The position numbers and the translations under genes are program-made. From the NCBI RefSeq assembly GCF_031624495.1, contig NZ_JAMQOP010000001.1, positions 806,001 to 870,000 on the forward strand: a stretch of 64,000 nt of DNA, in the 5' to 3' direction. The DNA is from Halogeometricum sp. S1BR25-6 (GTDB taxonomy: Archaea > Halobacteriota > Halobacteria > Halobacteriales > Haloferacaceae). The notes under the pieces were generated by a model that was not told the origin of the DNA, made no database searches, and saw only the letters and a program-made list of their open reading frames with translations. This document shows, piece by piece, positions 1 through 64,000 of this stretch. Within the stretch, counting starts at the first letter, position 1; each line of letters starts with the position of its first letter.

Positions 1-73
1 TAGCGCGCGTAGCGGTGGACAGTTGTTTTACTCAAACCATGATATTCGTTGACGAAATCCTCGCCACCCGACT

Positions 74-2161
74 ATGACCGATCCGAAACCAACCACCTGT
101 ATGCGGTGTGCGGTCGGATGCGGCTACCTCCAAGAAGGCGCGGCCCCGGGTCGGGGCGTCGCCGACGTGTCCGGTCACTCCGAGCACCCGACGAGCGGCG
201 GTCGCAAGTGCCGCCGCGGCGTCCGCGAGACGGTCGACCCGAAGGGAGAGCGACTGACGACGCCGCTGATACGACGGGGGGATAGCCTGCATCCGACGGA
301 CTGGGACACTGCCCTCGGTGTCGTCGCCACCCGTCTCATCGAGGCGATTCGCAAGAGTCCGACCAACGTCGCCGTGCTGGGAAGCGGCCAGCAGACGAAC
401 GAGGCGGCGTACGCCCTCGGGAAGGTCGCCCGCGGCGTCTTCGGGACGCCCCACTACGACGCGAACACGACGCTGTGCATGGCGTCGGCCGTCACGGCGT
501 ACTACCAGGCGTTCGGGAGCGACGCGCCCCCGCCGACGTACGACGACATCCCGGAGGCGGACACGCACGTCGTCTGGGGGGCGAACCCGGCCGTCGCCCA
601 CCCCGTCATGTACCGCTGGATTGCGGACAGCGCACGGGACGGCGACCTCATCGTCGTCGACCCGGTGTCGACGAAGACCGCCGCGGAGGCGGACGTGCAC
701 GTCCAACCCGACCCCGGCACCGACCTCGCGTTGGCGCGCGCCGTCCTCGCGCACCTCGTCGAGTCCGACGACGTGGACCAGGCGTTCGTGGACGCGCACA
801 CCGACGGTTTCGAGCGGATGGTGGAGTCGCTTCCGGACGCCGAGACGGCGGCCGCCACCGCCGGCGTCCCCCTCGACCGGGTCGCCGAGGTCGCTTCGGC
901 GCTGGACGCCGCCACGCTACTCTACTGGGGGATGGGCGTCAACCAGAGCGTGCAGGGCACCGCGACGGCGCGGGCGCTCATCGACCTCTGCTTGGCGACG
1001 GGGAACCTCGGTCCGGGGTCCGGGCCGTTCTCCCTGACCGGGCAGGCGAACTCGATGGGTAACCGCGTCTGCGCGTCGAAGGGGACCTGGCCCGGACACC
1101 GGGCGTTCACCGAGGCGGCCAACCGAGAGCGGATGGCCGAGGTCTGGGACGTGCCGCTGACCCGTCTGCCGGACTCCTCCGGTCCCGGGTTCGTGAGCAT
1201 CGTCGACGGACTCGCGCGCGGCGACATCGACGTCTGCTGGACCGTGGCGACGAACCCCGTCGCCGGCATGCCGGACGCCGGTTACGTGAAGAGGGCGCTC
1301 GACGACGCCTTCCTCGTCGTACAGGACGCGTTCCGCTCGGACACGCTGGCGTGCGCCGACGTGGTCCTGCCGGCGGCGACGTGGGGGGAGTCGACGGGGA
1401 CCGTGATGAACATGGAACGCCGCGTCTCGCCGGTGACCGCGGTGAACGCCCCGCCGGGGTCGGCCCGGCAGGACCTCGACATCATCGCGGCCGTCGGCAA
1501 CCGCATCGACCCCGACGCGTTCGACGGTCCCCCGGTGGACCCGGAGTCGGTGTTCGACGAACTCCGGGGGCTGACCGCCGGCACGACGGCGGATATCTCC
1601 GGAATCACCTACGACCGCTTGGAACGGGACCTCGCCGTTCGGTGGCCCGCGCCTGACGAGGACACCGAAGGCGGATACCGGTACTACGACGGCGGGGAGT
1701 GGTCGTTCCACACCGACTCCGGCCGCGCCCAGTTCTCCACCGCGGTGCACAGCGCCGTTCCCGAACCCATCGACGAGGAGTACCCGCTCACCCTCACGAC
1801 CGGTCGGGAATCGGACACCTACAACACCGGCGTCCGAACGCGCGGCGCGGGGGAGACGGACAAACCCACCGCGCGGATGCACCCCCAGACCATCGCGGAC
1901 TGCCTGCTGTCAATCGACCGCGGCGAGACGGTCATCGAGTCGCGCCGCGCCAGCGTCGTCGTCGAGGTCGCACCCAACGACGGCGTTCCGCCGGGCGTCG
2001 TCTGGCTTTCCATCCACAACGCGGCCGCCAACGAACTGACGCTGTCGGCTGTGGACCCCGAGTCGGCCGAACCGAACCTGAAGCAGTGCGCCGTCGCGCT
2101 ACAGGCGCCGGAGCGCGCGCACCCGGAACGCGAACGCGACGCCCCGGTTCTGTCGACGTAG
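74..2161 (+). CDS. nasA: Assimilatory nitrate reductase, molybdopterin oxidoreductase family
   Basis: 695 aa, cytoplasmic. It reduces nitrate to nitrite for nitrogen assimilation, with a bis-MGD molybdenum cofactor and one [4Fe-4S] cluster. Cluster ligands are visible as C9, C12, C16 and C46 (C-x2-C-x3-C-x29-C). The body is a typical molybdopterin oxidoreductase, followed by a molydopterin-dinucleotide-binding domain (about residues 580-690). No Tat signal is present, which argues against a respiratory NarG/NapA type. The NarK-like transporter downstream supports a nitrate role. No nitrite reductase or NasC-type cofactor gene follows; it may lie left of the window. Formate dehydrogenase is the main alternative, less likely given the neighbour. 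Confidence 0.9.
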   Translation: MTDPKPTTCMRCAVGCGYLQEGAAPGRGVADVSGHSEHPTSGGRKCRRGVRETVDPKGERLTTPLIRRGDSLHPTDWDTALGVVATRLIEAIRKSPTNVAVLGSGQQTNEAAYALGKVARGVFGTPHYDANTTLCMASAVTAYYQAFGSDAPPPTYDDIPEADTHVVWGANPAVAHPVMYRWIADSARDGDLIVVDPVSTKTAAEADVHVQPDPGTDLALARAVLAHLVESDDVDQAFVDAHTDGFERMVESLPDAETAAATAGVPLDRVAEVASALDAATLLYWGMGVNQSVQGTATARALIDLCLATGNLGPGSGPFSLTGQANSMGNRVCASKGTWPGHRAFTEAANRERMAEVWDVPLTRLPDSSGPGFVSIVDGLARGDIDVCWTVATNPVAGMPDAGYVKRALDDAFLVVQDAFRSDTLACADVVLPAATWGESTGTVMNMERRVSPVTAVNAPPGSARQDLDIIAAVGNRIDPDAFDGPPVDPESVFDELRGLTAGTTADISGITYDRLERDLAVRWPAPDEDTEGGYRYYDGGEWSFHTDSGRAQFSTAVHSAVPEPIDEEYPLTLTTGRESDTYNTGVRTRGAGETDKPTARMHPQTIADCLLSIDRGETVIESRRASVVVEVAPNDGVPPGVVWLSIHNAAANELTLSAVDPESAEPNLKQCAVALQAPERAHPERERDAPVLST

Positions 2162-2667
2162 CGGCGGCCGTCACTCCGTCCCCCCGTCGTGTCGTCGCGT
2201 CGTCGCTACCAACCGTTCTCCGAACTCGTCCTCGACCCGTTTCGACGACGCCGACAGTTCACCGTCCGACTGACCGTCGGACCGGCGCGACCGCCGCCGA
2301 GACTCCATCATACTCGTCTATTATACTACCTCTTTGGTGTGGATTCTAAACCGTATCTCTCCGAGACTCCGCGACAATTCATTTCAACCCTGTAGGATAG
2401 AATAATAACTCCATCCGAGCGCTCGTTTGAGGGATTCGCATATCTCGGCTCCCAGCCACCTATTTGTCAACCGAATCTCTTATTAACTATCCATGTATGG
2501 CCTCGAACCGTAATGAAGTGTAAGAATAGAAAGTCTGAAGCGAAAGTCGTGAAGGGACGGCACTCGGAACCGGGCGGTCGGTGGACGAACCGGCACGTCT
2601 CGGCCGATTCGCGTCCGGTTCGGTCGGCCACGGTCGGACGTGCGGGCGCCGACGGGCGGACCGGGGG
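2162..2667. other. Long intergenic region with A+T-rich promoter-like blocks
   Basis: About 500 bases between nasA and the transporter gene, long for this gene-dense window. I see no convincing ORF or RNA gene. A+T-rich patches stand out near 2318-2335, 2395-2412 and 2478-2492; TATTAACTAT at 2481-2490 is TATA-like on the plus strand. The transporter therefore probably has its own promoter and a long leader rather than reading through from nasA. Confidence 0.5.
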
Positions 2668-3993
2668 GTGTCGGAAGTGAACAGTCCGATCAAGATGACG
2701 AAGTACCGGACGCTGCTGCTCGCAACCGTCGGATTCAACTTCTCGTTTCTCATCTGGTTCTCCTTCGCGCCGTTCACCGGTCCGATGGCCGACGAGTTCG
2801 GTCTCTCGCTCGCGGAGATCGGAATCCTCGCCAGCGCGGCCATCTGGCTCGCGCCGTTCGGCCGCATCCTGACCGGGTGGCTCTCCGACAAGTTCGGCGC
2901 GCCGACGGTGTTCGCCATCGTGTTGGGCTACGTCGGCGTCTTCTCGATGGCCTCGGCGTTCGCCCAGTCGTACGCGGTGTTCTTCGTCGAACGCCTCATC
3001 GTCGCCACGGCGGGCATCACGTTCGTCATCGGCATCCAGCACGTCTCCGAGTGGTTCGAGGAGGGGGAACTCGGCACCGCCGAGGGCGTCTACGCCGGCA
3101 TCGGCAACGCCGGCGCCGCGGGCGGCGCGCTCATCCTCCCGCGCGTGTTCGGGTCGGGGTGGAACGGGCCGCTGTTCTCGACGAACTGGCGCGCCGCGTT
3201 CTTCTACACCGGCGTCGTCTCCATCGTTCTCGCCGTCGTCTACTACGTCTTCGGCGAGGCGGCCAAGAGCGACGCCAAACGGCAGGCGACGAAGGACAGC
3301 GCGAGCTTCAGGGGCTGGTTCTTCACGGCCACGCGGTACGGCACCGTGGTACTCGCGCTGGCGTACGTGATGACGTTCGGCCTCGAACTGTCGATGAACG
3401 GCTGGCTCGCGACCTACTACCGCGAGGGGTTCAACACGGACAACCTCGTCCTCGCGAGCACGTTCGCGGCCACGTTCTCCGTCGCCGCCGGCCTGCTCCG
3501 CCCCATCGGCGGCTACGTCAGCGACGTGCTCGCGCGGCGAGAGCAGGACATCCTGCCCGTCTTCCAGGGACGCTACCGCGAGCAGTGGACGTTCGTGACC
3601 CTGTGTTTCGTCGTGCTGGCGATGTTCGGGATGACCGCCGCGGGTCTCACCGGACAGGTCCTGCTAGCCGTCGGCGCCGGCTTCCTCGTCGGCACGGCCT
3701 GCGCGCTGGCCGAGGGCTCCATCTTCGCGCAGGTGCCGTCGATGTTCCCCAACAGTTCCGGCGCCGTCGCGGGCGTCGTCGGCGGCATCGGCACCGTCGG
3801 CGGTATCGTCTACCCCCTCGTCTACGCCGCGCCGTACCTGCCGAACCTCCACACCGGCTACTCCGTCGTCGCGGTGTCGATGGTGCCCATCGTGCTCCTG
3901 ACGGCGTGGGTGTTCCAACCGAAAATCGCGAGCGTGGCCAACGAGGCCGGGTTCGTCGGGCAGGGGGAGACGACGGTGACCTCCGACGACTGA
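2668..3993 (+). CDS. narK: NarK-type nitrate/nitrite MFS transporter
   Basis: 441 aa from a GTG start at 2668; an internal ATG at 2695 is an alternative, and an upstream in-frame extension to 2581 is basic and looks non-coding. About twelve hydrophobic segments are seen. MFS motif-A-like stretches occur in both halves ([13 protein letters not shown] and [14 protein letters not shown]). The Gly/Asn-rich stretch AGIGNAGA corresponds to the nitrate signature of the NNP family. It would import nitrate (or exchange nitrite) across the membrane for NasA, 506 bases upstream. A sugar- or drug-MFS is unlikely given the signature and neighbour. Confidence 0.88.
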
Positions 3994-4131
3994 CGGCCTC
4001 GGGAGAGGAGTTCGCGCCTCCCGCGTCTGCGACTTTCGAGTTCGGACTTCCGACCGCACTGCAGAACGTTGGATTCTTCGCCGCTTTCGTTCCGTTTCTC
4101 AATCCGTCGCGAGCGCCTGCCGGCGGCCGAC

Positions 4132-4521
4132 TCAGAACTGCTCTGCGGTGTCGACGCCGATGACGACGCCGGCCTCGTCGTTGGCGAACCCTTCGTCGGC
4201 GTCGGCCGTGGAAGCGAACGCCAGTCGCGCCTGTTCGGCGTGGGCGCGGTGGACGGCCTCCTCCACGTCGTCGTCGAACGAGAAGTCGGCGACCACGTCG
4301 TCCCACGCCGCGCGAGGGACGCGATACGCCCGCACGTCGTCGACGGTGACGTGGTCGCCCTCCCGTTCGAACTTCGAGTGTTGACCGAGGAGGGCGGCGT
4401 TGAACTCGACCAGCGCGTCCGCCAACTCGTCGGGGTCGACGCCCGTCTCGTCGGCGGCGCGATGTACGACCGCGTCGTCTATCGGGGCCTCTCGCGTCTC
4501 CGAGGGACTGTCGTCTGACAT
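4132..4521 (-). CDS. Conserved haloarchaeal acidic protein of unknown function
   Basis: 129 aa, very acidic, soluble, with no signal peptide or transmembrane segment and no cysteine. The middle (residues 30-80) is predicted helical and looks folded (LADALVEFNAALLGQHSKFE, then a D/V-rich part). I do not recognise a named domain. It is convergent with the nitrate transporter gene and read in the same direction as the lipoprotein gene upstream of it. Acidic composition and haloarchaeal codon use on this strand support a real gene. Confidence 0.7.
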   Translation of the reverse strand: MSDDSPSETREAPIDDAVVHRAADETGVDPDELADALVEFNAALLGQHSKFEREGDHVTVDDVRAYRVPRAAWDDVVADFSFDDDVEEAVHRAHAEQARLAFASTADADEGFANDEAGVVIGVDTAEQF

Positions 4522-4601
4522 CTGACTGGTGGGTTCGACGGCGGCCTGCCGGTTCGGTCTTTCGGCCCGACGCGCGCCGGCGACCGACCGATGACGCCGG
4601 G

Positions 4602-5588
4602 CTACTCCTCCTCCGCTTCCGTCAAATCGAGCCGGTACTCGTAGTACGCGTTTCCGTATCGGAGCAGGTCTCTCGGCGGGTAGTCGTTCGCGCCGCCGTC
4701 TTTCGTCACGTTGCCGTCGATGTACGCCCGTTCGTTCATCCGCTTCAGCACGGAGACGACGGCGTCGGGGAACGGATGCTCGGCAGTGTACCCCTCTCCC
4801 CGCGCCCGTCGGAACACCTCCCGCTCGGCCGCAGAGAGCGTCTCGGGGTCGATTCGCGCTCCGACGAGGCGTCCGCGGATGGCCTCTTCTATGCCCGTCT
4901 CGGAGTCGGCGACGGGGTCGGCATCCGGACGGTAGACGGCCTCGTGGAACGTCTCGCGGGCGACTTCGACCCGCCAGATTCGGTCCCTGTGGGCGACGCG
5001 CGCGGGGCCGTCGTCGGCGAGGAGTTCGCTCCGGTTCGCAGCGTCGTCATCGCGATAGACGGAGCCGCCGCGTTGGACGAGTCCCCACGGGACGCCGCCG
5101 GCGTTGCCGCGGGCGCGCGCCGCCATGTACGCGATTTGGACCGCCCGTTGGTCGACCTCGGGCAGGTCGTCTCTCTCGACGTACGTCGACTCGTCGGCGT
5201 CGTCGACTCGCCCCGCTTCGGACAGTCGCAGGACGGGATGTGTCACCTCCTCCTCGCCGACGACCACCTCGTCGAGGCGGTAGTACGTTCCGTTCAGTTC
5301 GGCCCACACGGGACCGCTCGTCGGGAACGGCTTCCGGTACTGCGTCGTGTACTCCGTCCCGTTCACGGCCGCCGCGAAGGCCTCCTCGTCCCACGGTGCG
5401 CGCGTCTCGTTCAGGTCTTCGACGTACCTCTCGCGGAGCGTCGACGTGCGGCCGTACAGGTGGAACGTGAGTGTCGCGGGGTCGTCGCCGGCCGCCTCGG
5501 AGAGCCGGTTCGAACACCCGCTCGCGGCCGAGAGGCCGACTACGCCGACGAGCGCGAGGAGCCGTCGCCTGGACGTGGTGGAGGACAT
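4602..5588 (-). CDS. Secreted lipoprotein of unknown function
   Basis: 328 aa. The N terminus carries a twin-arginine motif (SRRRLL, residues 6-11), a short hydrophobic stretch and a lipobox ending SAASGC with Cys25. It is thus probably exported by Tat and lipid-anchored on the outer face of the membrane, as is common in haloarchaea. The mature part is acidic, rich in Asp, Glu, Arg and Tyr, with several N-x-T sequons. No enzyme motif is recognised. It has its own transcription unit; neighbours give no clear function. Confidence 0.8.
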   Translation of the reverse strand: MSSTTSRRRLLALVGVVGLSAASGCSNRLSEAAGDDPATLTFHLYGRTSTLRERYVEDLNETRAPWDEEAFAAAVNGTEYTTQYRKPFPTSGPVWAELNGTYYRLDEVVVGEEEVTHPVLRLSEAGRVDDADESTYVERDDLPEVDQRAVQIAYMAARARGNAGGVPWGLVQRGGSVYRDDDAANRSELLADDGPARVAHRDRIWRVEVARETFHEAVYRPDADPVADSETGIEEAIRGRLVGARIDPETLSAAEREVFRRARGEGYTAEHPFPDAVVSVLKRMNERAYIDGNVTKDGGANDYPPRDLLRYGNAYYEYRLDLTEAEEE

Positions 5589-5764
5589 TCGGTTTCGGAT
5601 TCGCCCAACACGTCAAGTATCTTTGGTATCGTCGGGACTCCAACTCGATTCGCCTCTGAGTCCGGGTCGGTCGGCCGAGGTCGCGTCGCCACTGCCGAGA
5701 TTTCGCGTCGAAAAAAGTGCGGTTCGAGGCCCCGAATCGACCGACGTCCGCGCTCTCGGCCGAG

Positions 5765-6238
5765 TTACGCTGACTGGACGGCGTCCAGCAGTTCCTCGTA
5801 GTCGGGCTCGTTCTCGGGGGAGTCGGCCTCCCACGCGTACGAGACGGCGCCGTCGTCGTCGACGACGTACACCGCGCGGTTTGCGACGCCGTACAGACCG
5901 AGGTCGCCGATGTCGGTTTGGAGGTCGTACGACTGAATCGTCTCCCGGCTCATGTCGCTGACGAGGGGGAACGACAGGTCGTACTCCTCGCGGAACGCGT
6001 TGAGCGAGAACGGCGAGTCGGCGCTCAGCCCGTACACCGACGCGCCGGCGTCCTCGAAGTCGTCGGCGTGCTCCTCCAGAGCCGACATCTCGTTGGAGCA
6101 CGGCGGCGTGAACGCGCCCGGGAAGAACGCGAGCAGGACGGGACCGTCGCCGACGGCCTCGGACAGCGAGAACTCCTCGACCTCTCCGTTCGCGACCTTG
6201 TTCGTGAACTCGGGTGCGTCGTCGCCTTCTGAGACCAT
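5765..6238 (-). CDS. Peroxiredoxin (AhpC/TSA, Bcp-like)
   Basis: 157 aa thioredoxin-fold peroxidase that would reduce H2O2 or organic peroxides. The peroxidatic cysteine is Cys47 in the family position (FTPPCSNE, where TPGCT is commoner). No second cysteine is visible, so it should be a 1-Cys enzyme that relies on an external thiol; gamma-glutamylcysteine, the usual haloarchaeal thiol, is a candidate. It is monocistronic. A TATA-like TTTATC (minus strand, 6262-6267) lies about 25-30 nt upstream of the ATG, consistent with a leaderless mRNA. Confidence 0.9.
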   Translation of the reverse strand: MVSEGDDAPEFTNKVANGEVEEFSLSEAVGDGPVLLAFFPGAFTPPCSNEMSALEEHADDFEDAGASVYGLSADSPFSLNAFREEYDLSFPLVSDMSRETIQSYDLQTDIGDLGLYGVANRAVYVVDDDGAVSYAWEADSPENEPDYEELLDAVQSA

Positions 6239-6443
6239 ACCTCCACGTCGGGCTCTCGGGCGGATAAACCGTCGACAGGACGCCGCTCTCGCCGCCAGCG
6301 GGAGAGCTATATATCGCTCGACGACCCGTATTCAACGTTGTTGCCGACGGACGAGACGGTGCGACCCGGCCGCGTCGGCGCAGCTTCAATATCCGAGCCG
6401 ACGTATCTGAGAGCACCTCCGGTTCGTCCGAAGGATTCCCATC

Positions 6444-6707
6444 ATGAGTACCTCCTACCCCACCCGCGGGACGACCGGCCCGCGCGGCCGACGCACGGCC
6501 CGCGCCGTCCTCGTCGCCGTCGGCCTGTTCGCCCTCGGCGTCCTCGCCAACCTCGTCCTGAGCGTCGCCGTCGCGGTGCCCCTGTCCTCGCGGCCGTTCT
6601 CGTCTGACCGCCGTCCGCGGTTCGGTTTCCGCACGGCGGCGGAGCCGAGGCGGTCCCTTCTCCCGAAGCGTCTCGCCACCGGCGAATCGTTCGGACCGCC
6701 GTACTGA
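6444..6707 (+). CDS. Small putative membrane protein or broken remnant of a larger one
   Basis: 87 aa. Residues 20-47 form one convincing hydrophobic helix after a basic N terminus, resembling the first transmembrane segment of a multi-pass protein such as a CPBP-type protease. From about residue 50 the sequence becomes Arg/Pro/Ser-rich and not acidic, unlike real proteins in this window. It may therefore be the 5' fragment of a decayed gene. A TATATAT patch at 6308-6314 lies upstream. Function unknown. Confidence 0.35.
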   Translation: MSTSYPTRGTTGPRGRRTARAVLVAVGLFALGVLANLVLSVAVAVPLSSRPFSSDRRPRFGFRTAAEPRRSLLPKRLATGESFGPPY

Positions 6708-6743
6708 TAAACGGGTTTCGCACACAAACGGCACGTTCAGGTC

Positions 6744-6760
6744 AGATATCGATAATATCT
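6744..6760. repeat. Short inverted repeat AGATAT-5 nt-ATATCT
   Basis: AGATAT at 6744-6749 and ATATCT at 6755-6760 form a perfect 6-bp dyad around CGATA. A second overlapping dyad (CGATA 6750-6754, TATCG 6760-6764) is nested in it. It lies in the 248-base gap upstream of the small zinc-ribbon gene at 6956 and may be an operator or simply A+T-rich promoter DNA. Confidence 0.35.
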
Positions 6761-6955
6761 ATCGGGTGGTCCCGACGAAGGCCGGCGAGCGGTTTCGCCC
6801 CACCGTCCCCGCTCCGACTGGTCCGACCCGGGAACCCCCCGAGTCGCCGGTCGAGACACACGTCCGAGTCGAGACGCCTCTATACGAAACTACTACGCTC
6901 TCTATCGGCATCCGGAGCGGACAGAGACCGGAACGGGGAGACAACGGCGTCGGGC

Positions 6956-7144
6956 GTGACGGAAACGGTCGTGATGACCTGCGCGGAGTGCGGAGGCGCG
7001 CGAGGACACCGGGTGACGGTCGTCGTCGAATCGGCGCTGACGCGCGGCGGACTCGCGGGGACCAGCGACGAATCCCCCGCACAGCGGATACGGATTCTGA
7101 AGTGCGACGACTGCGGGGAGTTCACGCGGAGCAACGCGCTCTGA
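6956..7144 (+). CDS. Small zinc-ribbon protein
   Basis: 62 aa from a GTG start (an ATG at 6974 would give 56 aa). Two CxxC knuckles, C9/C12 and C50/C53, are spaced as in a rubredoxin-like or C4 zinc ribbon. Such small zinc-ribbon proteins are abundant in haloarchaea, mostly of unknown role; nucleic-acid or protein binding is likely. It is convergent with the radical SAM gene. No operon partner is seen. Confidence 0.72.
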   Translation: MTETVVMTCAECGGARGHRVTVVVESALTRGGLAGTSDESPAQRIRILKCDDCGEFTRSNAL

Positions 7145-7225
7145 GGTTTCTCGGCGGAGACGGAAAGCGACCGGGCAGTTGCCCGTGTGGGTGACGGAAC
7201 GGTCCGGGACGCCGTGCGGCCTCGC

Positions 7226-8953
7226 TCACTCCGCCCGCGGTTCCACCGGGTAGGGGCCGGTGAACTTCGAGAGGTCGACGTCGGCGACGCTCACCTCGTC
7301 CGCGGAGGCGTAGGGTCGGTTGACGACGATGTCGCCGGCGGTGCGGTTGCCGATGCCGGGGATGGAGGTGAGTTCGTCCATGCTCGCCTCGTTCGGGTCC
7401 AGCGGGTGGGGTACGCCCGTCACGGACCGGTAGCCGTGGTCGACGATGGCCACGTCGATGGTCTTTCCCAACTCGCGTTCGCCTGGGATGCCGACGAGGA
7501 GCGGGTAGGTGCCGAGTTGACGGCCGAACGTCCGGCCGTCCTGGTGGTACTCGAGGTGGACGTTCGGGAGGACCGTCCCCGCGGGAGCGACGCGCTTCAG
7601 CATCGGTTGGTCGATCTCCTCGCGCACCTCCTTTTTGTACTGCTGGAACAGTTTCTTGTGCTCGGCGGCGATGTTCGCGCCGTCTTCGGCCATCTCGGTG
7701 CCCTCGAACGCCATCACCTGTCGGATGTTGATGCGGCGGACCATCAGACCGGCGTCGTAGACGCGGTGGAGGAAACGCTTGTTGTGCGCGAACGTCTCCT
7801 CGCGTTCGCCTTTCAGGCCGTGCAGGAGATTGATTCCGGGGAGGAGTTTCGGCAGGCGGTTCGCGGCGCCGTCGCCGTGCGTCGGCGCGTCGGCGGGCGA
7901 CTCGCCGGGGCGCCAGCCGGCCTCCTCGTTGACGATTTTGACCGCCTCGAAACACTCGTCTGCGGTGACGTTCAGCGTGTTCTGCTCCTGCACCACGGGG
8001 TCGGCGGATTCGAGGCCGAACGCGGCGGTGTCGCCTGGCGTATTGTGTTCGGCGATGATTCGGATGCATTCGCGGGACTGCTCGGGCCACTCGACCACCG
8101 TGATGGGATTCATGTTGTCGAGGTGGAGCGTCTCCAGGTCGGGCGCCACCTCGCGAATCCCCTCGTACAGTCGGCGGAGGGCGTCGGGGTTCGGCGCCTC
8201 GCCGTCGCCGCCGAACGCGAGGATGTCGGCCTGTCGGCCGAGGCGGAAGTGCTTTGCCCCCCTATCGGAGAGGTTGCCCACCTCGCGGACGACGGACTCG
8301 GGCGTCCGGAAGGCGGGGTTGCCGTACATCGGTTCGGTGCAGAACGAACACCGGTAGGCGCAGCCACGAGAGGTCTCCATCTCGCAGATGAGGTACTCGG
8401 GGTGGTTGGGGTGCTGTTCGACGACGAACGCCCCCTTCGCGGCCCAGCGGTCCAACTCGTCGTTGTCGCGGTAGCGGTTGTCGAAGCCCTCCAACTCGTT
8501 CGAGACGAGGTCGTACGCCGCCGACTCCACGTCGGCCATCGCGAGGAAGTCGTAATCGAGGTTCCGACGCTCCATCTCCTGGGCGCCGGCGTTCTCCTCG
8601 CCGACGCCGAAGCGGATGGGACCGCCCATCAGGGAGGTGCCGTCGGCGGTCCACGCGAGTTCGCGCACCTCGTCGGGTTCGGCGGGGGTGCCGCCGACGT
8701 ACTTGCCGGGGACGGTCATCCCGCCGATGTATATCATCAGGTCGGCGTCGGCCACGTCGGCCCACTTCTGTCTGTCGTCGCGGAGTTCGTCGATGGTGTG
8801 GTAGGTGACGTTCTCCTCGGGGACGCCGGCGTCGACGAGAGCCCCGGCCGTGAAGCGCGGGTACGTCGAGATGTACGGCGGCACGCCGAAGTGCGCCGGT
8901 TCGTCGACGTAGCCGTCCACGAGCGTTACGGCGAGGTCGGCCGGGTCGGTCAT
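7226..8953 (-). CDS. Radical SAM protein with C-terminal helix-hairpin-helix domain
   Basis: 575 aa. The radical SAM cluster motif CAYRCSFC (C-x3-C-x2-C) is near residues 196-203, so a [4Fe-4S] cluster and SAM cleavage are expected. The N-terminal ~190 residues resemble the accessory domain of B12-binding/UPF0313-type radical SAM enzymes, though no clear cobalamin DxHxxG motif is seen. Residues about 520-555 form a helix-hairpin-helix (SIPGIGNRTAGDIV), a nucleic-acid-binding element. The combination suggests a modification acting on RNA or DNA, or on a bound protein. The family is conserved in archaea; the substrate is not known to me. Confidence 0.85.
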   Translation of the reverse strand: MTDPADLAVTLVDGYVDEPAHFGVPPYISTYPRFTAGALVDAGVPEENVTYHTIDELRDDRQKWADVADADLMIYIGGMTVPGKYVGGTPAEPDEVRELAWTADGTSLMGGPIRFGVGEENAGAQEMERRNLDYDFLAMADVESAAYDLVSNELEGFDNRYRDNDELDRWAAKGAFVVEQHPNHPEYLICEMETSRGCAYRCSFCTEPMYGNPAFRTPESVVREVGNLSDRGAKHFRLGRQADILAFGGDGEAPNPDALRRLYEGIREVAPDLETLHLDNMNPITVVEWPEQSRECIRIIAEHNTPGDTAAFGLESADPVVQEQNTLNVTADECFEAVKIVNEEAGWRPGESPADAPTHGDGAANRLPKLLPGINLLHGLKGEREETFAHNKRFLHRVYDAGLMVRRINIRQVMAFEGTEMAEDGANIAAEHKKLFQQYKKEVREEIDQPMLKRVAPAGTVLPNVHLEYHQDGRTFGRQLGTYPLLVGIPGERELGKTIDVAIVDHGYRSVTGVPHPLDPNEASMDELTSIPGIGNRTAGDIVVNRPYASADEVSVADVDLSKFTGPYPVEPRAE

Positions 8954-9039
8954 GTGGGAAGGGAGACGGTCGACGGGTAAAACGGTGACTACCTCCGAAC
9001 GCGCTTCGAGCGCACGTACGGCGGCGCGTCGTCACCCAC

Positions 9040-9885
9040 TCAATGGAAGATGTGCCCCTCGCGCCGCCACGCCGTCCCCGACGGCCGGAGTCGCTCGGCC
9101 CGCCGCGTTCGCTCCCACGTCGCCACCGCGGCGACGACGGCGTCGAGAGCGTCGCCGTCGGCGTCCGCCACGGCCCGGTCCCGCACGGCAGGGGCGACGG
9201 AGACGCCGTCGAGGGCGGCGAGGGCTTCCAGATTCTCCGTCCGTCGCCGCCGGCCCGCCTCGTCGCTCGTCTTGTACCGCTCGCGGTGAGCGCCGAGGCG
9301 GTCCAGCGTCGCGGCGGGGTAGGCTTCGAGCGCCCACGGCAGGTCGGGGTCGGGGTCCTGCATCGGGAGGACGCGCGCCGCGTCGGCCTCGACGAGGGGT
9401 TTCAGCACGTCGCGGACGCCGTGGAACGTCTGCGCCTTCACGAAGAAGTGATAGGGAGAGGTGGCGCCGACCGCGCGGTCCGTCTCTCGTGGGTAGTACG
9501 TCCGGTCTCCTGCTCTCTCGGCGGCGCGTTCGCGCGCCCACGCCGAGAACTCGCTCGCGTCGGCGAACCCGTTCGGGAACCACCGGACAAACGCCGCCCA
9601 GTCGTCGACGCCCGCCGCGTCCAGCAGGAATGCAGGCAGACCGAACGAGAAGTCGAGACCGAAGGCGGTTCGTCCGCCGGCGTCGGCGAGAAACGACCGG
9701 AGCGCCGGCAGGACGGCCTCGCGGGCGGCGTCGGTTTCGAGGAGGTCCGGCGCGGCGATGCAGGATTCGACGTCGAGAGCGCCTTCGTCGGCCGTTCCGC
9801 GGGCGAGGTATATCGACTCGCCGGCGCGGCGGGCGCCGCTGAAGTCGACGCCGTAGACGGTCGTCGGCGGGTCGAATCCCGTCAT
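9040..9885 (-). CDS. DUF429 family protein (RNase H-like fold)
   Basis: 281 aa from the ATG at 9885, just before the conserved YGVDFSGARRAG; an upstream in-frame extension to 9948 looks less likely. The early Asp and the pattern of the first two beta strands fit the DUF429 family, predicted RNase H-fold nucleases or hydrolases of unknown substrate. No signal or membrane segment. It is divergent from the GNAT gene at 9986, so the ~100-base gap holds both promoters. Confidence 0.75.
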   Translation of the reverse strand: MTGFDPPTTVYGVDFSGARRAGESIYLARGTADEGALDVESCIAAPDLLETDAAREAVLPALRSFLADAGGRTAFGLDFSFGLPAFLLDAAGVDDWAAFVRWFPNGFADASEFSAWARERAAERAGDRTYYPRETDRAVGATSPYHFFVKAQTFHGVRDVLKPLVEADAARVLPMQDPDPDLPWALEAYPAATLDRLGAHRERYKTSDEAGRRRRTENLEALAALDGVSVAPAVRDRAVADADGDALDAVVAAVATWERTRRAERLRPSGTAWRREGHIFH

Positions 9886-9985
9886 ACGCGTCGGTCGGAT
9901 GCGAACGGAATAGTCTCCCCGTTCCGCGCCCGCCAATTCCGCCGTCACCGAGAGACGTTTTAGCTCCCCGCGCGGCCGTGTGAGT

Positions 9986-10666
9986 ATGAGCGACGAGGGA
10001 CGCGCGGCGGATGGCGGCGCGGCGGCCGAGGCGACGAGCGAGACGGCGGACTCGGGGGGGAGCGAAGCGGTTCGAATCCGTCCCGTCGACCCCGACGACG
10101 CCGCGGCGATTCGGGACCTCTACGCCCCGTTCGTCGAGGAGACGGCGGTGACATTCACGGAGCGGGTGCCGTCCGTCGAGGAGATGCGTCGGGAGATACG
10201 GGACAAGCGCGAAGCCGACGCTTACCCGTGGTACGTCGCCGAAATGGATGGAGACGGGAGTGCGGACGAAGGCGAGAATGGGGATGAGGGCGTCGTCGGC
10301 TACGCCTACGGGGGAAGCCTGCGCGAACGGGACGCCTACCAGTGGGCCGTCGAGACGTCCGTCTACGTCGACCCCGACGTACAGCGCGGCGGTATCGGGA
10401 GGACGCTGTACGAGCATCTGTTCGAGACGCTGCGGGCGCAGGGGTACGTCGCCGCCTATGCCGCCCTCGGGATGCCGAACCCCGAGAGCGTCGCGTTCCA
10501 CGAGGCGACCGGGTTCGACCATCTCGGGACGTTCCCCGAGGCGGGGTTCAAAGTCGGCGCGTGGCACGACGTCGAGTGGTACCGCCGGCCCCTCCGCGAG
10601 GCGCCCGCGGACCCCGACCCGCCGCGCCCCGTCTCCGCCGTCGACCCGGCGTTCGGGAGCGAGTGA
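9986..10666 (+). CDS. GNAT family N-acetyltransferase, phosphinothricin/methionine sulfoximine type
   Basis: 226 aa. After a ~30-residue acidic, Gly/Ala-rich N terminus, a GNAT domain starts with VRIRPVDPDDAAAIRDLY. The acetyl-CoA loop VQRGGIGRTLY is around residues 132-142, and the family ending FHEATGFDHLGTF...WHDVEWYRRPL is characteristic of Pat/Bar-like enzymes. It likely acetylates an amino acid analogue or small amine. An acidic insert of ~15 residues (GDGSADEGENGDEG) sits between core strands, a typical haloarchaeal loop expansion. Confidence 0.85.
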   Translation: MSDEGRAADGGAAAEATSETADSGGSEAVRIRPVDPDDAAAIRDLYAPFVEETAVTFTERVPSVEEMRREIRDKREADAYPWYVAEMDGDGSADEGENGDEGVVGYAYGGSLRERDAYQWAVETSVYVDPDVQRGGIGRTLYEHLFETLRAQGYVAAYAALGMPNPESVAFHEATGFDHLGTFPEAGFKVGAWHDVEWYRRPLREAPADPDPPRPVSAVDPAFGSE

Positions 10667-10758
10667 ACGGCCCCGGAACCCCTCACGAGGACCGCGACAC
10701 CGCGGCGAGGTGGGCCGAAGCCCGCGTGTTTATCATCGTGGCGAGGCTAGGTGGAGAC

Positions 10759-10917
10759 ATGCCTGCGACCCTCGAAGTGAAGTGTACGGATTCGGACTGC
10801 GAGATGGATATGTTCGAGATGCACTACACCTACGACATGCCCGACGATGTGGGCGTCGAGGACTTCGCCTGTCCGTACTGCCGAGGGACCGACTGCTTGG
10901 AAGCCATCGAACTATGA
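10759..10917 (+). CDS. Small C4 zinc-ribbon protein
   Basis: 52 aa; paired cysteines C9/C14 and C38/C41 flank a Tyr/Asp-rich loop, with a further C46. I recall a small haloarchaeal family of this kind (possibly DUF7559), function unknown. The stop codon overlaps the start of the next gene (ATGA, 4 bases), so the Hsp20-like protein is translationally coupled to it. Confidence 0.75.
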   Translation: MPATLEVKCTDSDCEMDMFEMHYTYDMPDDVGVEDFACPYCRGTDCLEAIEL

Positions 10918-11609
10918 GCGGGCTGAAGGAGTTCGGCGAGTCCGCCGCCCGGAGCGTTCTCGAACGCGTCGGCCGCGGCGTCGGCCGCGTCCAAGAGCGA
11001 AAGCCGCTCCCGAACGACGTCCTCGAGAGCGACGACGCCTACCTCGTGGTCTTCGACGCTCCCGGCGTCCAGCGCAGCGACGTACAAGTGCGCTTTCTGG
11101 ACGGCGAGGTGCAGGTCCAGATAGACCGCTTCCGCGACTTCCACGAGGGGTTCGAGATGCGCTTCCCCGGCCGCGGTCTGTCGCTCGACGGCAGCGCGGA
11201 ACTGCCCGACGACGCCGTCGTCGACGCCACGGGCGCCAGCGCGACGCTCGCAGCCAACGGGACGCTCCGCGTGGAGATTCCGAAGGACGAACGCGCGCAG
11301 GACGTCGCCGTCACCGACGAGGCCGACGTCTCCTCGTCCGATACCGACGCCACCGGAACGGAGGGGGCGAGCGAGGAGACGACGATGGGCGAGACGATGG
11401 CCCGCGGTGACACCGACGGCGAGACGGACCGCGGCGACGTCGGCACCCCGGAAGACGGCGACGGCCTCGACGCGACCGGTTCCTCGACGGACATCGACGC
11501 GACTGACGCCGCCGACGGGGTCGGGTCGACGGACTCGACCGGCGTGGGCGACGAGGACGAGGATGAGGACGACGACGAAGACGACAACACCGCCGGCCTC
11601 GACCGCTAA
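10914..11609 (+). CDS. Hsp20/alpha-crystallin-like protein with long acidic tail (GvpH-like)
   Basis: 231 aa. Residues about 35-125 form an alpha-crystallin-type beta sandwich (YLVVFDAPGVQRSDVQVRFL...LRVEIPKDE), as in small heat-shock proteins and gas-vesicle GvpH. The last ~105 residues are a disordered, Asp/Glu/Thr/Ser-rich low-complexity tail ending in a DEDEDEDDDEDD run. The ATG overlaps the stop of the zinc-ribbon gene, suggesting co-expression. No other gas-vesicle gene is nearby, so a general chaperone role is more likely than gas-vesicle assembly. Confidence 0.82.
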   Translation: MSGLKEFGESAARSVLERVGRGVGRVQERKPLPNDVLESDDAYLVVFDAPGVQRSDVQVRFLDGEVQVQIDRFRDFHEGFEMRFPGRGLSLDGSAELPDDAVVDATGASATLAANGTLRVEIPKDERAQDVAVTDEADVSSSDTDATGTEGASEETTMGETMARGDTDGETDRGDVGTPEDGDGLDATGSSTDIDATDAADGVGSTDSTGVGDEDEDEDDDEDDNTAGLDR

Positions 11610-11628
11610 CCAGTCCTAACCCCGCCGG

Positions 11629-12813
11629 TCAGTCGACGGTCATCCCCTCGACCACCTCGAACGCTTCACTTCCGTCGAACCGTCGCGGGTCGTACGCTTT
11701 TTCGACGCGCTCCCCGCCGAGCATCGCCGCCGCGACGGCCTCGCCCGACGCGGGCGCCCACATGAACCCGTGGCCGTGCCACCCGGTGGCGACGAAGACG
11801 TCCTCGACGACCTCGCCGAGCAACGGCTTTCTGTCCGGCGTCGCCGTGCAGAGGCCCGCCCACGCCCGCGACACCTCGGCGTCGTGGGTCGCCCGACGGT
11901 CGAGTACGTCCGTCGCCGCCTCGACGAACCAGTCGTCGCCCTCGCGGGACCACTCGTCCGGGTCGGCCTCGACCGCCTCGGTGCCGTCGCCGGCGAGGAG
12001 GCCCTCTGGGTGCGGGCGGAAGTATGCCCCCTCCGAGGCGTCGTAGCAGATGGGTCCGTCGTACGGCCGACGACTGACGAGGGCCTGCACCCGGTACGGT
12101 TTCGTCGCGAGAGGAACGCCGGCGTCCGCGAGCACTCGCTTCGTGTGCGCGCCCGCGGCGACGAGCACCGAGTCGTACCGCTCGGTCACCACGCCGTCCG
12201 GGCGGACGACGCCCGGCGGGTCGGTCCGGACGCCCACCGCCTCGCCCGTCCGAATCTCGACGCCCGCCGCGCGGGCGCGGGCGGCCGCCATCGAGACGTA
12301 GGAGGCCGGGTCGGTCCACATCGCGTCGGCGGCGACGGCGGCCGTCCCCACGTCGTCGGTCCGGAGGGCGTCGCCGAATCGGTCTCGAAGACCAGCGCCG
12401 TCCGTCGTCGTCACGTCGCGGCCGTGGGCGCGCATCCGTTCGGCCGTCTCGGCGACGGCCTCGCCGGTCCGGTCGTCGTCGGCGCGGGCGAGGAAGACGT
12501 ACGGGCAGGGCGTCGCGGAGAAGCCGGTCGCCTCGTCGCCGGCGAACGCGCGGAATCGGGCGAGGGCGCGCGCGGCCATCCGGACGTCCACGTCCTCGGC
12601 GTAGGCGTCGTAGAGGATGCCGGCGGCGCGCGAGGAGGACCCGGCGCCGACGGCGTCGCCGCGTTCGTACACCGTCACCGACGCGCCCGCCTCCGCGAGG
12701 TCGGCCGCGGCCGTGAGTCCGACCGCGCCCGCGCCGACGACGGCGACTCGCTCGCCCGACCCATCCGGAATCCCGAACGGCCGCGCGAAGTCGTCTTCTC
12801 CCTCTCCGCTCAT
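11629..12813 (-). CDS. FAD-dependent oxidoreductase, D-amino-acid/glycine oxidase family
   Basis: 394 aa. The Rossmann dinucleotide motif VAVVGAGAVGL is at residues 23-33, followed by GAGSSSRAAGI as in DAO-type flavoproteins. The C-terminal GxHGxGFMWAP-like segment (residues ~355-370) closes the FAD site. It should oxidise a secondary or primary amine (sarcosine, glycine, D-amino acid or similar). The start codon overlaps the stop of the creatininase gene upstream (ATGA), so the two formed one operon. Confidence 0.85.
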   Translation of the reverse strand: MSGEGEDDFARPFGIPDGSGERVAVVGAGAVGLTAAADLAEAGASVTVYERGDAVGAGSSSRAAGILYDAYAEDVDVRMAARALARFRAFAGDEATGFSATPCPYVFLARADDDRTGEAVAETAERMRAHGRDVTTTDGAGLRDRFGDALRTDDVGTAAVAADAMWTDPASYVSMAAARARAAGVEIRTGEAVGVRTDPPGVVRPDGVVTERYDSVLVAAGAHTKRVLADAGVPLATKPYRVQALVSRRPYDGPICYDASEGAYFRPHPEGLLAGDGTEAVEADPDEWSREGDDWFVEAATDVLDRRATHDAEVSRAWAGLCTATPDRKPLLGEVVEDVFVATGWHGHGFMWAPASGEAVAAAMLGGERVEKAYDPRRFDGSEAFEVVEGMTVD

Positions 12814-13584
12814 CGGTGCTCCGCCGGCAGCAGCGACTCGAACGGCCGCTCGGTCAGCCAGTCGATGAGCGTCTCCAGGTCCGCCTCAGCCTCCGAGAGC
12901 AGGCGCTCTCCGGCCTCGGCGGACGCGCGGGTGGGCCGGCCGACGGCGCCGCTCTCGGTGAACTCCGCGGCGTCGACGGGGAGCGACGCGCCCGCGACGG
13001 TCGTTCCCCACGAGTCCGCGCCCCCCTTCTTCCGCCGCCGCGAGGGCGTCCTCGCGGACGAGTTCGGGCGCGGCCGCGTAGACCATGCTCGTCTCCATCT
13101 CGTCGGCGTGCCCGATTCCCTCGGTTCCGAACAGTTCCTCGGCCGTCTCGTCGAGGTTGGACCACCAGTTCCACGGAACGACGAACGCCGTCTCCTCGCT
13201 CCGAAGGCGGCGCGCGGCGCGTTCGAGGGCGTCGTCGTTGCCGCCGTGACCGTTGACGACGACGACCTTCCGGACGCCGTGGGTCGCGAGGCTCTCGACG
13301 GTCTCCTCGACGTACGCCGCGAACGTCTCCGACGAGACGGTGAGCGTCCCGTCGAACTGCAGATGGTGGCTGCTGACCCCGACCGGAATCGGCGGGAGGA
13401 CGACGGCGTCCGCGCGGTCGACCGACTCGGCGACGGTGCGGGCGGCGAGGTAGTCTGTTCCCAGCGGCAGCGCCGGTCCGTGCTGCTCTATCGCGCCGGT
13501 CGGCAGGACGGCGACCGAGGCGTCCTCGAACCGCTCGCCGGCCGTCGTCGTCGTGTGTTCGTGGAGGTGCGGCGAATGTTTCAT
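12810..13584 (-). pseudogene. Creatininase family amidohydrolase, frameshifted at a C6 run
   Basis: Metal-dependent creatininase-fold hydrolase of about 257 aa if read across one frameshift. N-terminal family motifs are intact (TGAIEQHGPALPLGTD, VNGHGGN, HADEMETSM). After residue ~186 the frame turns into Arg-rich nonsense. The expected C terminus (GGADSWGTTVAGAS, then an acidic tail) is in another frame. Dropping one base from the C run at 13021-13026 restores a continuous reading frame that ends in the ATGA overlap with the FAD-oxidoreductase. It is either a genuine one-base insertion or a homopolymer sequencing error. Start chosen at the ATG before KHSPHLHEHT; an in-frame start at 13611 also exists. 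Confidence 0.8.
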
Positions 13585-13662
13585 CGTAGTCGTCGCTCGT
13601 CGGCGGGACACTTAGGCGCTTAGCAGTCGGTGAGGCGAAGAACGGAGCGGGGGAGGCCGGCG

Positions 13663-14445
13663 CTACTCCGAGAACTTCTCGACGCCGCGGGCGGGGTAGC
13701 CGACGACGATGTCGGCGCCCGCCTCCTTTATCGAGGAGACGCGGTCGCGGACCGTCTCGACGTCGCCGACGAGGGCGTAGTCGCGGACGGCCTTCCCGAG
13801 CACTTCGCGGGCGCGGCCCTCGGCGCGGGCGTCCGTCGCCGCGTCGGTCGGGAGCGCCTTCGCCACGGGCCGGCGCCGGGCGGCGTAGGCGCCGACGCCG
13901 TCCAGAATCTCGTCTTCGTCGTCGGCGAGCACCGTCGGCGCGTAGACGGCGATTTCGCCGTCGTACCCCGTCGCGCGGAGCGCGCGGAGGTCCGTCTCCG
14001 TCGACCGCGAGAGCAGTTCGTACTGCGTGCCGCCGGCGGCGAGGGCGACGCGTTCGACGCCCTCGGTGCCGACCCACGCCTCCGGCGCGCGTTCGAGGCC
14101 GGCGGCGAGGCGCGGTGCGACGGCGCGGCGACGTTCCTCTTCGGAGAGGTAGGCGGCGTGGCCGGCGACGAAGACGCGGCGGACCCCCTCGGGCACCCAG
14201 TTCCAAAGGTCGTCGTCTCCCGTGGGGTCGAAGCCGTCCGCGCGGACGGGCATCGTGAGACGAACCTCGCGGTCGGCCGCGAGTTCTCGAAGCACCTCGG
14301 CGTCCGGGAGGTGCTCGCGCCCCTCGTAGTCGACGGCGACGGTGTCGAACGGCGTGTCGAGGGCCGCCCGCACGTCGCACTCTTTCGGCTTCAGGGCCAC
14401 GGCGTCGAGACCCGTCTGCGAGACGGCGCACTCACCGGTCAACAT
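13663..14445 (-). CDS. Conserved haloarchaeal protein resembling luciferase-like (F420-type) TIM barrels
   Basis: 260 aa, no signal or membrane segment. The C-terminal part (AREVLGKAVRDYALVGDVETVRDRV..., then EAGADIVVGYPARG) looks like the final helix and strand of luciferase-like monooxygenases, where the segment gates cofactor binding. The N terminus (GLDAVALKPKECDV) is unlike classical members, and the length is short of the usual 300-340 aa. I recall haloarchaeal proteins of this type as a DUF family (possibly DUF7388). Enzymatic activity is not established. Confidence 0.7.
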   Translation of the reverse strand: MLTGECAVSQTGLDAVALKPKECDVRAALDTPFDTVAVDYEGREHLPDAEVLRELAADREVRLTMPVRADGFDPTGDDDLWNWVPEGVRRVFVAGHAAYLSEEERRRAVAPRLAAGLERAPEAWVGTEGVERVALAAGGTQYELLSRSTETDLRALRATGYDGEIAVYAPTVLADDEDEILDGVGAYAARRRPVAKALPTDAATDARAEGRAREVLGKAVRDYALVGDVETVRDRVSSIKEAGADIVVGYPARGVEKFSE

Positions 14446-14602
14446 CGTGTATCACTACTCACGTGAGGAAGGTTATCGTCGTCGCGGAACGCGATCCATC
14501 GTCTGTGCGACCATGTGACCCCTCGTTACCGACGGGACGGCATAAACGCGTCGTTCAGGGCCACTTCTTGCCTGCGGGGGACGGTCGAGCGGATGGGCGA
14601 CG

Positions 14603-15202
14603 TTACAGTGGGAGTTCGGCGTCCGGGTCGACCACCCGGTCGGGTTCGGCCGGCGCCTCCCAGTCGGTGGCGAGTTCGAGCAGTTGGACGAGCATCCGCC
14701 CCGTCGCCCCCCAGACGGTGTAGCCGTCGACGTGGAAAAAGTGGATGCGGTGGTCGCCGTACTTCGGGTGCATCCGCTGTTCGGACTCGTAGTTGTCCAG
14801 GTTCGTCAGGTCCGACTCCGCGAGGACGGCTATCTCGGCCACCTCGCGTTCGTCGGGGTCGTACTTCCGGTCGGGGACGCGCGCGACGAACGGCGTCACG
14901 GAGTAGTCGGTGACGGTACCGATGTCGTCGAGTCGGCCGAAGAACTCTACCTCGTCGCGGAGGAGGCCTATCTCCTCGTACGCCTCGCGGAGCGCCGTCT
15001 CGCGCAGGTCCTCGTCGCTCGGTTCGCGCCCGCCGCCGGGGAAACTCATCTGGCCGGGGTGCTCGCCGAGGTGGTCCGCGCGCTTCGTGAACAGGACGTG
15101 GTCCTCGCCGCCGCGGACGAGGACGGGGGCGACGACCGCCGCCTGCCGGTTCGCGTCCGCTATCGTCTCGGCGCCGTGCGACGACACCCGCGAGAGGTCC
15201 AT
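14603..15202 (-). CDS. NUDIX hydrolase, CoA-pyrophosphatase type
   Basis: 199 aa. The Nudix box G-x5-E-x7-REuxEExGu is complete at residues 58-80 (REAYEEIGL core), preceded by GQMSFPGG, a signature of the NudL/CoAse subgroup that cleaves CoA, acyl-CoA or related pyrophosphates. The C terminus (IHFFHVDGYTVWGATGRML) is also typical of this subgroup. Cytosolic housecleaning role. It stands alone between divergent or convergent neighbours. Confidence 0.88.
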   Translation of the reverse strand: MDLSRVSSHGAETIADANRQAAVVAPVLVRGGEDHVLFTKRADHLGEHPGQMSFPGGGREPSDEDLRETALREAYEEIGLLRDEVEFFGRLDDIGTVTDYSVTPFVARVPDRKYDPDEREVAEIAVLAESDLTNLDNYESEQRMHPKYGDHRIHFFHVDGYTVWGATGRMLVQLLELATDWEAPAEPDRVVDPDAELPL

Positions 15203-15285
15203 GTTGGTTCGAACCGTCGGAGGCGCTTAGCCTTAGCTCTCGCGGCGAGCGGACGTCTGTGTGGATCAAACGGGACAGTCAGTCG

Positions 15286-15777
15286 TCAGTCGAGCGCCGC
15301 CTCCAACCGCGCGCGGACCGTTTCGACGGTCGCCGCCGCGTCCGCGTCGCCGGGCGCCCACAGTTCCGCGTCGTACGCCACGTCGAGCAGGCGCTCGATT
15401 CGGGCCTCGTCGCCCGCCCTGACGGCCGCCTCGCTATCCCGTCGCAGGCGGGCGGCGGCGGCGTCGGCGGCCGACCCGCGGTCGACCGTTCTCCGGTCAA
15501 CGTCGAGGATGTGCGGCAGGTCCTCGGCGTTCGCCGGGAGCGACGGGAACGCCGCCGGACCGGGGACGAGAAGTGCGACGCCGTCGCGGTCGTACGCGAC
15601 GAGGTAGTACTCGCGGACCGCGTCCTCAACCGCCGCCGACAGCGCCGCCGCGTCGGCGTCCCGCCCCTGCTTGAACGCGAGTTCGTCGAGTGCGCGCCCG
15701 AGTTCCGCCCGTGAGAGCGCGCCGAAGAGGTCGACGACGCCCGCGAGGTCGTCGTACAGCGCTTCGGCGTCGGTCAC
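15286..15777 (-). CDS. Conserved haloarchaeal protein of unknown function (DUF7109-like)
   Basis: 163 aa from a GTG that overlaps the stop of the upstream glycosyltransferase gene (GTGA, 4 bases). The N terminus (DDLAGVVDLFGALSRAELGRAL) is helical. Residues 50-95 contain a hydrophobic strand pair (VREYYLVAYDRDGVALLVPGP), and the rest is Ala/Asp-rich helix. I recall this as a haloarchaeal DUF family; the number is not verified. Tight coupling suggests it acts with, or regulates, the glycosyltransferase. Confidence 0.72.
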   Translation of the reverse strand: MTDAEALYDDLAGVVDLFGALSRAELGRALDELAFKQGRDADAAALSAAVEDAVREYYLVAYDRDGVALLVPGPAAFPSLPANAEDLPHILDVDRRTVDRGSAADAAAARLRRDSEAAVRAGDEARIERLLDVAYDAELWAPGDADAAATVETVRARLEAALD

Positions 15778-16871
15778 GACGACACCTCCTCGGCGTCTCG
15801 CTCGGCGGCGCCGACCACGTCCGCGGGGTCGAACGGCGCGTCCGACCACGCGGGTAACCGCCGGTCCTCGCCCTCGGGTTCGACCACCGCGTCGGCGTAG
15901 GCGGCCACCTGTTCTCGCTCGCCCGCCCGGTCGAACGCGAAGTCGTTGAACGCCGCGTCGGCGGCGTACTGGTCGACTAATCGGAGCGCCGCCTCGCGGT
16001 AGCGGGCGGGGAGCGTCTCGAAGTCGGGGACGACGCCGCGGTCCGCGAGCGTCCGGAACAGCGTCTTGCCGACCGACTCGCTCATATCGGAGAGCCCGGT
16101 CGGCCCGGAGACGGCGCGGTGGTCGTGTTCGTAGGCGCCGAGGTCGACCTGCGCCGTCCCGTCGAAGCCGACGGCGTCGAACGCGCCGCCGAGGACGCCG
16201 ACTTCGAGCCCCCACGACCGCGGCGCGCGGAGCGACCGGGCCACGTCGCTCGTCGCGGCGAACTCGCCGGAGAGCGCGTACCGGAAGGCGTCGAGGTAGT
16301 CGACGACGGGGGCGCGCGTCTCGTCGGCCAGCGCGCGGACCAGCGGCGCGTAGAACAGGCGGAACAGCCGACCGTACAGGCGGCCGTCCTCGACGCGGGC
16401 GTAGTAGCCCTTCGAGAAGCCGTAGCCGTTCGCGAGGGGGAAGAGCAGGCGGGGGACGTACGAGCGGTCGTACGTCTTCGTGTCGGCGTCGTGGACGACG
16501 ACGAACTCCTCCTCGGCGGCGCGCCCGAGCGCCAACCACACGTCGCGTCCCTTCCCGCGGACCCCGCTCAACCCCTCCGCGCCGAGCAGGTCAGAGACGC
16601 GCGGGCCGTCGCACCACAGCACTTCGAGCGGCAGGTCGTACTCCGAGAGCCACTCGCGGAACGGCCCGACGCGTTCGGCCGGCGCGCGAAGCGGGACGAC
16701 CACGCGGGCGGGGTCGACGCGTTCGAGGGTCGAGAGGACGCGGTTGGCCGCCAGCCCCGCGTACTCGCGTTCGGTCATCGGGACGACCACCGCCGTCCGC
16801 GCCGTCGGCGCGTCGGGCGTCGGGTCCGAGAGGTCGTGAAGCGTCGTCACCCGCTCCTGCACGTACTCCAT
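15774..16871 (-). CDS. GT81-like glycosyltransferase, related to glucosyl-3-phosphoglycerate synthase
   Basis: 365 aa. A GT-A fold is indicated by TAVVVPMTEREY near the N terminus and the metal-binding DAD motif in VVHDADTKTY (residues ~125-135), followed by YVPRLLFPLANGYGFSKGYY, typical of the GpgS/MpgS family. That family transfers glucose or mannose to 3-phosphoglycerate on the way to glucosylglycerate compatible solutes. No cognate phosphatase (gpgP) is adjacent, so the acceptor is uncertain. The ATG at 16871 is preferred over an in-frame extension to 16925. Confidence 0.78.
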   Translation of the reverse strand: MEYVQERVTTLHDLSDPTPDAPTARTAVVVPMTEREYAGLAANRVLSTLERVDPARVVVPLRAPAERVGPFREWLSEYDLPLEVLWCDGPRVSDLLGAEGLSGVRGKGRDVWLALGRAAEEEFVVVHDADTKTYDRSYVPRLLFPLANGYGFSKGYYARVEDGRLYGRLFRLFYAPLVRALADETRAPVVDYLDAFRYALSGEFAATSDVARSLRAPRSWGLEVGVLGGAFDAVGFDGTAQVDLGAYEHDHRAVSGPTGLSDMSESVGKTLFRTLADRGVVPDFETLPARYREAALRLVDQYAADAAFNDFAFDRAGEREQVAAYADAVVEPEGEDRRLPAWSDAPFDPADVVGAAERDAEEVSS

Positions 16872-16941
16872 CGAGCGACAGTGAGGACTGCCGAAGGAAA
16901 AGGGGGCGGGTCGGGGAACCCCCACGCCCGCGGGGGAGCGG

Positions 16942-18174
16942 TCAGTTCGGAAGTCTGTCGAAACGCTGGAGTGCGAGCAGCGCGCTCACGACGACGGCGA
17001 GGCCGAGCGAGAGTCCCGTGAAGATGGCGTCGTACGAGAGGCCGCCGGGCGGAAGCGGGTCGACGACCGGCAGCAGAGCGGTCGCGGCGCGGACGACGTC
17101 GTAGGCGCCGTGGCCCTCGCGGAGCACCCCGACGGCGGAGGAGCCGGTGGCCTGAACGATCATCATCCCGGCGGAGTAGACGGCGTAGGCGCTGCCGCGG
17201 TGTTCGTCGGGGAGCGTGTCGAGCAGGTAGGTGTCGAGCGCCGGAAAGAGGCTGTGAACGACGTAGCCGACGACGGCCGTGAGGAGGAGGATGGGGACGA
17301 GGTCGCTGGTCGCCGTCAGCGCGAGGACGGCGACGACGAACGCGGCGACGATAGCGAGGAGGTACGGCACCGGCGGCAGGCGGTCGGCGAGGCGCCCCGA
17401 GACGAAGAAGGCGGGGACGCCCGCGGCGAACAGCAGCGTCAGCGTGTTCTTCGCCGTCGCGCTTCCGAGTCCCTTCGTCTGCATGTACAGTTCGTAGAAG
17501 TTGAACAGCCCCTGCCAGACGAACCCGGTGGAGCCGAGGATGACGACGCCGAGGAGGATGACCCGCCACTGGGCCCGCGCGGCGCCGAGAAGGTTCCTGT
17601 CGGCCGCGCCCGCCGCCGGGAGTTCGGTGCGCCGGGCGGTGCGGTAGAAGACGACGGTGGCGAGGAAGGCGGCGACGCCGATGCAGACGAAGACGACGCG
17701 CCACTCGACGAACACGGAGAGGACGAGCGTGACGAACGGCGCGGCGATGACGGCGGCCAGTTGGGCGGCGGTGCCGTGGACGCCCAGCGCCCGTCCGACG
17801 CGCTCGGGGTAGAGTTCGCTCACGAGGGGGTTGGCGGCGACCAAGTAGACGCCCGAGGAGAGGCCCATCAGGAGGGCGCCGACGCCCACCATGACGATGG
17901 AGTCGGCGGCGGCGGTGAACGCGGAGGCGACGGTGAGTATTCCGCCGGTGGCGAGGACGACGCGGTGGCGGGGGACGCGCGTCAGGAGCCATCCGGTCGG
18001 GAGGCGGGGGACGGCGCTGCCGACCCACACGAGCGTCGCGACGAGGCCGGCCGTCGCCTCCCCGATGCCGAAGACGGCGATGAACTCCTCTAAGAGGGGT
18101 GCGAATATCACCCGCGCGAGGTTGACGAGCAGCACCATCGAGCAGAGCGTTCCGAACAGCCGACCACGTGACAC
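16942..18174 (-). CDS. MFS transporter, substrate unknown
   Basis: 410 aa with about twelve hydrophobic segments. The first loop reads RLPTGWLLTRVPRHR, a variant of MFS motif A, and a second half repeat is visible (VSGRLADRLPPVPY). It lacks nitrate or sugar signatures that I can recognise. Exporter or organic-acid uptake are both possible. It is encoded alone, in the same direction as the glycosyltransferase 70 bases downstream, so co-transcription is possible. Confidence 0.85.
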   Translation of the reverse strand: MSRGRLFGTLCSMVLLVNLARVIFAPLLEEFIAVFGIGEATAGLVATLVWVGSAVPRLPTGWLLTRVPRHRVVLATGGILTVASAFTAAADSIVMVGVGALLMGLSSGVYLVAANPLVSELYPERVGRALGVHGTAAQLAAVIAAPFVTLVLSVFVEWRVVFVCIGVAAFLATVVFYRTARRTELPAAGAADRNLLGAARAQWRVILLGVVILGSTGFVWQGLFNFYELYMQTKGLGSATAKNTLTLLFAAGVPAFFVSGRLADRLPPVPYLLAIVAAFVVAVLALTATSDLVPILLLTAVVGYVVHSLFPALDTYLLDTLPDEHRGSAYAVYSAGMMIVQATGSSAVGVLREGHGAYDVVRAATALLPVVDPLPPGGLSYDAIFTGLSLGLAVVVSALLALQRFDRLPN

Positions 18175-18323
18175 GACCGTGCGTTTCGCTCGGGGGGGTT
18201 CAAGCGTTCCGGAACGCCGCTGGGTCCCGTCTCGCAGCCGTTCGGAACCGTTGCCCGCGAACCGTGCGAGTCGGTGTCACCTCCCAGCGACTTTTTACGT
18301 ATCCCTGACAAACGCGGAAGGGT

Positions 18324-18494
18324 ATGAAAACGACGCGGAAGGGGATGCGCGAGGGGGAGTTGGAGAAGGACACGTACGACCGCCTCGCGTGCAGCGAGTG
18401 CGGCGAGACGCTGAAGACGCGGAACGACCCCGAGGAGGTGTTCTCGGTTCGGACCTGCCCCGACTGCGGCACCGAGTGGAAGGAGCTGGGATAA
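18324..18494 (+). CDS. HVO_0758-type small zinc-finger protein
   Basis: 56 aa starting MKTTRKGMREGELEKD and ending with two CxxC pairs, C23/C26 and C45/C48, forming a C4 zinc finger. I recall a named haloarchaeal family, HVO_0758 zinc-finger proteins, that fits in sequence and position. It is too short for default gene finders at a 60-residue cutoff. Likely nucleic-acid or protein binding. It is convergent with the aldo/keto reductase gene, 15 bases apart. Confidence 0.82.
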   Translation: MKTTRKGMREGELEKDTYDRLACSECGETLKTRNDPEEVFSVRTCPDCGTEWKELG

Positions 18495-18509
18495 CCGGAC
18501 CGGCGACCG

Positions 18510-19604
18510 CTACTCGAACACCGCGTCGAACGCGCGGGCGCCGAGCGGTTCGAAGGTGCCGGCGGCGACGTTCTCCGCGACGTGTTCGGGCGAACCGGTG
18601 CCGACGAGGGCGCTCGTGACGCCCGGCGCGCTCCGCGCGAAGTTGAGCGCCCGTTGTGCGGGCGTCTCCCCCGAGAGCTGACCGTCCACCGCCGCGGGAA
18701 TCGACTCGGCGAGCGCGCCCTGCGAGAGGCTGGCGCTGGCGAACGCGTCGAGTCCGCTCTCGTGGACGTACCGGAGCGCGCTCACGTCCCCTTCTTCGTC
18801 GGGGTGGCGGTGCGCCTCGACGGTGAACGCGTCGGCCATCCGCACGTTGAACGGGAGTTGGACGGCCGCGAACCCGCAGTCGTCCGCGCCCGCGGACTCG
18901 GCGGCGCGTTCGGCCCGCGCGAGGACCTCGGGCAAGGAGAGGTAGCTGTCGTGCCCGCGCGGGACGCGGAACGCCTCCCACGTCGCCACGCCGTAGACGC
19001 CCAACTCGCCCGCGAGGCGACGCTCCTCCAGCGTCTCGAACGCCGCCTCCAACTGGTCGTACACCTCCTCTCTCGAACGCTCCGTCAACTGCGTCTCGGG
19101 GTTGTGGACGTAGTAGCAGTCGATGGCGTCCACCCGAAGGTTCTCCAGCGAGCGGTCGAACATCGCGTCCAGAAAGCCCGGAGCGATGCAGTGGCTCCCG
19201 CGGGCCAAGTCGTCGGTGTCGACCAGTCCCGACCGGACGAACTCGTCGCGGACGTACGCGCCGGGGTCGTCGGGCCGCGACCCGTCGAACGGCACGAACC
19301 CGCCCTTCGTCGCCACGACCACCTCCTCGCGGGAGACGTCCGCCGATTCGAGGGCGTCGCCGACGGCGCGTTCGCTGCGCTGACAGCGGTAGTTTATCGC
19401 CGTATCGAGGAGGTTGACTCCCGATTCGAGCGCCTCGACCATCGCCTCGCGGTAGCGCGCGTCGGCGTCGTCCGTCGGGTCGCCGAGATAGGTGCCGACG
19501 CCGATGCTTGAGACGACGCCCGGACCGAACCGACGGAAGTACGTCCGCGCGAACGCGTCGCCGAATCGGTCGCGATACCCCCACGTACCGGATGTCGTCG
19601 CCAT
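18510..19604 (-). CDS. Aldo/keto reductase
   Basis: 364 aa NAD(P)H-dependent oxidoreductase with a TIM barrel. The catalytic tetrad is visible: D67 and Y72 (LLDTAINYR), K100 (VVVATKGG) and H167 (CYYVHNPE). It is similar to the L-galactose dehydrogenase/Tas-like branch in having a shifted barrel start (GVVSSIGVGTYLGDPTD). The substrate is unknown. Convergent with the small zinc-finger gene; its start lies 42 bases from the DHH gene end. Confidence 0.9.
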   Translation of the reverse strand: MATTSGTWGYRDRFGDAFARTYFRRFGPGVVSSIGVGTYLGDPTDDADARYREAMVEALESGVNLLDTAINYRCQRSERAVGDALESADVSREEVVVATKGGFVPFDGSRPDDPGAYVRDEFVRSGLVDTDDLARGSHCIAPGFLDAMFDRSLENLRVDAIDCYYVHNPETQLTERSREEVYDQLEAAFETLEERRLAGELGVYGVATWEAFRVPRGHDSYLSLPEVLARAERAAESAGADDCGFAAVQLPFNVRMADAFTVEAHRHPDEEGDVSALRYVHESGLDAFASASLSQGALAESIPAAVDGQLSGETPAQRALNFARSAPGVTSALVGTGSPEHVAENVAAGTFEPLGARAFDAVFE

Positions 19605-19646
19605 GGGTGAAGTAGCGGACGGGGGCGTAAACGCGCTCTGGTCCCC

Positions 19647-20837
19647 TTACACGTCGCCGGACATCGCCTCGAACAGGCGCTCACACAGTTTCCGCCGGGG
19701 GAGCGCGTCGCCGCCATCGGTGAGGATGCGGCCGTCGCGTTGAGGAATCTGCCCGCCGCCCATGCGGGCGTGGCCGCCGGCGGAAGCGCCGGGGACGTTG
19801 TCGAGGGCGTGTTCGAGCGTCCGGCCCATGTGGACCCGGTCGTCGCGCGAGCGACCCGACAGAAAGAGCGTGCCGTCGCGTTCGCCGCAGACGACGACGG
19901 CGGTGACCCCCTCCAACTGGATGAGTTCGTCCGCCGCCTGCGGGATGGCGTCGACGTTCGACAGCGTGCCGACGTCGCTGACGGCGAACGGCCCGCGCAC
20001 GTCGCGCCCGGCGATGGCGCGCGCCTTCAGTTCCAGCACCTCCTTGGACACCTCCGGGTTGGCCACCCGGTTGAGCACGTCCTCGTCGACGCCGGGGTAG
20101 AGGTAGCCCGCGGCGGAGAAATCGTTCGCCGAACAGCCCGCGGTGAGCCGCTTCGTGTCGGTGAGGATGCCGTAGAGCAGGCCCGTCGCGACCATCGAAG
20201 GGACGGTGTACTCCGAGCCGACTTCGCTGGCGTGGCGGTCCGGCGGGACCGGCTTCGCGCCGACGTCGCGGAAGTACTCCGCGACGATGCTCGAACAGGC
20301 GCCGTAGTCGGTCCGCACGTCGGTGAACCGCTCGCCCGTCCCCTCGCCGGGGTGGTGGTCGACGACGGCGAACGGAACGAGGCCGTCGGCGCCGGCGAAT
20401 CCGCGCGGACGGTTGTGGTCGACGAGGACGACGTCCGTGGCCGCGAGATCCGTGACGTGGTCGATTACCTCCAGGTCGAGGTCCAACACCGTCTCGAACG
20501 CCCGGTTCTCTTGGTGACGTATCTGGCCGGTGTACTGGATGCGCGCGGTCACGCCGACCTGTTCGGCCAGGCAGGCGACGCCGATGGCCGCCGCCATCGC
20601 GTCGGGGTCCGGGTTGGGGTGCATCAGCACTGCCACCTCGTCCAGTTCCGACAGTCGCTCCAGAAAGCGGGTCCCCGTCGGACGCTTGAAGTGCAGGATC
20701 GCGTACAGACCGCCGCCCAGCGCCACCGCGGCGACGACGACAGCCACGACTAGCCCCGGGTGGTCCGCGAGGACGGATCGGGCCCCACCCACCACCTGCG
20801 CGACCCCCGTCGCGCCGACGGCTGCCCTCGACTCCAT
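19647..20837 (-). CDS. Membrane-anchored DHH-DHHA1 phosphoesterase
   Basis: 396 aa. One transmembrane helix (about residues 28-49) precedes a DHH domain with metal ligands in HPNPDPDA (residues 73-80), VLVDHN (D140, H141) and the signature DHH at 160-162. The C-terminal DHHA1-like part ends in GGHARMGGGQI, the GGGH-type substrate loop. Related enzymes include RecJ-like nucleases, NrnA and cyclic-di-AMP phosphodiesterases (GdpP/DhhP). Membrane anchoring with no nucleic-acid-binding domain makes nanoRNA or cyclic-dinucleotide cleavage plausible. Confidence 0.88.
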   Translation of the reverse strand: MESRAAVGATGVAQVVGGARSVLADHPGLVVAVVVAAVALGGGLYAILHFKRPTGTRFLERLSELDEVAVLMHPNPDPDAMAAAIGVACLAEQVGVTARIQYTGQIRHQENRAFETVLDLDLEVIDHVTDLAATDVVLVDHNRPRGFAGADGLVPFAVVDHHPGEGTGERFTDVRTDYGACSSIVAEYFRDVGAKPVPPDRHASEVGSEYTVPSMVATGLLYGILTDTKRLTAGCSANDFSAAGYLYPGVDEDVLNRVANPEVSKEVLELKARAIAGRDVRGPFAVSDVGTLSNVDAIPQAADELIQLEGVTAVVVCGERDGTLFLSGRSRDDRVHMGRTLEHALDNVPGASAGGHARMGGGQIPQRDGRILTDGGDALPRRKLCERLFEAMSGDV

Positions 20838-20917
20838 ACCGTGCGGTCCCGTGCCACACGTATGAAGATTCCCTTTGTTTCGCCGTCACGAGAACGACAG
20901 TATACGCCGGAGAAACG

Positions 20918-21826
20918 CTATCCTGCGCCGTCGGCGGCGCGGTAGTCGGCTATCGCGGCACGATAGCCCTCCCGGAAGGTGGGGTAAGCGAACTCGTAGC
21001 CGAGTTCCCGGAGGCGGTCGTTCGAGCACCGCTTGCTCGTCAGGACGCGCCGCCGCGCCGCCTCCGAGAGGTCGCCGTCGGCTAGGCGTTCCTCCTTGGT
21101 TCGCTTGTCCGGCCGGGCGACGCCGCACTCGTCGGCTAACCAGTCGGCGAACGCCCACTTGTCGGCGGGTTCGTCGTCGACGACGAGGAGCGTGTCCGTC
21201 CCGCGGGCGCTCTCGTCCGAGAGGAGAAAGCGGACGGCACCGGCGGCGTCGTCGCGGTGGACCATGTTGAGATAGCCCGCCGTGACCGGACCGGAGAGGT
21301 AGCGGTCGAGGCGGTAGCGGTCCGGACCGTACAGACCCGCGAATCGCGCGACTGTGCCGTCGATGCCCGCCTCGGCGGCCCCCTCGACGGCGACCCGTTC
21401 GGCCTCGGCGAGGACGCGCGTCTTGTCGGTAGTCGGGTCCAGCGGCGTCTCCTCGTCGACCCACTCACCCCCGTGGTCGCCGTAGACGCCCGTCGAAGAG
21501 GTGTAGACGAGTCGCTCCGGCGGCGAGTCGCGGTCTCCGTACTCCGCTACGACGTTCCGCAGACCGTCGACGTAGACCCGCTGGGCGGCGTCGGCGCCGC
21601 GGCCGCCCGAACTCGCGGCGAACACGACCCAGTCCGCGTCCGGGAGCGAGGACACGGAGTCGGGGTCCGTCGCGTCGGCGCGCACCGGGTTGAGCCCCGC
21701 CGATTCAACCGCCGCGAGGCCGTCGTCGGACCGGCGAACGCCCGTCACGTCGTGGCCGTCGCTCGCCAGTTGGCGACCGAGTTCGAGGCCGACGTAGCCG
21801 CACCCGACGATGACTGCGCGGGCCAT
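20918..21826 (-). CDS. NAD-dependent epimerase/dehydratase-like SDR protein (YeeZ-like)
   Basis: 302 aa extended-type SDR. It starts with the dinucleotide motif VIVGCGYVGLELG (residues 5-17) and has an active-site-like YTSSTGVYG segment. The classical YxxxK is not evident, as in atypical SDRs of the YeeZ group. The role is unknown; sugar-nucleotide or redox sensing is possible. The gene for the DUF5791-like protein ends 1 base upstream, so the two are one operon. Confidence 0.8.
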   Translation of the reverse strand: MARAVIVGCGYVGLELGRQLASDGHDVTGVRRSDDGLAAVESAGLNPVRADATDPDSVSSLPDADWVVFAASSGGRGADAAQRVYVDGLRNVVAEYGDRDSPPERLVYTSSTGVYGDHGGEWVDEETPLDPTTDKTRVLAEAERVAVEGAAEAGIDGTVARFAGLYGPDRYRLDRYLSGPVTAGYLNMVHRDDAAGAVRFLLSDESARGTDTLLVVDDEPADKWAFADWLADECGVARPDKRTKEERLADGDLSEAARRRVLTSKRCSNDRLRELGYEFAYPTFREGYRAAIADYRAADGAG

Positions 21827-22258
21827 CTACCGGTCGTTCCGCTCGGCGATGTAGCCGTGGATGGCCGCCAACTGTTCGAGCGTCATCGCGTTCCGGCCCT
21901 CGAGCGCCTGCTGTATCTCCTGTCCGGAGAGACCGAGGTCGACGTTCGAGGCGATGGTGTCCACGTCGAGGACGCCCGTCGTCATCCCGAGGAGGAGGTG
22001 GTCGCGGAGTTCGAGCACGATGGCCTCCTGATCGGGGTACTCCTCCGAAAGCGCCAACAGCGCGGCCGCGTCCTCGACGCGCATGTCGGGCGCGGGGCCG
22101 TCGGCGACGGCGGCGACCTGTTCCTCGTCGACGTCGGCGTCCGCCGCCGCCGCCTCGACGCCGACCGAGTCGACGACGGTCCGAATCTGCGCCTCGTAGG
22201 CTTCTCGCAACTTCGCCGGCGAAAGCGACGCCGGGTCGTCGGCCGCGTCGTAGAGCAT
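21827..22258 (-). CDS. DUF5791-like haloarchaeal protein
   Basis: 143 aa, all-helical and acidic, no cysteine, no membrane segment. It starts MLYDAADDPASLSPAKLREAY and ends in NAMTLEQLAAIHGYIAERND. The repeating helix pattern resembles a small helical bundle. I recall it as DUF5791; function unknown. Its stop codon abuts the start codon of the epimerase gene (no intervening base), suggesting coupled translation. Confidence 0.75.
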   Translation of the reverse strand: MLYDAADDPASLSPAKLREAYEAQIRTVVDSVGVEAAAADADVDEEQVAAVADGPAPDMRVEDAAALLALSEEYPDQEAIVLELRDHLLLGMTTGVLDVDTIASNVDLGLSGQEIQQALEGRNAMTLEQLAAIHGYIAERNDR

Positions 22259-22316
22259 ACTCCCACTCGCCGCGCCTCGGGCAAAACGGTTTCCGTCGCC
22301 TCCGTCGCCAACCGAA

Positions 22317-25300
22317 TCACTCCCGCGGGCACCGTCCCGTCGGCGTGTCGCACCGCGGTCCCGGCGCCGACCCGGCCCACGCCGGGGACGCCTCGAACGC
22401 GTCGCCGTCGACGTCGCCGACGCCGTTGCCGGCGGGCGGGACGACGGCGACGACGACCGTCCGCACCTCGAACCCGATTCGCTCGTTCGACCCGACGACC
22501 TCCCGCGTTCCGTCGCCGTCGACGTCCAGTCGGACGACCGAGCCGTCGCGGACGTACGTCGTCGGGACGGCGCCCCCGCCCGCCGAGACGGCGAAGCGGG
22601 CGTACGCGCCGCGGGCCTCAACGACCCAGAGGTTCGCCGTGGCGACCCACGGGTTCAGCGTCGGCGACAGCGGAAGCCCCGCGGGCACCGACCCGAGCGT
22701 GCCGTTCAGGACGCGGTCGGTCAGGCGGTCGGCGCCGCGGGACGCCGCTTCGTTCGTCAGTTCCGTCGCGAGCGTCCGCGTTCGGGAGGCGGTGCCGTTC
22801 ACGGCCGCTTCCGGGACGCGAACCCCCGGAGCGGTCGTCGCCTCGCGCAACTCGACTCTGAGCGCCGTGGCGAGTCGGTCCCGCGTCGAGTCACTCTCGA
22901 CGCTGACCTCGGACGCGACGGCGGCCGCGAGCGACCCGTTCGACGCGGCGACGGCGCGTGCTCCCGGTCCCCGCCACCGAGCGAGGGCGACGTCCACCGC
23001 CTCGGCGCTCTCGGCGGGCGTCATCGCCGTTTCGCGCCGGACCGCGATTGCGGCCCGCAATCGGACCGTGACGAGCGAGCGGTCCACCTCCTCCGCGAGC
23101 GCGTCGCGTCGGTCACGGAGCGTCGCGTCCTCGCGGGCCGCGAGCGTCCGGTCGGCGGCGACGAGCGCCCGGCCGGCCGTGCGGAGCGACACCCGAGTCC
23201 CGCCGAAGACCCTGCCGACGACCGAGTCCGCGAGGTCGCCGTACGGGAGGGTGAACAGGTTGGTATTCCGGGCCGCCAGCGGCGTGTAGGCGGTTCCGTC
23301 CGCGACGCCGTCCACCGCCGCGCCGTCGACGCCGGACAGCGAGAGGTACGCCGGGTCGCCGTCGGGGACGAACGCGTCGTGGTCGGCGGCGGCGACGGCG
23401 TCTACAGTACCCGAGTCGTCCTCGGCCGCGCGACTGGCGAGCGCCCCCCTCACCGCGTCCGCGTCCACGTTGCGGGAGGCGAGCGCACCCCGCAGTCGGT
23501 CGTTCCGCCCGTCGGCCGCCGCGGCGCGTTCGTCCAGCGCCGCGAGGACGCGGTCGACGTACGCCGCGCGCGCCGCGACGCGGACCCGGTCGGCGACGCC
23601 GTCGTACTCGGCCGGCGCGTCCACCAGGTCCGTCCGTCGGTCGCGGACGGCCGCCGCGAGTTCGGCCGCCGCGTTGGCGTGACCGGTCGCCGCGTCCCGC
23701 GCCGCAACCTCGACCGAGACGTTTCTGACGCGTTCGCGAAGCCCGGCCACGTCCAGATACACCCACTCGCGGAGGGATTCGGGACGCTCGCCGACGTGGG
23801 TCGTCGACGCCGCGGCGCTCCCGCCGGCCGTCCCTCCGCCGGAGAGCGCGGCGCGCCGGGCGACGGCGTCCGCACCGCCGCGGTCCGCGAGTACGCCGCC
23901 CGCCGCCCGCGGGACCGACGCGAGGTTCGGTCCGGAGAGGGCGCCGCCGCGGTCGAACAGCGGCGTCACCGACCGCTCGGGACCCGGAAGCGAGCGGAGC
24001 GACGCGACGACGGCGACGCGGACGCGGTAGTCGTCCGTCCAGCGTCCCGTTGTCGTTCGTCTGGTTCCGTTGCGCACCCACGTCCGCGAGACGGTGTGAC
24101 GCACAAGAACCCGCCGAGCGGTCGTCTCGAAGGCGCGTTCGCCGACGCCGACGGTCCGCGGAGCGGCGGGCGTCTCGGCGGCGTGTACCGACACCGCGGT
24201 GTCGACGTTCTCGTCGACGAGCGTCCATGCCCCCGCCGAGTCGCTCGAACCGAAAGACGCCGACAGCGGGTCGGGAGCCGGCTTCTGTCCTTCGTCGGCG
24301 TCCGTCACCGTCGAGATGACTGTTACGTCCGCGGTGTAGCCGTCTCGACTGAGCGCGGCGAGCGTCGGCGCGTCGTCCCCGTCCTCGCTTCCGAGTAGCG
24401 CGAGAAACGCGTCGTCCGCGGTTCCGCCGACGTCCGCGGGGAACGTCTGCGTCGACAGCGGCTGGTGTGTCCGGGGGTTCGGACGCGGCGCGGCGCCGAC
24501 GAGTCGCTCTGCCGTCTGCCCCCCGACGACGGACGGAAGCGCGTCGGAGAGTCCGGTTCGAAGCGTCGCCGCGCGGACGCCGCGAGCGGCGTCGGGGTCC
24601 GTTCGTCCGAACGAGGCGCGCTGTGCGGCGAGGACGCCGGCGTTCGTCGAGAGCGCCACGTGGCGATTCGCGACGACGTTGTCGACGGGCGCGCCGGCGT
24701 GCTGGGCGAGGCCGCGCGCCTCCGCGACGGCGAGCAGTCCGGCCGTCGCCCGGCGCTTCAGGCCGGGCGCGTACACCGGCGAGCGGTTCAGTCGCCGCTG
24801 GAAGTCCGCCGTCCGGTCGTGGAGCGCGAGTGTCGGCACCGCGACGGTCACGCGCCGGGAGACGGTCCGCTCGGCGACGACACGGCCATCTCGCACGGCG
24901 ACGAGCGAGACGTTCCGAACCGTCGCCGTCAGCGACCGGCCGCCGTCCGCCGGAGACACGGAGACGTCGCGCAACGCCGGTCCGACCCCGGCCTCCGAAA
25001 CCGCCGGAAGCGACGCCCGCGCCGTCGCGTCTCCGCGCCGGTGTTCCACGGTCGATAGCGCGCCGCGGGCCGACAGCGCGATTCTGAGCCGGAGGTAGTT
25101 TCGGAAGGTCCGGTTCTCACCGAGGGCGCGGCCGACCGTCGTGTTCGCGGGCGTCGTCACCGGGTCGGCGGCGGCCGCTCTCGCCGCCTCGCGGACCGCC
25201 ACTCTGAGCGCGGCGGTCGTCTCGGCGTCGACGCGGTCCATCGCGACGTCGACCGAATCGTCCACGACGCCGGCCTCAGGGGAAGCGAGCGACGCCGCGA

Positions 25301-25379
25301 ACGTCGAACTCCCGACGAGGAGCAGCACGCCGACGAGGGCGAACGGGACTCGCGCTCGCTCGTCGTCCGCCAGACGCAT
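22317..25379 (-). CDS. Very large exported protein of the pilus-like locus (DUF7286-type)
   Basis: 1020 aa. A single N-terminal hydrophobic helix (VPFALVGVLLLVGSSTFAASL, residues ~12-32) follows a short charged stretch. The remainder is Ala/Arg/Asp/Val-rich, extracellular-looking, with numerous N-x-S/T sequons. A YVRDGSVVRLDVDGDGTREV segment near the C terminus contains a D-rich DVDGDGT calcium-like loop. I recall this as a haloarchaeal family linked to type II/IV secretion loci (possibly DUF7286). Last gene of a four-gene operon; its ATG overlaps the upstream stop (TGATG). It could be the tip or cargo of the pilus. Confidence 0.78.
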   Translation of the reverse strand: MRLADDERARVPFALVGVLLLVGSSTFAASLASPEAGVVDDSVDVAMDRVDAETTAALRVAVREAARAAAADPVTTPANTTVGRALGENRTFRNYLRLRIALSARGALSTVEHRRGDATARASLPAVSEAGVGPALRDVSVSPADGGRSLTATVRNVSLVAVRDGRVVAERTVSRRVTVAVPTLALHDRTADFQRRLNRSPVYAPGLKRRATAGLLAVAEARGLAQHAGAPVDNVVANRHVALSTNAGVLAAQRASFGRTDPDAARGVRAATLRTGLSDALPSVVGGQTAERLVGAAPRPNPRTHQPLSTQTFPADVGGTADDAFLALLGSEDGDDAPTLAALSRDGYTADVTVISTVTDADEGQKPAPDPLSASFGSSDSAGAWTLVDENVDTAVSVHAAETPAAPRTVGVGERAFETTARRVLVRHTVSRTWVRNGTRRTTTGRWTDDYRVRVAVVASLRSLPGPERSVTPLFDRGGALSGPNLASVPRAAGGVLADRGGADAVARRAALSGGGTAGGSAAASTTHVGERPESLREWVYLDVAGLRERVRNVSVEVAARDAATGHANAAAELAAAVRDRRTDLVDAPAEYDGVADRVRVAARAAYVDRVLAALDERAAAADGRNDRLRGALASRNVDADAVRGALASRAAEDDSGTVDAVAAADHDAFVPDGDPAYLSLSGVDGAAVDGVADGTAYTPLAARNTNLFTLPYGDLADSVVGRVFGGTRVSLRTAGRALVAADRTLAAREDATLRDRRDALAEEVDRSLVTVRLRAAIAVRRETAMTPAESAEAVDVALARWRGPGARAVAASNGSLAAAVASEVSVESDSTRDRLATALRVELREATTAPGVRVPEAAVNGTASRTRTLATELTNEAASRGADRLTDRVLNGTLGSVPAGLPLSPTLNPWVATANLWVVEARGAYARFAVSAGGGAVPTTYVRDGSVVRLDVDGDGTREVVGSNERIGFEVRTVVVAVVPPAGNGVGDVDGDAFEASPAWAGSAPGPRCDTPTGRCPRE

Positions 25380-26314
25380 CAGCGACCGTCCTCCGTCGTT
25401 CGCCCGCCGTCCGTCACGTCGTCTCCGCCGTCGCCGTTCCACGCGCGGACGACGATTCGCACCTCGGAGACGGAGACGGCGGCCGCGGCCGCCTCGGGCG
25501 AGTCGTAGCGCCCTCGAAGGTCGGACTCGACGCGGGGGGCGAGGGTGGACGCGAAGCGCCGGTTCGCCGTCCGCGTGTCCGCGTCGCCGACGGCGTCGGC
25601 GGTATCGGTCGCCGAGACGCCCAGTTCTGCGGCGAGGCGGGCGTAGCGGTACCGCGCGAACGTCGAGACTGGGGCGTCGTCGCGGAGCGCAAGCCGCATC
25701 CGACCGGCCGGCGCCAGCACGTCGACGGTGCGGTTCGCGACGGCGTCCGACAGCGACGCGAAGTCGCGCGTCTCGCGCGGAGAGAGCGGTTCCGCCCCCG
25801 TCGGGACGGTGAGCGTCGCCGCGTCGACGGCTTCGCCCTCGGGGGGAGCGCCCCCGACGGCGACGCGGCCCTCGACCGGCGCGTCGGGGTACGGCCGCCA
25901 GACGGCGTCGATTCGGAGACCGACGGTCGATAGTTCGCTCCGGACGGCGCCGCGGACGGCCGCCCGCAGGCCGTCCCGCGCGTTCGTAACGGGGGCGCCG
26001 TCGAAACCGGCCGTCCCGACGGCGACTCTGGCGAGGAGGCCGGCGAACGATCCGCGCGTCGTCCGCTCGAACTCCGGGCCGGCCGTGCGCTCGAAGCGGA
26101 CGCCTTTCTCGAAGCCGTTCGCCCGACGCGCCCCCGGCGCGAGCGAGTAGTTCACCGTGGCGGTGCTCGTCGCGAGGACGGCGGCGACGGCGTCCGGGCG
26201 GTCCGCACCCTCGTCCACCGCGTCCGCGGACGTTCCGACGTCGGCGGCGGTGACGCCGAGGACGGCGGCGCCGAGGAGGAGGAAGAACACCGCGGCGTCG
26301 ACGGCGGCGTTCAC
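25379..26314 (-). CDS. Exported pilus-locus protein with N-terminal membrane helix (DUF7284-type)
   Basis: 311 aa from a GTG overlapping the upstream stop (GTGA). The mature-like N terminus begins directly with NAAVDAAVFFLLLGAAVLGVT, a TadE/pilin-like hydrophobic helix, followed by an acidic, Ala/Thr-rich ectodomain with a conserved-looking YSLAPGARR and RYARLAAELGVS. A second GTG at 26320 is an alternative start. Together with its neighbours it probably forms a minor pseudopilin set exported by the PilB/PilC machine. Confidence 0.72.
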   Translation of the reverse strand: MNAAVDAAVFFLLLGAAVLGVTAADVGTSADAVDEGADRPDAVAAVLATSTATVNYSLAPGARRANGFEKGVRFERTAGPEFERTTRGSFAGLLARVAVGTAGFDGAPVTNARDGLRAAVRGAVRSELSTVGLRIDAVWRPYPDAPVEGRVAVGGAPPEGEAVDAATLTVPTGAEPLSPRETRDFASLSDAVANRTVDVLAPAGRMRLALRDDAPVSTFARYRYARLAAELGVSATDTADAVGDADTRTANRRFASTLAPRVESDLRGRYDSPEAAAAAVSVSEVRIVVRAWNGDGGDDVTDGGRTTEDGR

Positions 26315-26784
26315 GACCACACCGCCACCGAGAGCCGTCCGGGTTCGACGCGGCCGGGAGCGAGTCGGACGCTGACGAGGCGACCGGCGCGGTCGACGCG
26401 GTTCGTGCGGTCCGCTGCGTCCGACGAGTCCCCGGGAACGGCGGGACCGACGCCCCACTCGCGGCCGTCCGCTGCGAGCGAGACGTTGAGTCGGCGCCCG
26501 GCGGGGCCGCGGTCGCGGGCCTCGGCGAGTCGTGCGGGAGCGACCACGCCGCCGTCGCTCGCCGCATCCGCGACGCGGTCCAGCGTCGGACCGGCCGTGC
26601 TCCGTTCGTCGACGACTGGCACCGCGCCGGCGAGGACGGTCGCGTAGAGACTCACGCCGGCGCAGACGGCGAAGAGGGCCGCGAGGGCGGCGACGGGCGA
26701 CGCCTGCGCGCGGGTTCCCTCGCCGCTCGCGTCGGACGCCGTTCCCCGCTCGGTCGACGGTTCACGCGTCGACGAGGACGACAT
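26311..26784 (-). CDS. Pilin-like protein (DUF7285-type)
   Basis: 157 aa. After ~25 Ser/Thr-rich residues comes RAQASPVAALAALFAV, the archaeal pilin-type signal and hydrophobic helix (compare R-x-Q-x-SPV in haloarchaeal pilins cleaved by PibD), then an ectodomain with a beta-rich end (LVSVRLAPGRVEPGRLSVAVWS). The start lies 23 bases inside the preceding gene. It is a likely structural or minor subunit of the pilus-like system. Confidence 0.78.
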   Translation of the reverse strand: MSSSSTREPSTERGTASDASGEGTRAQASPVAALAALFAVCAGVSLYATVLAGAVPVVDERSTAGPTLDRVADAASDGGVVAPARLAEARDRGPAGRRLNVSLAADGREWGVGPAVPGDSSDAADRTNRVDRAGRLVSVRLAPGRVEPGRLSVAVWS

Positions 26785-27241
26785 CGACCCCCTCCCAGGC
26801 CGTCGTGCGAACGAGAAGCGTGCGGTCCACCGCGCGCCAGGGCGCGTCGGTCCCGCGGGCGCGGGCGTCGACGACCGCCTGCCGGAACGCCTCCGGGTCG
26901 TCGTAGGCGTCCGAGGGGTGCGCGCCGTGCACAACGTCGCGGAGTCGCGAGTTCCCCGGCGGGACGGGCGTGACCGGGCCGAATGCGAGCGTCGCGTGTG
27001 CGGTCCCCGCGTCGTTCCGCAAAGCGAGTCGGCGCGGGCGGAGTCTGACCGCCGTCGCGTCCAGCGGGTGTTCGGCGGTCGAGGTGTACTCGGCGGCCGC
27101 GGCGCGGTCCACCGTCGCGGCCGCGGACTCGGCGTCCGGCGGCGGGGCCGTCGGGAGTCCGGCGGCGGCGCCGACGAGGGCGACGCCCGCGAGCGAGAGT
27201 CCGAGCCACGCGTACCACGCGTCGAGCGGTAAGTCGAGCAT
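26762..27241 (-). CDS. Small exported protein, first gene of the pilin operon (DUF7283-type)
   Basis: 159 aa. The N terminus has one hydrophobic helix (AWYAWLGLSLAGVALVGAAAGL) followed by a soluble domain; no classical lipobox. The order 7283-7284-7285-7286-like is recalled from haloarchaeal genomes, numbers unverified. It starts the operon behind a TATA box and the shared 12-nt element described separately, so the mRNA is probably leaderless or has a very short leader. Confidence 0.72.
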   Translation of the reverse strand: MLDLPLDAWYAWLGLSLAGVALVGAAAGLPTAPPPDAESAAATVDRAAAAEYTSTAEHPLDATAVRLRPRRLALRNDAGTAHATLAFGPVTPVPPGNSRLRDVVHGAHPSDAYDDPEAFRQAVVDARARGTDAPWRAVDRTLLVRTTAWEGVDVVLVDA

Positions 27242-27271
27242 GGGCCGTCTGGCCGCGGATTCGTATATAAA
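27242..27271 (-). promoter_or_regulatory. Promoter of pilin operon: TATA box plus shared start-proximal element
   Basis: On the minus strand TTTATATA (27271-27264) is followed by 10 bases and then GCCAGACGGCCC (27253-27242), directly before the ATG. The distance from TATA to ATG (22 bases between) fits a leaderless haloarchaeal promoter. The 12-nt element matches those before the two other pilus-locus operons. Confidence 0.75.
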
Positions 27272-27301
27272 CGCTCGGCCGGCGGATGTTCGACCCCGCC
27301 G

Positions 27302-29032
27302 TCAGAACAGGAGCGACGCACCGCGGAACGCGGCGAGGTAGGACCCCGTCGCCGCGAGGAGGGCGATTCCGACCCGATAGCCGACGAGCGTCCGGTCGAG
27401 CCCCCGGTCCAGTCCGGTCGAGAGGACGGTCAGCGCGACGGCGAGAAAGAGGACGTAGCCGCCGACCGCCGAACCGAGCAGTTCGGGTCCGAGCGTCGCC
27501 GCCCCCGCCTCCGTCCCGCGGTCGGCGAGGGTGGCGTCGACCGACCCCATCCGGGCCGACATGGCGACGGTGGCGCCGCCGACGAGGGGCGCGAACAGGG
27601 CGGCGGTGTTCGAGAGCGTCCCCGTTACCGCGGCGAGTTCGCGCCGGGCATCCGACTCGACCCGACGGAGGTCCCGCAGGTGGTCCGCGCCGGCGACGAG
27701 AGCATCCCCGGCGGGTCGCCCCTCGTTCGCCGCGACGGACAGGAGTCCGGCGGCCCCCCGCGCCCGCGGACTCGGTACGTCGGCGAGGGCGCCGTATCTC
27801 CCCAAGAAGGCCTCGCGGACGCCGACGCGGAGGCGGCGCCGGACGCCGGCCGCCTCGGCGAACACCTCGCCGGCGGGCGTCGAGAACGCCTCGGCCGCGG
27901 ATTCGACGGCCGCCTCCACCGAGTCGCCCGCGTCGACGCGTCGACCGACGAGCGAGAGGGCGTCGTCCAGTCCGTCCTCGACCGCTCGTGTGCGCGCCCG
28001 CACCTCCGCCGCGGGTCGGTAGCGCACGAGCAATCCGGCTCCGAGGCCCGAACCGACGGCCGTCAACCAGTCGGCCCACGGGGCGACGGCGGCCCCGACG
28101 ACCCACCCCCCGGCGCCGCAGGCCACGGCGGCGCCCAGCGCTCGCGCGGGCGAGGAGGGGACGTCCGGGTGACTCGAATCGATGCGCGGCGGCGCCAGCG
28201 CCACCGGTCGTCGGAGCAGAATCCACGCCCCCGCGGCGACTAACGAGAGCGGAAGCAGCAGGTCGTAGACGGCGACGAACAGCGCTGTCGGAACCGAGAC
28301 GCCGCCGGCGCGGGCCGCCGGGAGGACGCCGACCAGCGCCAACGGAAGCAGGACGCCGAAGGCGTAGACGCCCGTCGCCGGTCCGCGGACGTCCGCCGCG
28401 AACGACGCGAGGTCGTCCCGAGTGCCGTCCAGCACGGCGTCGAGCGCGCGGTCCAATGTCCGCTCTCGGTCCGTGGGCCGGGCGTCGGCGGCCGTCTGGA
28501 GCAACGAGACCGCTCTGGCGAGCGCCGGGAACCCTTCGGCCCATTCGGCGGCGAACGACTCGAACCCCGTGTCGGGCGTGCCGCGGGCGCGGCGGACGTG
28601 CTCTTCGAGACTGTCGGCCAGCGGTCCGTCGGCGGTATGCGCGGCGAAGGAGGCGGCGCGCTCGGGAACGGGGGCCAGTCGCATCCGGAGCGTCGCGCGG
28701 CCGACCAGCGCCGTCGTCTCCCCCAGCGCGCGCGTCCGCCTGAGCCGAGCGGCGGCGCCTGGCAACCGGTGAACGGCGTGCGTCCCCGCGAGTCCGACGG
28801 CGAGGCCGGCACAGAGGCGGACGAAGAGGGGGAGACCGGCGAACGCGAGCGTCGAGAGGAGGACCACCGCCAGCGAGAGCGGGAGACAGAGCCCGTACCC
28901 CGCGCGGACGACGGTTTCGGCGTCGGCGTCGCTGCCGAGGTACGCGAGCGCCTCGCGCAGGTCGTCGCTCGGGTCGACCGGCCACGGATACAGTCGCGCC
29001 AGCGCGTCGGCGATTCGCGGGAGGTCGGTCAT
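27302..29032 (-). CDS. pilC: Type II secretion/type IV pilus membrane platform protein (PilC/TadC-like)
   Basis: 576 aa polytopic protein with two GspF-like halves. Hydrophobic clusters are seen at about residues 42-85, 225-270, 290-325 and 520-576. Cytoplasmic helical segments (RPTDRERTLDRALDAVL and VEDGLDDALSLVGRR) resemble the GspF repeats. It would anchor the assembly ATPase and help polymerise pilins. The start overlaps the PilB stop (ATGA, 4 bases). Symbol given by family; several paralogues exist in haloarchaea, so the number is not assigned. Confidence 0.85.
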   Translation of the reverse strand: MTDLPRIADALARLYPWPVDPSDDLREALAYLGSDADAETVVRAGYGLCLPLSLAVVLLSTLAFAGLPLFVRLCAGLAVGLAGTHAVHRLPGAAARLRRTRALGETTALVGRATLRMRLAPVPERAASFAAHTADGPLADSLEEHVRRARGTPDTGFESFAAEWAEGFPALARAVSLLQTAADARPTDRERTLDRALDAVLDGTRDDLASFAADVRGPATGVYAFGVLLPLALVGVLPAARAGGVSVPTALFVAVYDLLLPLSLVAAGAWILLRRPVALAPPRIDSSHPDVPSSPARALGAAVACGAGGWVVGAAVAPWADWLTAVGSGLGAGLLVRYRPAAEVRARTRAVEDGLDDALSLVGRRVDAGDSVEAAVESAAEAFSTPAGEVFAEAAGVRRRLRVGVREAFLGRYGALADVPSPRARGAAGLLSVAANEGRPAGDALVAGADHLRDLRRVESDARRELAAVTGTLSNTAALFAPLVGGATVAMSARMGSVDATLADRGTEAGAATLGPELLGSAVGGYVLFLAVALTVLSTGLDRGLDRTLVGYRVGIALLAATGSYLAAFRGASLLF

Positions 29033-31047
29033 CGCGGCGCCCCGGAACTACTATCCTGGGTCGGTAGGTCCTCCGGGCGCGTCCGGTCGGTCGCGGCGAG
29101 GCGCGAAAGCGTCCGCTTCCGGCGGTCGAGTTCGGCCAGCACGTCGGCGTAGGACTCGTCGTGCCGGGCCAGCGACGCCACCAAGGCGCTGTCGCCGCGG
29201 GCGACGACGCCGGTTCCGCCGGTGTCCCCGTTGTCCTCGCCGCTCCGGTCGTACAGCGTCTCGAATCCGAGCGCGGACTCGTCCCCGCGAACGCCGTCAC
29301 CGCCTCGGCGGACCTCCGCGACGGCGTCGACGCGTCGCTCCGGGCCGTCGCGGGCGCAGACGACGACGAGGTCCGTCGCCGCGAACGACGACTCGGGGAC
29401 CGCGAGGTCCGAGACGACCCGTTCGCGGACCGCGGCGGGCGAGTCGCCGTGGACGGTTCCGAGGACGGCGTGCCCGTGCGCGCCGACGCGCATCGCCTCG
29501 TACAGCGCGGCGGCCTCCTCGCCGCGCACCTCGCCGACGACGAGGGCGCCGTCGCCGAGTCGAAGCGCGGTTCGGACCGCGTCCGTGGGGGAGAACGACG
29601 ACCCCTCTCCGAGTTCGGTGCGGAGCGGTTGCACGTCGCGGCCGCCCTCCCTGAGCGCGTCGACCGGGAGTTCGGGCGTATCTTCGACGGCGACGAGGCG
29701 CGTCGACGCCGGGAGTTCCCAGAGGAGCGCCGAGAGCAGCGTCGTCTTGCCCGCGCCGCGCGTCCCGGCGACGAGTCCGGTCGCGCCGCGTTCGGTCGCC
29801 ACGGAGAGGAGCGCCGCCGCCTCGGCCGACAGCGTCCCGGCCGCGACGAGGCCGGGGAGCGTCCACGTCCGGTCGCCGTGCGCGCGGAAGGCGAAGCCGA
29901 CGCCGTCGCTGGCGGGCGCGGTGACGCCCGCGACGCGGATGCGGCCGTTCGGCCCGCGGACGGTGGCGTCAAGCGCCGGCGAAGCCCGCGAGAAACCGCG
30001 TCCGCTGGCGCGTCGGAACCGGGAGGCGAGGGCCGCCGCGCCGTCGGCCGTGAGGCGGACGTTCGTTGGGAGGCGCTCGCCGTCGAGGGTGACGCGCACG
30101 GGGTTCGACTCGACGGGCGCGGAGGCGACCACGTCCGTCACGCGCGGGTCGGCGAACAGGTCGTCGAGGACGCCGTTGCCGCGCGTGTGGCGGTCCAGCA
30201 CGTCCGAGAGCGTCTCGACCGGGTCGTCCTCGTCCGCGACGTGTCGGACGGCCCGGCCGGGGGCGCGTTCGCCCCCGCCGACGACGCCGCGGGCGAGGCA
30301 GTCGTACGCCGCGGAGAGGGTCGCCGTCGCGTCCGCGCCGAGGCCGTGCGAGACGGGCGTGAGGTGGTACAGCCGGTCCGCGCTCGTTTCCGGCCCGTCG
30401 GTCCGATACAGCCGAACCGTCGCGCCGGTGTCGAGTTCCCGCCGGTCGAGGAGCGTCGCGTCCGGCGGCGGACGGCCGACGACCCGCGACCGAGCGACGG
30501 ACGGCCCGACGGAGCAGCGGAGTCGGTCCGCGTAGTCGTCCCCGCCTGCCTCTCCTCCACTGTTCCCGTTCCTTGGGACGACGTGTTCGACGCCCGCGAC
30601 GAGACCCGTTTCGGCGGCGATTCGGGCCACCGGACCCGCTCGACCGGTCGCCCGGCGGGCGGCCGCGACGGGGTCGCGCAGGGCGCGGTCGGCCAGCGAC
30701 TCGTCGTGGAAGCGCGCGCGTTCGACGAACCGGCCCGCCGCGAGGAGGAGACCGGCGGCGCCGTCGCTGTACGTGCGTTCGAGTCCGTCGGCGCGCGTGC
30801 GGACCGCGTCGGCGTCCCGGTCGGCGAGTGCGGCGACGACGGCGGCGCGGCACGCCGGGTCGCGCGCGAGGTCACCCGACCCGGGGCAGTCGTCGGCGTC
30901 GACGACGAGTTCGGTTCGGTCCGTACCTCGACCGACGGACGTCTCGAACGAGTGGTGACACCGGCACGCGTCCGTTCCGTCGACGTCGGCACCGTCGAAG
31001 ACGACCGCGTTCGCGGCGGCGGCGAGAGCGGCGAAGTCGAGTGGCAT
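29029..31047 (-). CDS. pilB: Type II/IV secretion assembly ATPase (PilB/TadA-like)
   Basis: 672 aa. Walker A GTRGAGKTTLL near residues 427-437, Walker B-like LVVGEVRGEEA near 490-500 and a His box GTVHGDSPA near 530-538 identify a GspE-superfamily ATPase that powers pilin assembly. The N terminus carries cysteines and histidines (C28, C30, H31, H32, then C54 and C66), a possible zinc site found in haloarchaeal members. First gene of the pilB-pilC operon, behind the shared promoter element. Confidence 0.9.
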   Translation of the reverse strand: MPLDFAALAAAANAVVFDGADVDGTDACRCHHSFETSVGRGTDRTELVVDADDCPGSGDLARDPACRAAVVAALADRDADAVRTRADGLERTYSDGAAGLLLAAGRFVERARFHDESLADRALRDPVAAARRATGRAGPVARIAAETGLVAGVEHVVPRNGNSGGEAGGDDYADRLRCSVGPSVARSRVVGRPPPDATLLDRRELDTGATVRLYRTDGPETSADRLYHLTPVSHGLGADATATLSAAYDCLARGVVGGGERAPGRAVRHVADEDDPVETLSDVLDRHTRGNGVLDDLFADPRVTDVVASAPVESNPVRVTLDGERLPTNVRLTADGAAALASRFRRASGRGFSRASPALDATVRGPNGRIRVAGVTAPASDGVGFAFRAHGDRTWTLPGLVAAGTLSAEAAALLSVATERGATGLVAGTRGAGKTTLLSALLWELPASTRLVAVEDTPELPVDALREGGRDVQPLRTELGEGSSFSPTDAVRTALRLGDGALVVGEVRGEEAAALYEAMRVGAHGHAVLGTVHGDSPAAVRERVVSDLAVPESSFAATDLVVVCARDGPERRVDAVAEVRRGGDGVRGDESALGFETLYDRSGEDNGDTGGTGVVARGDSALVASLARHDESYADVLAELDRRKRTLSRLAATDRTRPEDLPTQDSSSGAPR

Positions 31048-31077
31048 GGGTCGGCTGGCCGCCTCCCGGTATAAGAA
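31048..31077 (-). promoter_or_regulatory. Promoter of pilB-pilC operon: TATA box plus shared start-proximal element
   Basis: On the minus strand TTCTTATA (31077-31070), 10 bases, then GCCAGCCGACCC (31059-31048) immediately before the ATG at 31047. Spacing is identical to the pilin-operon promoter. The element lies where the transcription start of a leaderless mRNA would be. Confidence 0.75.
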
Positions 31078-31079
31078 GC

Positions 31080-31562
31080 TCAGGTGCGACTTCGGCTCCC
31101 CCGCCCGACGACGAGCACTGGCGCGTCGCCCTCACCCGTCGCCCGCAGTGACAGCGAGACCGACCGCTCGCCGCGCCCGCGGAGGACGACCGGACCCCCC
31201 GGCGTCCGCACCGGAACCGGGAGAGAGAGCAGTCGCCGCGTCTCGCCGCCGCCCTCGACCGCGTAGGTCACGACGCTCCGGTTGCCCGGTCCGCCCGGCG
31301 ACCCGCCAACGGCGACGTATTCGACCGCCGCGGCGGTCCACGTCGGCCGGGGGAGCGAGAGTACGACTGCTCTCCTCGGCGCGACGGCGGGGTCGCTCGT
31401 CGCGTCGCTGCCGACGGCGAGCGCGGACCCGGCGGCCGAGAGGCGCGCTATCGAGGTATCGAGCGCCGTCGCGGTCCGGTCGGCACGCGCGTCCTCGACC
31501 GCCGGGAGCGACGCGACGAGCACCGCCGTCGCCAGCACCGCCGCGAGGACGACGCGGAGCAC
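31080..31562 (-). CDS. Exported protein of the pilus-like locus (DUF7311-type)
   Basis: 160 aa from a GTG. The N-terminal helix LRVVLAAVLATAVLVASLPAV (residues 2-22) is a pilin-like or uncleaved signal anchor. The rest has short beta strands (TAAAVEYVAVGG, GPVVLRGRGERSVSLSLR). It follows the coiled-coil gene by one base and ends just before the pilB promoter. I recall it as DUF7311, paired with DUF7310 next to pilB genes in haloarchaea. Exact role unknown. Confidence 0.72.
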   Translation of the reverse strand: MLRVVLAAVLATAVLVASLPAVEDARADRTATALDTSIARLSAAGSALAVGSDATSDPAVAPRRAVVLSLPRPTWTAAAVEYVAVGGSPGGPGNRSVVTYAVEGGGETRRLLSLPVPVRTPGGPVVLRGRGERSVSLSLRATGEGDAPVLVVGRGSRSRT

Positions 31563-31563
31563 G

Positions 31564-32058
31564 TCACAGCGCCCCGCGGAGACGGGCGGCGAGGGAGCCG
31601 GCGTCCGTCTCGTCCGCGGCCTCCGCTCCCGTCTCGGCCGCGTCGACGGCGGACGAGGGGTCGCCGTCGACGTCGTTCCCGTCCGGGAGGCGTTCGACGA
31701 CGAGGCCGTCCGATTCCCGGTCGGCCGCCGCGCGTTCGGTCGCCGCGCGCTCAGCCGTCGCGAGGGCGAGGTCCGCGCGCCGCTCGACGGACTCGTTCAC
31801 CGCCTCGACGCCGCCGAGCAGTCCGCGGACGGCGTCGAGTTCGGCCGTCAGTTCGGCCACCCGTCGTTCGAGTCGACGGATGGTCTCGGCCGTGCCGTCG
31901 TCCGCGGCGCCCCCGTCGGATGAGGCTCCGAGGGCGCCTGGGGCGGGTTCCGTGCTTGCGACAGCCTTCGAATCAGCGCGCTCTCCGTCGGTCAGGGCGC
32001 GTTCGACGGCGTCGAGGCGGGCGGCGAGCGTGGCGACGTCCGTCCGGTCGTTCGGCAT
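31564..32058 (-). CDS. Coiled-coil protein of the pilus-like locus (DUF7310-type)
   Basis: 164 aa, cytoplasmic, acidic. Two heptad-repeat segments are visible: residues ~7-25 (VATLAARLDAVERALTDGE) and ~62-95 (ETIRRLERRVAELTAELDAV and onwards), then an Ala/Glu helix. The C terminus (ADETDAGSLAARLRGAL) is a short amphipathic helix. A coiled coil encoded beside the assembly ATPase suggests a scaffold or regulatory subunit for PilB. Own promoter with the shared element. Confidence 0.75.
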   Translation of the reverse strand: MPNDRTDVATLAARLDAVERALTDGERADSKAVASTEPAPGALGASSDGGAADDGTAETIRRLERRVAELTAELDAVRGLLGGVEAVNESVERRADLALATAERAATERAAADRESDGLVVERLPDGNDVDGDPSSAVDAAETGAEAADETDAGSLAARLRGAL

Positions 32059-32088
32059 GGGAGGGCTGGCTCCATCATGTCATATAAA
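32059..32088 (-). promoter_or_regulatory. Promoter of the coiled-coil gene, possibly shared with cetZ
   Basis: On the minus strand TTTATATG (32088-32081), 10 bases, then GCCAGCCCTCCC (32070-32059) directly before the ATG at 32058. On the plus strand the same A+T block reads CATATAAAG and lies 46-53 bases before the cetZ ATG, so it could act as TATA in both directions. Confidence 0.72.
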
Positions 32089-32133
32089 GAATTGGTGGGG
32101 AAGCTTGAAGGTCGGTACTCTCTACAGAGTGGT

Positions 32134-33219
32134 ATGAAGACCGTCCTGATAGGAGTCGGGCAGGCCGGGGGGAAACTCACCCGCGCGCTGGTCGACTTCG
32201 ACGACCGAATGGAGTTCGGCGCAGTGCTCGGCGCCGTCGGCGTGAACTCCGCGAAGGCGGACCTCCGAGACTTGCCCTTCGAGACCGTCCTCGTCGGACA
32301 GGACCGAGTGAAGGGTCACGGCGTCGGCGGTGACAACGAACTCGGCGCGGCCGTGATGGACGCGGACAGGCGGGAAGTGCTGTCCGCTCTCGACGGCAGC
32401 GTCACGGCCGAAACCGAGGCCATCTTCGTCGTCGCCGGCCTCGGCGGGGGGACCGGGAGCGGCGGCGCGCCGGTCCTCGTGCGCGAACTCAAGCGGATAT
32501 ACGACGTCCCCGTCTACGCGCTCGGCGTCCTCCCCGGGCGGAACGAGGGCGCGATGTACCAAGTGAACGCGGGCCGGTCGCTGAAGACCGTTGCCCGCGA
32601 GGCGGACTCGCTGTTGCTCGTCGACAACGACGCCTTCCGAACGTCCGGCGAGAGCCTCGAAGAGGGGTTCGACGCCATCAACGAGGCCATCGCGCAACGC
32701 GTCGGCCTGCTGTTCGCCTCCGGCGAGGCCGTCGAGGGCGTCGCCGAGAGCGTCGTCGACTCCTCCGAAGTGATAAACACCCTCCGCTCGGGCGGCATCG
32801 CCGCACTCGGCTACGCCGCCGCCGAGTCGGCCGAGGACGCCGAAGGCAACATCAACACCGTGATGAGCACGACGCGGCGCGCCCTCCTCACCGGAACGAG
32901 CCTACCCGAGGCGTCGGAGGCCGACTCGGCGCTCCTCGTCATCGCCGGCGAACCCGACAAGATTCCCCGCAAGGGCGTCGAACGCGCCCGCCGGTGGGTC
33001 GAAGAGGAGACGGGCAGCCTGCAGGTCCGCGGCGGCGACTTCCCGCTGGGGTCCGACCGCATCGCGTCGCTCGTCCTCCTCGGGGGCGTCGAGCGTTCCG
33101 ACCGCTTGGAAGCGTTCATGCAACGGGCGCGAGACGCCGCGAACGAGGCCGACGAGGCCGAACCCCGCGAGGATCCCGCGAACGCCTGGCGCACCGACGA
33201 ACTCGACGACCTCATCTGA
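32134..33219 (+). CDS. cetZ: CetZ tubulin-like cytoskeletal GTPase
   Basis: 361 aa. The GTP-binding loop GGGTGSGGAP is at residues ~103-112 and the N-terminal VLIGVGQAGGKL fits FtsZ/tubulin folds. The GSGGAP form and overall divergence from FtsZ1 (also in this window) mark it as CetZ, a family controlling haloarchaeal cell shape and motility. Length and map position suggest the CetZ2 type, by recollection of Haloferax volcanii. The ATG at 32134 is chosen because it directly precedes the first beta strand. It is divergent from the pilus coiled-coil gene. Confidence 0.9.
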   Translation: MKTVLIGVGQAGGKLTRALVDFDDRMEFGAVLGAVGVNSAKADLRDLPFETVLVGQDRVKGHGVGGDNELGAAVMDADRREVLSALDGSVTAETEAIFVVAGLGGGTGSGGAPVLVRELKRIYDVPVYALGVLPGRNEGAMYQVNAGRSLKTVAREADSLLLVDNDAFRTSGESLEEGFDAINEAIAQRVGLLFASGEAVEGVAESVVDSSEVINTLRSGGIAALGYAAAESAEDAEGNINTVMSTTRRALLTGTSLPEASEADSALLVIAGEPDKIPRKGVERARRWVEEETGSLQVRGGDFPLGSDRIASLVLLGGVERSDRLEAFMQRARDAANEADEAEPREDPANAWRTDELDDLI

Positions 33220-33411
33220 GCCGCGCCGAATCTCCAAAAGCAGTTCGAACGACAGATAGTACCGGACATTTCTAACCGAACGTGCGTCCCGTAGCTCCTC
33301 TCCGAAACGCGTGTCGACTGTAGCGGCGTATATAGTTCTGTTCACGAAGCGTTCTTGTGGGTGGATGCCATAGACGTGTGACGTGTTATCAAACACCGAC
33401 ATAACCGGACG

Positions 33412-34590
33412 ATGTCGTTCTCGGCCGCTCATCGTGTTGGACGCCACGGGACGGCCGTGTCCGTAGACGGCTCCGGCCCGCTTCGGCGGAGCCTCGAAGT
33501 CGAGTACTGGGTCGTCGACGAGGAGGGTCGGCTGGTCGAACCCGACGGCCTCCTCGGGGCGGCCGACGGAACCGAACGCGAGTTCGTCGAGCCAATCTTG
33601 GAAATAAAGACGTCGCCCTGCGAGACGACGGCGGAACTGCGCGAGGAACTGTACGAACGACTCGGAGCCGTCCTCGGGCGCGCCGACGAACTCGGCAGGG
33701 GCCTCGTCCCCCTCGCGACGCCGATGAGCGAGGAGACGGTGGAGGAACTGGACAGCGAGCGGACGCGGGTGCAGAACCGCGTCGTCGGCGACGACTTCCG
33801 GTACGTGCGACACTGCGCGGGGACGCACGTCCACGTCGAACAGCGCCCCGGACGCGAAATCGACCAGTTGAACGCGCTCGTCGCCATCGACCCCGCGCTG
33901 GCGCTGGCGAACACATCGTCGTACTTCGACGGTCGGCGGTTGGCCGCCGGTGCGCGCTCGAAGCTCTACCGACGGATGGCGTACGGCGACGTGCCGCACC
34001 AAGGAGAACTGTGGTGCTACGCCGGCGACACGCGCGAGTGGTCGCGGCGACTCGAACGCCGCTTCGAGGAGTTCCTGACCACCGCCGTCGACGCCGGCGT
34101 CGACCGGGCGGCCGTCGAGTCGAACTTCGCCCCCGAGAGCGCCGTCTGGACGCCCGTCCAACTCAGAGAGTGCTTCTCGACGGTCGAGTGGCGCTCGCCC
34201 GACAACGCGCTCCCGAGCCAGGTGCTCAGACTCGCCGACGACGTGGCCGGGTTCGTCGAACGCCTCGACAACGCCGAACTCCGAATCGAGGGCAAGACGG
34301 GGTCCGTGAGCGACGAGACGGTGGTCGTCCCGGAGTTCGACGCCGTCTTGGAGTACGTCGACGCCGCCATCGAGGAGGGGCTGGAATCGGAGGCGGTCCG
34401 CTCGTACCTCGACCGGATGGGGTTCAACGTCGACGCCTACGCGCCGGTGACCCACGAGATAGACGGCCGCGAGACGGTCAGTCCCGAGGAGGCCCGCGAG
34501 ATTCGACTGACGCACGCCGAGCGACTCGAACGCGACGTTCGGAGCGCGCGGCGGCGGAGCGGTCCGAGCGCGCGGGAGCGGACCGACTGA
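33412..34590 (+). CDS. gshA: Glutamate-cysteine ligase (GCS2 family)
   Basis: 392 aa. ATP-dependent ligation of glutamate and cysteine to gamma-glutamylcysteine, the main low-molecular-weight thiol of haloarchaea, which lack glutathione synthetase. Family features: SLEVEYWVVDEEG near the N terminus, EPILEIKTSPCET, GTHVHVE with paired His (residue ~140), and NFAPESAVWTP. A TATATAG patch at 33330-33336 lies upstream. The first ~25 residues are less conserved, so the true start could be slightly downstream. Confidence 0.9.
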   Translation: MSFSAAHRVGRHGTAVSVDGSGPLRRSLEVEYWVVDEEGRLVEPDGLLGAADGTEREFVEPILEIKTSPCETTAELREELYERLGAVLGRADELGRGLVPLATPMSEETVEELDSERTRVQNRVVGDDFRYVRHCAGTHVHVEQRPGREIDQLNALVAIDPALALANTSSYFDGRRLAAGARSKLYRRMAYGDVPHQGELWCYAGDTREWSRRLERRFEEFLTTAVDAGVDRAAVESNFAPESAVWTPVQLRECFSTVEWRSPDNALPSQVLRLADDVAGFVERLDNAELRIEGKTGSVSDETVVVPEFDAVLEYVDAAIEEGLESEAVRSYLDRMGFNVDAYAPVTHEIDGRETVSPEEAREIRLTHAERLERDVRSARRRSGPSARERTD

Positions 34591-34660
34591 CGAGCGACGA
34601 GAAAACGGAGAAATCGAATCGAATTCGCACCGAGCGACGGTCGGACGGTCGGTCCGCCGC

Positions 34661-36010
34661 TTACTGCGTGAGCAGGCTCGCGCCGTCGAAGTCGGTCCGA
34701 CTGTAGTCGACCTCCATCAGGTCGAGGATTGTCGGGGCGATGTCGAACAGGTCCGCGTCCTCGATGGCCGCGTCGGGGTCGTCGATGAACAGCGACGCGT
34801 TGTCGAAGCTGTGCATCCCGTTGCGGGGGCCCTGTCCGAACACGTCGGCGTCGCCCTTGAACCCGGACTTCAGGTCGAAGCCGTGGTTCGGGACGACGAC
34901 GAGGTCCGGGGCGATGTCGTCGTGGTCGCCGCGGAACGCCTCCTCCTTCTCGACGACGCGGTCCGCGACCTTCCGGCCGTTCGGACCTTCGAGGTTCTCC
35001 AGCATCTCCTTCAGTTCGTCGCGGCGCTCCTCGTACTCCGCTTCGGGGACGGCGCCGCGCGGTTCGCGACCCTCCAGGTTGAGGTAGAAGCGGCCGGGGA
35101 TGAGCGAGTACGCGAGCGTGTCGTCGGAGATGTCGTCCAGTTGCTCGTGGTCGTCGTCCTCGTAGGAGAGCCAACCCTCCTCTTCGAGGAGCGCGTTGCA
35201 GTGGACCTCGTAGTCCAGCGAGGTGAACCCGTGGTCGGAGGCGACGACGAGCGTCACGTCGTCGGGGACGATCTCCCGAATCTCGCCGAGGTAGTCGTCC
35301 ACCTTGCGGTAGAACTCCATGAACTTCTCTTTGTCGGGGGTGTCGTCCTCGTAGTCTTTGAACAGGAAGTGGTTGACCCGGTCGGTCGTCATGAACACGC
35401 CGAAGAAGAGGTCCCAGTCGTCCTGTTCGAGGTAATGCGTGAACGCCTCGAAGCGCTTGTCGATGGTCTTGTGGGCGTTCTCGGCGAACTCGGTCTTGTC
35501 GTCTTTGTGCCCGAGTTTCGCGTTCGTGTCGATGATGTAGCCCATCCCGTCGAGGTAGTCCCGGAACTCGTCGGGGTAGGCGGCCTTGTCGACGCTGGGC
35601 GAGAGGAAGCCCGAGACCATGCGTTGGACGTTTCGCTGCGGCGGGAACGTCACGGGGACGTTCATCACCGTCGCCTTGCGTCCGCTGTCGGTCACGCGGT
35701 CCCAGAGGCGGGTCGCCTGCACGTCGCGCCCCATGGGGACGTACGTGTCGTACGAGCCGTTCTCTCGGTCCTGAAAGCCGTACACGCCGGTCTCGCCGGG
35801 GTTGACGCCGGTGGTGAGCGAGGGCCAACACGCCGATGACTCCGGCGGCACGATGCTCTCGATGGCGCCGGCGCTACCCGCGTCCGCGAGGGCCGCCATG
35901 TTGGGGAACTCGTCGGGATTGTCGGCGAGGAGACTAAAGGGAACGCCGTCGATTCCGATGAAGGCGACACGCGGGTCGTCTTGCCCACGTAGTCGGTCGA
36001 ACAAACCCAT
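34661..36010 (-). CDS. Alkaline phosphatase superfamily phosphodiesterase (type I NPP-like)
   Basis: 449 aa. The metal-binding D21 in VAFIGIDGVPF and the nucleophile region SSACWPSLTTG (residues 58-68) are followed by ASDHGFTSLDYEVHCN and DLFDIAPTILDLMEVDY, all typical of type I phosphodiesterase/nucleotide pyrophosphatase proteins. No signal peptide, so it acts inside the cell; nucleotide or phospho-sugar hydrolysis is likely. A Shine-Dalgarno AAGGAG (36020-36015, minus) sits 4 bases before the ATG at 36010, which decides this start over an upstream extension. Confidence 0.88.
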   Translation of the reverse strand: MGLFDRLRGQDDPRVAFIGIDGVPFSLLADNPDEFPNMAALADAGSAGAIESIVPPESSACWPSLTTGVNPGETGVYGFQDRENGSYDTYVPMGRDVQATRLWDRVTDSGRKATVMNVPVTFPPQRNVQRMVSGFLSPSVDKAAYPDEFRDYLDGMGYIIDTNAKLGHKDDKTEFAENAHKTIDKRFEAFTHYLEQDDWDLFFGVFMTTDRVNHFLFKDYEDDTPDKEKFMEFYRKVDDYLGEIREIVPDDVTLVVASDHGFTSLDYEVHCNALLEEEGWLSYEDDDHEQLDDISDDTLAYSLIPGRFYLNLEGREPRGAVPEAEYEERRDELKEMLENLEGPNGRKVADRVVEKEEAFRGDHDDIAPDLVVVPNHGFDLKSGFKGDADVFGQGPRNGMHSFDNASLFIDDPDAAIEDADLFDIAPTILDLMEVDYSRTDFDGASLLTQ

Positions 36011-36129
36011 ACCACTCCTTCCGCGGAGACGCCATATGAAGGTTCTTCTACGTCCGAACGCCTGCCGGTGACTGCGACGTCGCGAGAACGGGTCGGGCGG
36101 GCGGCGACATCGGGGCGAAGGAGCGAAGT

Positions 36130-36597
36130 GTGGCCCGTTCCTACTCGGAACCGACAACCGTGAAGGAGTTCGAGCGAAAGCAGTTGCTGGAACGGGTCAA
36201 CCGCGAGGGCGCCACGGTGGGCGTGGACATCCCCGACGCCATCGACGTGCAGGGCGAGGAGGTCGAACTGCGCGACTTCGTCTTCGAGATAAAGCGCCGC
36301 GACACGATTCCCGACGGGGAACGCGAACGGGTCGAGGCGGCCAAGAAGAACCTCCGGCGCGAACGCCTCGAACGCCTCCAGCGCATCGAGGACAACGAGG
36401 TGAGCTACGAGGAGGGCGAGCGACTCGTCGAGAGCATCGTTGGCATCGACCGGGCGCTGAACGCCCTCGAACAGTTGCGCCCGGCGGACCTCGAACAGGA
36501 GGCGCAGTTGCAGGAGGCCCAAGACCAGAAGCGCTGGATGAACTTCCTGAAGCAGGCGCTCGGCCGCGACAGCGGTTCCGGCCGAGGGGGCCGCTGA
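36130..36597 (+). CDS. DUF5788-like haloarchaeal protein
   Basis: 155 aa from GTG. Highly charged and helical: residues 55-125 (RRDTIPDGERERVEAAKK onwards) look like a long helical hairpin or coiled coil, and the C-terminal ~15 residues are basic and Gly-rich. I recall it as DUF5788 beside polX in haloarchaea. It ends 4 bases before the polX ATG, which suggests one operon and perhaps a repair-linked role. Confidence 0.78.
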   Translation: MARSYSEPTTVKEFERKQLLERVNREGATVGVDIPDAIDVQGEEVELRDFVFEIKRRDTIPDGERERVEAAKKNLRRERLERLQRIEDNEVSYEEGERLVESIVGIDRALNALEQLRPADLEQEAQLQEAQDQKRWMNFLKQALGRDSGSGRGGR

Positions 36598-36601
36598 GTC
36601 G

Positions 36602-38350
36602 ATGAGCCGGAACGACGAGGTGGCGTCGCTGTTCGAGGAGTTCGCCGACCTCTTGGAGGCGAAAGACGTCGAGTACAAGCCGAACACCTACCGCCGCGCC
36701 GCCGAGAACATCAGAGCGCACGCCCGCCCCGTCGAGGAACTCGCCGCCGAGGGCGAGGACGCCGTCGGGGAGATACAGGGCGTCGGCGAGGCCATCTCCG
36801 CGAAGGTGGTCGAGTACGTCGAGACGGGTGAGATAGGAGAGCTAGAAGACCTCCGCGAGGAACTCCCCGTCGACATGGCGGGGCTGACGAGCGTCGAAGG
36901 CGTCGGCCCGAAGACCGTCGCCTCGCTGTACGAGGCGCTCGGCATCACCACGCTCGACGAACTCGAAGCCGCCGCCGAGGAGGGCCGGATACGCGAGGTG
37001 AAGGGGTTCGGTCCGAAGACCGAGGAGAACATCCGCGAGAACGTGCCGTTCGCCCGGCGCGCGCAGGAGCGCGAACGCCTCGGCGACGCCCGACCGCTCG
37101 CCGACGACGCGCTGGCGTATCTCCGCGACGAGGACGCGGTCGAGCGAGCGGACGTCGCGGGGTCCATCCGACGCTGGCGCGACACCATCGGCGACGTGGA
37201 CGTCCTCGTCGCGAGCGACGAGGCCGAGTCGGTCGTCGACGCGTTCGTCGAGTGGCCCGCCGCGAGCGACGTCATCGAGGCCGGGGAGTCGAAGGCGAGC
37301 GTCCGGTCGAACGGCGTCCGCGTCGACCTGCGCGTCGTCGACCCGGCGGAGTTCGGCGCCGCCCTCCAGTACTTCACCGGAAGCAGAGAGCACAACCGAC
37401 GGGTCCGCAACGTCGCCATCGAACGGGACCTGAAGATGAACGAGTACGGCGTGTTCAACGTCTCCGAGGTCGACGACCCGGACGCCGACCAGCGGGCGGG
37501 CGAGCGAGTCGCCGGCGAGACCGAGGAGTCGATGTACGACGCCGTCGGTCTGCCCCTGATTCCACCGGAGGTCCGCGAGGACGCCGGCGAAATCGAGGCC
37601 GCGCGGGAGGGGACGCTCCCGACGCTGGTCGAGCGCTCGGACGTGCGCGGCGACCTGCACACGCACACCGACTGGTCCGACGGCCGGTACTCGCTCGACG
37701 AGATGGTTGCGGCCGCCGAAGAGCGAGGCTACGACTACTACGCCGTCACCGACCACGCCACCGGGCCGGGGATGGTCGGCGGCGTCGGCCTCTCGGACGA
37801 CGAACTCCGCGAGCAGATGGACGCCGTCGAGGCGGCGGCGGCCGACGCGGACCTCGAACTCCTCCACGGCGTCGAGGCGAACGTCGACGCCGAGGGCGGC
37901 GTCTCCGTCGGCGACGACCTGCTGGCCGAACTCGACGTCGTCGTCGCCTCGCCGCATGCCGCCCTCGGACAGGACCGCGAGACGGCGACCGAACGGCTCG
38001 TGACCGCCGTCGAGCATCCCTCCGTCGACGTTCTCGGACACCCCACCGGCCGCCTCATCAACGAGCGACCCGGCCTCGACGTCGACGTCGAACGGGTCGC
38101 GACGGCCGCCGCCGAAGCGGGGACGGCCCTCGAAATCAACGCCGACCCCGCCCGCCTCGACCTGCGCGGTGAACTCGCGCGCGTCGCCGTCGAAGCGGGG
38201 GCGACCCTCGTCACGAACACCGACGCGCACGCCCCCGGCGGCCTCGACTACGTCCGGTACGGCGTCCACACCGCCCGCCGCGGGTGGTGCGAGGCCGACG
38301 ACCTGCTGAACGCGCGGTCGGTCGAGGACCTGCGCTCGTTCCTGCACTGA
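36602..38350 (+). CDS. polX: DNA polymerase/3'-5' exonuclease PolX
   Basis: 582 aa. Helix-hairpin-helix region (IQGVGEAISAKVVEYV and VEGVGPKTVASLYEAL, residues ~60-115), then the X-family nucleotidyltransferase core with GDVDVLV metal-binding Asp near residues 197-199, and a C-terminal PHP domain starting DLHTHTDWSDG (~residue 349) with an intact GHPTGR and TDAHAP. The PHP domain provides Mn-dependent 3'-5' exonuclease. Base excision repair role. Overlaps the next gene by TGATG. Confidence 0.92.
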   Translation: MSRNDEVASLFEEFADLLEAKDVEYKPNTYRRAAENIRAHARPVEELAAEGEDAVGEIQGVGEAISAKVVEYVETGEIGELEDLREELPVDMAGLTSVEGVGPKTVASLYEALGITTLDELEAAAEEGRIREVKGFGPKTEENIRENVPFARRAQERERLGDARPLADDALAYLRDEDAVERADVAGSIRRWRDTIGDVDVLVASDEAESVVDAFVEWPAASDVIEAGESKASVRSNGVRVDLRVVDPAEFGAALQYFTGSREHNRRVRNVAIERDLKMNEYGVFNVSEVDDPDADQRAGERVAGETEESMYDAVGLPLIPPEVREDAGEIEAAREGTLPTLVERSDVRGDLHTHTDWSDGRYSLDEMVAAAEERGYDYYAVTDHATGPGMVGGVGLSDDELREQMDAVEAAAADADLELLHGVEANVDAEGGVSVGDDLLAELDVVVASPHAALGQDRETATERLVTAVEHPSVDVLGHPTGRLINERPGLDVDVERVATAAAEAGTALEINADPARLDLRGELARVAVEAGATLVTNTDAHAPGGLDYVRYGVHTARRGWCEADDLLNARSVEDLRSFLH

Positions 38351-38841
38351 TGGTCGACCCGGACGCCGAGCCGATTTCCGTCTCGAACGCCGACTCGCTC
38401 CTTCTCGATTCGATGCTCGGGAAACTGGCGACGTACCTGCGGATGTGCGGCTACGACGCCGCCTACGTCCTCGACGACGGCCCGGACCCCGGCGACGACG
38501 CCGTCCTCGAACGCGCGCGCGAGGAGGGCCGGACGCTGGTCACCCGCGACGAACGCCTCGCCGCGCGCGCCGACGAGAGCGTCCTCCTTTCTTCGAAAGC
38601 GGTGACCGACCAACTCGCCGAGTTCGCGGCGGCGGGCTATTCTCCGAGGCTCGGCGACCGCCCGACGCGGTGCGGGTCGTGCAACGGGCCGGTCGCTCCC
38701 GTCGACGCCGGGGAATCGGTCCCCGAGTACGCACCCGACCCCGACGAACGCCCGCTCTGGCGGTGTCGGGACTGCGGGCAGGTGTTCTGGCGGGGGAGCC
38801 ACTGGGCGGACGTGGCGGCGCGGTTGGACGCGGTCCGGTGA
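38350..38841 (+). CDS. Mut7-C RNase domain protein (PIN-like fold) with zinc ribbon
   Basis: 163 aa. The N-terminal ~95 residues match Mut7-C/DUF82: LDSMLGKLATYLRMCGYDA, then acidic residues in TRDERLAARA. The C terminus carries a zinc ribbon, C108/C111 and C139/C142. The family is predicted to be an RNase related to PIN domains. Start overlaps the polX stop (TGATG), so co-translated; a link to nucleic-acid repair or turnover is inferred. Confidence 0.88.
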   Translation: MVDPDAEPISVSNADSLLLDSMLGKLATYLRMCGYDAAYVLDDGPDPGDDAVLERAREEGRTLVTRDERLAARADESVLLSSKAVTDQLAEFAAAGYSPRLGDRPTRCGSCNGPVAPVDAGESVPEYAPDPDERPLWRCRDCGQVFWRGSHWADVAARLDAVR

Positions 38842-38854
38842 GAAAAGAGCCGAG

Positions 38855-39757
38855 TTACTGCTCGCCGCGCGGCGTCCAGCGGTCGCAGGCCTCCATGTCG
38901 TCCATGAGTTCCTCGTGGTAGCCGCAGTACGGCACGATGCCGTCGTCGGTGCGGACGTAGTCGAAGTGCGCGCAGTTGCCGCAGTAGACGTCGGCCGGCC
39001 GAGACTGGGACTGGGCTTGGGATTGGGATTGCGACCGGTCGCCGGCGGGCGACTGCGGCCCTCGTGGTCCCGTCGGACTCTGCGCCCCGTCGCTGCTCGA
39101 CTGCGGCGAGGTGATGGGTTCGGGGTCGGTGCCGCCGTCGGAGACGGTTCCGGAGGTGCCCGTCTGCGTCTCCGCCTCCGAGTCGGGCGTGCCGCCGAGG
39201 AAGCCGATGCCGCCGAGGCCGCGCGAGCGGTTGACCTCCACGTAGCGCGTCTCGCCCTTCTTCGTCACCTCCACCGTGGCGGTGCCGCCCGGCGCGTTCC
39301 GCGTCTTGAAGTTGGCGACGCCGACGAACAGACACCAGAACGTCGTCAGCGCGCCGAGGAAGTAGATTCCAACCGTCAGAAGCGTCAAATCCCCGTAGCC
39401 GGGTGGACAGCCGGTCGCCCCGGACCACCGGCAGGGGTAGGCGTACCGGAATAGCGCGACGCCGGCGAGCGCGATGCCCGCGCCGACGACGGCCGCCGCC
39501 TTCGCGAGTCGGCTCGACGGGGTGACCGTGAAGATGCCGAGAAACACCATCGGCACGCCGACGCCCGCGAGGATGCCCCCGAGTTCGCGGACGCCCCCGA
39601 GCGTCATGTCGCCGAGGAGTAGGTCCGTCGTCGCGACGACGATGCCCGCGACGACGAGGGCGACGCCGAAGAGAAACACCCCCAGTCCGAGCGACAGTCG
39701 CCGGAGGCTCGGCCCCGCGCGTTCTCCTGTGTGATAGGCCTCCGAGAGACTGGTCAT
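38855..39757 (-). CDS. Four-helix membrane protein with C-terminal Cys-rich domain
   Basis: 300 aa from the ATG at 39757. About four transmembrane helices (residues ~25-48, 55-75, 85-105, 125-150) are followed by a cytoplasmic segment, a Gln/Ser low-complexity linker (QSQSQAQSQSR), and a compact C-terminal module with Cys/His: VYCGNCAHFDYV...YCGYHEELMDDMEACDRW, probably metal-binding. I recall similar haloarchaeal proteins as a DUF (possibly DUF7139). No known function. Confidence 0.72.
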   Translation of the reverse strand: MTSLSEAYHTGERAGPSLRRLSLGLGVFLFGVALVVAGIVVATTDLLLGDMTLGGVRELGGILAGVGVPMVFLGIFTVTPSSRLAKAAAVVGAGIALAGVALFRYAYPCRWSGATGCPPGYGDLTLLTVGIYFLGALTTFWCLFVGVANFKTRNAPGGTATVEVTKKGETRYVEVNRSRGLGGIGFLGGTPDSEAETQTGTSGTVSDGGTDPEPITSPQSSSDGAQSPTGPRGPQSPAGDRSQSQSQAQSQSRPADVYCGNCAHFDYVRTDDGIVPYCGYHEELMDDMEACDRWTPRGEQ

Positions 39758-39953
39758 GCGCGTGTGTATAGTCCCCGCACACAAAACGGTGCGTCAGACG
39801 CTCGTATGACTCCCATCAGAGTATAACAACTTCCGTAAAATCGCCCTATTCGGCGGTGCGGACGCGTCTCCGCCGGCGCGGGACGGCGCGGAGGCGTCGC
39901 CGGCGTGCGACCGTGTCGAAGGGATTATTGCCGGCGGTGGCAAAGCGCACGGC

Positions 39954-40250
39954 ATGGCAGACGAGGACGAGAACGAGGACGAGGGACCCGTCGTCGAACT
40001 CGGCGAGGAGACGCCCGTCGAGGGCCAACCGCTCGCCCGGGTCGCCTCGCGGTTGACGTGGCCGCGCGAGAGATCACGCCTCCTCGAGAAGGAGGGAGAC
40101 GCCGTCATCCGGACGCCGTCAGGGCCGCAGACGCTCTCGGACGTACTGGACGACGTCGACGCCTCCTACTTCGAGACCCGAAAGGCGTTCGTCGACGAGG
40201 TGGAGTCCGTCGTCGGGACCGGTCCCGTCGAGACGAAGCAGACGAGATAG
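39954..40250 (+). CDS. DUF5789-like small acidic protein
   Basis: 98 aa. An acidic tail of ~15 residues precedes a compact domain PLARVASRLTWPRERS...DAVIRTPSGPQTLSDVLDDVD...YFETRKAFVDEVESVVGTGPV. The pattern fits the DUF5789 family by recollection. Its function is unknown. It is divergent from the membrane protein gene, and the next gene begins 21 bases downstream in the same direction. Confidence 0.8.
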   Translation: MADEDENEDEGPVVELGEETPVEGQPLARVASRLTWPRERSRLLEKEGDAVIRTPSGPQTLSDVLDDVDASYFETRKAFVDEVESVVGTGPVETKQTR

Positions 40251-40271
40251 GCGGTCGAAGGACGGTTCTCG

Positions 40272-40967
40272 GTGTTCGGCGTCTCGCTCTCGCGGCTCCG
40301 CGATTCGGTGGCCGGGCTCACGTGGTTGCAGAAGTCGCTACTGACGGGGCTGTTCCTCGCGCTCTTGTGGGGGACGTGGAACGTCCCGTCGTCGAACCTC
40401 ACCTACCGGGCGTTTCGGGACGCGGTCGTCTTCATCGTCTTCCCCGCCGCCCTCGCCGTCACGCACGGCCGCAATCTCGGCTGGCGGGTGAACCGACGCG
40501 CCCTCCGAAACACGGTTCTCATCTCGGCGTTCGTCCTCCCGTTCTACGTCGTCGGGTCGTCGCTGCCGAGCGTCAGGGCGTACTACCCGATGTGGGAGAC
40601 GAGCACCGCCCTCGCGGCGTTCGTTCCGCACGCCCTCCAGCAACTGCTCGTCGTCGTCGCCGCCGAGACGTACTACCGCGGCCTGCTCTGCGTCGGCGTA
40701 AGCGAGGAGTTCGGCTACAAGAGCATCTTCATCAGTCCCGTCGTCTACGCGCTCCACCACGTCGGCAAGCCGCCCATCGAACTCGTCCTCTCGGCGCCGA
40801 CGGACGTGCTGTTCGGCGCCGTCGACTACGACAGCGACTCCATCCTCCCCTCCATCGTCGCGCACGGCCTCGGCCTCGTCCTCCTCGATTGGCTGGTTCT
40901 GCACGACCCGCTCATCCCCACGGAAACGGTGCTCGGATGGCTCCGCTGGCTCCCGATTCCGCTCTGA
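40272..40967 (+). CDS. CPBP-like intramembrane protease, first motif altered
   Basis: 231 aa from GTG, with about six to eight hydrophobic segments. CPBP/Rce1-like motifs are visible: AETYYRGLL (normally EExxxR; the first Glu is Ala), VVYALHHVG and PSIVAHGLG. The second and third motifs supply His ligands. Loss of the first Glu may reduce metalloprotease activity, though the second Glu, the catalytic base, is kept. Probably the second gene of an operon with the DUF5789-like gene. Confidence 0.78.
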   Translation: MFGVSLSRLRDSVAGLTWLQKSLLTGLFLALLWGTWNVPSSNLTYRAFRDAVVFIVFPAALAVTHGRNLGWRVNRRALRNTVLISAFVLPFYVVGSSLPSVRAYYPMWETSTALAAFVPHALQQLLVVVAAETYYRGLLCVGVSEEFGYKSIFISPVVYALHHVGKPPIELVLSAPTDVLFGAVDYDSDSILPSIVAHGLGLVLLDWLVLHDPLIPTETVLGWLRWLPIPL

Positions 40968-41033
40968 CGGTCGGTCGTGCGCGAAACGGACACTTCCGTA
41001 GCTTTTCCCCCGACGGCGTCGTAGTCGGCGGCG

Positions 41034-41483
41034 ATGACGCTCCCAATCGACCCCGAGGCGCTCTCGGACGGTGACATCGGCGAGAAGCGCGCGACGCTCC
41101 GGATGGACCACGAGGACGCGATAGAACACGTCCGCGAGACGTTCGCGGAGGCGGGCTTCGGCGTTCCCGTCGAGTTCTCCCCCTCCGACCTGCTCAACGA
41201 GAAAGTCGACGCGGACCGGGACCCCTACTACGTCCTCGGCGCGTGCAACCCCGCCGTCGCCGACAGGGTGCTCGACGCCTCCGAGAAGCAGATGGGCGCG
41301 CTGTTCCCCTGCAACGTCGTCGTTTGGGAGGAGGAACCGGGCGTCCAGACGGTGTACCACGTGAGTATCATGCGCATCGGCCGCCTCGTGGGTCTCGCGC
41401 CCGACGACGAGGAAATGGAGGACATCATCGCCGAGACGGGACGACTCGCCGACGAGGCGTTCTCGAACCTCGACGCGGCGTAG
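41034..41483 (+). CDS. DUF302 family protein
   Basis: 149 aa soluble protein. DUF302 pattern: HEDAIEHVRETFAEAGFGVPVEF, YYVLGACNP, GALFPCNVVVWEEE and a C-terminal helix. The family is often associated with sulfur, heme or metal handling and forms dimers; C76-like Cys in GACNPAVA and C98-like in PCNVVV are the only conserved Cys seen. The role here is unknown. 66 bases downstream of the CPBP gene. Confidence 0.85.
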   Translation: MTLPIDPEALSDGDIGEKRATLRMDHEDAIEHVRETFAEAGFGVPVEFSPSDLLNEKVDADRDPYYVLGACNPAVADRVLDASEKQMGALFPCNVVVWEEEPGVQTVYHVSIMRIGRLVGLAPDDEEMEDIIAETGRLADEAFSNLDAA

Positions 41484-41503
41484 AGGAGTCGGCAGCGCCG
41501 GCC

Positions 41504-41704
41504 TCACTCGTCGGCGGCGCCCGCCCGCCCGGAGAATTCGACGACGACGACGTCCCAATCGGGGGCGTCCGGGGGAGTCCGACACTCCCACCCACCTTCG
41601 ACGTCGACGCCGTTGTCGTGGGCGGATTCGATGAGCGCCCGCAACGCCGCGTTGAACTCCGAAGCCGTGCGGACTGTTCGGTCCGAGGGACTGGATGGTG
41701 ACAT
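41504..41704 (-). CDS. Small haloarchaeal protein of unknown function
   Basis: 66 aa from the ATG at 41704; an in-frame GTG at 41794 would add 30 residues. Core: FNAALRALIESAHDNGVDVEGG then WDVVVVEFSGR, a helix followed by two strands. It is convergent with the DUF302 gene and shares its upstream region with the HTH regulator at 41926. Possibly linked to it by the dyad described separately. No named domain recognised. Confidence 0.6.
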   Translation of the reverse strand: MSPSSPSDRTVRTASEFNAALRALIESAHDNGVDVEGGWECRTPPDAPDWDVVVVEFSGRAGAADE

Positions 41705-41841
41705 GGTTTCGTTCGCGTCCGTCGCCGCTTCGGTGGCGTTTCGACCGTCGACCTGTGCTATATCTTGGTACGCAGGACCACGGTATCTTAACACCTGCGC
41801 AACCGGTAGTCCCGCTGTGACGTCGGAACCGACTCACCGGA

Positions 41842-41857
41842 CGGCGGTTCGCCGCCG
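41842..41857. other. Perfect hairpin CGGCGG-TTCG-CCGCCG
   Basis: A 6-bp G+C stem closed by a TTCG loop in the divergent promoter region between 41704 and 41926. It could stabilise a 5' leader in either direction or be an operator half of the neighbouring dyad. Confidence 0.45.
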
Positions 41858-41859
41858 CC

Positions 41860-41874
41860 TGCATGGTGTACCAA
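41860..41874. promoter_or_regulatory. Dyad element TGCATGGTGTACCAA (copy 1)
   Basis: It contains the inverted repeat TGGT-GT-ACCA. A second copy at 43017-43031 differs at two positions, and those two positions pair with each other in the dyad. It lies 51 bases upstream of the HTH-10 regulator and upstream of the small minus-strand gene at 41704. Probably an operator. Confidence 0.55.
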
Positions 41875-41925
41875 GCCATCGTATCTTGTCGGCATAGGGA
41901 GAACTCGCAATCGACAAAGCCGATC

Positions 41926-42582
41926 ATGAGTGTCATCGTGGAACTCTGTATTCAGCCCTCGGAGTTCGAGTTGGGCCGGGTTCTCGACCTCGACTGGGGG
42001 ACGAGAGTCGAACTCGAAACGCTCGTACCCCTGGGCGAGGACGCGGTTCCGTTCTTTCTCGTCTACGACTGCGACCGGGACCCGGAGGCGCTGTCCGCCT
42101 CGATGGAGACGCACCCGTCGGTCCAACGGGTGAGCGTCGTCGACGTCTTTCGGGACCGAGTCCGGTTCGCGCTGGAGTGGGACCTCGGAGAGGACGTGCT
42201 CTTTCACGGCCTCGCGGCGGCCGGCGCCCGCCTATTCAGCGCGCGCGGCGCCTTCAACGAGTGGCGACTCGAGATACACTTTCCGACCCACCGCGCGCTC
42301 TCATCGTTCCGCACCACCTGCGAGGAGGCGGACGTCTCGCTCGACATCGAACGCGTCTGCAGCGCCGACGAGGCGAGCGCCGGACCGTGGGACGAACTGA
42401 CCGACGTCCAGCGCGAGACGCTCCTCATCGCCGTCGACGAGGGCTACTACGACATCCCGCGGCGGTGCACGACGGTCGAGTTGGCGGACAAACTCGGCGT
42501 CTCGGACCAGGCGGTCACCGAGCGACTCAGACGCGCCATCGTCTCGCTGGTGACAGCGACGCTCGTCACCGCCGAGGGCTGA
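41926..42582 (+). CDS. Bacterio-opsin activator-type HTH-10 transcriptional regulator
   Basis: 218 aa from the ATG at 41926 (MSVIVELCIQPSEFELG). The N-terminal ~150 residues are a small-ligand or sensory domain found in Bat-like regulators. The C-terminal LTDVQRETLLIAVDEGYYD...TTVELADKLGVSDQAVTERLRRA is the HTH-10 domain. Such regulators control many haloarchaeal metabolic and membrane genes; the target is unknown. Upstream dyad and hairpin suggest autoregulation or cross-regulation. Confidence 0.88.
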   Translation: MSVIVELCIQPSEFELGRVLDLDWGTRVELETLVPLGEDAVPFFLVYDCDRDPEALSASMETHPSVQRVSVVDVFRDRVRFALEWDLGEDVLFHGLAAAGARLFSARGAFNEWRLEIHFPTHRALSSFRTTCEEADVSLDIERVCSADEASAGPWDELTDVQRETLLIAVDEGYYDIPRRCTTVELADKLGVSDQAVTERLRRAIVSLVTATLVTAEG

Positions 42583-42607
42583 CCTCCCGGCGACTCGACC
42601 CCAGTAC

Positions 42608-42982
42608 TCACTCACCGGTCGCCGCCCCGTCCTCGACATCGGACTCGAAGAGGGCGGCGACAATCCGGCGGACGTCGGCGGAATCGGCGTCGAGTGCGAC
42701 GCGTTCCCCGGCGTCCGACTCCGAGTCCGAGTCGGCGATGACCCTCACCAGACCGGCGTTCGACAGCGCGGGGAGGTGCCAGCGACGCAGCGACGACAGC
42801 ACCCGTTCGACGTGGTCGTCGGCCACCGCCGCCGAGGGACGACCGCTCTCCCGACTCGCGACGGCGGACGCGAGTTCGGCCGGCGTCATCGCGCCGCCGT
42901 GTTCCCTGAGGGCGACCAGCGCGACGAGGCGGCGACTCCGCGCCAGCGTCCCCGTTCCCGTCCCCGCGAATCGTTCTTCCAT
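42608..42982 (-). CDS. Winged-helix-like regulator (DUF7344-type)
   Basis: 124 aa from the ATG at 42982 (MEERFAG). The segment SRRLVALVALREHGGAMTPAELASAVA...DHVERVLSSLRRWHLPALSNAGLVRV has the winged-helix plan of haloarchaeal DUF7344 proteins, probably DNA-binding. It is convergent with the HTH-10 regulator. A TATA-like AGTATAAAC (minus strand, around 43036-43044) and the second dyad copy precede it, so it is likely regulated through that dyad. Confidence 0.78.
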   Translation of the reverse strand: MEERFAGTGTGTLARSRRLVALVALREHGGAMTPAELASAVASRESGRPSAAVADDHVERVLSSLRRWHLPALSNAGLVRVIADSDSESDAGERVALDADSADVRRIVAALFESDVEDGAATGE

Positions 42983-43016
42983 ACTGATGGTACGTCCGGG
43001 CCGTCGATAGGAGCGA

Positions 43017-43031
43017 TGCATGGCGTGCCAA
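43017..43031. promoter_or_regulatory. Dyad element TGCATGGCGTGCCAA (copy 2)
   Basis: The inverted repeat TGGC-GT-GCCA matches copy 1 except for a paired T:A to C:G change. Read on the minus strand it lies a few bases after the TATA-like box of the DUF7344-type regulator, overlapping the expected transcription start. Confidence 0.55.
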
Positions 43032-43066
43032 CCCGTTTATACTCCCCGAGTCGGTGACCGACGGAG

Positions 43067-43255
43067 TCAGATTCGCTCTTCGAGTCGTTCGAGCGAGTCC
43101 GCGATGCGGTTCGTGTCCTCGCGAATCTGGTAGACGAAGTAGGCGACGGCGAGGAGGGCGGCGACGGGAACCGACGCGAACAGTCCGTAGAGGATGAGAG
43201 CGAGCAGCGCCCCGGCGCCGCCGGGGAAGCCGACCTGCAGGACGAGCGTGAGCAT
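43067..43255 (-). CDS. Small single- or double-helix membrane protein
   Basis: 62 aa. One long hydrophobic stretch (residues ~3-42, possibly two helices: LVLQVGFPGGAGALLALILYG and PVAALLAVAYFVYQI) is followed by a charged C-terminal helix REDTNRIADSLERLEERI of coiled-coil character. Small membrane proteins of this plan are common in haloarchaea. No function is known. It is 37 bases from the nreA stop codon and read in the same direction. Confidence 0.7.
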   Translation of the reverse strand: MLTLVLQVGFPGGAGALLALILYGLFASVPVAALLAVAYFVYQIREDTNRIADSLERLEERI

Positions 43256-43292
43256 ACCGGCGAGAGCGGCGGACGTCGGAAAAAGCGTTCGT

Positions 43293-44558
43293 CTACGAGA
43301 AGTCGCCGAGGTTCGTCTGGAGTCCCGATGCCATCGTGGACTTCCGCCGCAGGTCGCCAGCGGTGACGGGGAGGTACTCCGTCACCTGCCGGACTGCCGC
43401 GGCGAACGTCTCCGCGGTGGCCGACTCCCCCTCGAAGGCGTCTCTGACGGATTCGCGGACCTGCCAGACGCCCGCCGGCCCCCAGTAGTCGTCGGAGACG
43501 TGTCTGAGGACGAGCACCTTCGCCTGTCTGTCCCGCCGGTCGAGATGCTCCAACGCGCCGAGGCGGGAGGCGTGGTACGCCCCCGCCGTCTCCTCGACGT
43601 AGCCGGTGCGACCCTCGAACCCCTCGCCGTCGGCCGCGAGCCACATCCCCGCCTCGGGGTCGGGGTTCCAGACGCTGCCCGGCGCCTTCATCTCGACCAA
43701 CTCGAACTCCCAGTCGCCGGGGGCGAGAATCACCCAGAAGGCGTTGCCGAGGAACTCGTTGCGGTGAATCTCCACCGTGTCGACGCTCGGGTTCGTCTGA
43801 ATTCTTCCTCGTAAGAACTGCCCGACGGTGTCGTCGACGGCCGTGATGGACCACCGCGTGGGGACGAGTCGTCGGTTCTCTCCCTGTCCGAGCGCCCCCG
43901 CCGAGAGGATGGTGTTGATGTCGTACACGTCGAACCCTCGGCGGTAGAGGTAGTTCATCGCCCCCTGCGCGTTCCAGTCGTCGTCCTCAAGCGTCTTCTG
44001 GACGGGCCGGGGGACGTGCGGGTTCTCCGCCAGGTCAGCGGACCGGGCGCGGGCGCGCGGGCCGGTGGGCGTGGCGATGTCGTCGCGTCCCACGTCGAAG
44101 TCCACGTCCGGGCGGCCGTCGAGGCCGATTTCGACGCTCACCGGCCGGTCGGCGATGGCGACTTCCCGCTGGACGCCGAGGAAGCCGTCCCACGCGTCGT
44201 TCACGTTCTGCACTTCTGTGGGACGATTCGAGTTCAGGAGGCTCGTGCGCCGCCGGAACACGTCCTCGATGGAGACGCCCTCCTCGTACCACCCGGCGGA
44301 CGTCTCGTACTTCGCGGCGTCGTCCTCGCGGCCAACGGGCGAGAGGATGCCCGTCGAGACGTTCGGATAGTTCGACGCGCCGACGAAGATGGACGGCGAG
44401 ACGCTCCCGAACAGCGAGTCGCCCTGCACCGTCTCCTCGAAGCGGTGCTGGAAGTCCTCCAGGTGGTCGAGGATGTCGTAGGACTTCTCTTGGGCGAGGC
44501 GGCGCCGCTTCGCGCGTTCGGACTCCGCCGCGAGGTCCATGTACTCGTCGAGGCGCAT
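43293..44558 (-). CDS. nreA: DNA repair protein NreA (PCNA-interacting)
   Basis: 421 aa archaeal Nre-family protein. It ends with GLQTNLGDFS, whose Q-x-x-L-x-x-F core is a PCNA-interacting (PIP) motif at the extreme C terminus. The N terminus RLDEYMDLAAESERAKRR and the middle SPSIFVGASNYPNVSTGILSP and RYVEE-like segments fit the family. It acts in nucleotide-type repair (mitomycin C sensitivity in Haloferax) at the sliding clamp. It has its own transcription unit; TFB is upstream on the same strand. Confidence 0.88.
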   Translation of the reverse strand: MRLDEYMDLAAESERAKRRRLAQEKSYDILDHLEDFQHRFEETVQGDSLFGSVSPSIFVGASNYPNVSTGILSPVGREDDAAKYETSAGWYEEGVSIEDVFRRRTSLLNSNRPTEVQNVNDAWDGFLGVQREVAIADRPVSVEIGLDGRPDVDFDVGRDDIATPTGPRARARSADLAENPHVPRPVQKTLEDDDWNAQGAMNYLYRRGFDVYDINTILSAGALGQGENRRLVPTRWSITAVDDTVGQFLRGRIQTNPSVDTVEIHRNEFLGNAFWVILAPGDWEFELVEMKAPGSVWNPDPEAGMWLAADGEGFEGRTGYVEETAGAYHASRLGALEHLDRRDRQAKVLVLRHVSDDYWGPAGVWQVRESVRDAFEGESATAETFAAAVRQVTEYLPVTAGDLRRKSTMASGLQTNLGDFS

Positions 44559-44723
44559 CTGGTCGATTTTCCTAGCCGCGGCACCCGCTTGAACCTGTCG
44601 CGGGCGGGCGGAACGTAGAGAATCCGGGCGAACCGGGACCGCACGGAACCGGTCGTTCGCGAGCGTCCGTCACCGCCGAGAACGGTCGGGGTCGGCGACG
44701 CGTTGTCGGAGCGGGACGGGTCC

Positions 44724-45728
44724 TCAGCCGTGGATGCCCATCGCTTCGATCTGTTCCTGATACCGATTCCGAATGGTGACCTCTGTCACCTGCGCCACGT
44801 CGGCGACCTCTCGCTGGGTCTTCTTCTCGTTGCAGAGCAGCGAGGCGGCGTAGATGGCGGCCGCGGCGTACCCCGTCGGCGACTTCCCGGAGAGGAGGCC
44901 CTTCTCCGCCGTCGTCTCGATTATCTCGTTGGCCTTCGACTGCACCTCCTTCGAGAGGTCCAGTTCCGAGGAGAACCGCGGGACGTACTTCTTCGGGTCG
45001 ACGGGCTTCATCTCCAGCCCGAGTTCCTGGGAGATGTAGCGGTACGTCCGTCCAATCTCTTTTCGCTCGACGCGGGAGACGTCGGATATCTCCTCGAGTG
45101 AGCGCGGGATGCCCTCCTTCCGGCAGGCAGCGTAGAGCGCGGAGGTGGCGACGCCTTCGATGGAGCGCCCTCGAATCAGGTCCTCGTTCAGCGCGCGGCG
45201 GTAGATGACCGAGGCCACTTCCCGAACGGACCGGGGAACCCCCAGCGCGGAGGCCATCCGGTCGATTTCCGAGAGCGCGAACTGGAGGTTTCGCTCGCCC
45301 GCGTCCTTCGTCCGGATGCGCTCCTGCCACTTGCGGAGGCGGTGCATCTGCGAGCGCTTCCGCGAGGAGATAGAGCGTCCGTAGGCGTCTTTATCTTTCC
45401 AGTCGATGGTCGTCGTCAGTCCCTTGTCGTGCATCGTCTGCGTCGTCGGCGCGCCGACGCGGGACTTCGACTGCCGTTCGGAGTGGTTGAACGCCCGCCA
45501 CTCCGGACCGGGGTCGATCTGTTCCTCTTCGACGACGATGCCGGTCGGTTCGTGGATGAGTTCCCCGTCGCCGGTCCGGACGAGGTCCTCCTCGTCCATG
45601 TCCTCGAAGTCGATGTCGTCCTCGTCCTCCGTTTCGGTCTGCTCCTCGGCGGCGTCCTCGTCCCGACGCTCGCGGTTCCATCGTACTCGATCACCGTCTC
45701 GCTCCCGCTGGCGAGTAGGCCGTGTCAT
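44724..45728 (-). CDS. tfb: Transcription initiation factor B (TFB) lacking zinc-ribbon cysteines
   Basis: 334 aa. Residues 90-110 carry the B-reader-like [16 protein letters not shown] and the core has two cyclin folds with HTHs ([48 protein letters not shown]). The family N terminus normally has a C-x2-C...C-x2-C ribbon. Here the aligned stretch ([24 protein letters not shown]) has no cysteine at all in the first ~140 residues. It should still bind TBP-DNA via the cyclin folds, but RNA polymerase recruitment through the ribbon may differ. Upstream TTTAACTTT (minus, ~45757-45766) fits a TATA box ~30 bases from the ATG. Confidence 0.92.
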
Positions 45729-45838
45729 CGCATTTTTATACTCGGTATCGCGTCAAAGTTAAATCCTTGGACGAATCCGAACGCGGGGAGAACGCGCCTC
45801 CGAGGCATCTCAGCGGCGGGTTCGGACCGCAAATCGCG

Positions 45839-47674
45839 TCACGGGGGAACCACGAGCGCGCCGTCGTCGTACCGGTAGCCCAGCATCCGGAACGCTTCCC
45901 TCGCGCGTTCGGCGTCCACGTCGCCGTTGCTCCCGAGGAAGGGGGTGACCGGGTTGCCGTCGGTCCACACGAACGCCTCCGGATACCAGCGGGTGTCCCA
46001 GAGCGGACCGACCGCCGGTCGCCCGTAGCCGTCGAATACCGCTTCCACGACGTGCTCGGAGTCGAAGAGTCGCGCGAGCGTGCGCCGGAACCGGGGGTCC
46101 GAGAGATGGGGTCGCCGGGCGTTGTAGCCGACGACGTACGGAGAGGGCGAGCGCTCGACGAGGAGTTCGAGGGCGTCCGAGCGGCCGATGCGCGGGACGG
46201 CGTCGGCGCCGACGGGCGTCCCCGTCGCGTCCGCCTCGCCGCCGGCGACGGTTTCGACGGCCGTCACCCCGGTGCCGACGACTCGGACGGAAAAGCGCTC
46301 GAAGGGGACGCCGCCGACCCGCCGGGCCAGCGCTCCGGAAGCCGCCTCGTCGGTCAGGAAGTGGTCGTCGAAGCGTTCGAGGACCACGCTTTCGCCCGAC
46401 GTGTTCCCGGCGAATCGGAGCGGACCGCTCCCGACGGGGGGGACGTTGTCCGCCGTCAGCGCCTCGGTCGTCGGGTCCGCGTCGCCCTCGCGGGAGACCG
46501 CGGCGGTCCGCTCCCGCCAGACGTGTTCGGGCAGAATCGGGACCGTAAAGGCGTTGACGGCGACGTCCGGCGCGGACTCGGCGAACCGGAACACCACCGT
46601 CGTCTCGTCTTCGGCGACCACCTCGTCGACGAGGGTGGTCAGCCCGCGGTATCGGGGGGCGGGAACCGGGGCGTCGCCCCCGTCCTCACTTCCGCCCGCC
46701 CCCTCGTCCGCTCCCTGCCCGAGCGTCGTGTCCGAGAGCAGTTCGAAGGTGAACGCCACGTCCGCGGCGGTGAACGGCTCTCCGTCGTGCCACGTCGTCC
46801 CTTCTCGAAGCCGCACGCGGCCGACCGGTGCGTCGTCCCCGGAGAGCGTCCACGAGTCAGCCCGCCACGGTTCGACCCCCTCGCCGGTCGCGTACCCGAG
46901 CGGGTCGTACAGCAACCCCGTGAGGACGTCGTCGCTCCGGTGTGCGACCGACAGGGGATTGAGGTTCGCCGTCCGCCGGCCGTCGGTGACCGCCAGCCGA
47001 AGGGTGTCGTCGCGGCGCCGGTCCCCCGCGCTCGACTCGGCCGCCCCCGTCGCTCGATTCAGGGCGAGATAGCCGAGCGGCGACCGGAGGTCGACCCCCC
47101 GCCACCCCGTGTACGCCGTCCGCCGGGCCGCCCTGACGTCGTCGGGGACGGCCAGCAGCGTGAACGGTTGCGTCCGGGCGAGCGTCGACTGGAGTTCCCG
47201 CACCAGCCGCAGGCGGCGTTTCCCGGACGCCCGTCGCTGGGCGTCGAGTCGGTCGTCGACGCGGTCGTTCTCGTAGCCGAACGGGTTCTGCCACCCGGGA
47301 CCGTCGACGAACCGGGAGTGCAACAGCGGGTAGAGGGCGTCCGGGCGCCGGAACTGCGCGGGAAGCCGCGCCACGAACAGGTCGAACTCCTCGCGGAGCA
47401 GCGCGCGGCGGTAGAGTTCTTCCTCGGCCATCGGGACGACGGTGGCACCGAGACCGGCGGCTCGGAGCCACTCGGCGACCTGACGGGCGATGCGGCGGGC
47501 GTACGGGTCGGTGTCCCGCGGGAGGGTCGCGACCTGCACCCGCACTCGCTGGGGCGAATCGGAGTCGACGAACCGCCGCACTCGCCCCAGACACCCGCCG
47601 GTGAACGCGGCCGTTCCGCCCGCCGCGGCCAAGAGCGCCCGGCGTCGCATCGTCGGCGTCGGCGAGTTCGTCAT
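45839..47674 (-). CDS. Extracytoplasmic peptide-type solute-binding lipoprotein (SBP family 5)
   Basis: 611 aa from the ATG at 47674. MRRRALLAAAGGTAAFTGGC near the N terminus combines an RR pair with a lipobox (Cys ~29), so it is probably a Tat-exported lipoprotein. The mature part fits family-5 solute-binding proteins (TWHDGEPFTAADVAFTFEL; PFTVPILPEHVW), binding oligopeptides or nickel-type ligands. No permease or ATPase genes are adjacent, so it is an orphan SBP. An acidic Gly/Glu loop (GADEGAGGSEDGGD) is inserted mid-protein. Confidence 0.85.
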   Translation of the reverse strand: MTNSPTPTMRRRALLAAAGGTAAFTGGCLGRVRRFVDSDSPQRVRVQVATLPRDTDPYARRIARQVAEWLRAAGLGATVVPMAEEELYRRALLREEFDLFVARLPAQFRRPDALYPLLHSRFVDGPGWQNPFGYENDRVDDRLDAQRRASGKRRLRLVRELQSTLARTQPFTLLAVPDDVRAARRTAYTGWRGVDLRSPLGYLALNRATGAAESSAGDRRRDDTLRLAVTDGRRTANLNPLSVAHRSDDVLTGLLYDPLGYATGEGVEPWRADSWTLSGDDAPVGRVRLREGTTWHDGEPFTAADVAFTFELLSDTTLGQGADEGAGGSEDGGDAPVPAPRYRGLTTLVDEVVAEDETTVVFRFAESAPDVAVNAFTVPILPEHVWRERTAAVSREGDADPTTEALTADNVPPVGSGPLRFAGNTSGESVVLERFDDHFLTDEAASGALARRVGGVPFERFSVRVVGTGVTAVETVAGGEADATGTPVGADAVPRIGRSDALELLVERSPSPYVVGYNARRPHLSDPRFRRTLARLFDSEHVVEAVFDGYGRPAVGPLWDTRWYPEAFVWTDGNPVTPFLGSNGDVDAERAREAFRMLGYRYDDGALVVPP

Positions 47675-47777
47675 CGGCCCGGAGCGTTCAGTTCCCGCGT
47701 CCATAGGCGTTGTGACCTCCGAACGCTCCGTCGCTCGATTCGCCGTCGGACTCCGCCGCCGGACGCCACCGACCCCG

Positions 47778-48344
47778 TCACCGGAACCACCACCGCGAGA
47801 ACCGGCCGAACGGGTCGTCGGCGGTTAGGGCACCCGCGCCGGCGTCGGTGCCGGTACCGGTCCCGGTGCCAGCGCCGCCGTCGCCGTCCGCGTCCGCGCC
47901 GAGTCGGAGCATGGCGGCCAACCCGACGACCGTGACGACCACCGCGAACGACCCGGCGACGACGTTGCCGAGCATCCAGTCGTAGTAGAGGCCGTGAAGC
48001 CGCACGGTGAACGGGGCGAACAGGCGGATGCCGCCGGTGAGGTAGTCGGCGACGAGGTGGGAGCCGTAGCCGATGACCGCCGCCCGCCAGTGGCCGACGC
48101 GGTGGGCGACGCCGACGAACAGGAGGAGGGCGAGAAGCGAGTGCGTGATGCCGCGGTGCGTCCAGAGGGGACCCGACAGGTAGCCGGCGTAGACGAACGG
48201 CGTGAACAGGTACTTGTCCAGGTCGGGGACGCTGGCGGCCAGGATGGCGACCAGGTAGGGCTCCGCCCGCCGGGTGCGCAGCACCGCGACGACGAGGGAG
48301 ACGGCGAGCAAGACGTGAACGCCGTCGGCGACCACGGTCACCAC
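47778..48344 (-). CDS. Membrane-bound metal-dependent hydrolase (YdjM/DUF457-like)
   Basis: 188 aa from a GTG near 48344; the sequence further upstream in frame is Arg-rich and unlikely coding. Four to five transmembrane segments carry the motif VPDLDK and WTHRGITHSLLAL, then GYGSHLVADYLT, giving Asp/His metal ligands. Enzyme substrate unknown. The C-terminal Gly/Thr/Asp low-complexity linker (GTGTGTGTDAGAG) precedes FGRFSRWWFR. A second member of this superfamily lies at 57216-57746. Confidence 0.78.
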   Translation of the reverse strand: MVTVVADGVHVLLAVSLVVAVLRTRRAEPYLVAILAASVPDLDKYLFTPFVYAGYLSGPLWTHRGITHSLLALLLFVGVAHRVGHWRAAVIGYGSHLVADYLTGGIRLFAPFTVRLHGLYYDWMLGNVVAGSFAVVVTVVGLAAMLRLGADADGDGGAGTGTGTGTDAGAGALTADDPFGRFSRWWFR

Positions 48345-48535
48345 CCCCCGGTCGTCGTCCGCAGGACGGTCTCCGACGGGCGGGACCTGTGCGCGAGGGC
48401 GACGACGGCCGTCTCGGCGGTCATAGTGACCGACTGTCACGTGATCACATAACGATTCTGACCGTGCGGGCCGTCCCCACGCGCCGACCGCCGGGAGAGC
48501 GAACCCGCTTTAGGCGCGCCGCCGAAGGGAGGGGT

Positions 48536-49129
48536 ATGCCGACAGCAGACTGCGACCCCGACGAGGCCCGGCGGCGGTTGGAGGAGGCCGGGGTCGACGT
48601 CGAGGAGGGGAACACGGAGTACGAACGCTGGCGCGCCGCCCGCGGCGAGGCCAACGCCGTCGCCTACGACGACAAGGTGGTCGTACAGGGCGCGCGTCCG
48701 ACCGACCTCCTCGCGATTCTCAGAGAGTCCGGCGGCCGGGCGCACGTCTACTTTGACGGGGCGAGTCGGGGCAACCCCGGTCCGGCGGCGGTCGGGTGGG
48801 CAATCGTCACCTCCGAGGGCATCGTCGGCGAGGGTTCCGAGACCATCGGCGAGACGACGAACAACCGCGCGGAGTACGAGGCGCTCATCCGGGCGCTGGA
48901 GGCCGCCGCGGAGTTCGGCTTCGACGAGGTGGACGCCCGCGGCGACTCCGAACTCATCGTCAAGCAGGTCCGCGGGGAGTACGACGCGAACAGCCCCGAA
49001 CTCCGGGAGCGCCGCGTCCGCGTCCGCGAACTGCTCGAACGGTTCGACCGCTGGACGCTCGAACATGTCCCGAGGGAGATAAACGACCGCGCCGACTCCC
49101 TAGCGAACGAGGCGCTCGACCATGCCTGA
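48536..49129 (+). CDS. rnhA: Ribonuclease HI
   Basis: 197 aa. The RNase HI core starts near residue 70, with catalytic D74 (YFDGASRGNPGP), E113 (NNRAEYEAL), D137 (ARGDSELIVKQ) and D187 (INDRADSLAN), all four present. The first ~65 residues are a haloarchaeal extension with AVAYDDKVVVQGARP. It degrades RNA in RNA-DNA hybrids. The start ATG at 48536 follows a GGGAGGGG purine run. Overlaps the next gene by 8 bases. Confidence 0.92.
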   Translation: MPTADCDPDEARRRLEEAGVDVEEGNTEYERWRAARGEANAVAYDDKVVVQGARPTDLLAILRESGGRAHVYFDGASRGNPGPAAVGWAIVTSEGIVGEGSETIGETTNNRAEYEALIRALEAAAEFGFDEVDARGDSELIVKQVRGEYDANSPELRERRVRVRELLERFDRWTLEHVPREINDRADSLANEALDHA

Positions 49130-49754
49130 AGAGACCGACCGCGGCGAGGAGAACAGAGTGGCGGAGGCGGCCGACCGCGGCGCGCCGGTTGCGGAGGAGG
49201 ACGAAACGGGCGAACTGCCCGAGGCGGCGGTGGACGCCGCGGAGCGACTCACGCGACTCGCCCGCGACGCCGTCGACGAGAACGAGGCGGCCGCCTACCG
49301 GGAGCGACGCGACGAGGTGCTCGCGGAGCACGCGTTCAGAGCGCGCGTCCGGGGCGGCGACGAGACGCTAGTGTTGCATCCCGCCGAGTGGATGGTGGAC
49401 GACACCGTCCGGACCGACCGCATCGACGACACCGACCGAGCCTACGAGATACCGCTGACGGGCGCGGACGTCGACGGCGACTGGAAGGCCGTCGAGGCGC
49501 ACAACGACGACCTCGTCGACGCCGTCGAGGCCGAACACGGCGCCGTTCACGCGGCGAACGCCCGCGTCTTCGCGGATTTCATGGGTAACCACTACGTGCG
49601 CCGGATGGACACCGCCTCGCGCGCCGAGGTGACGGAGTTTCTGAGCGAGTACTATCCGCGCAACGCGTGGCCGTCGAAAAAACAGGAATCCGTCGTCCGC
49701 GACAGCGTCGAACTCGTGTTCGAGGTCGCCGAAGCGGACGTGCCCGAGTTCTGA
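49122..49754 (+). CDS. RnhA-operon conserved haloarchaeal protein (DUF7108-like)
   Basis: 210 aa, acidic and soluble. A Glu/Asp-rich N terminus (~45 residues) is followed by a domain with LHPAEWMVDDTVRTDRIDDTDRAYEIPL, GDWKAVEAHND and NHYVRRMDTASRAEVTEF. No motif of known enzymatic meaning. It starts 8 bases inside rnhA, so translational coupling and a role in R-loop or RNA/DNA hybrid processing are plausible. I recall the family as annotated from its rnhA linkage. Confidence 0.8.
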   Translation: MPEETDRGEENRVAEAADRGAPVAEEDETGELPEAAVDAAERLTRLARDAVDENEAAAYRERRDEVLAEHAFRARVRGGDETLVLHPAEWMVDDTVRTDRIDDTDRAYEIPLTGADVDGDWKAVEAHNDDLVDAVEAEHGAVHAANARVFADFMGNHYVRRMDTASRAEVTEFLSEYYPRNAWPSKKQESVVRDSVELVFEVAEADVPEF

Positions 49755-49785
49755 AGAACTCTTTCCCTTCGTCGTCGCCGCTGTA

Positions 49786-50142
49786 CTACAGGTTCGCGTC
49801 GATGAGTTCGCGCACTTCGCCGGCGCGCGTCTCGTCGGTGACGAACTTGTCGAGCATCCACGCGAAGCGGTCCAGCACCGCGTCGTGGCCCTTCTCGGTT
49901 AGTTCGTACTGGTTCGTCCGCTTGTCCAGTTCGCTCTTCTCGACCAGCCCCATCTCGACCAAGTCGTCGAGGTTGGGGTACAGGCGCCCGTGGTTGACCT
50001 CGGTGCCGTAGTAGTCTTCGAGGTTGCGCTTGATGGCGAGTCCGTACATCGGTTCCTCGGCCAGGATGACGAGGATGTTCTGCTGGAACGCGGTCAGGTC
50101 GCGGGCCAGCCCGGAGCCGTTGACTGTTTGTGCCTCTGACAT
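49786..50142 (-). CDS. PadR family transcriptional regulator
   Basis: 118 aa. The winged-helix domain reads LTAFQQNILVILAEEPMYGLAIKRNLEDYY...NHGRLYPNLDDLVEMGLVEKSELDKRTNQYELTEKG, the PadR fold, with a C-terminal dimerisation helix (DAVLDRFAWMLDKFV). Convergent with the rnhA partner and divergent from the pyrophosphatase gene. A dyad (TGACAT-10 nt-ATGTCA) overlaps its own start codon, suggesting autoregulation. Confidence 0.88.
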   Translation of the reverse strand: MSEAQTVNGSGLARDLTAFQQNILVILAEEPMYGLAIKRNLEDYYGTEVNHGRLYPNLDDLVEMGLVEKSELDKRTNQYELTEKGHDAVLDRFAWMLDKFVTDETRAGEVRELIDANL

Positions 50143-50158
50143 GGTTGCAAAAATGTCA
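50137..50158. promoter_or_regulatory. Dyad TGACAT-N10-ATGTCA over the PadR start
   Basis: TGACAT at 50137-50142 and ATGTCA at 50153-50158 form a perfect 6-bp inverted repeat that includes the PadR start codon. PadR operators elsewhere often contain ATGT/ACAT half-sites, here in inverted order. Confidence 0.45.
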
Positions 50159-50321
50159 CCTACCTACTTAACCCTTCTCAACTGACGCTTTGTTTCGTGG
50201 ATTATTAGGAGGTTATCCGACGATGCAATCAGGAGTATACTGTACGAATTTGTACTGAAATCCACAGATACGCCCGACAACGCACTATCCGTTCGCGTGC
50301 GCGATGCTCTCGATAGATGAC

Positions 50322-50342
50322 CTGAAGAATATCCTTCTTCAG
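50322..50342. repeat. Perfect 8-bp inverted repeat CTGAAGAA-TATCC-TTCTTCAG
   Basis: CTGAAGAA (50322-50329) and TTCTTCAG (50335-50342) with a 5-base loop, in the 313-base gap between the PadR and pyrophosphatase genes. The rest of this gap holds no ORF that I can support. It could be a terminator-like hairpin or a regulator site about 115 bases before the pyrophosphatase ATG. Confidence 0.5.
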
Positions 50343-50455
50343 GGAGCGTCGCCGTCGGGCGAAACGGGTCTCGCTTCGTCGCGTTCGGTTCGCCGCTCTC
50401 GGGGGCTCTCGAAATGCGAAAGGACTTTTTCCGCCTTGTGCGACGGGGGAGACGC

Positions 50456-50989
50456 ATGACTAACCTCTGGGAAGACATCGAGACTGGTCCCGACGCGCCG
50501 GACGTGGTGTACGCCGTCGTGGAGTGTCTGAAGGGCGAACGCAACAAGTACGAGTACGACAAGGACATCCCCGGCGTGGTCCTCGACCGCGTCCTCCACT
50601 CCAACGTCCACTACCCCTCCGACTACGGCTTCATGCCGCGGACGTACTACGACGACGAGGACCCGTTCGACGTCCTCGTCCTCGTCGAGGACCAGACGTT
50701 CCCGGGGTGCATCATCGAGGCCCGCCCCGTCGCCCTGATGGGCATGGACGACGACGGCGAGAAGGACGACAAGGTCATCGCCGTCCCCACCGAGGACCCC
50801 CGCTACGACGACGTGCAGGACCTTGAGGACCTCACCGAACAGCAGAAACGCGAGATAGCCGAGTTCTTCGAGACGTACAAGAACCTCGAGAAGGGCAAGG
50901 AAGTCGAGACGCTGGGCTGGGAGGACGCCGACGCCGCGAAGGACGCCATCGAACACGCGATGGACCTCTACGAAGAGAACTTCGCGTAA
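50456..50989 (+). CDS. ppa: Inorganic pyrophosphatase, family I
   Basis: 177 aa, cytosolic, hydrolyses pyrophosphate with Mg2+. Family I features: ERNKYEYDKDI, DYGFMPRTYYDDEDPFDVLVL (metal-binding Asp cluster), then GEKDDKVIAVPTEDP and a helical end. The ATG at 50456 begins MTNLWEDIETGPDAPD, as in other haloarchaeal enzymes. A CTTTTTCC block ~25-30 bases upstream may act as TATA. A T5 run at 51005-51009 after the stop is a possible terminator. Confidence 0.95.
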   Translation: MTNLWEDIETGPDAPDVVYAVVECLKGERNKYEYDKDIPGVVLDRVLHSNVHYPSDYGFMPRTYYDDEDPFDVLVLVEDQTFPGCIIEARPVALMGMDDDGEKDDKVIAVPTEDPRYDDVQDLEDLTEQQKREIAEFFETYKNLEKGKEVETLGWEDADAAKDAIEHAMDLYEENFA

Positions 50990-51056
50990 CGCCCGACGGA
51001 GCCGTTTTTCAGCTTCGACCGCATGTCCGTGAGTTATCACGCCGCACGCCGACGAT

Positions 51057-51078
51057 AAATTATGCGCATGGGTAATTT
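51057..51078. promoter_or_regulatory. A+T-rich palindromic region AAATTA-ATGCGCAT-TAATTT
   Basis: AAATTA (51057-51062) and TAATTT (51073-51078) flank a self-complementary ATGCGCAT (51062-51069). It is the most A+T-rich stretch around and lies 33 bases upstream of the small ORF at 51111, so it is a likely promoter with an operator-like dyad. Confidence 0.5.
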
Positions 51079-51110
51079 TTAGACCCGCACGGTCGTAGGT
51101 GTACGTAGAG

Positions 51111-51248
51111 ATGGCAGCGAAACAATCCACCTTCGGCATCGCGCACGCGACGGTCGTCCCGCGCAACTTCAACCCCGAGAGCGCGGCCGCGGACGGCCCA
51201 GACGGAGACGACTCCGAGGCGGCCGCGGGCGGCGACGAGGCGGCGTAG
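51111..51248 (+). CDS. Possible 45-residue acidic small protein
   Basis: MAAKQSTFGIAHATVVPRNF is followed by an acidic Gly/Ala/Asp tail ending in GGDEAA. Codon use is haloarchaeal (GC-rich third positions), a promoter-like A+T region lies upstream and a hairpin (51302-51318) lies after the stop. It fills the 407-base gap between ppa and the rhomboid gene. No homologue is recognised, so it could be a spurious ORF. Confidence 0.45.
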   Translation: MAAKQSTFGIAHATVVPRNFNPESAAADGPDGDDSEAAAGGDEAA

Positions 51249-51301
51249 CGCGCGACGCTCACAGCGGAGGAACCCGCGTCGGCGACGACCGAACGCCGGG
51301 A

Positions 51302-51318
51302 CGGTCCGGTAGGGACCG
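51302..51318. terminator. Hairpin CGGTCC-GGTAG-GGACCG
   Basis: A 6-bp stem with a 5-base loop, followed by ATTTCC, 53 bases after the stop of the small ORF and before the rhomboid promoter. Could be a weak terminator or a leader structure; archaeal terminators do not need hairpins. Confidence 0.3.
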
Positions 51319-51396
51319 ATTTCCGCCGCCCGAGCGGGGTTAATAACCTCCGAACGAGGGGAACCCCTTTTAGCCGCCGCCGACTAGCCCCGTGCA

Positions 51397-52320
51397 ATGG
51401 CTACGTGCGACGAGTGCGGGAAGCACGAGAACCTCCCGTATCAGTGTCGGCGCTGCGGGCGGACGTTCTGCGCGGAACATCGGCTCCCGGAGAACCACGA
51501 GTGCCCGGGTCTCTCGGAGTGGGACGACCCCTCGGGCGTGTTCGACAGCGGCTTCGACGATTCGGTGAATCAACAGGGCCGCACGAAGGGGGCGCTCGAC
51601 CGCCTCACCGGGACGGGCGGTCCGATGAGCTACTTCCGGGGGAACATGTCCTACGTGTTCCTCGGCGTCATGTGGATCACCTTCGCCTTCCAGTTTTTCA
51701 TCTTCCCGGTGCTCGGCTTCGGCCCGCGGACCGAACTCTGGCAGACCGTGTTCGTCCTCCGACCGGGGCGCATCGGCTACGTCTGGACGTGGTTCACGTC
51801 GATGTTCGCCCACGGCGGCTTCACGCACATCGCGTTCAACAGCATCGCGCTGTACTTCTTCGGCCCGGTGGTCGAACGCTACATCAACACCAGACGGTTC
51901 GTCCTCCTGTTCTTCGCCGCGGGCATCCTCGCGGGCCTCGCGCAGGTGGCGAGCACGCTCCTGACCGTCGGCGCGGTGGGCGCGGGCGTCGTCGGCGCCT
52001 CGGGCGCCATCATGGGCGTCCTCGGCGTACTCACGGTGCTGAATCCGGGGCTCCGGGTGTACCTCTACTTCGTCATCCCGATGCCGCTGTGGGTCCTGAC
52101 GTTCGGCTTCGCCGCGTTCAGCATCGTCGCCGGGTTCGGCGTCTCCGGCGGCGTCGGCGCCCTCGGCGGCAACGTCGCCCACCTCGCCCACCTCGCGGGA
52201 CTGGTGGTCGGGTTGCTCTACGGCGCGCGCGTCAAACAACAGGTCAGGACGCCCGAGTCGCTCCAGTTCGGCCGCGGCGGCGGCGGTGGCGGCGGCATGG
52301 GCGGTCCGGGGCGGTTCTAA
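51397..52320 (+). CDS. Rhomboid intramembrane serine protease with N-terminal AN1-type zinc finger
   Basis: 307 aa. The N terminus has an AN1-like zinc finger (C4, C7, C17, C20, C25, H28, H34, C36). Six hydrophobic helices follow, with the catalytic Ser in GASGAIMG (near residue 201) and the catalytic His in AHLAHLAGLVVG (near 262). HGGFTHIAFN is the rhomboid loop motif. In Haloferax, RhoII of this type affects S-layer glycoprotein glycosylation. A Gly-rich tail ends the protein. Likely leaderless: CTTTTAGC ~25 bases before the ATG. Confidence 0.92.
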   Translation: MATCDECGKHENLPYQCRRCGRTFCAEHRLPENHECPGLSEWDDPSGVFDSGFDDSVNQQGRTKGALDRLTGTGGPMSYFRGNMSYVFLGVMWITFAFQFFIFPVLGFGPRTELWQTVFVLRPGRIGYVWTWFTSMFAHGGFTHIAFNSIALYFFGPVVERYINTRRFVLLFFAAGILAGLAQVASTLLTVGAVGAGVVGASGAIMGVLGVLTVLNPGLRVYLYFVIPMPLWVLTFGFAAFSIVAGFGVSGGVGALGGNVAHLAHLAGLVVGLLYGARVKQQVRTPESLQFGRGGGGGGGMGGPGRF

Positions 52321-52322
52321 CC

Positions 52323-53090
52323 GTGCGCCCGGTCAACCCCGAGTTCCTCCCCGACCCGGCGCTCTCTCGCGGGGAGATGGAGGACCTCCAGTTCGAGGTG
52401 GCCGACGCCGCCGACTGGACGGACGCGTTCGACTTCGACCCCGCGGACGTCTCGCTCGGCACCGAGGCGTCACTGACGGGCGAGCGACCCCTCGTCGCCG
52501 GCGTCGACCAGGCGTTCCTCGACGAGGAGGCGGTGAGCGCAATCGTCGTCATGCGCGGCGGAGAGGTGGTCGAGCGCGTCCACGCGGTGACCGACCTCGA
52601 TATCCCCTACGTTCCGGGCCTGCTGTCGTTCCGCGAGGGCGGCCCCATCGTCGCCGCCTTCGAGGAACTCGACTCCGACCCGGACCTCGTCGTCTTCGAC
52701 GGCAGCGGTCGCATCCACTTCCGGCAGGCGGGCCTCGCCACGCACCTCGGCGTCGTCTTCGACGTGCCGAGCGTCGGCGTGGCGAAGAATCTGCTGTGCG
52801 GGCGCACGGCCGAGGAGGCGGACGGCCGACCCGAGGGCTGGCGCACCGAGGTAGTCGCCGATAGCTCCGTCGAGAACGCCGAGGCCGGCGACTCTATCGG
52901 CCACGCCTACCAGTCCAGACAGTACGACTCCGAGCCGATAATCAACCCGCTGTACGTCAGCCCCGGCCACCGCGTGTCGGTGTCGACGGCGGCGGACCTC
53001 GTCGCCGGTCTCTGCGGGGGCTACAAACTTCCCGAACCGACCCGCGAGGCCGACGCCTACGCCGACGAGGCGAAAGACGAGTACGTCTAA
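52323..53090 (+). CDS. nfi: Endonuclease V (deoxyinosine 3' endonuclease)
   Basis: 255 aa from GTG, 2 bases after the rhomboid stop. Catalytic residues are in place: Asp in VAGVDQAFLD, the IPYVPGLLSFREGGP loop with Glu, VVFDGSGRIHFRQAGLATHLGV with Asp, and the YVSPGHRVS His. It initiates repair of hypoxanthine in DNA (and inosine in RNA). HF replaces the usual HP in the DGxGxxHP motif. Probably co-transcribed with the rhomboid protease. Confidence 0.9.
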   Translation: MRPVNPEFLPDPALSRGEMEDLQFEVADAADWTDAFDFDPADVSLGTEASLTGERPLVAGVDQAFLDEEAVSAIVVMRGGEVVERVHAVTDLDIPYVPGLLSFREGGPIVAAFEELDSDPDLVVFDGSGRIHFRQAGLATHLGVVFDVPSVGVAKNLLCGRTAEEADGRPEGWRTEVVADSSVENAEAGDSIGHAYQSRQYDSEPIINPLYVSPGHRVSVSTAADLVAGLCGGYKLPEPTREADAYADEAKDEYV

Positions 53091-53138
53091 GGACGGCGAC
53101 GCGACTGAAGAACTATTAACTCGCCGCGGGGAGAGTGC

Positions 53139-53987
53139 GTGAACGTGCATCCGAAGACGGTTCTCATCACGGGCTGTTCGTCCGGCATCGGTCGCGCCGC
53201 AGCGCTGTCGTTCCTGGAGGAGGACTGGCGCGTTTACGCGACGGCCCGCAACCCCGCGGACATCGAGACGCTGGGGGAGAAGGGCTGCGAGTTGGCGACG
53301 CTCGACGTGACCGAACAGGACGACGTCGACCGCGTGGTCGACCGCATCGTCGAGGAGGAGGGTCACATCACCTGCCTCGTCAACAACGCGGGTTACGGCC
53401 AGTTCGGGCCGCTCGAAGACGTGCCGACCGAACAGGTCCACCGACAGTTCGATGTGAACGTCTACGGCCCCCACCGCCTCACCCGCGCGGTCCTGCCCCA
53501 CATGCGCCGGCAGGGCGAGGGCACCGTCGTCAACGTCTCCAGCGTCGCCGGGCGCATCTCCTTCCCCGGCGGCGGCGTCTACTCGGGGTCGAAGTTCGCG
53601 CTCGGCGCGATGACCGACGCCCTGCGAAACGAGGTTGCCGAGTACGGCGTCGACGCCGTCCTCGTCGAACCCGGTCCGGTGGCGACGAACTTCTCCGACC
53701 GCGCGGCCGAACAGGTCGAGGGAACGAACGAGATTCCCGGTATCGAACGCTCCGGGGCGTACGAGTCGTGGTACGACATCTTCGAGGACTCGCAGGTGCT
53801 CGGCGGCGCCGGCCCGGCGGCCATCCCGCCCGAACGCGTCGCAGAAGACATCGTCGACGCCGCCTCCTCGACGAAACCGCGGTCGCGCTACTTCCCCGGC
53901 ACGCCGGCCCGCGTCGCCGCCCTCGCGCGGTACCTGCCGAACTCGTGGGTCGATACGGCGTACAGCTACCTCAGAAAGCTCGCCTGA
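53139..53987 (+). CDS. SDR family NAD(P)-dependent oxidoreductase
   Basis: 282 aa from GTG. Classical SDR: cofactor motif TGCSSGIGR (residues 10-18), LVNNAGYG, catalytic Ser in VVNVSSVAG, and YSGSK giving Tyr ~148 and Lys ~152. The C-terminal extension (RYFPGTPARVAALARYLP) resembles the 17-beta-HSD/retinol-dehydrogenase-like group. Substrate unknown. A CTATTAAC box 19-26 bases upstream suggests a leaderless mRNA. Confidence 0.9.
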   Translation: MNVHPKTVLITGCSSGIGRAAALSFLEEDWRVYATARNPADIETLGEKGCELATLDVTEQDDVDRVVDRIVEEEGHITCLVNNAGYGQFGPLEDVPTEQVHRQFDVNVYGPHRLTRAVLPHMRRQGEGTVVNVSSVAGRISFPGGGVYSGSKFALGAMTDALRNEVAEYGVDAVLVEPGPVATNFSDRAAEQVEGTNEIPGIERSGAYESWYDIFEDSQVLGGAGPAAIPPERVAEDIVDAASSTKPRSRYFPGTPARVAALARYLPNSWVDTAYSYLRKLA

Positions 53988-54005
53988 GGCCCAAAGTGAC
54001 GCCGT

Positions 54006-55250
54006 TCAGGCCAGACACGCCGCGACGACGCGCAGCGCATCCTCCCCGCTCACCTCGTCGGCCAAGAGGGGAACCCGCTTGACGTTGCGGCCGCGGAAGA
54101 GGTCCGTCGCGCGCTGGAGGGCGCGTTGCTGAACGGCCCACCGGCGCTGGCAGAACTCGCACTCTTCGAGGTTCGGCGAGACCACCCACTCGGAGTCGAC
54201 GGGGGTCGTCGTCACGTCCGCGAGGTTCTCCATGACGCGGTTGACGACGAGCGTCTGCACCGGAATCTCGTAGTCGTCGAGTCGGTCGATGAGCCGCTTG
54301 GACTCGACGACGCTCATCTCCTCGGGTATCATCACGACCCGGAAGTCCGTCCGCTCGGGGTCGCGCAGCACCGTCCGTAGCCGTTCGATTCGCTCGCGGA
54401 GTTCGTCTAAGTCGGCCGTCTCCTGTCCGGACCCGGCGCCGAACATCCCCTTCAGTTGGTCCATCATCCCGGAGAACTGCTGTCGCATGCGGGCGATGCG
54501 TCCGAGCATCGAGTCCATCAGTTCGGGCAATTCCAGCAGTCGCAGGGTGTGTCCCGTCGGCGCGGTGTCGACGACGACCCGGTCGAACCGGGGATCGTCG
54601 AGGTACGCGAGCAGTTGCTGCATCGCCGCCGCCTCGTCCGCGCCGGGCATCGACCCCGGCCCCATCATGTCGCCGAGCACGTCCTCCATGCCGCCCATGT
54701 CCATCCCGAAGGGATTCTGGCCGGCCCCGCCGCCCTGTCCGGGACCCGCACCGGACCCGCCGCCGAGTCCGCCCGCGCCGTTCCCGTCGTCCTCGAACGG
54801 GTTGTCGTCGGCGTCGCGGTCGGCGGCGTCGAACCCGCCCGTCCCCTCGTCCGCCGCGAACGGCCCCTCGATGACCTCGTCGGGGTCTATCTCGGAGGCG
54901 TACAGAGGGATGTCGTCGCGCACCTGTGCGGGTTCGGCGGGGACCGGGGTGCCGAGGGTGTCCGAGAGCGAGTGGGCGGGGTCCGTCGAGACGACGAGCG
55001 TCGAGACGCCCGAGGCGGCCGAGGCGAGGGCCGTCGCGGCCGCCATCGTCGTCTTGCCGACGCCGCCCTTCCCGCCGTAGAGGACGTACTCCGGCGCGTC
55101 GACTCGGTCGGGGAGGTCGGTCCCGTCGGTCGTCCGCGTCTCCACGTCGACCGACAGTTCCGTCGACTCCTCCGGGTCGTCCGCGTCAGCGTGGTCGTCG
55201 TGCGCGTCGTCGTCGACGCGGTCGACGGGTTCGACGTCGATGTTCGTCAT
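54006..55250 (-). CDS. Get3/ArsA family ATPase (TRC40-like)
   Basis: 414 aa. Deviant P-loop GGKGGVGKTT at residues 59-68, switch II-like VVDTAPTGHTLRLLELP and a CEFC motif near residue 370 match Get3, whose zinc bridges the dimer. Two segments rich in Met and Gly (GMDMGGMEDVLGDMMG and MRQQFSGMMDQLKGMFGAG) correspond to the client-binding helices of Get3. The ~50-residue N terminus is acidic and disordered. Tail-anchored protein targeting is more likely than arsenite export, given the CxxC and absence of arsB. Confidence 0.9.
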   Translation of the reverse strand: MTNIDVEPVDRVDDDAHDDHADADDPEESTELSVDVETRTTDGTDLPDRVDAPEYVLYGGKGGVGKTTMAAATALASAASGVSTLVVSTDPAHSLSDTLGTPVPAEPAQVRDDIPLYASEIDPDEVIEGPFAADEGTGGFDAADRDADDNPFEDDGNGAGGLGGGSGAGPGQGGGAGQNPFGMDMGGMEDVLGDMMGPGSMPGADEAAAMQQLLAYLDDPRFDRVVVDTAPTGHTLRLLELPELMDSMLGRIARMRQQFSGMMDQLKGMFGAGSGQETADLDELRERIERLRTVLRDPERTDFRVVMIPEEMSVVESKRLIDRLDDYEIPVQTLVVNRVMENLADVTTTPVDSEWVVSPNLEECEFCQRRWAVQQRALQRATDLFRGRNVKRVPLLADEVSGEDALRVVAACLA

Positions 55251-55361
55251 GGCCGGAGGCACGCGGTCGGGGCTTGTGTACTCGTCGGTCCCGTCGTCCC
55301 GCGGCCGACGGGAGGGGCCGTGGCCGCCATCGTTGTGGCCGTCGCCGGCGCGTTCCGCCCC

Positions 55362-56486
55362 TCAGGCGAAGTAGTCGGCAAGGCGTTCGGCCGCCTCGTC
55401 GGCGCGCGGCGTGACGAGGGCGAACCGAATCCAGTCGTCGTACGCCTCGCCGAACGCCTCGCCGGGCATCCCCGCGACGCCCGCCTCGTCTATCAGTTTC
55501 TCCACGTTGGCCATCGTTCCCGGGAAATCCTCGAAGCGCGCCATAACGTAGAACGCCCCCTTCGGCGTCGTGTACGTCGCGCCCGCGGCGTCGAGGGCGT
55601 CGGTGAACGACGCGATGCGCTCCCGAAGCATCTCGCGCGTCTCCTCGTAGTACTCGGTCGGCGTCTCTTCGAGGGCGCGGTGGACGGCGACCTGTCCCGG
55701 CCGCGTGGTGGCGACGTTCACGAGCATGTGGCGCGTCTTCGCGGCTTCCACGAGGTCCTCGGGGAAGACGGCGTATCCGACCCGAAAGCCCGTTATCGCC
55801 ATCGACTTCGAGAACCCCGTCGTGACGACGACGCGGTCGGAGTCGAGGGTGAGGGCGCTCTCGAACTCCCCCGAGAAGTCGAAGTGGTCGTACACTTCGT
55901 CGACGATGAGGAGGGCGTCGTTCTCCTCGGCGATAGCGAGCAGCGACTCGACCGTCTCGCGGTCGTACACCGCGCCCGTCGGGTTGTTCGGCGTGTTGAC
56001 GAGGACGGCGGCCGTCTCCGGGGAGGCCGCCTCCCGCATCGCCGCCACGTCGGGGTCGCCGCTCTCCAACACGGGCACCTTCGTGGCGGTGCCGCCGAGC
56101 ATCGTCGTCTTTCCCGGGTAGTAGGGGTACACCGGGTCGGTCAGGAGGAACTCCGTCCCGGCGTCGCGTTCCATCGCCCCGGCCATCGCGAGGTAGTTCG
56201 CCTCGCCCGTCCCGTTCGCCACGACGATTCGCGAGGCGTCGACGTTCCGCCGGGTCGCTATCTCCTCGCGCAGGGAGCGGAGTCCCTCGCTCGCGGGGTA
56301 CTGAAACTGCCGCGAGTCGGCGTCGGCGTACTCCCGGAGGCCGTCTCTCAGCGCCTCGGGCGGTTCCCAGTCGGGGTTGCCCGACACCATCCCTACCACG
56401 TCCCCGTCGGCGCGCGCCGCGTACTGCATCACTCGGAAGAACAGGGGCTCGTCGTACTCGTCGTTGGCCGTCTCGTCCGCGCTCAT
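55362..56486 (-). CDS. PLP-dependent aminotransferase, class I/II
   Basis: 374 aa. The PLP Lys lies in VVTTGFSKSMAITGFRVGY, with VANGTGEANY, NTPNNPTGAVY and VDEVYDHFDF as fold type I landmarks. Transamination of an amino acid, substrate undefined; aspartate/aromatic-type enzymes are nearest. It is divergent from the PncC gene (84 bases). No biosynthetic neighbours clarify its pathway. Confidence 0.9.
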   Translation of the reverse strand: MSADETANDEYDEPLFFRVMQYAARADGDVVGMVSGNPDWEPPEALRDGLREYADADSRQFQYPASEGLRSLREEIATRRNVDASRIVVANGTGEANYLAMAGAMERDAGTEFLLTDPVYPYYPGKTTMLGGTATKVPVLESGDPDVAAMREAASPETAAVLVNTPNNPTGAVYDRETVESLLAIAEENDALLIVDEVYDHFDFSGEFESALTLDSDRVVVTTGFSKSMAITGFRVGYAVFPEDLVEAAKTRHMLVNVATTRPGQVAVHRALEETPTEYYEETREMLRERIASFTDALDAAGATYTTPKGAFYVMARFEDFPGTMANVEKLIDEAGVAGMPGEAFGEAYDDWIRFALVTPRADEAAERLADYFA

Positions 56487-56569
56487 CGTCCGTCGTCTCG
56501 GACGCGGGGGAGGTGGCTCTTTCGCCGTCGGCAGGACGACTTTTCACGACCCCCCGCGTCTCGGCGTCC

Positions 56570-57088
56570 ATGCGCGAGTTCGCGGACGACCCGCCCGTGG
56601 AAGAACGCCTCGGCGACGCCCTCCGGGACGCCGACGAGACGCTGGCCGTCGCGGAGTCCTGCACCGGCGGCCTCGTCGGTTCTCTGATAACGGACGTGCC
56701 GGGGTCGTCGGACTACTTCGACCGCTCTGTCGTCACCTACTCCTACGATGCGAAACTGGCCGAACTGGCCGTCTCGCGGGAGTCGCTGGACGGACACGGC
56801 GCCGTCTCCGACCCCGTCGCCCGCGAGATGGCCGCCGGCGTCCGCGACACCGCCGGCACCGACTGGGGCGTGGCGACGACGGGCGTCGCCGGCCCCGGCG
56901 GCGGCACCGACGAGAAACCAGTCGGGACGGTGTACGTCGGCGTCGCCTACCGCGGCGAGTGGGGCAGCGGCGACTCCTACACGACGGCGGCGAGACACGA
57001 GTTCGGCGGCGACCGATTGGACGTAAAAGAGCGATTCGCCCGCGCCGCCCTGAAGACGGTGGAGACGGCGGTTCGGTCGCGGCGCTGA
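56570..57088 (+). CDS. pncC: Nicotinamide-nucleotide amidase (CinA C-terminal/PncC family)
   Basis: 172 aa stand-alone CinA-C domain. The catalytic Ser30 is in AESCTGGLV, with SVVTYSYDAKLAEL and TTGVAGPGGGTDEKPVGTVYV as family motifs. It hydrolyses NMN to nicotinic acid mononucleotide for NAD recycling. ATG at 56570 begins MREFADDPPVEERLG. The domain lacks the N-terminal molybdopterin-like part of full CinA. Confidence 0.88.
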   Translation: MREFADDPPVEERLGDALRDADETLAVAESCTGGLVGSLITDVPGSSDYFDRSVVTYSYDAKLAELAVSRESLDGHGAVSDPVAREMAAGVRDTAGTDWGVATTGVAGPGGGTDEKPVGTVYVGVAYRGEWGSGDSYTTAARHEFGGDRLDVKERFARAALKTVETAVRSRR

Positions 57089-57215
57089 GGCGACGGCGGC
57101 GGGCGGAACGACGGGCCCACGACCCCCGCGGATGAGCCAGCCGCCGTCAGACGAGTGTCGGACGATTCGGCGCGTGGCACAACGCTTGTATTATTCGGCG
57201 CCTGACAGTCACCCG

Positions 57216-57746
57216 ATGAACAAAGACGGGCACGTCCTGAACGGCGCGCTGTTGGCGGTGGGGTTGGGCGTCATCCTCGCCGTCGACCCGACGGCCGGCC
57301 CTCTCGTCGAGGAGACGCCGTCGGCGCTGGCGCTGACGGCGGCCACGAGAGTCGCGGAACTGTCGCTGCCGATAATCCTCGGCGCCCTGTTCCCGGACGT
57401 GGACACGGCGCTCGGCAGGCACCGTAAGACGCTGCACAACCTCCCAGTGCTCGCCCTCTTCGTCGCCTTCCCGTACGTCTTCGGCAACCTCCAGTTCGTC
57501 TGGGTGGGCGTGGCGACGCACTACGTCCTCGACGTCGTCGGCTCCAAGCGCGGCATCGCGCTGTTCTACCCGCTGTCCCCGACGGAGTACGACCTGCCGA
57601 CGGGCGTCGCCACGTCGAGTCGGTGGGCGACGACGGTGACCGTCGTCGTGACGGCGTTCGAACTCGCCGCCCTCGCCGTCGTCCACTACTACGTGTTCGC
57701 GTTGGACACGCCGCTCTCGGAGGCGGCCGTGCTGTTGGGGTTGTGA
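57216..57746 (+). CDS. Membrane-bound metal-dependent hydrolase (YdjM/DUF457-like), second copy
   Basis: 176 aa from the ATG at 57216 (MNKDGHVLNGALLAVGLGV). Four hydrophobic segments with ligand motifs LFPDVDT, RHRKTLHNLPVL and VATHYVLDVVGS. The substrate is not known. Related in plan to the protein at 47778-48344, but diverged. It lies in a run with the next small membrane gene, 52 bases downstream. Confidence 0.85.
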   Translation: MNKDGHVLNGALLAVGLGVILAVDPTAGPLVEETPSALALTAATRVAELSLPIILGALFPDVDTALGRHRKTLHNLPVLALFVAFPYVFGNLQFVWVGVATHYVLDVVGSKRGIALFYPLSPTEYDLPTGVATSSRWATTVTVVVTAFELAALAVVHYYVFALDTPLSEAAVLLGL

Positions 57747-57798
57747 ACAGTTGGTAACGACCGGTACTGACAAATAACGAGAACGAGAACGCCTGGAC

Positions 57799-58086
57799 GT
57801 GTTTGCAATTCTACAAATTTCGGCCGTTCGCGCGCTCGGACCGACGCCGCTGTTTCCGGGGATTCCCGGCGGTCCCGAACTGCTCGTCATCTTCCTCCTC
57901 GGCTTCGTCCTCGGAGTCGCCCCCGCGATATTCGTCTACTACGACGCCGGGAAGAACGACAACCCGCACCGACTGCTCTGGACGGTGGCGACGCTCATCG
58001 GCGGATTGGCCGGGTCGTTCGTCGGCGCCGGTATCGTGGTCGTTCTCTACCTCGTCGTCGGCCGCGAACAGGGCCGGACCGCCTGA
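57799..58086 (+). CDS. Small membrane protein of unknown function
   Basis: 95 aa from GTG. Two transmembrane helices: GPELLVIFLLGFVLGVAPAI (~26-45) and the C-terminal LIGGLAGSFVGAGIVVVLYLVVG, separated by a short basic-acidic loop (FVYYDAGKNDNPHRL). The motif PGGPELLVI recalls TatA but the amphipathic helix is missing. Such bacteriocin-immunity-like small membrane proteins are common in haloarchaea; function unknown. Confidence 0.68.
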   Translation: MFAILQISAVRALGPTPLFPGIPGGPELLVIFLLGFVLGVAPAIFVYYDAGKNDNPHRLLWTVATLIGGLAGSFVGAGIVVVLYLVVGREQGRTA

Positions 58087-58095
58087 GCCGACGGG

Positions 58096-58872
58096 TCAGT
58101 ACGCGCGCACGTCGTCGAACTTCCCCTCGTAGGCGGCGTGGTCGGGATGGGTCGGCTCCGTCCCCGAAAAGAGCAGTCGGTCCACCTTCCCCCACGAGTT
58201 CTCGACGCCGAGGTGAGCGAACTCCGCCGCCGAGCGCAGGCGGTGGCCGACGCCCGAGCGGTGGAACACGCGCCGGGGAGCGCCGGTTCTGAGGGCGGCG
58301 ACCAGTTCCGCCTCGGAGTCGACGCTCCCCTCGAACGCCGTCCACACCTCGCCGACGCTTCCGCGGAGGTGCGCGTACGACGACCCGAATCCGGGCACGT
58401 CGAACTCGGCGGCGAGTTCGCGGCCGAGGCGGTTCTGCCGGGGGAACAGTTTCCCGTTGTGCGTCTCCACGGCGTGAATCTCGTCGGCGTGCGCGCGGAC
58501 GTCCTCGCGGCCGAAGCTGACGTTGAGAAAGCCGGGGTGAGGGACGAGGACGGCGGCGCCCTGTCGGTCGAACGCGGTGAGGGCGGCGTTGAGCGTGATG
58601 AAGTCCGGTACCGGGTCGGAGAGACCGACCGCGAGGAGGTGTCGGCGACGCCGCCACGTGCCGGTGAACACTTCGCGGCCGGGGACGACCAGCAGTTCGT
58701 CGTCGGTGAACGCCTCGGCCCTCGCCCGGATGTCGGGGAGGCGCGTGAAGTGCGGCGCGTACACCAGCACGTCGATGCCGCGGGCTTTCGCTCGGGATGC
58801 GACGCGCTCGTCCAACACCTTCACGTGCATGTCGACGCGGGAAGTCCCCGCGACGGCGGACGGAGCGGTCAC
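58096..58872 (-). CDS. PHP domain metal-dependent phosphoesterase
   Basis: 258 aa from a GTG. The PHP motif near residue 14 reads VDMHVKVLDE, with Lys in place of the usual second His. APHFTRLPDI, VPGREVFTG, VPHPGFL, AVETHNGKL and GSSYAHL supply further metal ligands. Substrate unknown. Convergent with the small membrane gene and divergent from the zinc-finger gene, with a 9-bp inverted repeat directly upstream of the start. Confidence 0.85.
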   Translation of the reverse strand: MTAPSAVAGTSRVDMHVKVLDERVASRAKARGIDVLVYAPHFTRLPDIRARAEAFTDDELLVVPGREVFTGTWRRRRHLLAVGLSDPVPDFITLNAALTAFDRQGAAVLVPHPGFLNVSFGREDVRAHADEIHAVETHNGKLFPRQNRLGRELAAEFDVPGFGSSYAHLRGSVGEVWTAFEGSVDSEAELVAALRTGAPRRVFHRSGVGHRLRSAAEFAHLGVENSWGKVDRLLFSGTEPTHPDHAAYEGKFDDVRAY

Positions 58873-58876
58873 GTCT

Positions 58877-58923
58877 GTCAGTCCGGCGTCACCCCGGTTA
58901 GGGATTACTATCTTCGGACTGAC
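58877..58923. promoter_or_regulatory. Inverted repeat GTCAGTCCG-N29-CGGACTGAC between divergent genes
   Basis: GTCAGTCCG at 58877-58885 and CGGACTGAC at 58915-58923 are perfect complements, 29 bases apart. They flank an A+T-richer stretch with TTAGGGATTACTATC that could carry a TATA box for the PHP gene. A dimeric repressor or looping site is possible. Confidence 0.5.
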
Positions 58924-59014
58924 GGCGTCGCACAGTCACCGGACGGCGACGGGTCGAAGCGGGGGCTCTCGGGGCTGCGGAACGGTTTAGTCCCCGGTAT
59001 CCGTCCGACTCTGT

Positions 59015-59317
59015 ATGTCCCTGTGGAAGTGCGGCGTCGCCGGGTGCGACGGGCGGTTCGAGACGGCGGCGGACGCGGTCATCCACCAGACGGTCGAACA
59101 CGACCGACACGAGTGCAAGATATGCGGAACCGTCGTCCCCGAGGGCTACTTCGCCATCCGCCACGCCTTCGAGGAGCACTCGCGCGCGGAGTTCGTCCGC
59201 GCCTACGACGCGAACTCCTCGCACGTCCGCGAACGGGAGCGGGTGAAAGCCGAAATCGAGTCGGAGACGGACCTCACGTCGGTCGTCGAGACGCTCGAAG
59301 AACGGGGCGCGCTCTGA
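59015..59317 (+). CDS. Small protein with two C2H2-like zinc fingers
   Basis: 100 aa. Ligands occur in two equal sets: C6, C11, H24, H29 and C34, C37, H50, H55. The C terminus is a charged helix (VRERERVKAEIESETDLTSVVETLEE). Zinc fingers with this spacing may bind DNA or protein. It starts MSLWKCGVAGCDGRF, and I recall the family as haloarchaeal (perhaps DUF7565), function unknown. Confidence 0.82.
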   Translation: MSLWKCGVAGCDGRFETAADAVIHQTVEHDRHECKICGTVVPEGYFAIRHAFEEHSRAEFVRAYDANSSHVRERERVKAEIESETDLTSVVETLEERGAL

Positions 59318-59415
59318 CCGGGCGGCGAGCGTCGGCCGTCGGCGGCGCCGCGGTCGGACGGTCGGACGGAAGAAAGTCGAGCGGTTACGCGGCGTTCCGA
59401 CCCCGACGAGGGCGT

Positions 59416-59862
59416 TCAGCGTTCTTCGGAGTCGAGCACGCGGATCTGGTCTCCGCGGACCGTGACCGGAATCGGGACCGTCGCCTCGTACAGTTCGACC
59501 GTCACCTGGTCTTTCGTCTCGTCGATGCGCTGGACGCGCGCCTTCTCGCCTTTGAACGGCCCGGCGACGAGTTCGACGATGTCGCTCTCCGCGATGCCCT
59601 CAACGTCGGGCGTCGGCGAGAGGAAGTGCTCGACTTCGGCCATACTGGAGGTGGCTTGGCCGTCGCCGACGAGGCCGCGGGCGTGCGGAATCTCCTCTAA
59701 GACGCGGTTGATGACCGCGTTGTTGTCCGCCTCGACCATCACGTAACTCGTGAGCGAGTCGGGGGCGAGGACGGCGTGAATCTCCTCTTCCTCGCGGTTT
59801 GCGATCATATCGGCGACGGTTTGCTCCTGTCGCGCGGTCGTCTTTACGGCAAAGATGGGCAC
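59416..59862 (-). CDS. spt5: Transcription elongation factor Spt5 (NusG homologue)
   Basis: 148 aa from [23 protein letters not shown] begins the NGN domain, and the C-terminal KOW domain includes [27 protein letters not shown]. It binds the RNA polymerase clamp with Spt4 and promotes processivity. It follows secE by 2 bases, the conserved archaeal secE-spt5 pair. The GTG is chosen because it directly precedes PIFAVKTTA. Confidence 0.93.
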
Positions 59863-59864
59863 GC

Positions 59865-60038
59865 CTACGCACCCCCGGGGAGGAAGGTCATCAGCGCGAA
59901 GATAACGAAGCCCATGAAGCCGACGAGGAAGATGCCGGCACCGGCGATGAGACCGATCTGAGAGAACTCCTGCCACGAGGGGGTGCTCGCCAGCTTCAGC
60001 ACCCGCACGTAACTGTTCAGGTCGTACTTGACGTCCAT
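59865..60038 (-). CDS. secE: Protein translocase subunit SecE (Sec61 gamma)
   Basis: 57 aa: [20 protein letters not shown] leads into SWQEFSQI and a single transmembrane helix [21 protein letters not shown]. The length and amphipathic-then-transmembrane plan fit SecE/Sss1. It is part of the SecYE channel for co-translational insertion. Too short for default ORF cut-offs and easily missed. Next to spt5 and downstream of ftsZ1, the usual haloarchaeal order. Confidence 0.9.
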
Positions 60039-60207
60039 GTTGCCCGTGGCTTAGACGGCGGGCTTTTTCTATCTATTGATACAACCGGGGTCGCGAGACC
60101 GGAGTCGAGCGGAGTCGAACCCGTCGAATCCGGGCGTTCCGGACGCTCGGCGCCCGAGAACGGACGCAGTCGACGGGGTCGACGCGGACGCGCGGGGACG
60201 GGTCCGA

Positions 60208-61374
60208 CTACTCGACGAAGTCGATATCCTGTTCCTGCTGGTGCGTCTGCGCCTGCGGTTCCGAGCGGCTCTCGGGTTCGGATTCGCCGCCGTCGCTGCG
60301 GCCGTATATCTGCGGCGACTCCACGCCGGTGACGACGATCATCGTCCGCATCGTCCCGTCGAGTTCCTCGTCGACGGAGGTGCCCCAGATGATGCGCGCG
60401 TCGGGGTCGATACGGTCGTAAATCTCCTCGACGACGCCTTCGGCCTCCTCGATGCTCATGTCGGAGCCACCGGTGACGTTCACCAGCGCGGAGTTGGCGC
60501 CGGAGATGTCGACGTCGAGCAGCGGCGACCGGAGCGCGCTCTTGACGGAGTCGTGCGCCTTCGAGTCCGAGTCGGACTCGCCGAGACCGATCATGGCGAC
60601 GCCGCCGCGTTCCATCACCGTCTTCACGTCGGCGAAGTCGAGGTTGACGAGACCGGGCTTCGTGATGAGTTCCGTAATTCCCTTCACCGAGCGCATGAGC
60701 ACCTCGTCGGACACTTTGAACGCCTGCCGCACGGGGAGTTTGCCCACCGCGTCGAGGAGGCGGTCGTTCGGGACGACGATGACCGTGTCGGCCACGTCGC
60801 GGAGGCGTTCGAGACCCGCCTCGGCGTTCGTGCGGCGGACCTCGCCCTCGGCCGTGAACGGCGTCGTAACGATGGCGATGGTCAGCGCGCCGCACTCGCG
60901 GGCCGCCTTGGCGACGACGGGCGCCGAACCCGTCCCCGTGCCGCCGCCGAGACCGGCGGTGACGAACACCATGTCGGAGCCGTCGATGGCGCCGTAAATC
61001 TCCTCTTGGGATTCGAGCGCCGCCTCCTCGCCGACCTGCGGGAGCGACCCGGCGCCCCGGCCCTGCGTCTTCTGCTCGCCCATGAGAATCTTCGTGTCGG
61101 CCTCTATCTCCACGAGGTGCTGCACGTCCGTGTTGGCGGCGACGAGTTTCGCACCCTTGATGCCCTCCTCGTGCATCCGATTGACGGTGTTACCGCCGGC
61201 GCCGCCGCAGCCGACGACGGTGATGTCCGTCTGTAAGTCCTGTAGAACGTCCTTCAGTTCGTCGTCGGTCATCGTGCCGCTTCGGCGCGGCTGGTCGTCC
61301 TCGAGCCCGTCGACGGACCTCCCATCCCCCGTCTCCTCGGCTTCGTCAATCGCGTCGTCGACGATAGAGTCCAT
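60208..61374 (-). CDS. ftsZ1: Cell division protein FtsZ1
   Basis: 388 aa tubulin-superfamily GTPase that forms the division ring. [17 protein letters not shown] and the tubulin signature [10 protein letters not shown] are intact, with [17 protein letters not shown] and synergy-loop residues [11 protein letters not shown]. The ~45-residue acidic N-terminal tail and C-terminal Gln/Glu-rich tail ([13 protein letters not shown]) are typical for FtsZ1 of haloarchaea. Upstream of secE-spt5 on the same strand. Confidence 0.95.
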
Positions 61375-61474
61375 TTATGAGCATCCTTACCGAATGGAGC
61401 CTAATTATCTTTCCCCTCCGCGTCCGACGTCCGTCGGACGCCCCGAGATGACGGATTCGTGACCCGTTCCCCGA

Positions 61475-62818
61475 CTATATCCTGAAGATCACTTTCTCCT
61501 CGGAGCGCACCTCGTCGGGCGTCACCTCGCGGTCGTCGAGTTCGACGGGCCGCCCGGCCGAAAGCTTCCCGAACGCCGGCCCCTCGGGGACGCCCAACTC
61601 GGCGGCCGCCGCGGCGTCGAACGACTCACGGACGGCGACGACGGCCGTCTCCTCTATCGAAACTCCCTCGTACTTCCCCCGGAGGACCGCCGCCAGCGAC
61701 TCGACGATATCGTCGTAGCGTCCCTCGTCGAGGAGCGCCGCCCGCCCCGCCGCCTTCGTCCCGCCCTCCCGCGTCTCGAACGCGACGGCGTTCGCGGAGA
61801 CGGCCTCGCGGGCCGCGTCGAGGTCGACGCCGGCCGCCTCGGAGAGCAGGTCGTCCGGGAGCGACACGACCGCGTAGTCGCCGTTCGCGTCACCCGCGTC
61901 GGCGCCGAGTCTGAGGCCGTCCTCGACGGGCGAGAGGGTTGATTCGAGTTCGTCGAGTCCGTCGAGGGGGACGCCGGCCGTCTCCCGGGTCCACGTCTCG
62001 GTGACGACGCGGTAGCCGAGCGACTCTATCACCCTCACCAACTCGGGCCGGTCGCCGTCGACGACGGCGTACTCGGCGTCGGAGGCCTCGAACGCCCGGC
62101 GGATCACCTCGCGGTTGTCCCCGTTCTCGGGCGAACCCATCGCGTCAAGGGGCCAGTCCGCGCCGATGTGGCCGACCGCCCAGTCCGTCTCGCGGACGAT
62201 GCGCTCGAAGCGGGGGGCGTAGTGACCGCCGCCGAAGCCGACGAGTTGTCGGTCCCGGTCGGCGTCGACCCCCGAGAGGTCGAGGACGGAGCGAGCGACG
62301 GCGCGGGCGCCCTCGGGGTCCCCCCACTCGTCCTCGCCGCTACCGAGTTCGACGAACATCGCCGGCGCGCCGACGTCCGTCGGGCCGTGGTGGGTGCATT
62401 CGACGCCAACTTCGTACCCCTCGGGCGCGTGGCGGTCGAACGCTTGGACGACGGCTTTCCCCGCGTTCGGGCAGGCGCGGGCGAACGTTCCCTCCTCGCC
62501 GCCGTACTCCGCGGGGCCGAAGTTGCCGGTGAAGTGGGCGGTGAGGAGCGGTCCCGTCTCGCCGGAGTGCCGGGAGACGAACGCGACGAACGCTGGCGAC
62601 CCGGAGAACGCGTCGGCGGCGCCCGCTAGTTCGATGTGCAGGTCGTCGAACTCGCGGAGTTCGAAATCCTCGTTCTCGTAGTAGGTCCCGCCGCCCGCGG
62701 CGTCCGGGCGCGAGTCGTCGGTCCGCTCGTCCCACTCGCCGAGTTCGAGCAGGCGCTCTCCGATGTGGACCGATGCGCTGTCCGCGCGGCTGACGACGAC
62801 GGCTATCACGGGAGGCAC
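61475..62818 (-). CDS. dtdA: D-aminoacyl-tRNA deacylase, archaeal type
   Basis: 447 aa, hydrolyses D-aminoacyl-tRNA. Family motifs: VSRHSGETGPLLTAHFTGNFG, GVECTHHGPTDVG and FVELGSGEDEWGD in the first half, GGHYAPRFERIV in the middle. The second half (~residues 280-447) is a haloarchaeal domain with AAAAELGVPEGPAFGKLSAG. Start GTG at 62818; a second GTG three codons on is possible. Zinc-binding His/Cys residues cluster in the THH motif. Confidence 0.92.
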   Translation of the reverse strand: MPPVIAVVVSRADSASVHIGERLLELGEWDERTDDSRPDAAGGGTYYENEDFELREFDDLHIELAGAADAFSGSPAFVAFVSRHSGETGPLLTAHFTGNFGPAEYGGEEGTFARACPNAGKAVVQAFDRHAPEGYEVGVECTHHGPTDVGAPAMFVELGSGEDEWGDPEGARAVARSVLDLSGVDADRDRQLVGFGGGHYAPRFERIVRETDWAVGHIGADWPLDAMGSPENGDNREVIRRAFEASDAEYAVVDGDRPELVRVIESLGYRVVTETWTRETAGVPLDGLDELESTLSPVEDGLRLGADAGDANGDYAVVSLPDDLLSEAAGVDLDAAREAVSANAVAFETREGGTKAAGRAALLDEGRYDDIVESLAAVLRGKYEGVSIEETAVVAVRESFDAAAAAELGVPEGPAFGKLSAGRPVELDDREVTPDEVRSEEKVIFRI

Positions 62819-62894
62819 TGGCCGGTCGGGACGCTAAAGCGCGTCGAAGCCGGCGAAGCCGACGAAGCGGCCGGCCGAGCGACGCGGCGCGGGT

Positions 62895-63161
62895 TCAGAA
62901 CAGGTCGACGACGGCGCCGAGCGCGAACCCGACGCCGAGCGCCAGCGTCGAGGAGAGGGCCTGCCGGGCCGTCGCGCGGAACACCCCCGAGAGGAGCACG
63001 CCCAGCGACGCGCCGAACAGGAAGCCGTGGACCGCGCCGTCGGCGGTGAAGAACGACGCGGCGGGGACGACGAGTTCGGCGACGAGGAGGCCGGCGACGC
63101 CGACGAGGAACCGCGCGCCGTCGCGTCTCAGGTCTCGCCGCTGTCTGTCGAGATTTAGCAC
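62895..63161 (-). CDS. Small integral membrane protein of unknown function
   Basis: 88 aa with a basic N-terminal 14 residues, then two or three transmembrane segments (FLVGVAGLLVAELVVPAA, AVHGFLFGASLGVLLSGV, LSSTLALGVGFALGAVVDLF). The basic start suggests an N-in orientation. No domain recognised. It stands between dtdA and the histidine kinase, transcribed in the same direction as both. Confidence 0.7.
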   Translation of the reverse strand: MLNLDRQRRDLRRDGARFLVGVAGLLVAELVVPAASFFTADGAVHGFLFGASLGVLLSGVFRATARQALSSTLALGVGFALGAVVDLF

Positions 63162-63263
63162 GGAAGGACGGTCGGAGCCGGCGGGAGATAACGTTTCCGT
63201 CGGTTGTCACGACGGCGGGCGAGCGTTCGGTCTCCGCGCGGGCGCTCGGACCCGGTGGGTCGC

Positions 63264-64000
63264 TTAGTGGACGAACGACACGCCGCGGAACTCGAAGCGC
63301 GCGCCGCCCGACTCGGCGTCCGCGACCCGCATCTCCCAGCCGTGTTCGGCCGCGACCGTCTGGACGATGTTCAACCCGTAGCCGCCGGTGTGGTCCGACG
63401 TCGATTCGACCGATTCCTCCCATTGCGCCTTGACGTGGTCCGGGAGACCCGACCCGTCGTCCTCGACGTAGAAGCCGTCCTCCTCGTCGAGAACGCCGAC
63501 GCGAACCGTCACGCGGTCCCCGTCGGACCCGCCGTCGCCGCCCTCGGCACCGCGTTCGACTGCGTCGTGAGACTCCGTCTCACTGCCCGTCGAACCGTGC
63601 TCCACAGCGTTGCGGATGAGATTCTCCACCAGTTGCCGGACCCGCCCTTCGTGCGCGCGGATGCGCCACCGCTCCGACGGGAGGACGAGCGTCGCTTCGT
63701 CGGTAACGACGCTCTGCCACGCCGCTTGGACCAGCTCTCGGAGCGGCGTCACCTCCGTCTCGTCGGCCGTCTGCGCGTCCCGGGCGTGCGCCAGCGTGTC
63801 GTCGATTATCTGTTCCATCCGGTCGAGGGACTCGGTCACCTTCCGCAGCACCTCGCTGTCGTCGTCGTCGCGGGCCAACCGGAGGTACCCCTGCGCGACG
63901 GAGAGCGGGTTCCTGAGGTCGTGCGAGAGGACGCCCGCGAACTCCTCCAGTTCGTCCGCCTGTTCGCGGAGGCGTCGTTCCCGCCGCTTCCGGTCGGTCA
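63264..64000 (-). CDS. Sensor histidine kinase, C-terminal part (5' end beyond window)
   Basis: The frame runs to the window edge. The H-box FAGVLSHDLRNPLS begins near 63944, followed by YLRLARDDDDSEVLRKV, the N-box ENLIRNAVEHGS with an acidic insert, G1 VEDDGSGLPD and G2 HTGGYGLNIVQ. It is thus a complete catalytic (HisKA-HATPase) module preceded by a coiled coil (RRLREQADELEE). Sensor or PAS domains lie outside the window. No response regulator is adjacent in view. Confidence 0.9.
   Translation of the reverse strand, partial: TDRKRRERRLREQADELEEFAGVLSHDLRNPLSVAQGYLRLARDDDDSEVLRKVTESLDRMEQIIDDTLAHARDAQTADETEVTPLRELVQAAWQSVVTDEATLVLPSERWRIRAHEGRVRQLVENLIRNAVEHGSTGSETESHDAVERGAEGGDGGSDGDRVTVRVGVLDEEDGFYVEDDGSGLPDHVKAQWEESVESTSDHTGGYGLNIVQTVAAEHGWEMRVADAESGGARFEFRGVSFVH

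Follow-up and report, generated by a model that had tools for sequence, protein, structure and literature searches.

A membrane-anchored DHH-DHHA1 protein of Halogeometricum as a candidate cyclic di-AMP phosphodiesterase

Introduction

GdpP, a known c-di-AMP phosphodiesterase, is attached to the membrane at its N terminus and carries a PAS domain and a degenerate GGDEF domain in addition to its DHH-DHHA1 catalytic part. The GdpP of Mycoplasma bovis lacks PAS, has an N-terminal transmembrane part, and keeps a GGDEF-like motif; activity on both c-di-AMP and pApA is reported for it (PMC10720645). DhhP, NrnA, and Pde2 are stand-alone DHH-DHHA1 proteins without a membrane part. The RecJ-like enzyme of Deinococcus radiodurans is reported to prefer pApA over c-di-AMP and to bind metal through H34, D38, D40, D95, H121, and D171, with H122 holding phosphate (PMC11229311). 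The archaeal pApase of Pyrococcus yayanosii, whose DHH-DHHA1 sequence carries a GGGH motif, is reported to be specific for pAp, inactive on c-di-AMP and pApA, and encoded in a sulfate-assimilation cluster (PMC8268124).

The haloarchaeon Haloferax volcanii is reported to contain c-di-AMP together with little pApA (PMC8646023) and to have a dacZ gene that could be neither deleted nor overexpressed (PMC6741144). Two papers of 2021 state that the c-di-AMP-degrading enzyme was not yet identified (PMC8305020, PMC8646023), and one of them lists HVO_0756, HVO_0990, and HVO_1690 as predicted c-di-AMP phosphodiesterases, naming He et al. 2020 as the source (PMC8305020). HVO_0990 and HVO_1690 are up under hypochlorite in a proteome study (PMC10294847). 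The literature that we searched yielded no experimental test of any of the three as a c-di-AMP hydrolase. Here, we compare with these systems a DHH-DHHA1 protein of Halogeometricum sp. S1BR25-6, encoded in the analyzed 64,000-nucleotide stretch of contig NZ_JAMQOP010000001.1 (the window), and we follow its relatives across the phylum.

Results

Gene, anchor, and active site

The gene lies on the minus strand of the window, with the following features and neighbors:

19647 to 20837, minus strand: gene of the DHH-DHHA1 protein, 396 aa, ATG start (ORF list, translation)
20694 to 20750, minus strand: membrane helix, residues 30-48 (hydropathy)
20250 to 20639, minus strand: DHH domain, residues 67-196 (Pfam PF01368)
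20601 to 20621, minus strand: motif I, HPNPDPD, residues 73-79, with inferred metal ligands H73, D77, and D79 (alignment)
20352 to 20360, minus strand: DHH motif, residues 160-162 (translation, alignment)
20157 to 20159, minus strand: D227, motif IV position, inferred metal ligand (alignment)
19743 to 19994, minus strand: DHHA1 domain, residues 282-365 (Pfam PF02272)
19770 to 19778, minus strand: GGH of the AGGH motif, residues 354-356 (alignment)
20918 to 21826, minus strand: NAD-dependent epimerase/SDR-like gene, upstream (Pfam)
21827 to 22621, minus strand: ORF ending in DUF5791, annotated start provisional (Pfam)
18510 to 19604, minus strand: aldo/keto reductase gene, downstream (ORF list, Pfam)

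Both domains score above the Pfam gathering threshold (DHH, E 2.9e-9; DHHA1, E 3.4e-10). Only 66 residues precede the DHH domain, and no other Pfam family, PAS and GGDEF included, matches the protein at E <= 0.01, so that its architecture appears reduced relative to GdpP. DHHA2, DHH_CID, and TrkA_N are likewise absent by Pfam, and the membrane helix stands in the place of TrkA_N. Among NCBIfam models, those for pyrophosphatases alone match, far below their cut-offs (E 4.2e-10, 39.6 bits against a cut-off of 283). A pyrophosphatase identity was rejected on this score and because the second domain is DHHA1 rather than DHHA2; a RecJ/GAN identity was rejected because DHH_CID, present in the paralog L006, is lacking. 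Long ORFs in other frames overlap 19647-20837, as is usual in GC-rich DNA. That the gene is not a chance reading frame follows from relatives at E <= 1e-10 in 39 of 40 related genomes (the membrane form, E <= 4.7e-91, in 31 of the 40) and from a mean column identity of 66% in a 14-row ortholog alignment. Among the best 80 of 297 loci, the closest named ortholog belongs to Halogeometricum pallidum (94%), which agrees with the haloarchaeal origin assumed in the original prediction.

The N-terminal part holds a single strongly hydrophobic stretch at residues 30-48 (mean Kyte-Doolittle value 2.51). We parsed 104 sequences, 77 from the 80 named loci (the best 80 of 297) and 27 from 30 others, a set in which some genomes are counted twice. 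By hydropathy, a hydrophobic stretch precedes motif I in all 104; in 103 of them, the C-terminal flank of the helix has the more positive net charge (mean +4.1 after versus -1.6 before). Named loci L041, L077, and L084 and, among the 30 others, orthologs L011, L013, and L022 failed the motif pattern and were left out; the latter three, read by another route, retain the residues of the motifs, preceded in frame by a hydrophobic stretch. By the positive-inside rule, the more positive flank of a membrane helix lies in the cytoplasm, and the flanking charges thus suggest that the catalytic part is cytoplasmic.

All DHH-family ligand positions are present (H73, D77, D79, D140, D160-H161-H162, and D227) and, together with G354-G355-H356, are invariant across the 14-ortholog alignment. 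By motif, they would correspond residue to residue to the metal ligands given for the D. radiodurans RecJ-like enzyme and to its phosphate-holding H122 (PMC11229311). The C-terminal motif reads AGGH (residues 353-356); AGGH is found in 21 and GGGH in 6 of the 27 parsed sequences, the protein under study included. The original prediction of a membrane-anchored DHH-DHHA1 protein at 19647-20837, with one transmembrane helix, intact DHH ligands, and neither PAS nor GGDEF, is therefore borne out by Pfam, hydropathy, and alignment; the GGGH-like end that it described holds for GGH (354-356) but not for the first residue, which is A.

The SDR stop and the start of the DHH gene are 80 bp apart, and 42 bp separate the DHH stop from the start of the aldo/keto reductase gene, spacings that suggest co-transcription of the three. 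No promoter was found in a scan for the sigma-70 type, a consensus unsuited to archaea. We surveyed the best 80 of 297 loci over up to 5 kb on each side, some being cut by contig ends; the fetched stretch includes the SDR gene in 74 of the 80 named loci, DUF5791 in 72, and the aldo/keto reductase in 48. A long ORF (22317-26567) lies upstream of the DUF5791 gene, and part of it is present in 55 of the same 80 loci; farther neighbors are presumably 'nudix', 'MFS', 'glycT', and 'F420oxid'. The three neighbors scanned (SDR, DUF5791, and aldo/keto reductase) show no cyclic-nucleotide link by Pfam, and the neighboring genes point to no substrate.

Nearest relatives by sequence and by fold

A search of PDB chains with the single sequence placed GdpP catalytic domains first (1.7e-8, 1.8e-8), followed by a longer c-di-AMP phosphodiesterase chain, 9n0l (4.4e-6). 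When a 14-ortholog profile was searched against all PDB sequences, GdpP catalytic domains were again at the top (E 3.8e-13, 6.2e-13, and 2.5e-9); apart from these, E <= 1e-5 was reached solely by four Mn-pyrophosphatase sequences, in the DHH part alone, and neither NrnA/DhhP/Pde2 nor TM1595 of Thermotoga maritima was found at that threshold. The solved GdpP catalytic domain is 22-25% identical to the protein. Both are attached to the membrane at the N terminus (here by hydropathy), and both have a DHH-DHHA1 catalytic part with the metal-ligand positions; unlike GdpP, the protein described here is archaeal, is without PAS and the degenerate GGDEF, and has one strongly hydrophobic stretch in its short N-terminal part. 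M. bovis GdpP shares the lack of PAS and the N-terminal membrane part and differs in being bacterial and in its GGDEF-like motif (PMC10720645).

An AlphaFold2 model (mean pLDDT 85.4, pTM 0.65) was compared with solved structures. Foldseek placed GdpP first (E 2.5e-23) and TM1595 next (3.6e-20), followed by DhhP, RecJ-like, and NrnA entries, whereas VIA-align returned a tie of TM1595 (the top match, Z 24.4), GdpP (23.8), and the Bacteroides fragilis nanoRNase (23.4). DhhP/NrnA/Pde2 and TM1595 share the fold, but their alignment begins near residue 50 and is confined to the DHH-DHHA1 part, and DhhP, NrnA, and Pde2 have no counterpart of the conserved membrane helix. The P. yayanosii pApase is absent among the 50 VIA-align entries listed, which has no bearing either way. 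Because the GdpP, TM1595, and nanoRNase families tie in VIA-align, fold cannot settle the substrate and was rejected as a guide to it. Sequence comparison thus favors GdpP, and fold gives no preference.

The subfamily and its TrkA_N-bearing members

Six DHH proteins are encoded in the genome at E <= 0.1. By Pfam, L001 is a DHHA2 pyrophosphatase and L006 is of the DHH_CID RecJ type; four are members of one subfamily, namely the protein described here, L002 and L003 (both TrkA_N-DHH-DHHA1), and L004 (DHH-DHHA1 alone). A protein with two CBS domain stretches is encoded directly downstream of the L002 paralog (L002 2561-3397). Next to L004 (973-1986), an AsnC-type regulator is encoded (2298-3050) that carries a TrkA_C (RCK_C) domain; in bacteria, this domain binds c-di-AMP. 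A general pairing of the soluble paralog with such a regulator was not upheld at L132 of Haloferax marinum, the single further copy read, whose neighbors were assessed visually in the ORF list.

Across the phylum, where up to six first-look candidates were scored per genome in a profile search, the subfamily is found at E <= 1e-20 in 275 of 295 genomes, and the best E in every one of these 275 is at most 1.8e-62. The membrane form, recognized by a best E < 1e-100, is present in 57 of the 72 genomes sampled from its own order and in none of the 223 other genomes, many of which we take to be methanogens; scoring all candidates in 5 of the 15 genomes without it (G009, G026, G027, G033, and G036) gave the same result. 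Every one of the 72 genomes of the order has at least two other subfamily members, which among the copies read commonly carry TrkA_N.

TrkA_N is present in 9 of 10 further subfamily copies scanned, comprising 7 of 7 from outside the order (E 2.4e-19 or better) and the Haloferax copies L125 and L130. Its presence in every copy of haloarchaeal TrkA_N form 1 was not upheld, as L158 is without it at E <= 0.001. The TrkA_N-DHH-DHHA1 proteins, which occur in haloarchaea and in other genomes of the phylum, carry TrkA_N where the protein described here has its membrane helix, and their catalytic parts are 33-43% identical to its own. In a midpoint-rooted tree of 42 catalytic parts, built without an outgroup, the 14 membrane-form rows make up one group (100/100), as do haloarchaeal TrkA_N form 1 (100/97) and a DHF form (100/100).

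The DHF form, an HVO_1690-like branch, carries DHF in place of DHH in all six paralog copies read (L003, L128, L129, L130, L131, and L133); L003 lies at about 1,861-1,863 kb of G000:C1. All six also have E at the D227 position. Because 5 of 14 copies outside the order and both soluble copies share this E, only the F is distinctive. The DHF paralog may be a sensor or an altered enzyme.

Haloferax equivalents

Four of five Haloferax genomes have three subfamily members, and H. marinum has four. A single contig of H. massiliensis carries them at 1,364, 1,136, and 436 kb, with gaps of 228 and 700 kb; the gaps are 246 and 702 kb in H. marinum. H. mucosum and H. denitrificans have a first gap of 226 kb, their third member being on a different contig. 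The third member lies 23-42 kb from DAC in 4 of 4 genomes. The locus tags HVO_0756, HVO_0990, and HVO_1690 are separated by 234 and 700, and HVO_1690 is 30 tags from dacZ (HVO_1660). Because the kilobase gaps and the DAC distance in these genomes, all other than H. volcanii, match the HVO tag spacing, the membrane form, which sits at the place expected of HVO_0756 by gene order and spacing, is most likely its equivalent.

Co-occurrence with diadenylate cyclase

The genome encodes DacZ (DACZ_N plus DAC). Directly after dacZ is an MscS-type channel gene (L007 623-2295), a pairing also described for HVO_1660/HVO_1659 of H. volcanii (PMC6741144). A second, small DAC-domain protein (214 aa; L008 1141-1785, G000:C5), encoded on another contig, has a partial DAC match (E 6.9e-8) and an RHMSA motif and could be a second cyclase or a pseudo-cyclase.

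DAC was found in 272 of the 295 genomes of the phylum. Both DAC and the subfamily are present in 269 genomes, the subfamily only in 6, DAC only in 3, and neither in 17 (Fisher p 6e-20, with genomes treated as independent, ignoring kinship). Joint absence covers all 12 genomes sampled from family f32 and, in genus g71, five of seven genomes, the remaining two having both; it amounts to about two independent events. All candidates were scored on recheck in the 20 genomes without a subfamily match; in relaxed searches of the 17 genomes with neither, subfamily matches were absent or no better than 4.4e-10, and no DAC was found at E <= 1.

Seven of the nine discordant genomes (G059, G064, G118, G132, G193, and G243 without DAC; G050, G083, and G239 without the subfamily) are drafts of 91-96% completeness. 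The single-contig genomes G064 (99% complete; subfamily but no DAC) and G050 (97% complete; DAC but no subfamily match) weigh against a strict cyclase link. DAC is present in 72 of 72 haloarchaeal genomes, 15 of which lack the membrane form; the membrane form therefore cannot be the sole hydrolase, and the cyclase link argues for the subfamily, not for the membrane form alone. What is new here is the use of this co-occurrence as evidence for a c-di-AMP role.

Discussion

We propose, with a probability of roughly 55%, that the protein is a phosphodiesterase anchored in the membrane and serves to lower haloarchaeal c-di-AMP levels. This assignment is supported by GdpP as the nearest match in the PDB profile search, by the invariant ligands, and by the co-occurrence with the cyclase. 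Two metal ions, probably Mn2+, would be held by H73, D77, D79, D140, H161, and D227; a metal-activated water would attack the phosphodiester bond of c-di-AMP while H162 and the AGGH/arginine motifs of DHHA1 hold the phosphates; the products would be pApA and perhaps AMP. Through the anchor, c-di-AMP would be broken down at the membrane, the site of K+ and osmolyte channels. The protein would share this task with other, partly redundant hydrolases, its sister forms bearing TrkA_N instead of the anchor. A rival hydrolase of the PgpH type (7TM-HD) has no match in the genome at E <= 0.001; the genome does hold 15 matches to PF01663 (AtaC superfamily), proteins that may, by family, be candidate rival c-di-AMP hydrolases.

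The original prediction of a candidate c-di-AMP or nanoRNA phosphodiesterase in a DacZ-bearing haloarchaeon stands as far as the anchor, the intact active site, DacZ in the genome, GdpP catalytic domains as nearest by sequence, and a subfamily that tracks the cyclase are concerned, although fold and motifs do not separate c-di-AMP, pApA, and nanoRNA. Its c-di-AMP idea is supported in part but is not new, as this function is already in print as a prediction for HVO_0756, the likely Haloferax equivalent (PMC8305020). Nor is the protein the only candidate, as the genome has three more members of the subfamily, two of them fused to TrkA_N.

After a c-di-AMP phosphodiesterase, we rank a hydrolase of pApA and nanoRNA next, possible though rather doubtful: a membrane counterpart of bacterial NrnA/Pde2 that cleaves pApA and RNA of 2-5 nt to mononucleotides and c-di-AMP little, and that could be the second step of the same c-di-AMP pathway. 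The fold is about as close to NrnA-type structures (Z 20.6-23.4) as to GdpP (23.6-24.4) in VIA-align, and of the six DHH proteins found, the only ones considered, the four subfamily members alone are left for short-RNA recycling. The reported pApA preference of the D. radiodurans enzyme points the same way (PMC11229311). The profile search speaks for GdpP instead, which reaches 1e-13 where NrnA/DhhP have no match at E <= 1e-5, and joint absence with the cyclase is unexpected for general RNA recycling, yet it fits a dedicated pApA hydrolase.

The c-di-AMP assignment is weakened by the P. yayanosii pApase, a protein of this scaffold reported to lack activity on c-di-AMP (PMC8268124). That an archaeal GGGH-motif DHH-DHHA1 enzyme is pAp-specific also lends something to a pAp phosphatase of sulfur assimilation or CoA metabolism, which we nevertheless hold to be very improbable: the neighbors here are epimerase/SDR, DUF5791, and aldo/keto reductase genes rather than a sulfate-assimilation cluster, and such a function gives no reason for the cyclase co-occurrence. 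Another substrate (pyrophosphate, longer nucleic acid, or another cyclic nucleotide), or a co-occurrence that reflects shared lineage history only, is unlikely. The NCBIfam match of the DHH half to Mn-pyrophosphatases would fit the former and the count of some two independent joint absences the latter; the order DHH then DHHA1, with DHHA2 confined to the separate pyrophosphatase L001, and the lack of DHH_CID argue against another substrate.

A broader and tentative picture, less probable than the enzymatic assignment itself, is that archaea have a dedicated family for c-di-AMP turnover, with a GdpP-like core and an ancestral TrkA_N (NAD-binding, K+-channel-type) regulator. In haloarchaea, this family would have split into a membrane-anchored hydrolase, a TrkA_N-fused hydrolase, and a TrkA_N-fused copy whose active site is altered (DHF) and that may sense c-di-AMP, so that destruction and sensing are divided among paralogs. 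The co-occurrence tells which subfamily to test, and the protein and its paralogs make the question of the degrading enzyme directly testable in a genetically tractable archaeon. If the assignment is true, archaea would gain a c-di-AMP hydrolase whose family history is tied to TrkA_N, a K+-transport domain.

Follow-up and report, generated by a model that had tools for sequence, protein, structure and literature searches.

The closest described relatives of the locus analysed here are archaeal type IV pilus (T4P) systems. The main text of Makarova, Koonin & Albers (2016) delineates a halobacterial subclade 4F in which a coiled-coil protein occurs and an FtsZ-like gene lies alongside; this subclade takes in methanogens too (PMC4858521). 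Losensky (2015) found the pilB2 transcript to be 8.5-fold up in adherent Halobacterium salinarum and reported pil-2 as restricted to haloarchaea (PMC4292770), and Brown & Duggin (2023) described a pilB2/C2 regulon adjoining cetZ2 (PMC9856176). The system is thus known, yet there is almost no experimental work on it.

The block under study occupies 22317-32058 on the minus strand of a 64,000-nucleotide stretch of Halogeometricum sp. S1BR25-6, which was analysed as a whole (hereafter the window). Open reading frames were read together with Pfam family assignments, and eight co-oriented genes were found, in keeping with the coordinates and gene content given in a preliminary description of this DNA. 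Along the block the Pfam order is DUF7310, DUF7311, T2SSE, a weak T2SSF, DUF7283, DUF7285, DUF7284 and DUF7286, followed by DUF5791. The features are as follows:

32134..33219, plus strand: CetZ2 GTPase of the tubulin family, encoded divergently next to the block (start probably at 32134 in an ORF that opens at 32077)
32082..32088, minus strand: TATA-like box (TTTATAT) of probable operon 1, ~27 nt ahead of the DUF7310 ATG
31564..32058, minus strand: DUF7310 cytoplasmic coiled-coil protein, 164 aa (PF23991, 9.8e-20)
31080..31562, minus strand: DUF7311 pilin-like protein, leaderless, GTG start, 160 aa (PF23993, 1.4e-41)
31070..31075, minus strand: TATA-like box (CTTATA) of probable operon 2 (sequence inspection and relatives)
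29029..31047, minus strand: PilB2-type assembly ATPase, 672 aa (T2SSE, 2.8e-19)
27302..29032, minus strand: PilC2/TadC-like membrane platform, 576 aa (T2SSF, 0.0079, under the cut-off)
27264..27271, minus strand: TATA-like box (TTTATATA) of probable operon 3 (box in 25/39 relatives)
26762..27241, minus strand: DUF7283 pilin-like protein, leaderless, 159 aa (PF23954, 1.4e-55)
26311..26784, minus strand: DUF7285 prepilin, 157 aa, its class III leader of canonical form (R25-A26 / QASPV; PF23956, 3.3e-35)
25379..26314, minus strand: DUF7284 pilin-like protein, 311 aa, with a GTG start that overlaps the stop codon of DUF7285 (PF23955, 6.7e-80)
22317..25379, minus strand: DUF7286 giant pilin-like subunit, 1020 aa (PF23957, 1100 bits)
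21827..22258, minus strand: DUF5791, by position arCOG04674, a conserved cetZ2 neighbour and no pilus part (Pfam and PMC9856176)
20918..21826, minus strand: NAD-dependent epimerase-like gene, by position arCOG03095, which flanks cetZ2 regions (PMC9856176)

The ATPase has an intact Walker A motif (GTRGAGKT) and N-terminal cysteines at C28, C30, C54 and C66. Its partner was accepted as PilC/TadC-like despite the sub-cut-off T2SSF score because of its position beside pilB and its length, and DUF7310 is probably arCOG07564, the coiled-coil component of halobacterial subclade 4F. Five block proteins (DUF7311, DUF7283, DUF7285, DUF7284 and DUF7286) carry a pilin-like N-terminal helix; the preliminary description had recognised such helices but, in counting at least two, fell short of their number. 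It had also divided the block into three operons, which agrees with the gaps between successive genes (1, 32, -4, 60, -23, -4 and -1 nt) and with the TATA-like boxes, which in the window lie upstream of DUF7310, PilB and DUF7283 only. Among relatives, such a box precedes DUF7310 in 5 of 31, PilB in 10 of 41 and DUF7283 in 25 of 39, and none was seen ahead of the internal gene starts examined. These two lines of evidence support three probable transcription units, DUF7310-DUF7311, PilB-PilC and DUF7283-DUF7285-DUF7284-DUF7286.

The best PDB match of the divergent neighbour is 4b45 (563 bits, against 327 for 4b46), which we take to be the CetZ2 structure, 4b46 presumably being that of CetZ1. DHH and phosphodiesterase genes lie past the epimerase on the other side, and in the neighbourhoods fetched from relatives the order CetZ2 / DUF7310-DUF7311-PilB-PilC-DUF7283-DUF7285-DUF7284-DUF7286 / DUF5791-epimerase recurs with few rearrangements. 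The pilB2/pilC2 regulon has the same neighbours (CetZ2, DUF5791, epimerase, DHH and phosphodiesterase genes) and no difference from it was found; adjacent cetZ2, arCOG04674 and arCOG03095 are all present, the arCOG identities being assigned by position and family (PMC9856176). Given this gene order, these neighbours and the ATPase tree described below, the locus is the haloarchaeal pilB2/pilC2 (pil-2) locus beside cetZ2 and another copy of the described system, and on gene content it can be placed in archaeal T4P subclade 4F. The phylogeny of the ATPase, the class III leader motifs and the conservation of gene order likewise bear out the earlier view of a pilus/secretion-like system, but the accompanying statement that the gene set had no assigned function does not hold, as the locus is described as a type IV pilus system in PMC4858521, PMC4292770 and PMC9856176.

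Compared with the main-text account of subclade 4F, the locus shares an ATPase clade common to halobacteria and methanogens, a cysteine-rich ATPase N-terminus, a coiled-coil partner (DUF7310), an FtsZ-like neighbour and several pilin-like genes, whereas no PilA-type major pilin lies in the window block (4F PilA genes are often stand-alone), and that main text is silent on leader loss or a tip signature (PMC4858521). As in H. salinarum pil-2, PilB2 and PilC2 are followed by downstream pilin genes; however, the H. salinarum genes form one co-transcribed seven-gene unit, whereas in the window a promoter probably separates pilC from DUF7283, and pilC2 is broken in strain R1 but intact in the window (PMC4292770). 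A literature search on the DUF names returned no paper. The three papers, the first of them in its main text, do not present the methanogen DUF7285-DUF7284-DUF7286 cassette, the DUF7286 tip signature or the family-wide DUF7284 leader loss set out below, although the supplementary tables of PMC4858521 may already list some of the genes.

The preliminary description had proposed co-occurrence as a check on the gene set, and the genes are conserved together. DUF7286 is present in 151 of 194 genomes of the class Halobacteria and DUF7310 scores above the cut-off in 150 of the same 194; comparison of the two lists gives ~147 genomes with a clear single match to both, and no genome among the 194 has a clear DUF7310 without DUF7286. 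In the 43 genomes lacking DUF7286 the best DUF7310 match has an E of 8.9e-8, and weak matches of this kind were discounted, as coiled coils score weakly even in bacteria. DUF7286 occurs alone in a few genomes, in two of them as a fragment. DUF7286 and DUF7310 are therefore gained or lost together across the 194 genomes. A scan of viral contigs and a plasmid collection yielded no DUF7286, and a scan of genome contigs yielded one locus only, from Halogeometricum pallidum. Because about a fifth of the genomes have no locus and it is broken in some H. salinarum laboratory strains, pil-2 is dispensable. That the locus is decaying and non-functional is nevertheless extremely improbable: H. salinarum pilB2 is interrupted in NRC-1 and pilC2 has an in-frame stop in R1 (PMC4292770), and DUF7286 is fragmentary or interrupted in three genomes (G012, G056 and G153), but all window ORFs, the Walker A motif, the promoters and the gene overlaps are intact and the gene order is conserved.

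In a tree of 41 ATPases, the window PilB forms a clade (100/100) with seven methanogen PilB proteins, each from a different genome, and lies apart from the paralogues in its own genome, which holds seven T2SSE matches. The seven methanogen proteins match it at E 1e-74 to 1e-79, the next ATPase in the same genomes reaching only 2.5e-24 or worse; identity across the aligned portion is ~42-47%, with one protein at 38%, and the methanogen ATPases have 6-13 Cys within their first 300 residues. Homologue searches also placed DUF7286 in several non-haloarchaeal families, inferred to be methanogens from a control match in Methanosarcina acetivorans and from their phylum. Nearly all of these DUF7286-bearing methanogens hold one close PilB, and none was found in one genome of low completeness.

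The methanogens share more than the ATPase and the giant protein. Three loci (L059, L060 and L061) have the order DUF7311 homologue, a protein at the DUF7283 place, DUF7285, DUF7284 and DUF7286, and a fourth (L062) has the same gene set rearranged. HHalign relates haloarchaeal DUF7311 to the methanogen protein with a probability of 95.9% (E 6e-9), whereas cross-controls gave 0.2%; DUF7283 was rejected as a proven homologue of the second methanogen gene (HHalign 7.7%) and is its counterpart by position only. This order and these homologues suggest most simply that the cassette predates the split between haloarchaea and methanogens, with lineage-to-lineage transfer also possible, and they argue against pil-2 being restricted to haloarchaea as reported for H. 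salinarum (PMC4292770).

Leader sequences differ among the five pilin-like proteins. DUF7285 has the leader R[AG]/Q-x-[ES]-P, and both a FlaFind-like motif and the class III pattern of [KRDE][GA] followed by a hydrophobic helix are present in 38 of 42 homologues; the methanogen DUF7285 keeps a leader (R-G/V-T-E-P), as do the products of the methanogen cassette generally. The class III motif is absent from DUF7311, DUF7283 and DUF7284 of the window. Haloarchaeal DUF7311 has no upstream leader and begins at a point that, in its methanogen homologue, lies inside the mature helix. Outside the window's family (Haloferacaceae), DUF7284 carries R-[AG]/[VI]-S-T or a close variant at every one of 30 loci; inside it, none of the 21 loci has this motif and the initiator Met stands at position -1 (M-T-S-T-V-L-D versus R-A-I-S-T-V-V-D). 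The residue after this Met is T at 15 of the 21 loci, S at one and N at five, the last being the window and its nearest relatives. The DUF7284 prepilin leader is thus lost throughout the family.

Such leaderless proteins recall ArlF and ArlG of the archaellum, pilin-like proteins without a signal peptide that belong to another operon and ATPase clade (PMC8978795). On this model, the locus could encode an envelope anchor or a secretion machine resembling a pseudopilus, in which DUF7311, DUF7283 and DUF7284 would serve as stator parts in the periplasm, in the manner of ArlF/ArlG, and a long pilus would not be made. It fits this model that, in the window's family, a prepilin leader is missing from three of the five pilin-like proteins, that there is no dedicated major pilin inside the block and that an isolated pil-2 filament was not found in the literature. 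We nevertheless regard this reading as quite unlikely, since DUF7285 retains a canonical leader, the whole methanogen cassette bears leaders, and the genome holds elsewhere four Pilin_N genes, none linked to the pil-2 block, that could provide a PilA-type filament.

DUF7286 starts with a near-invariant [DE]-x-R-[AG]/R-[VI]-P-F followed by its only hydrophobic segment (R8-A9 / R10-V-P-F in the window). The FlaFind-like rule is satisfied by 2 of 50 homologues and the other 48 fail it because of the Arg at +1, and R[AG]R[VI]PF does not conform to the class III pattern. Methanogen homologues have R, Y or Q just past the cleavage point and retain [VI]-P-[FY], so that a start of [AG]-x-[VI]-P-[FY] is common to both groups. 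The failure of the rule counts against a filament subunit, and cleavage of DUF7286 by PibD is no more than plausible.

The first subunit of a filament has been characterised as the largest, encoded at the 3' end of its cluster and without an acidic residue near position 5 (PMC5207764). DUF7286 greatly exceeds every other subunit in size, its gene comes last, and no acidic residue occurs within its first 12 mature residues in any of 50 homologues; one is present in 51 of 51 DUF7284 and 34 of 41 DUF7285 proteins. All three signatures being present, a tip role is favoured, and DUF7286 is most likely a GspK-type minor pilin that starts or caps the filament. It resembles the GspK-type tip pseudopilins of bacterial T2SS and T4P in size, in being the last minor-pilin gene and in lacking an acidic residue at position 5, but differs in being ~1000 aa long, archaeal and dissimilar in sequence to any solved structure, since nothing under E 0.7 emerged when a profile of the DUF7286 alignment was run against solved structures. 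To our knowledge, archaeal PilA and major pilins generally lack Glu5, which weakens the analogy. The preliminary description had left open whether this protein was a tip, an adhesin or cargo; these signatures favour the first, as a tip-type minor pilin; cargo is disfavoured.

Alternatively, within the same subclade 4F T4P, DUF7286 may be a surface adhesin or S-layer-like protein that is anchored in the membrane through its N-terminal helix without ever entering the filament. A predicted S-layer-like protein is frequent in 4F loci according to the main text of PMC4858521, the +1 Arg is non-canonical, and in size the protein far exceeds the remaining pilin-like proteins. The many sequons remarked on earlier are also in real excess, at 9 versus 3.6 +/- 1.7 in shuffles (p ~0.005); an excess over composition is seen in the window protein and in two of three relatives tested, as expected for an exported domain. 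However, [AG]-x-[VI]-P-F is kept from haloarchaea to methanogens, the protein has a single N-terminal helix and no membrane anchor at its C-terminus, and the gene nearly always stands with DUF7285-DUF7284 at the cassette end, so that an adhesin outside the filament seems unlikely.

We therefore hold with moderate confidence that the locus encodes a T4P-like machine of subclade 4F with a five-protein minor-pilin set and the giant DUF7286 at the filament tip. The sequon excess, a PibD-type peptidase and the four Pilin_N genes encoded elsewhere in the genome, and the raised pilB2 transcript in adherent Halobacterium (PMC4292770) also speak for this reading. In such a machine, PilB2 would hydrolyse ATP and, via the PilC2 platform, extract pilin-like subunits from the membrane and add them to a filament. 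DUF7311, DUF7283, DUF7285, DUF7284 and DUF7286 would constitute the minor pilins; DUF7286 would most likely join first, initiate assembly and remain at the tip, where, like GspK/PilY1-type proteins, it may present a large, probably N-glycosylated domain to surfaces or the S-layer, a putative role in adhesion. Bulk pilin would probably be of PilA type and encoded outside the locus, DUF7310 would serve as an adaptor or regulator in the cytoplasm, and CetZ2 may take part in positioning the machine. In this way six Pfam families of 'unknown function' are assigned to a single machine and linked, through their gene neighbourhood, to the CetZ2 cytoskeleton, and the comparison predicts a tip protein, PibD-independent subunits and one cassette for haloarchaea and methanogens.

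A bolder and more doubtful proposal is that this archaeal system corresponds to the tip/priming complex of bacteria, has a pilin-like protein of ~1000 residues as its first subunit and is older than the haloarchaea/methanogen split, and that haloarchaea later freed several subunits from prepilin processing, the DUF7284 start codon replacing the PibD cleavage residue in the window's family. If so, the mature end of DUF7284 would be set by translation start, with or without Met removal, and not by PibD.

AlphaFold models of DUF7286 (two sequences; mean pLDDT 36) and DUF7311 (39), which covered window proteins and one relative, were too poor to interpret, also as regards the inserted helical domain that marks the pilin fold of GspK. 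Haloarchaeal DUF7311 is, like DUF7286, without acidic residues at its start, an observation that weakens the GspK analogy. The D-rich loop that had been noted in DUF7286 along with its sequons lies at about residues 952-957 (DVDGDG). A conserved calcium site was considered for it and rejected, the loop being missing in methanogen homologues and some haloarchaea; it is a haloarchaeal embellishment.

A DUF7286 paralogue is present in some genomes (loci L042, L043, L048, L052, L053 and L055), and its main profile match ends near position 690. Among these loci, pilB and pilC are not adjacent to some of the paralogues, and the DUF7286 paralogues possibly constitute a second pilin set that uses a shared ATPase.

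Two further genes accompany the pilin cassette at the methanogen locus L059:

15370-15984, small protein of ~200 aa resembling, by sequence, a carrier of a Sec-type signal peptide
9085-9600, minus strand, protein of DUF7310-like coiled-coil appearance

The former lies directly after DUF7286, a place that it also occupies in methanogen loci L061-L065 and L069, and is absent from the haloarchaeal loci. The latter is divergent and adjoins the cassette.

In the window, the pilus block (22001-32000) has a G+C content of 74-76%, compared with about 63-74% in the remainder. The region is flanked by:

19647-20837, minus strand, DHH-family protein
34661-36157, minus strand, type I phosphodiesterase

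Genes of both kinds are included among the reported neighbours of cetZ2 (PMC9856176).

A second tubulin-family gene of the window lies ~27 kb away from cetZ2:

60208-61374, minus strand, FtsZ

Its top solved-structure matches are FtsZ (~397 bits) and it possesses an FtsZ_C domain; on sequence grounds, it is identified as a true FtsZ.
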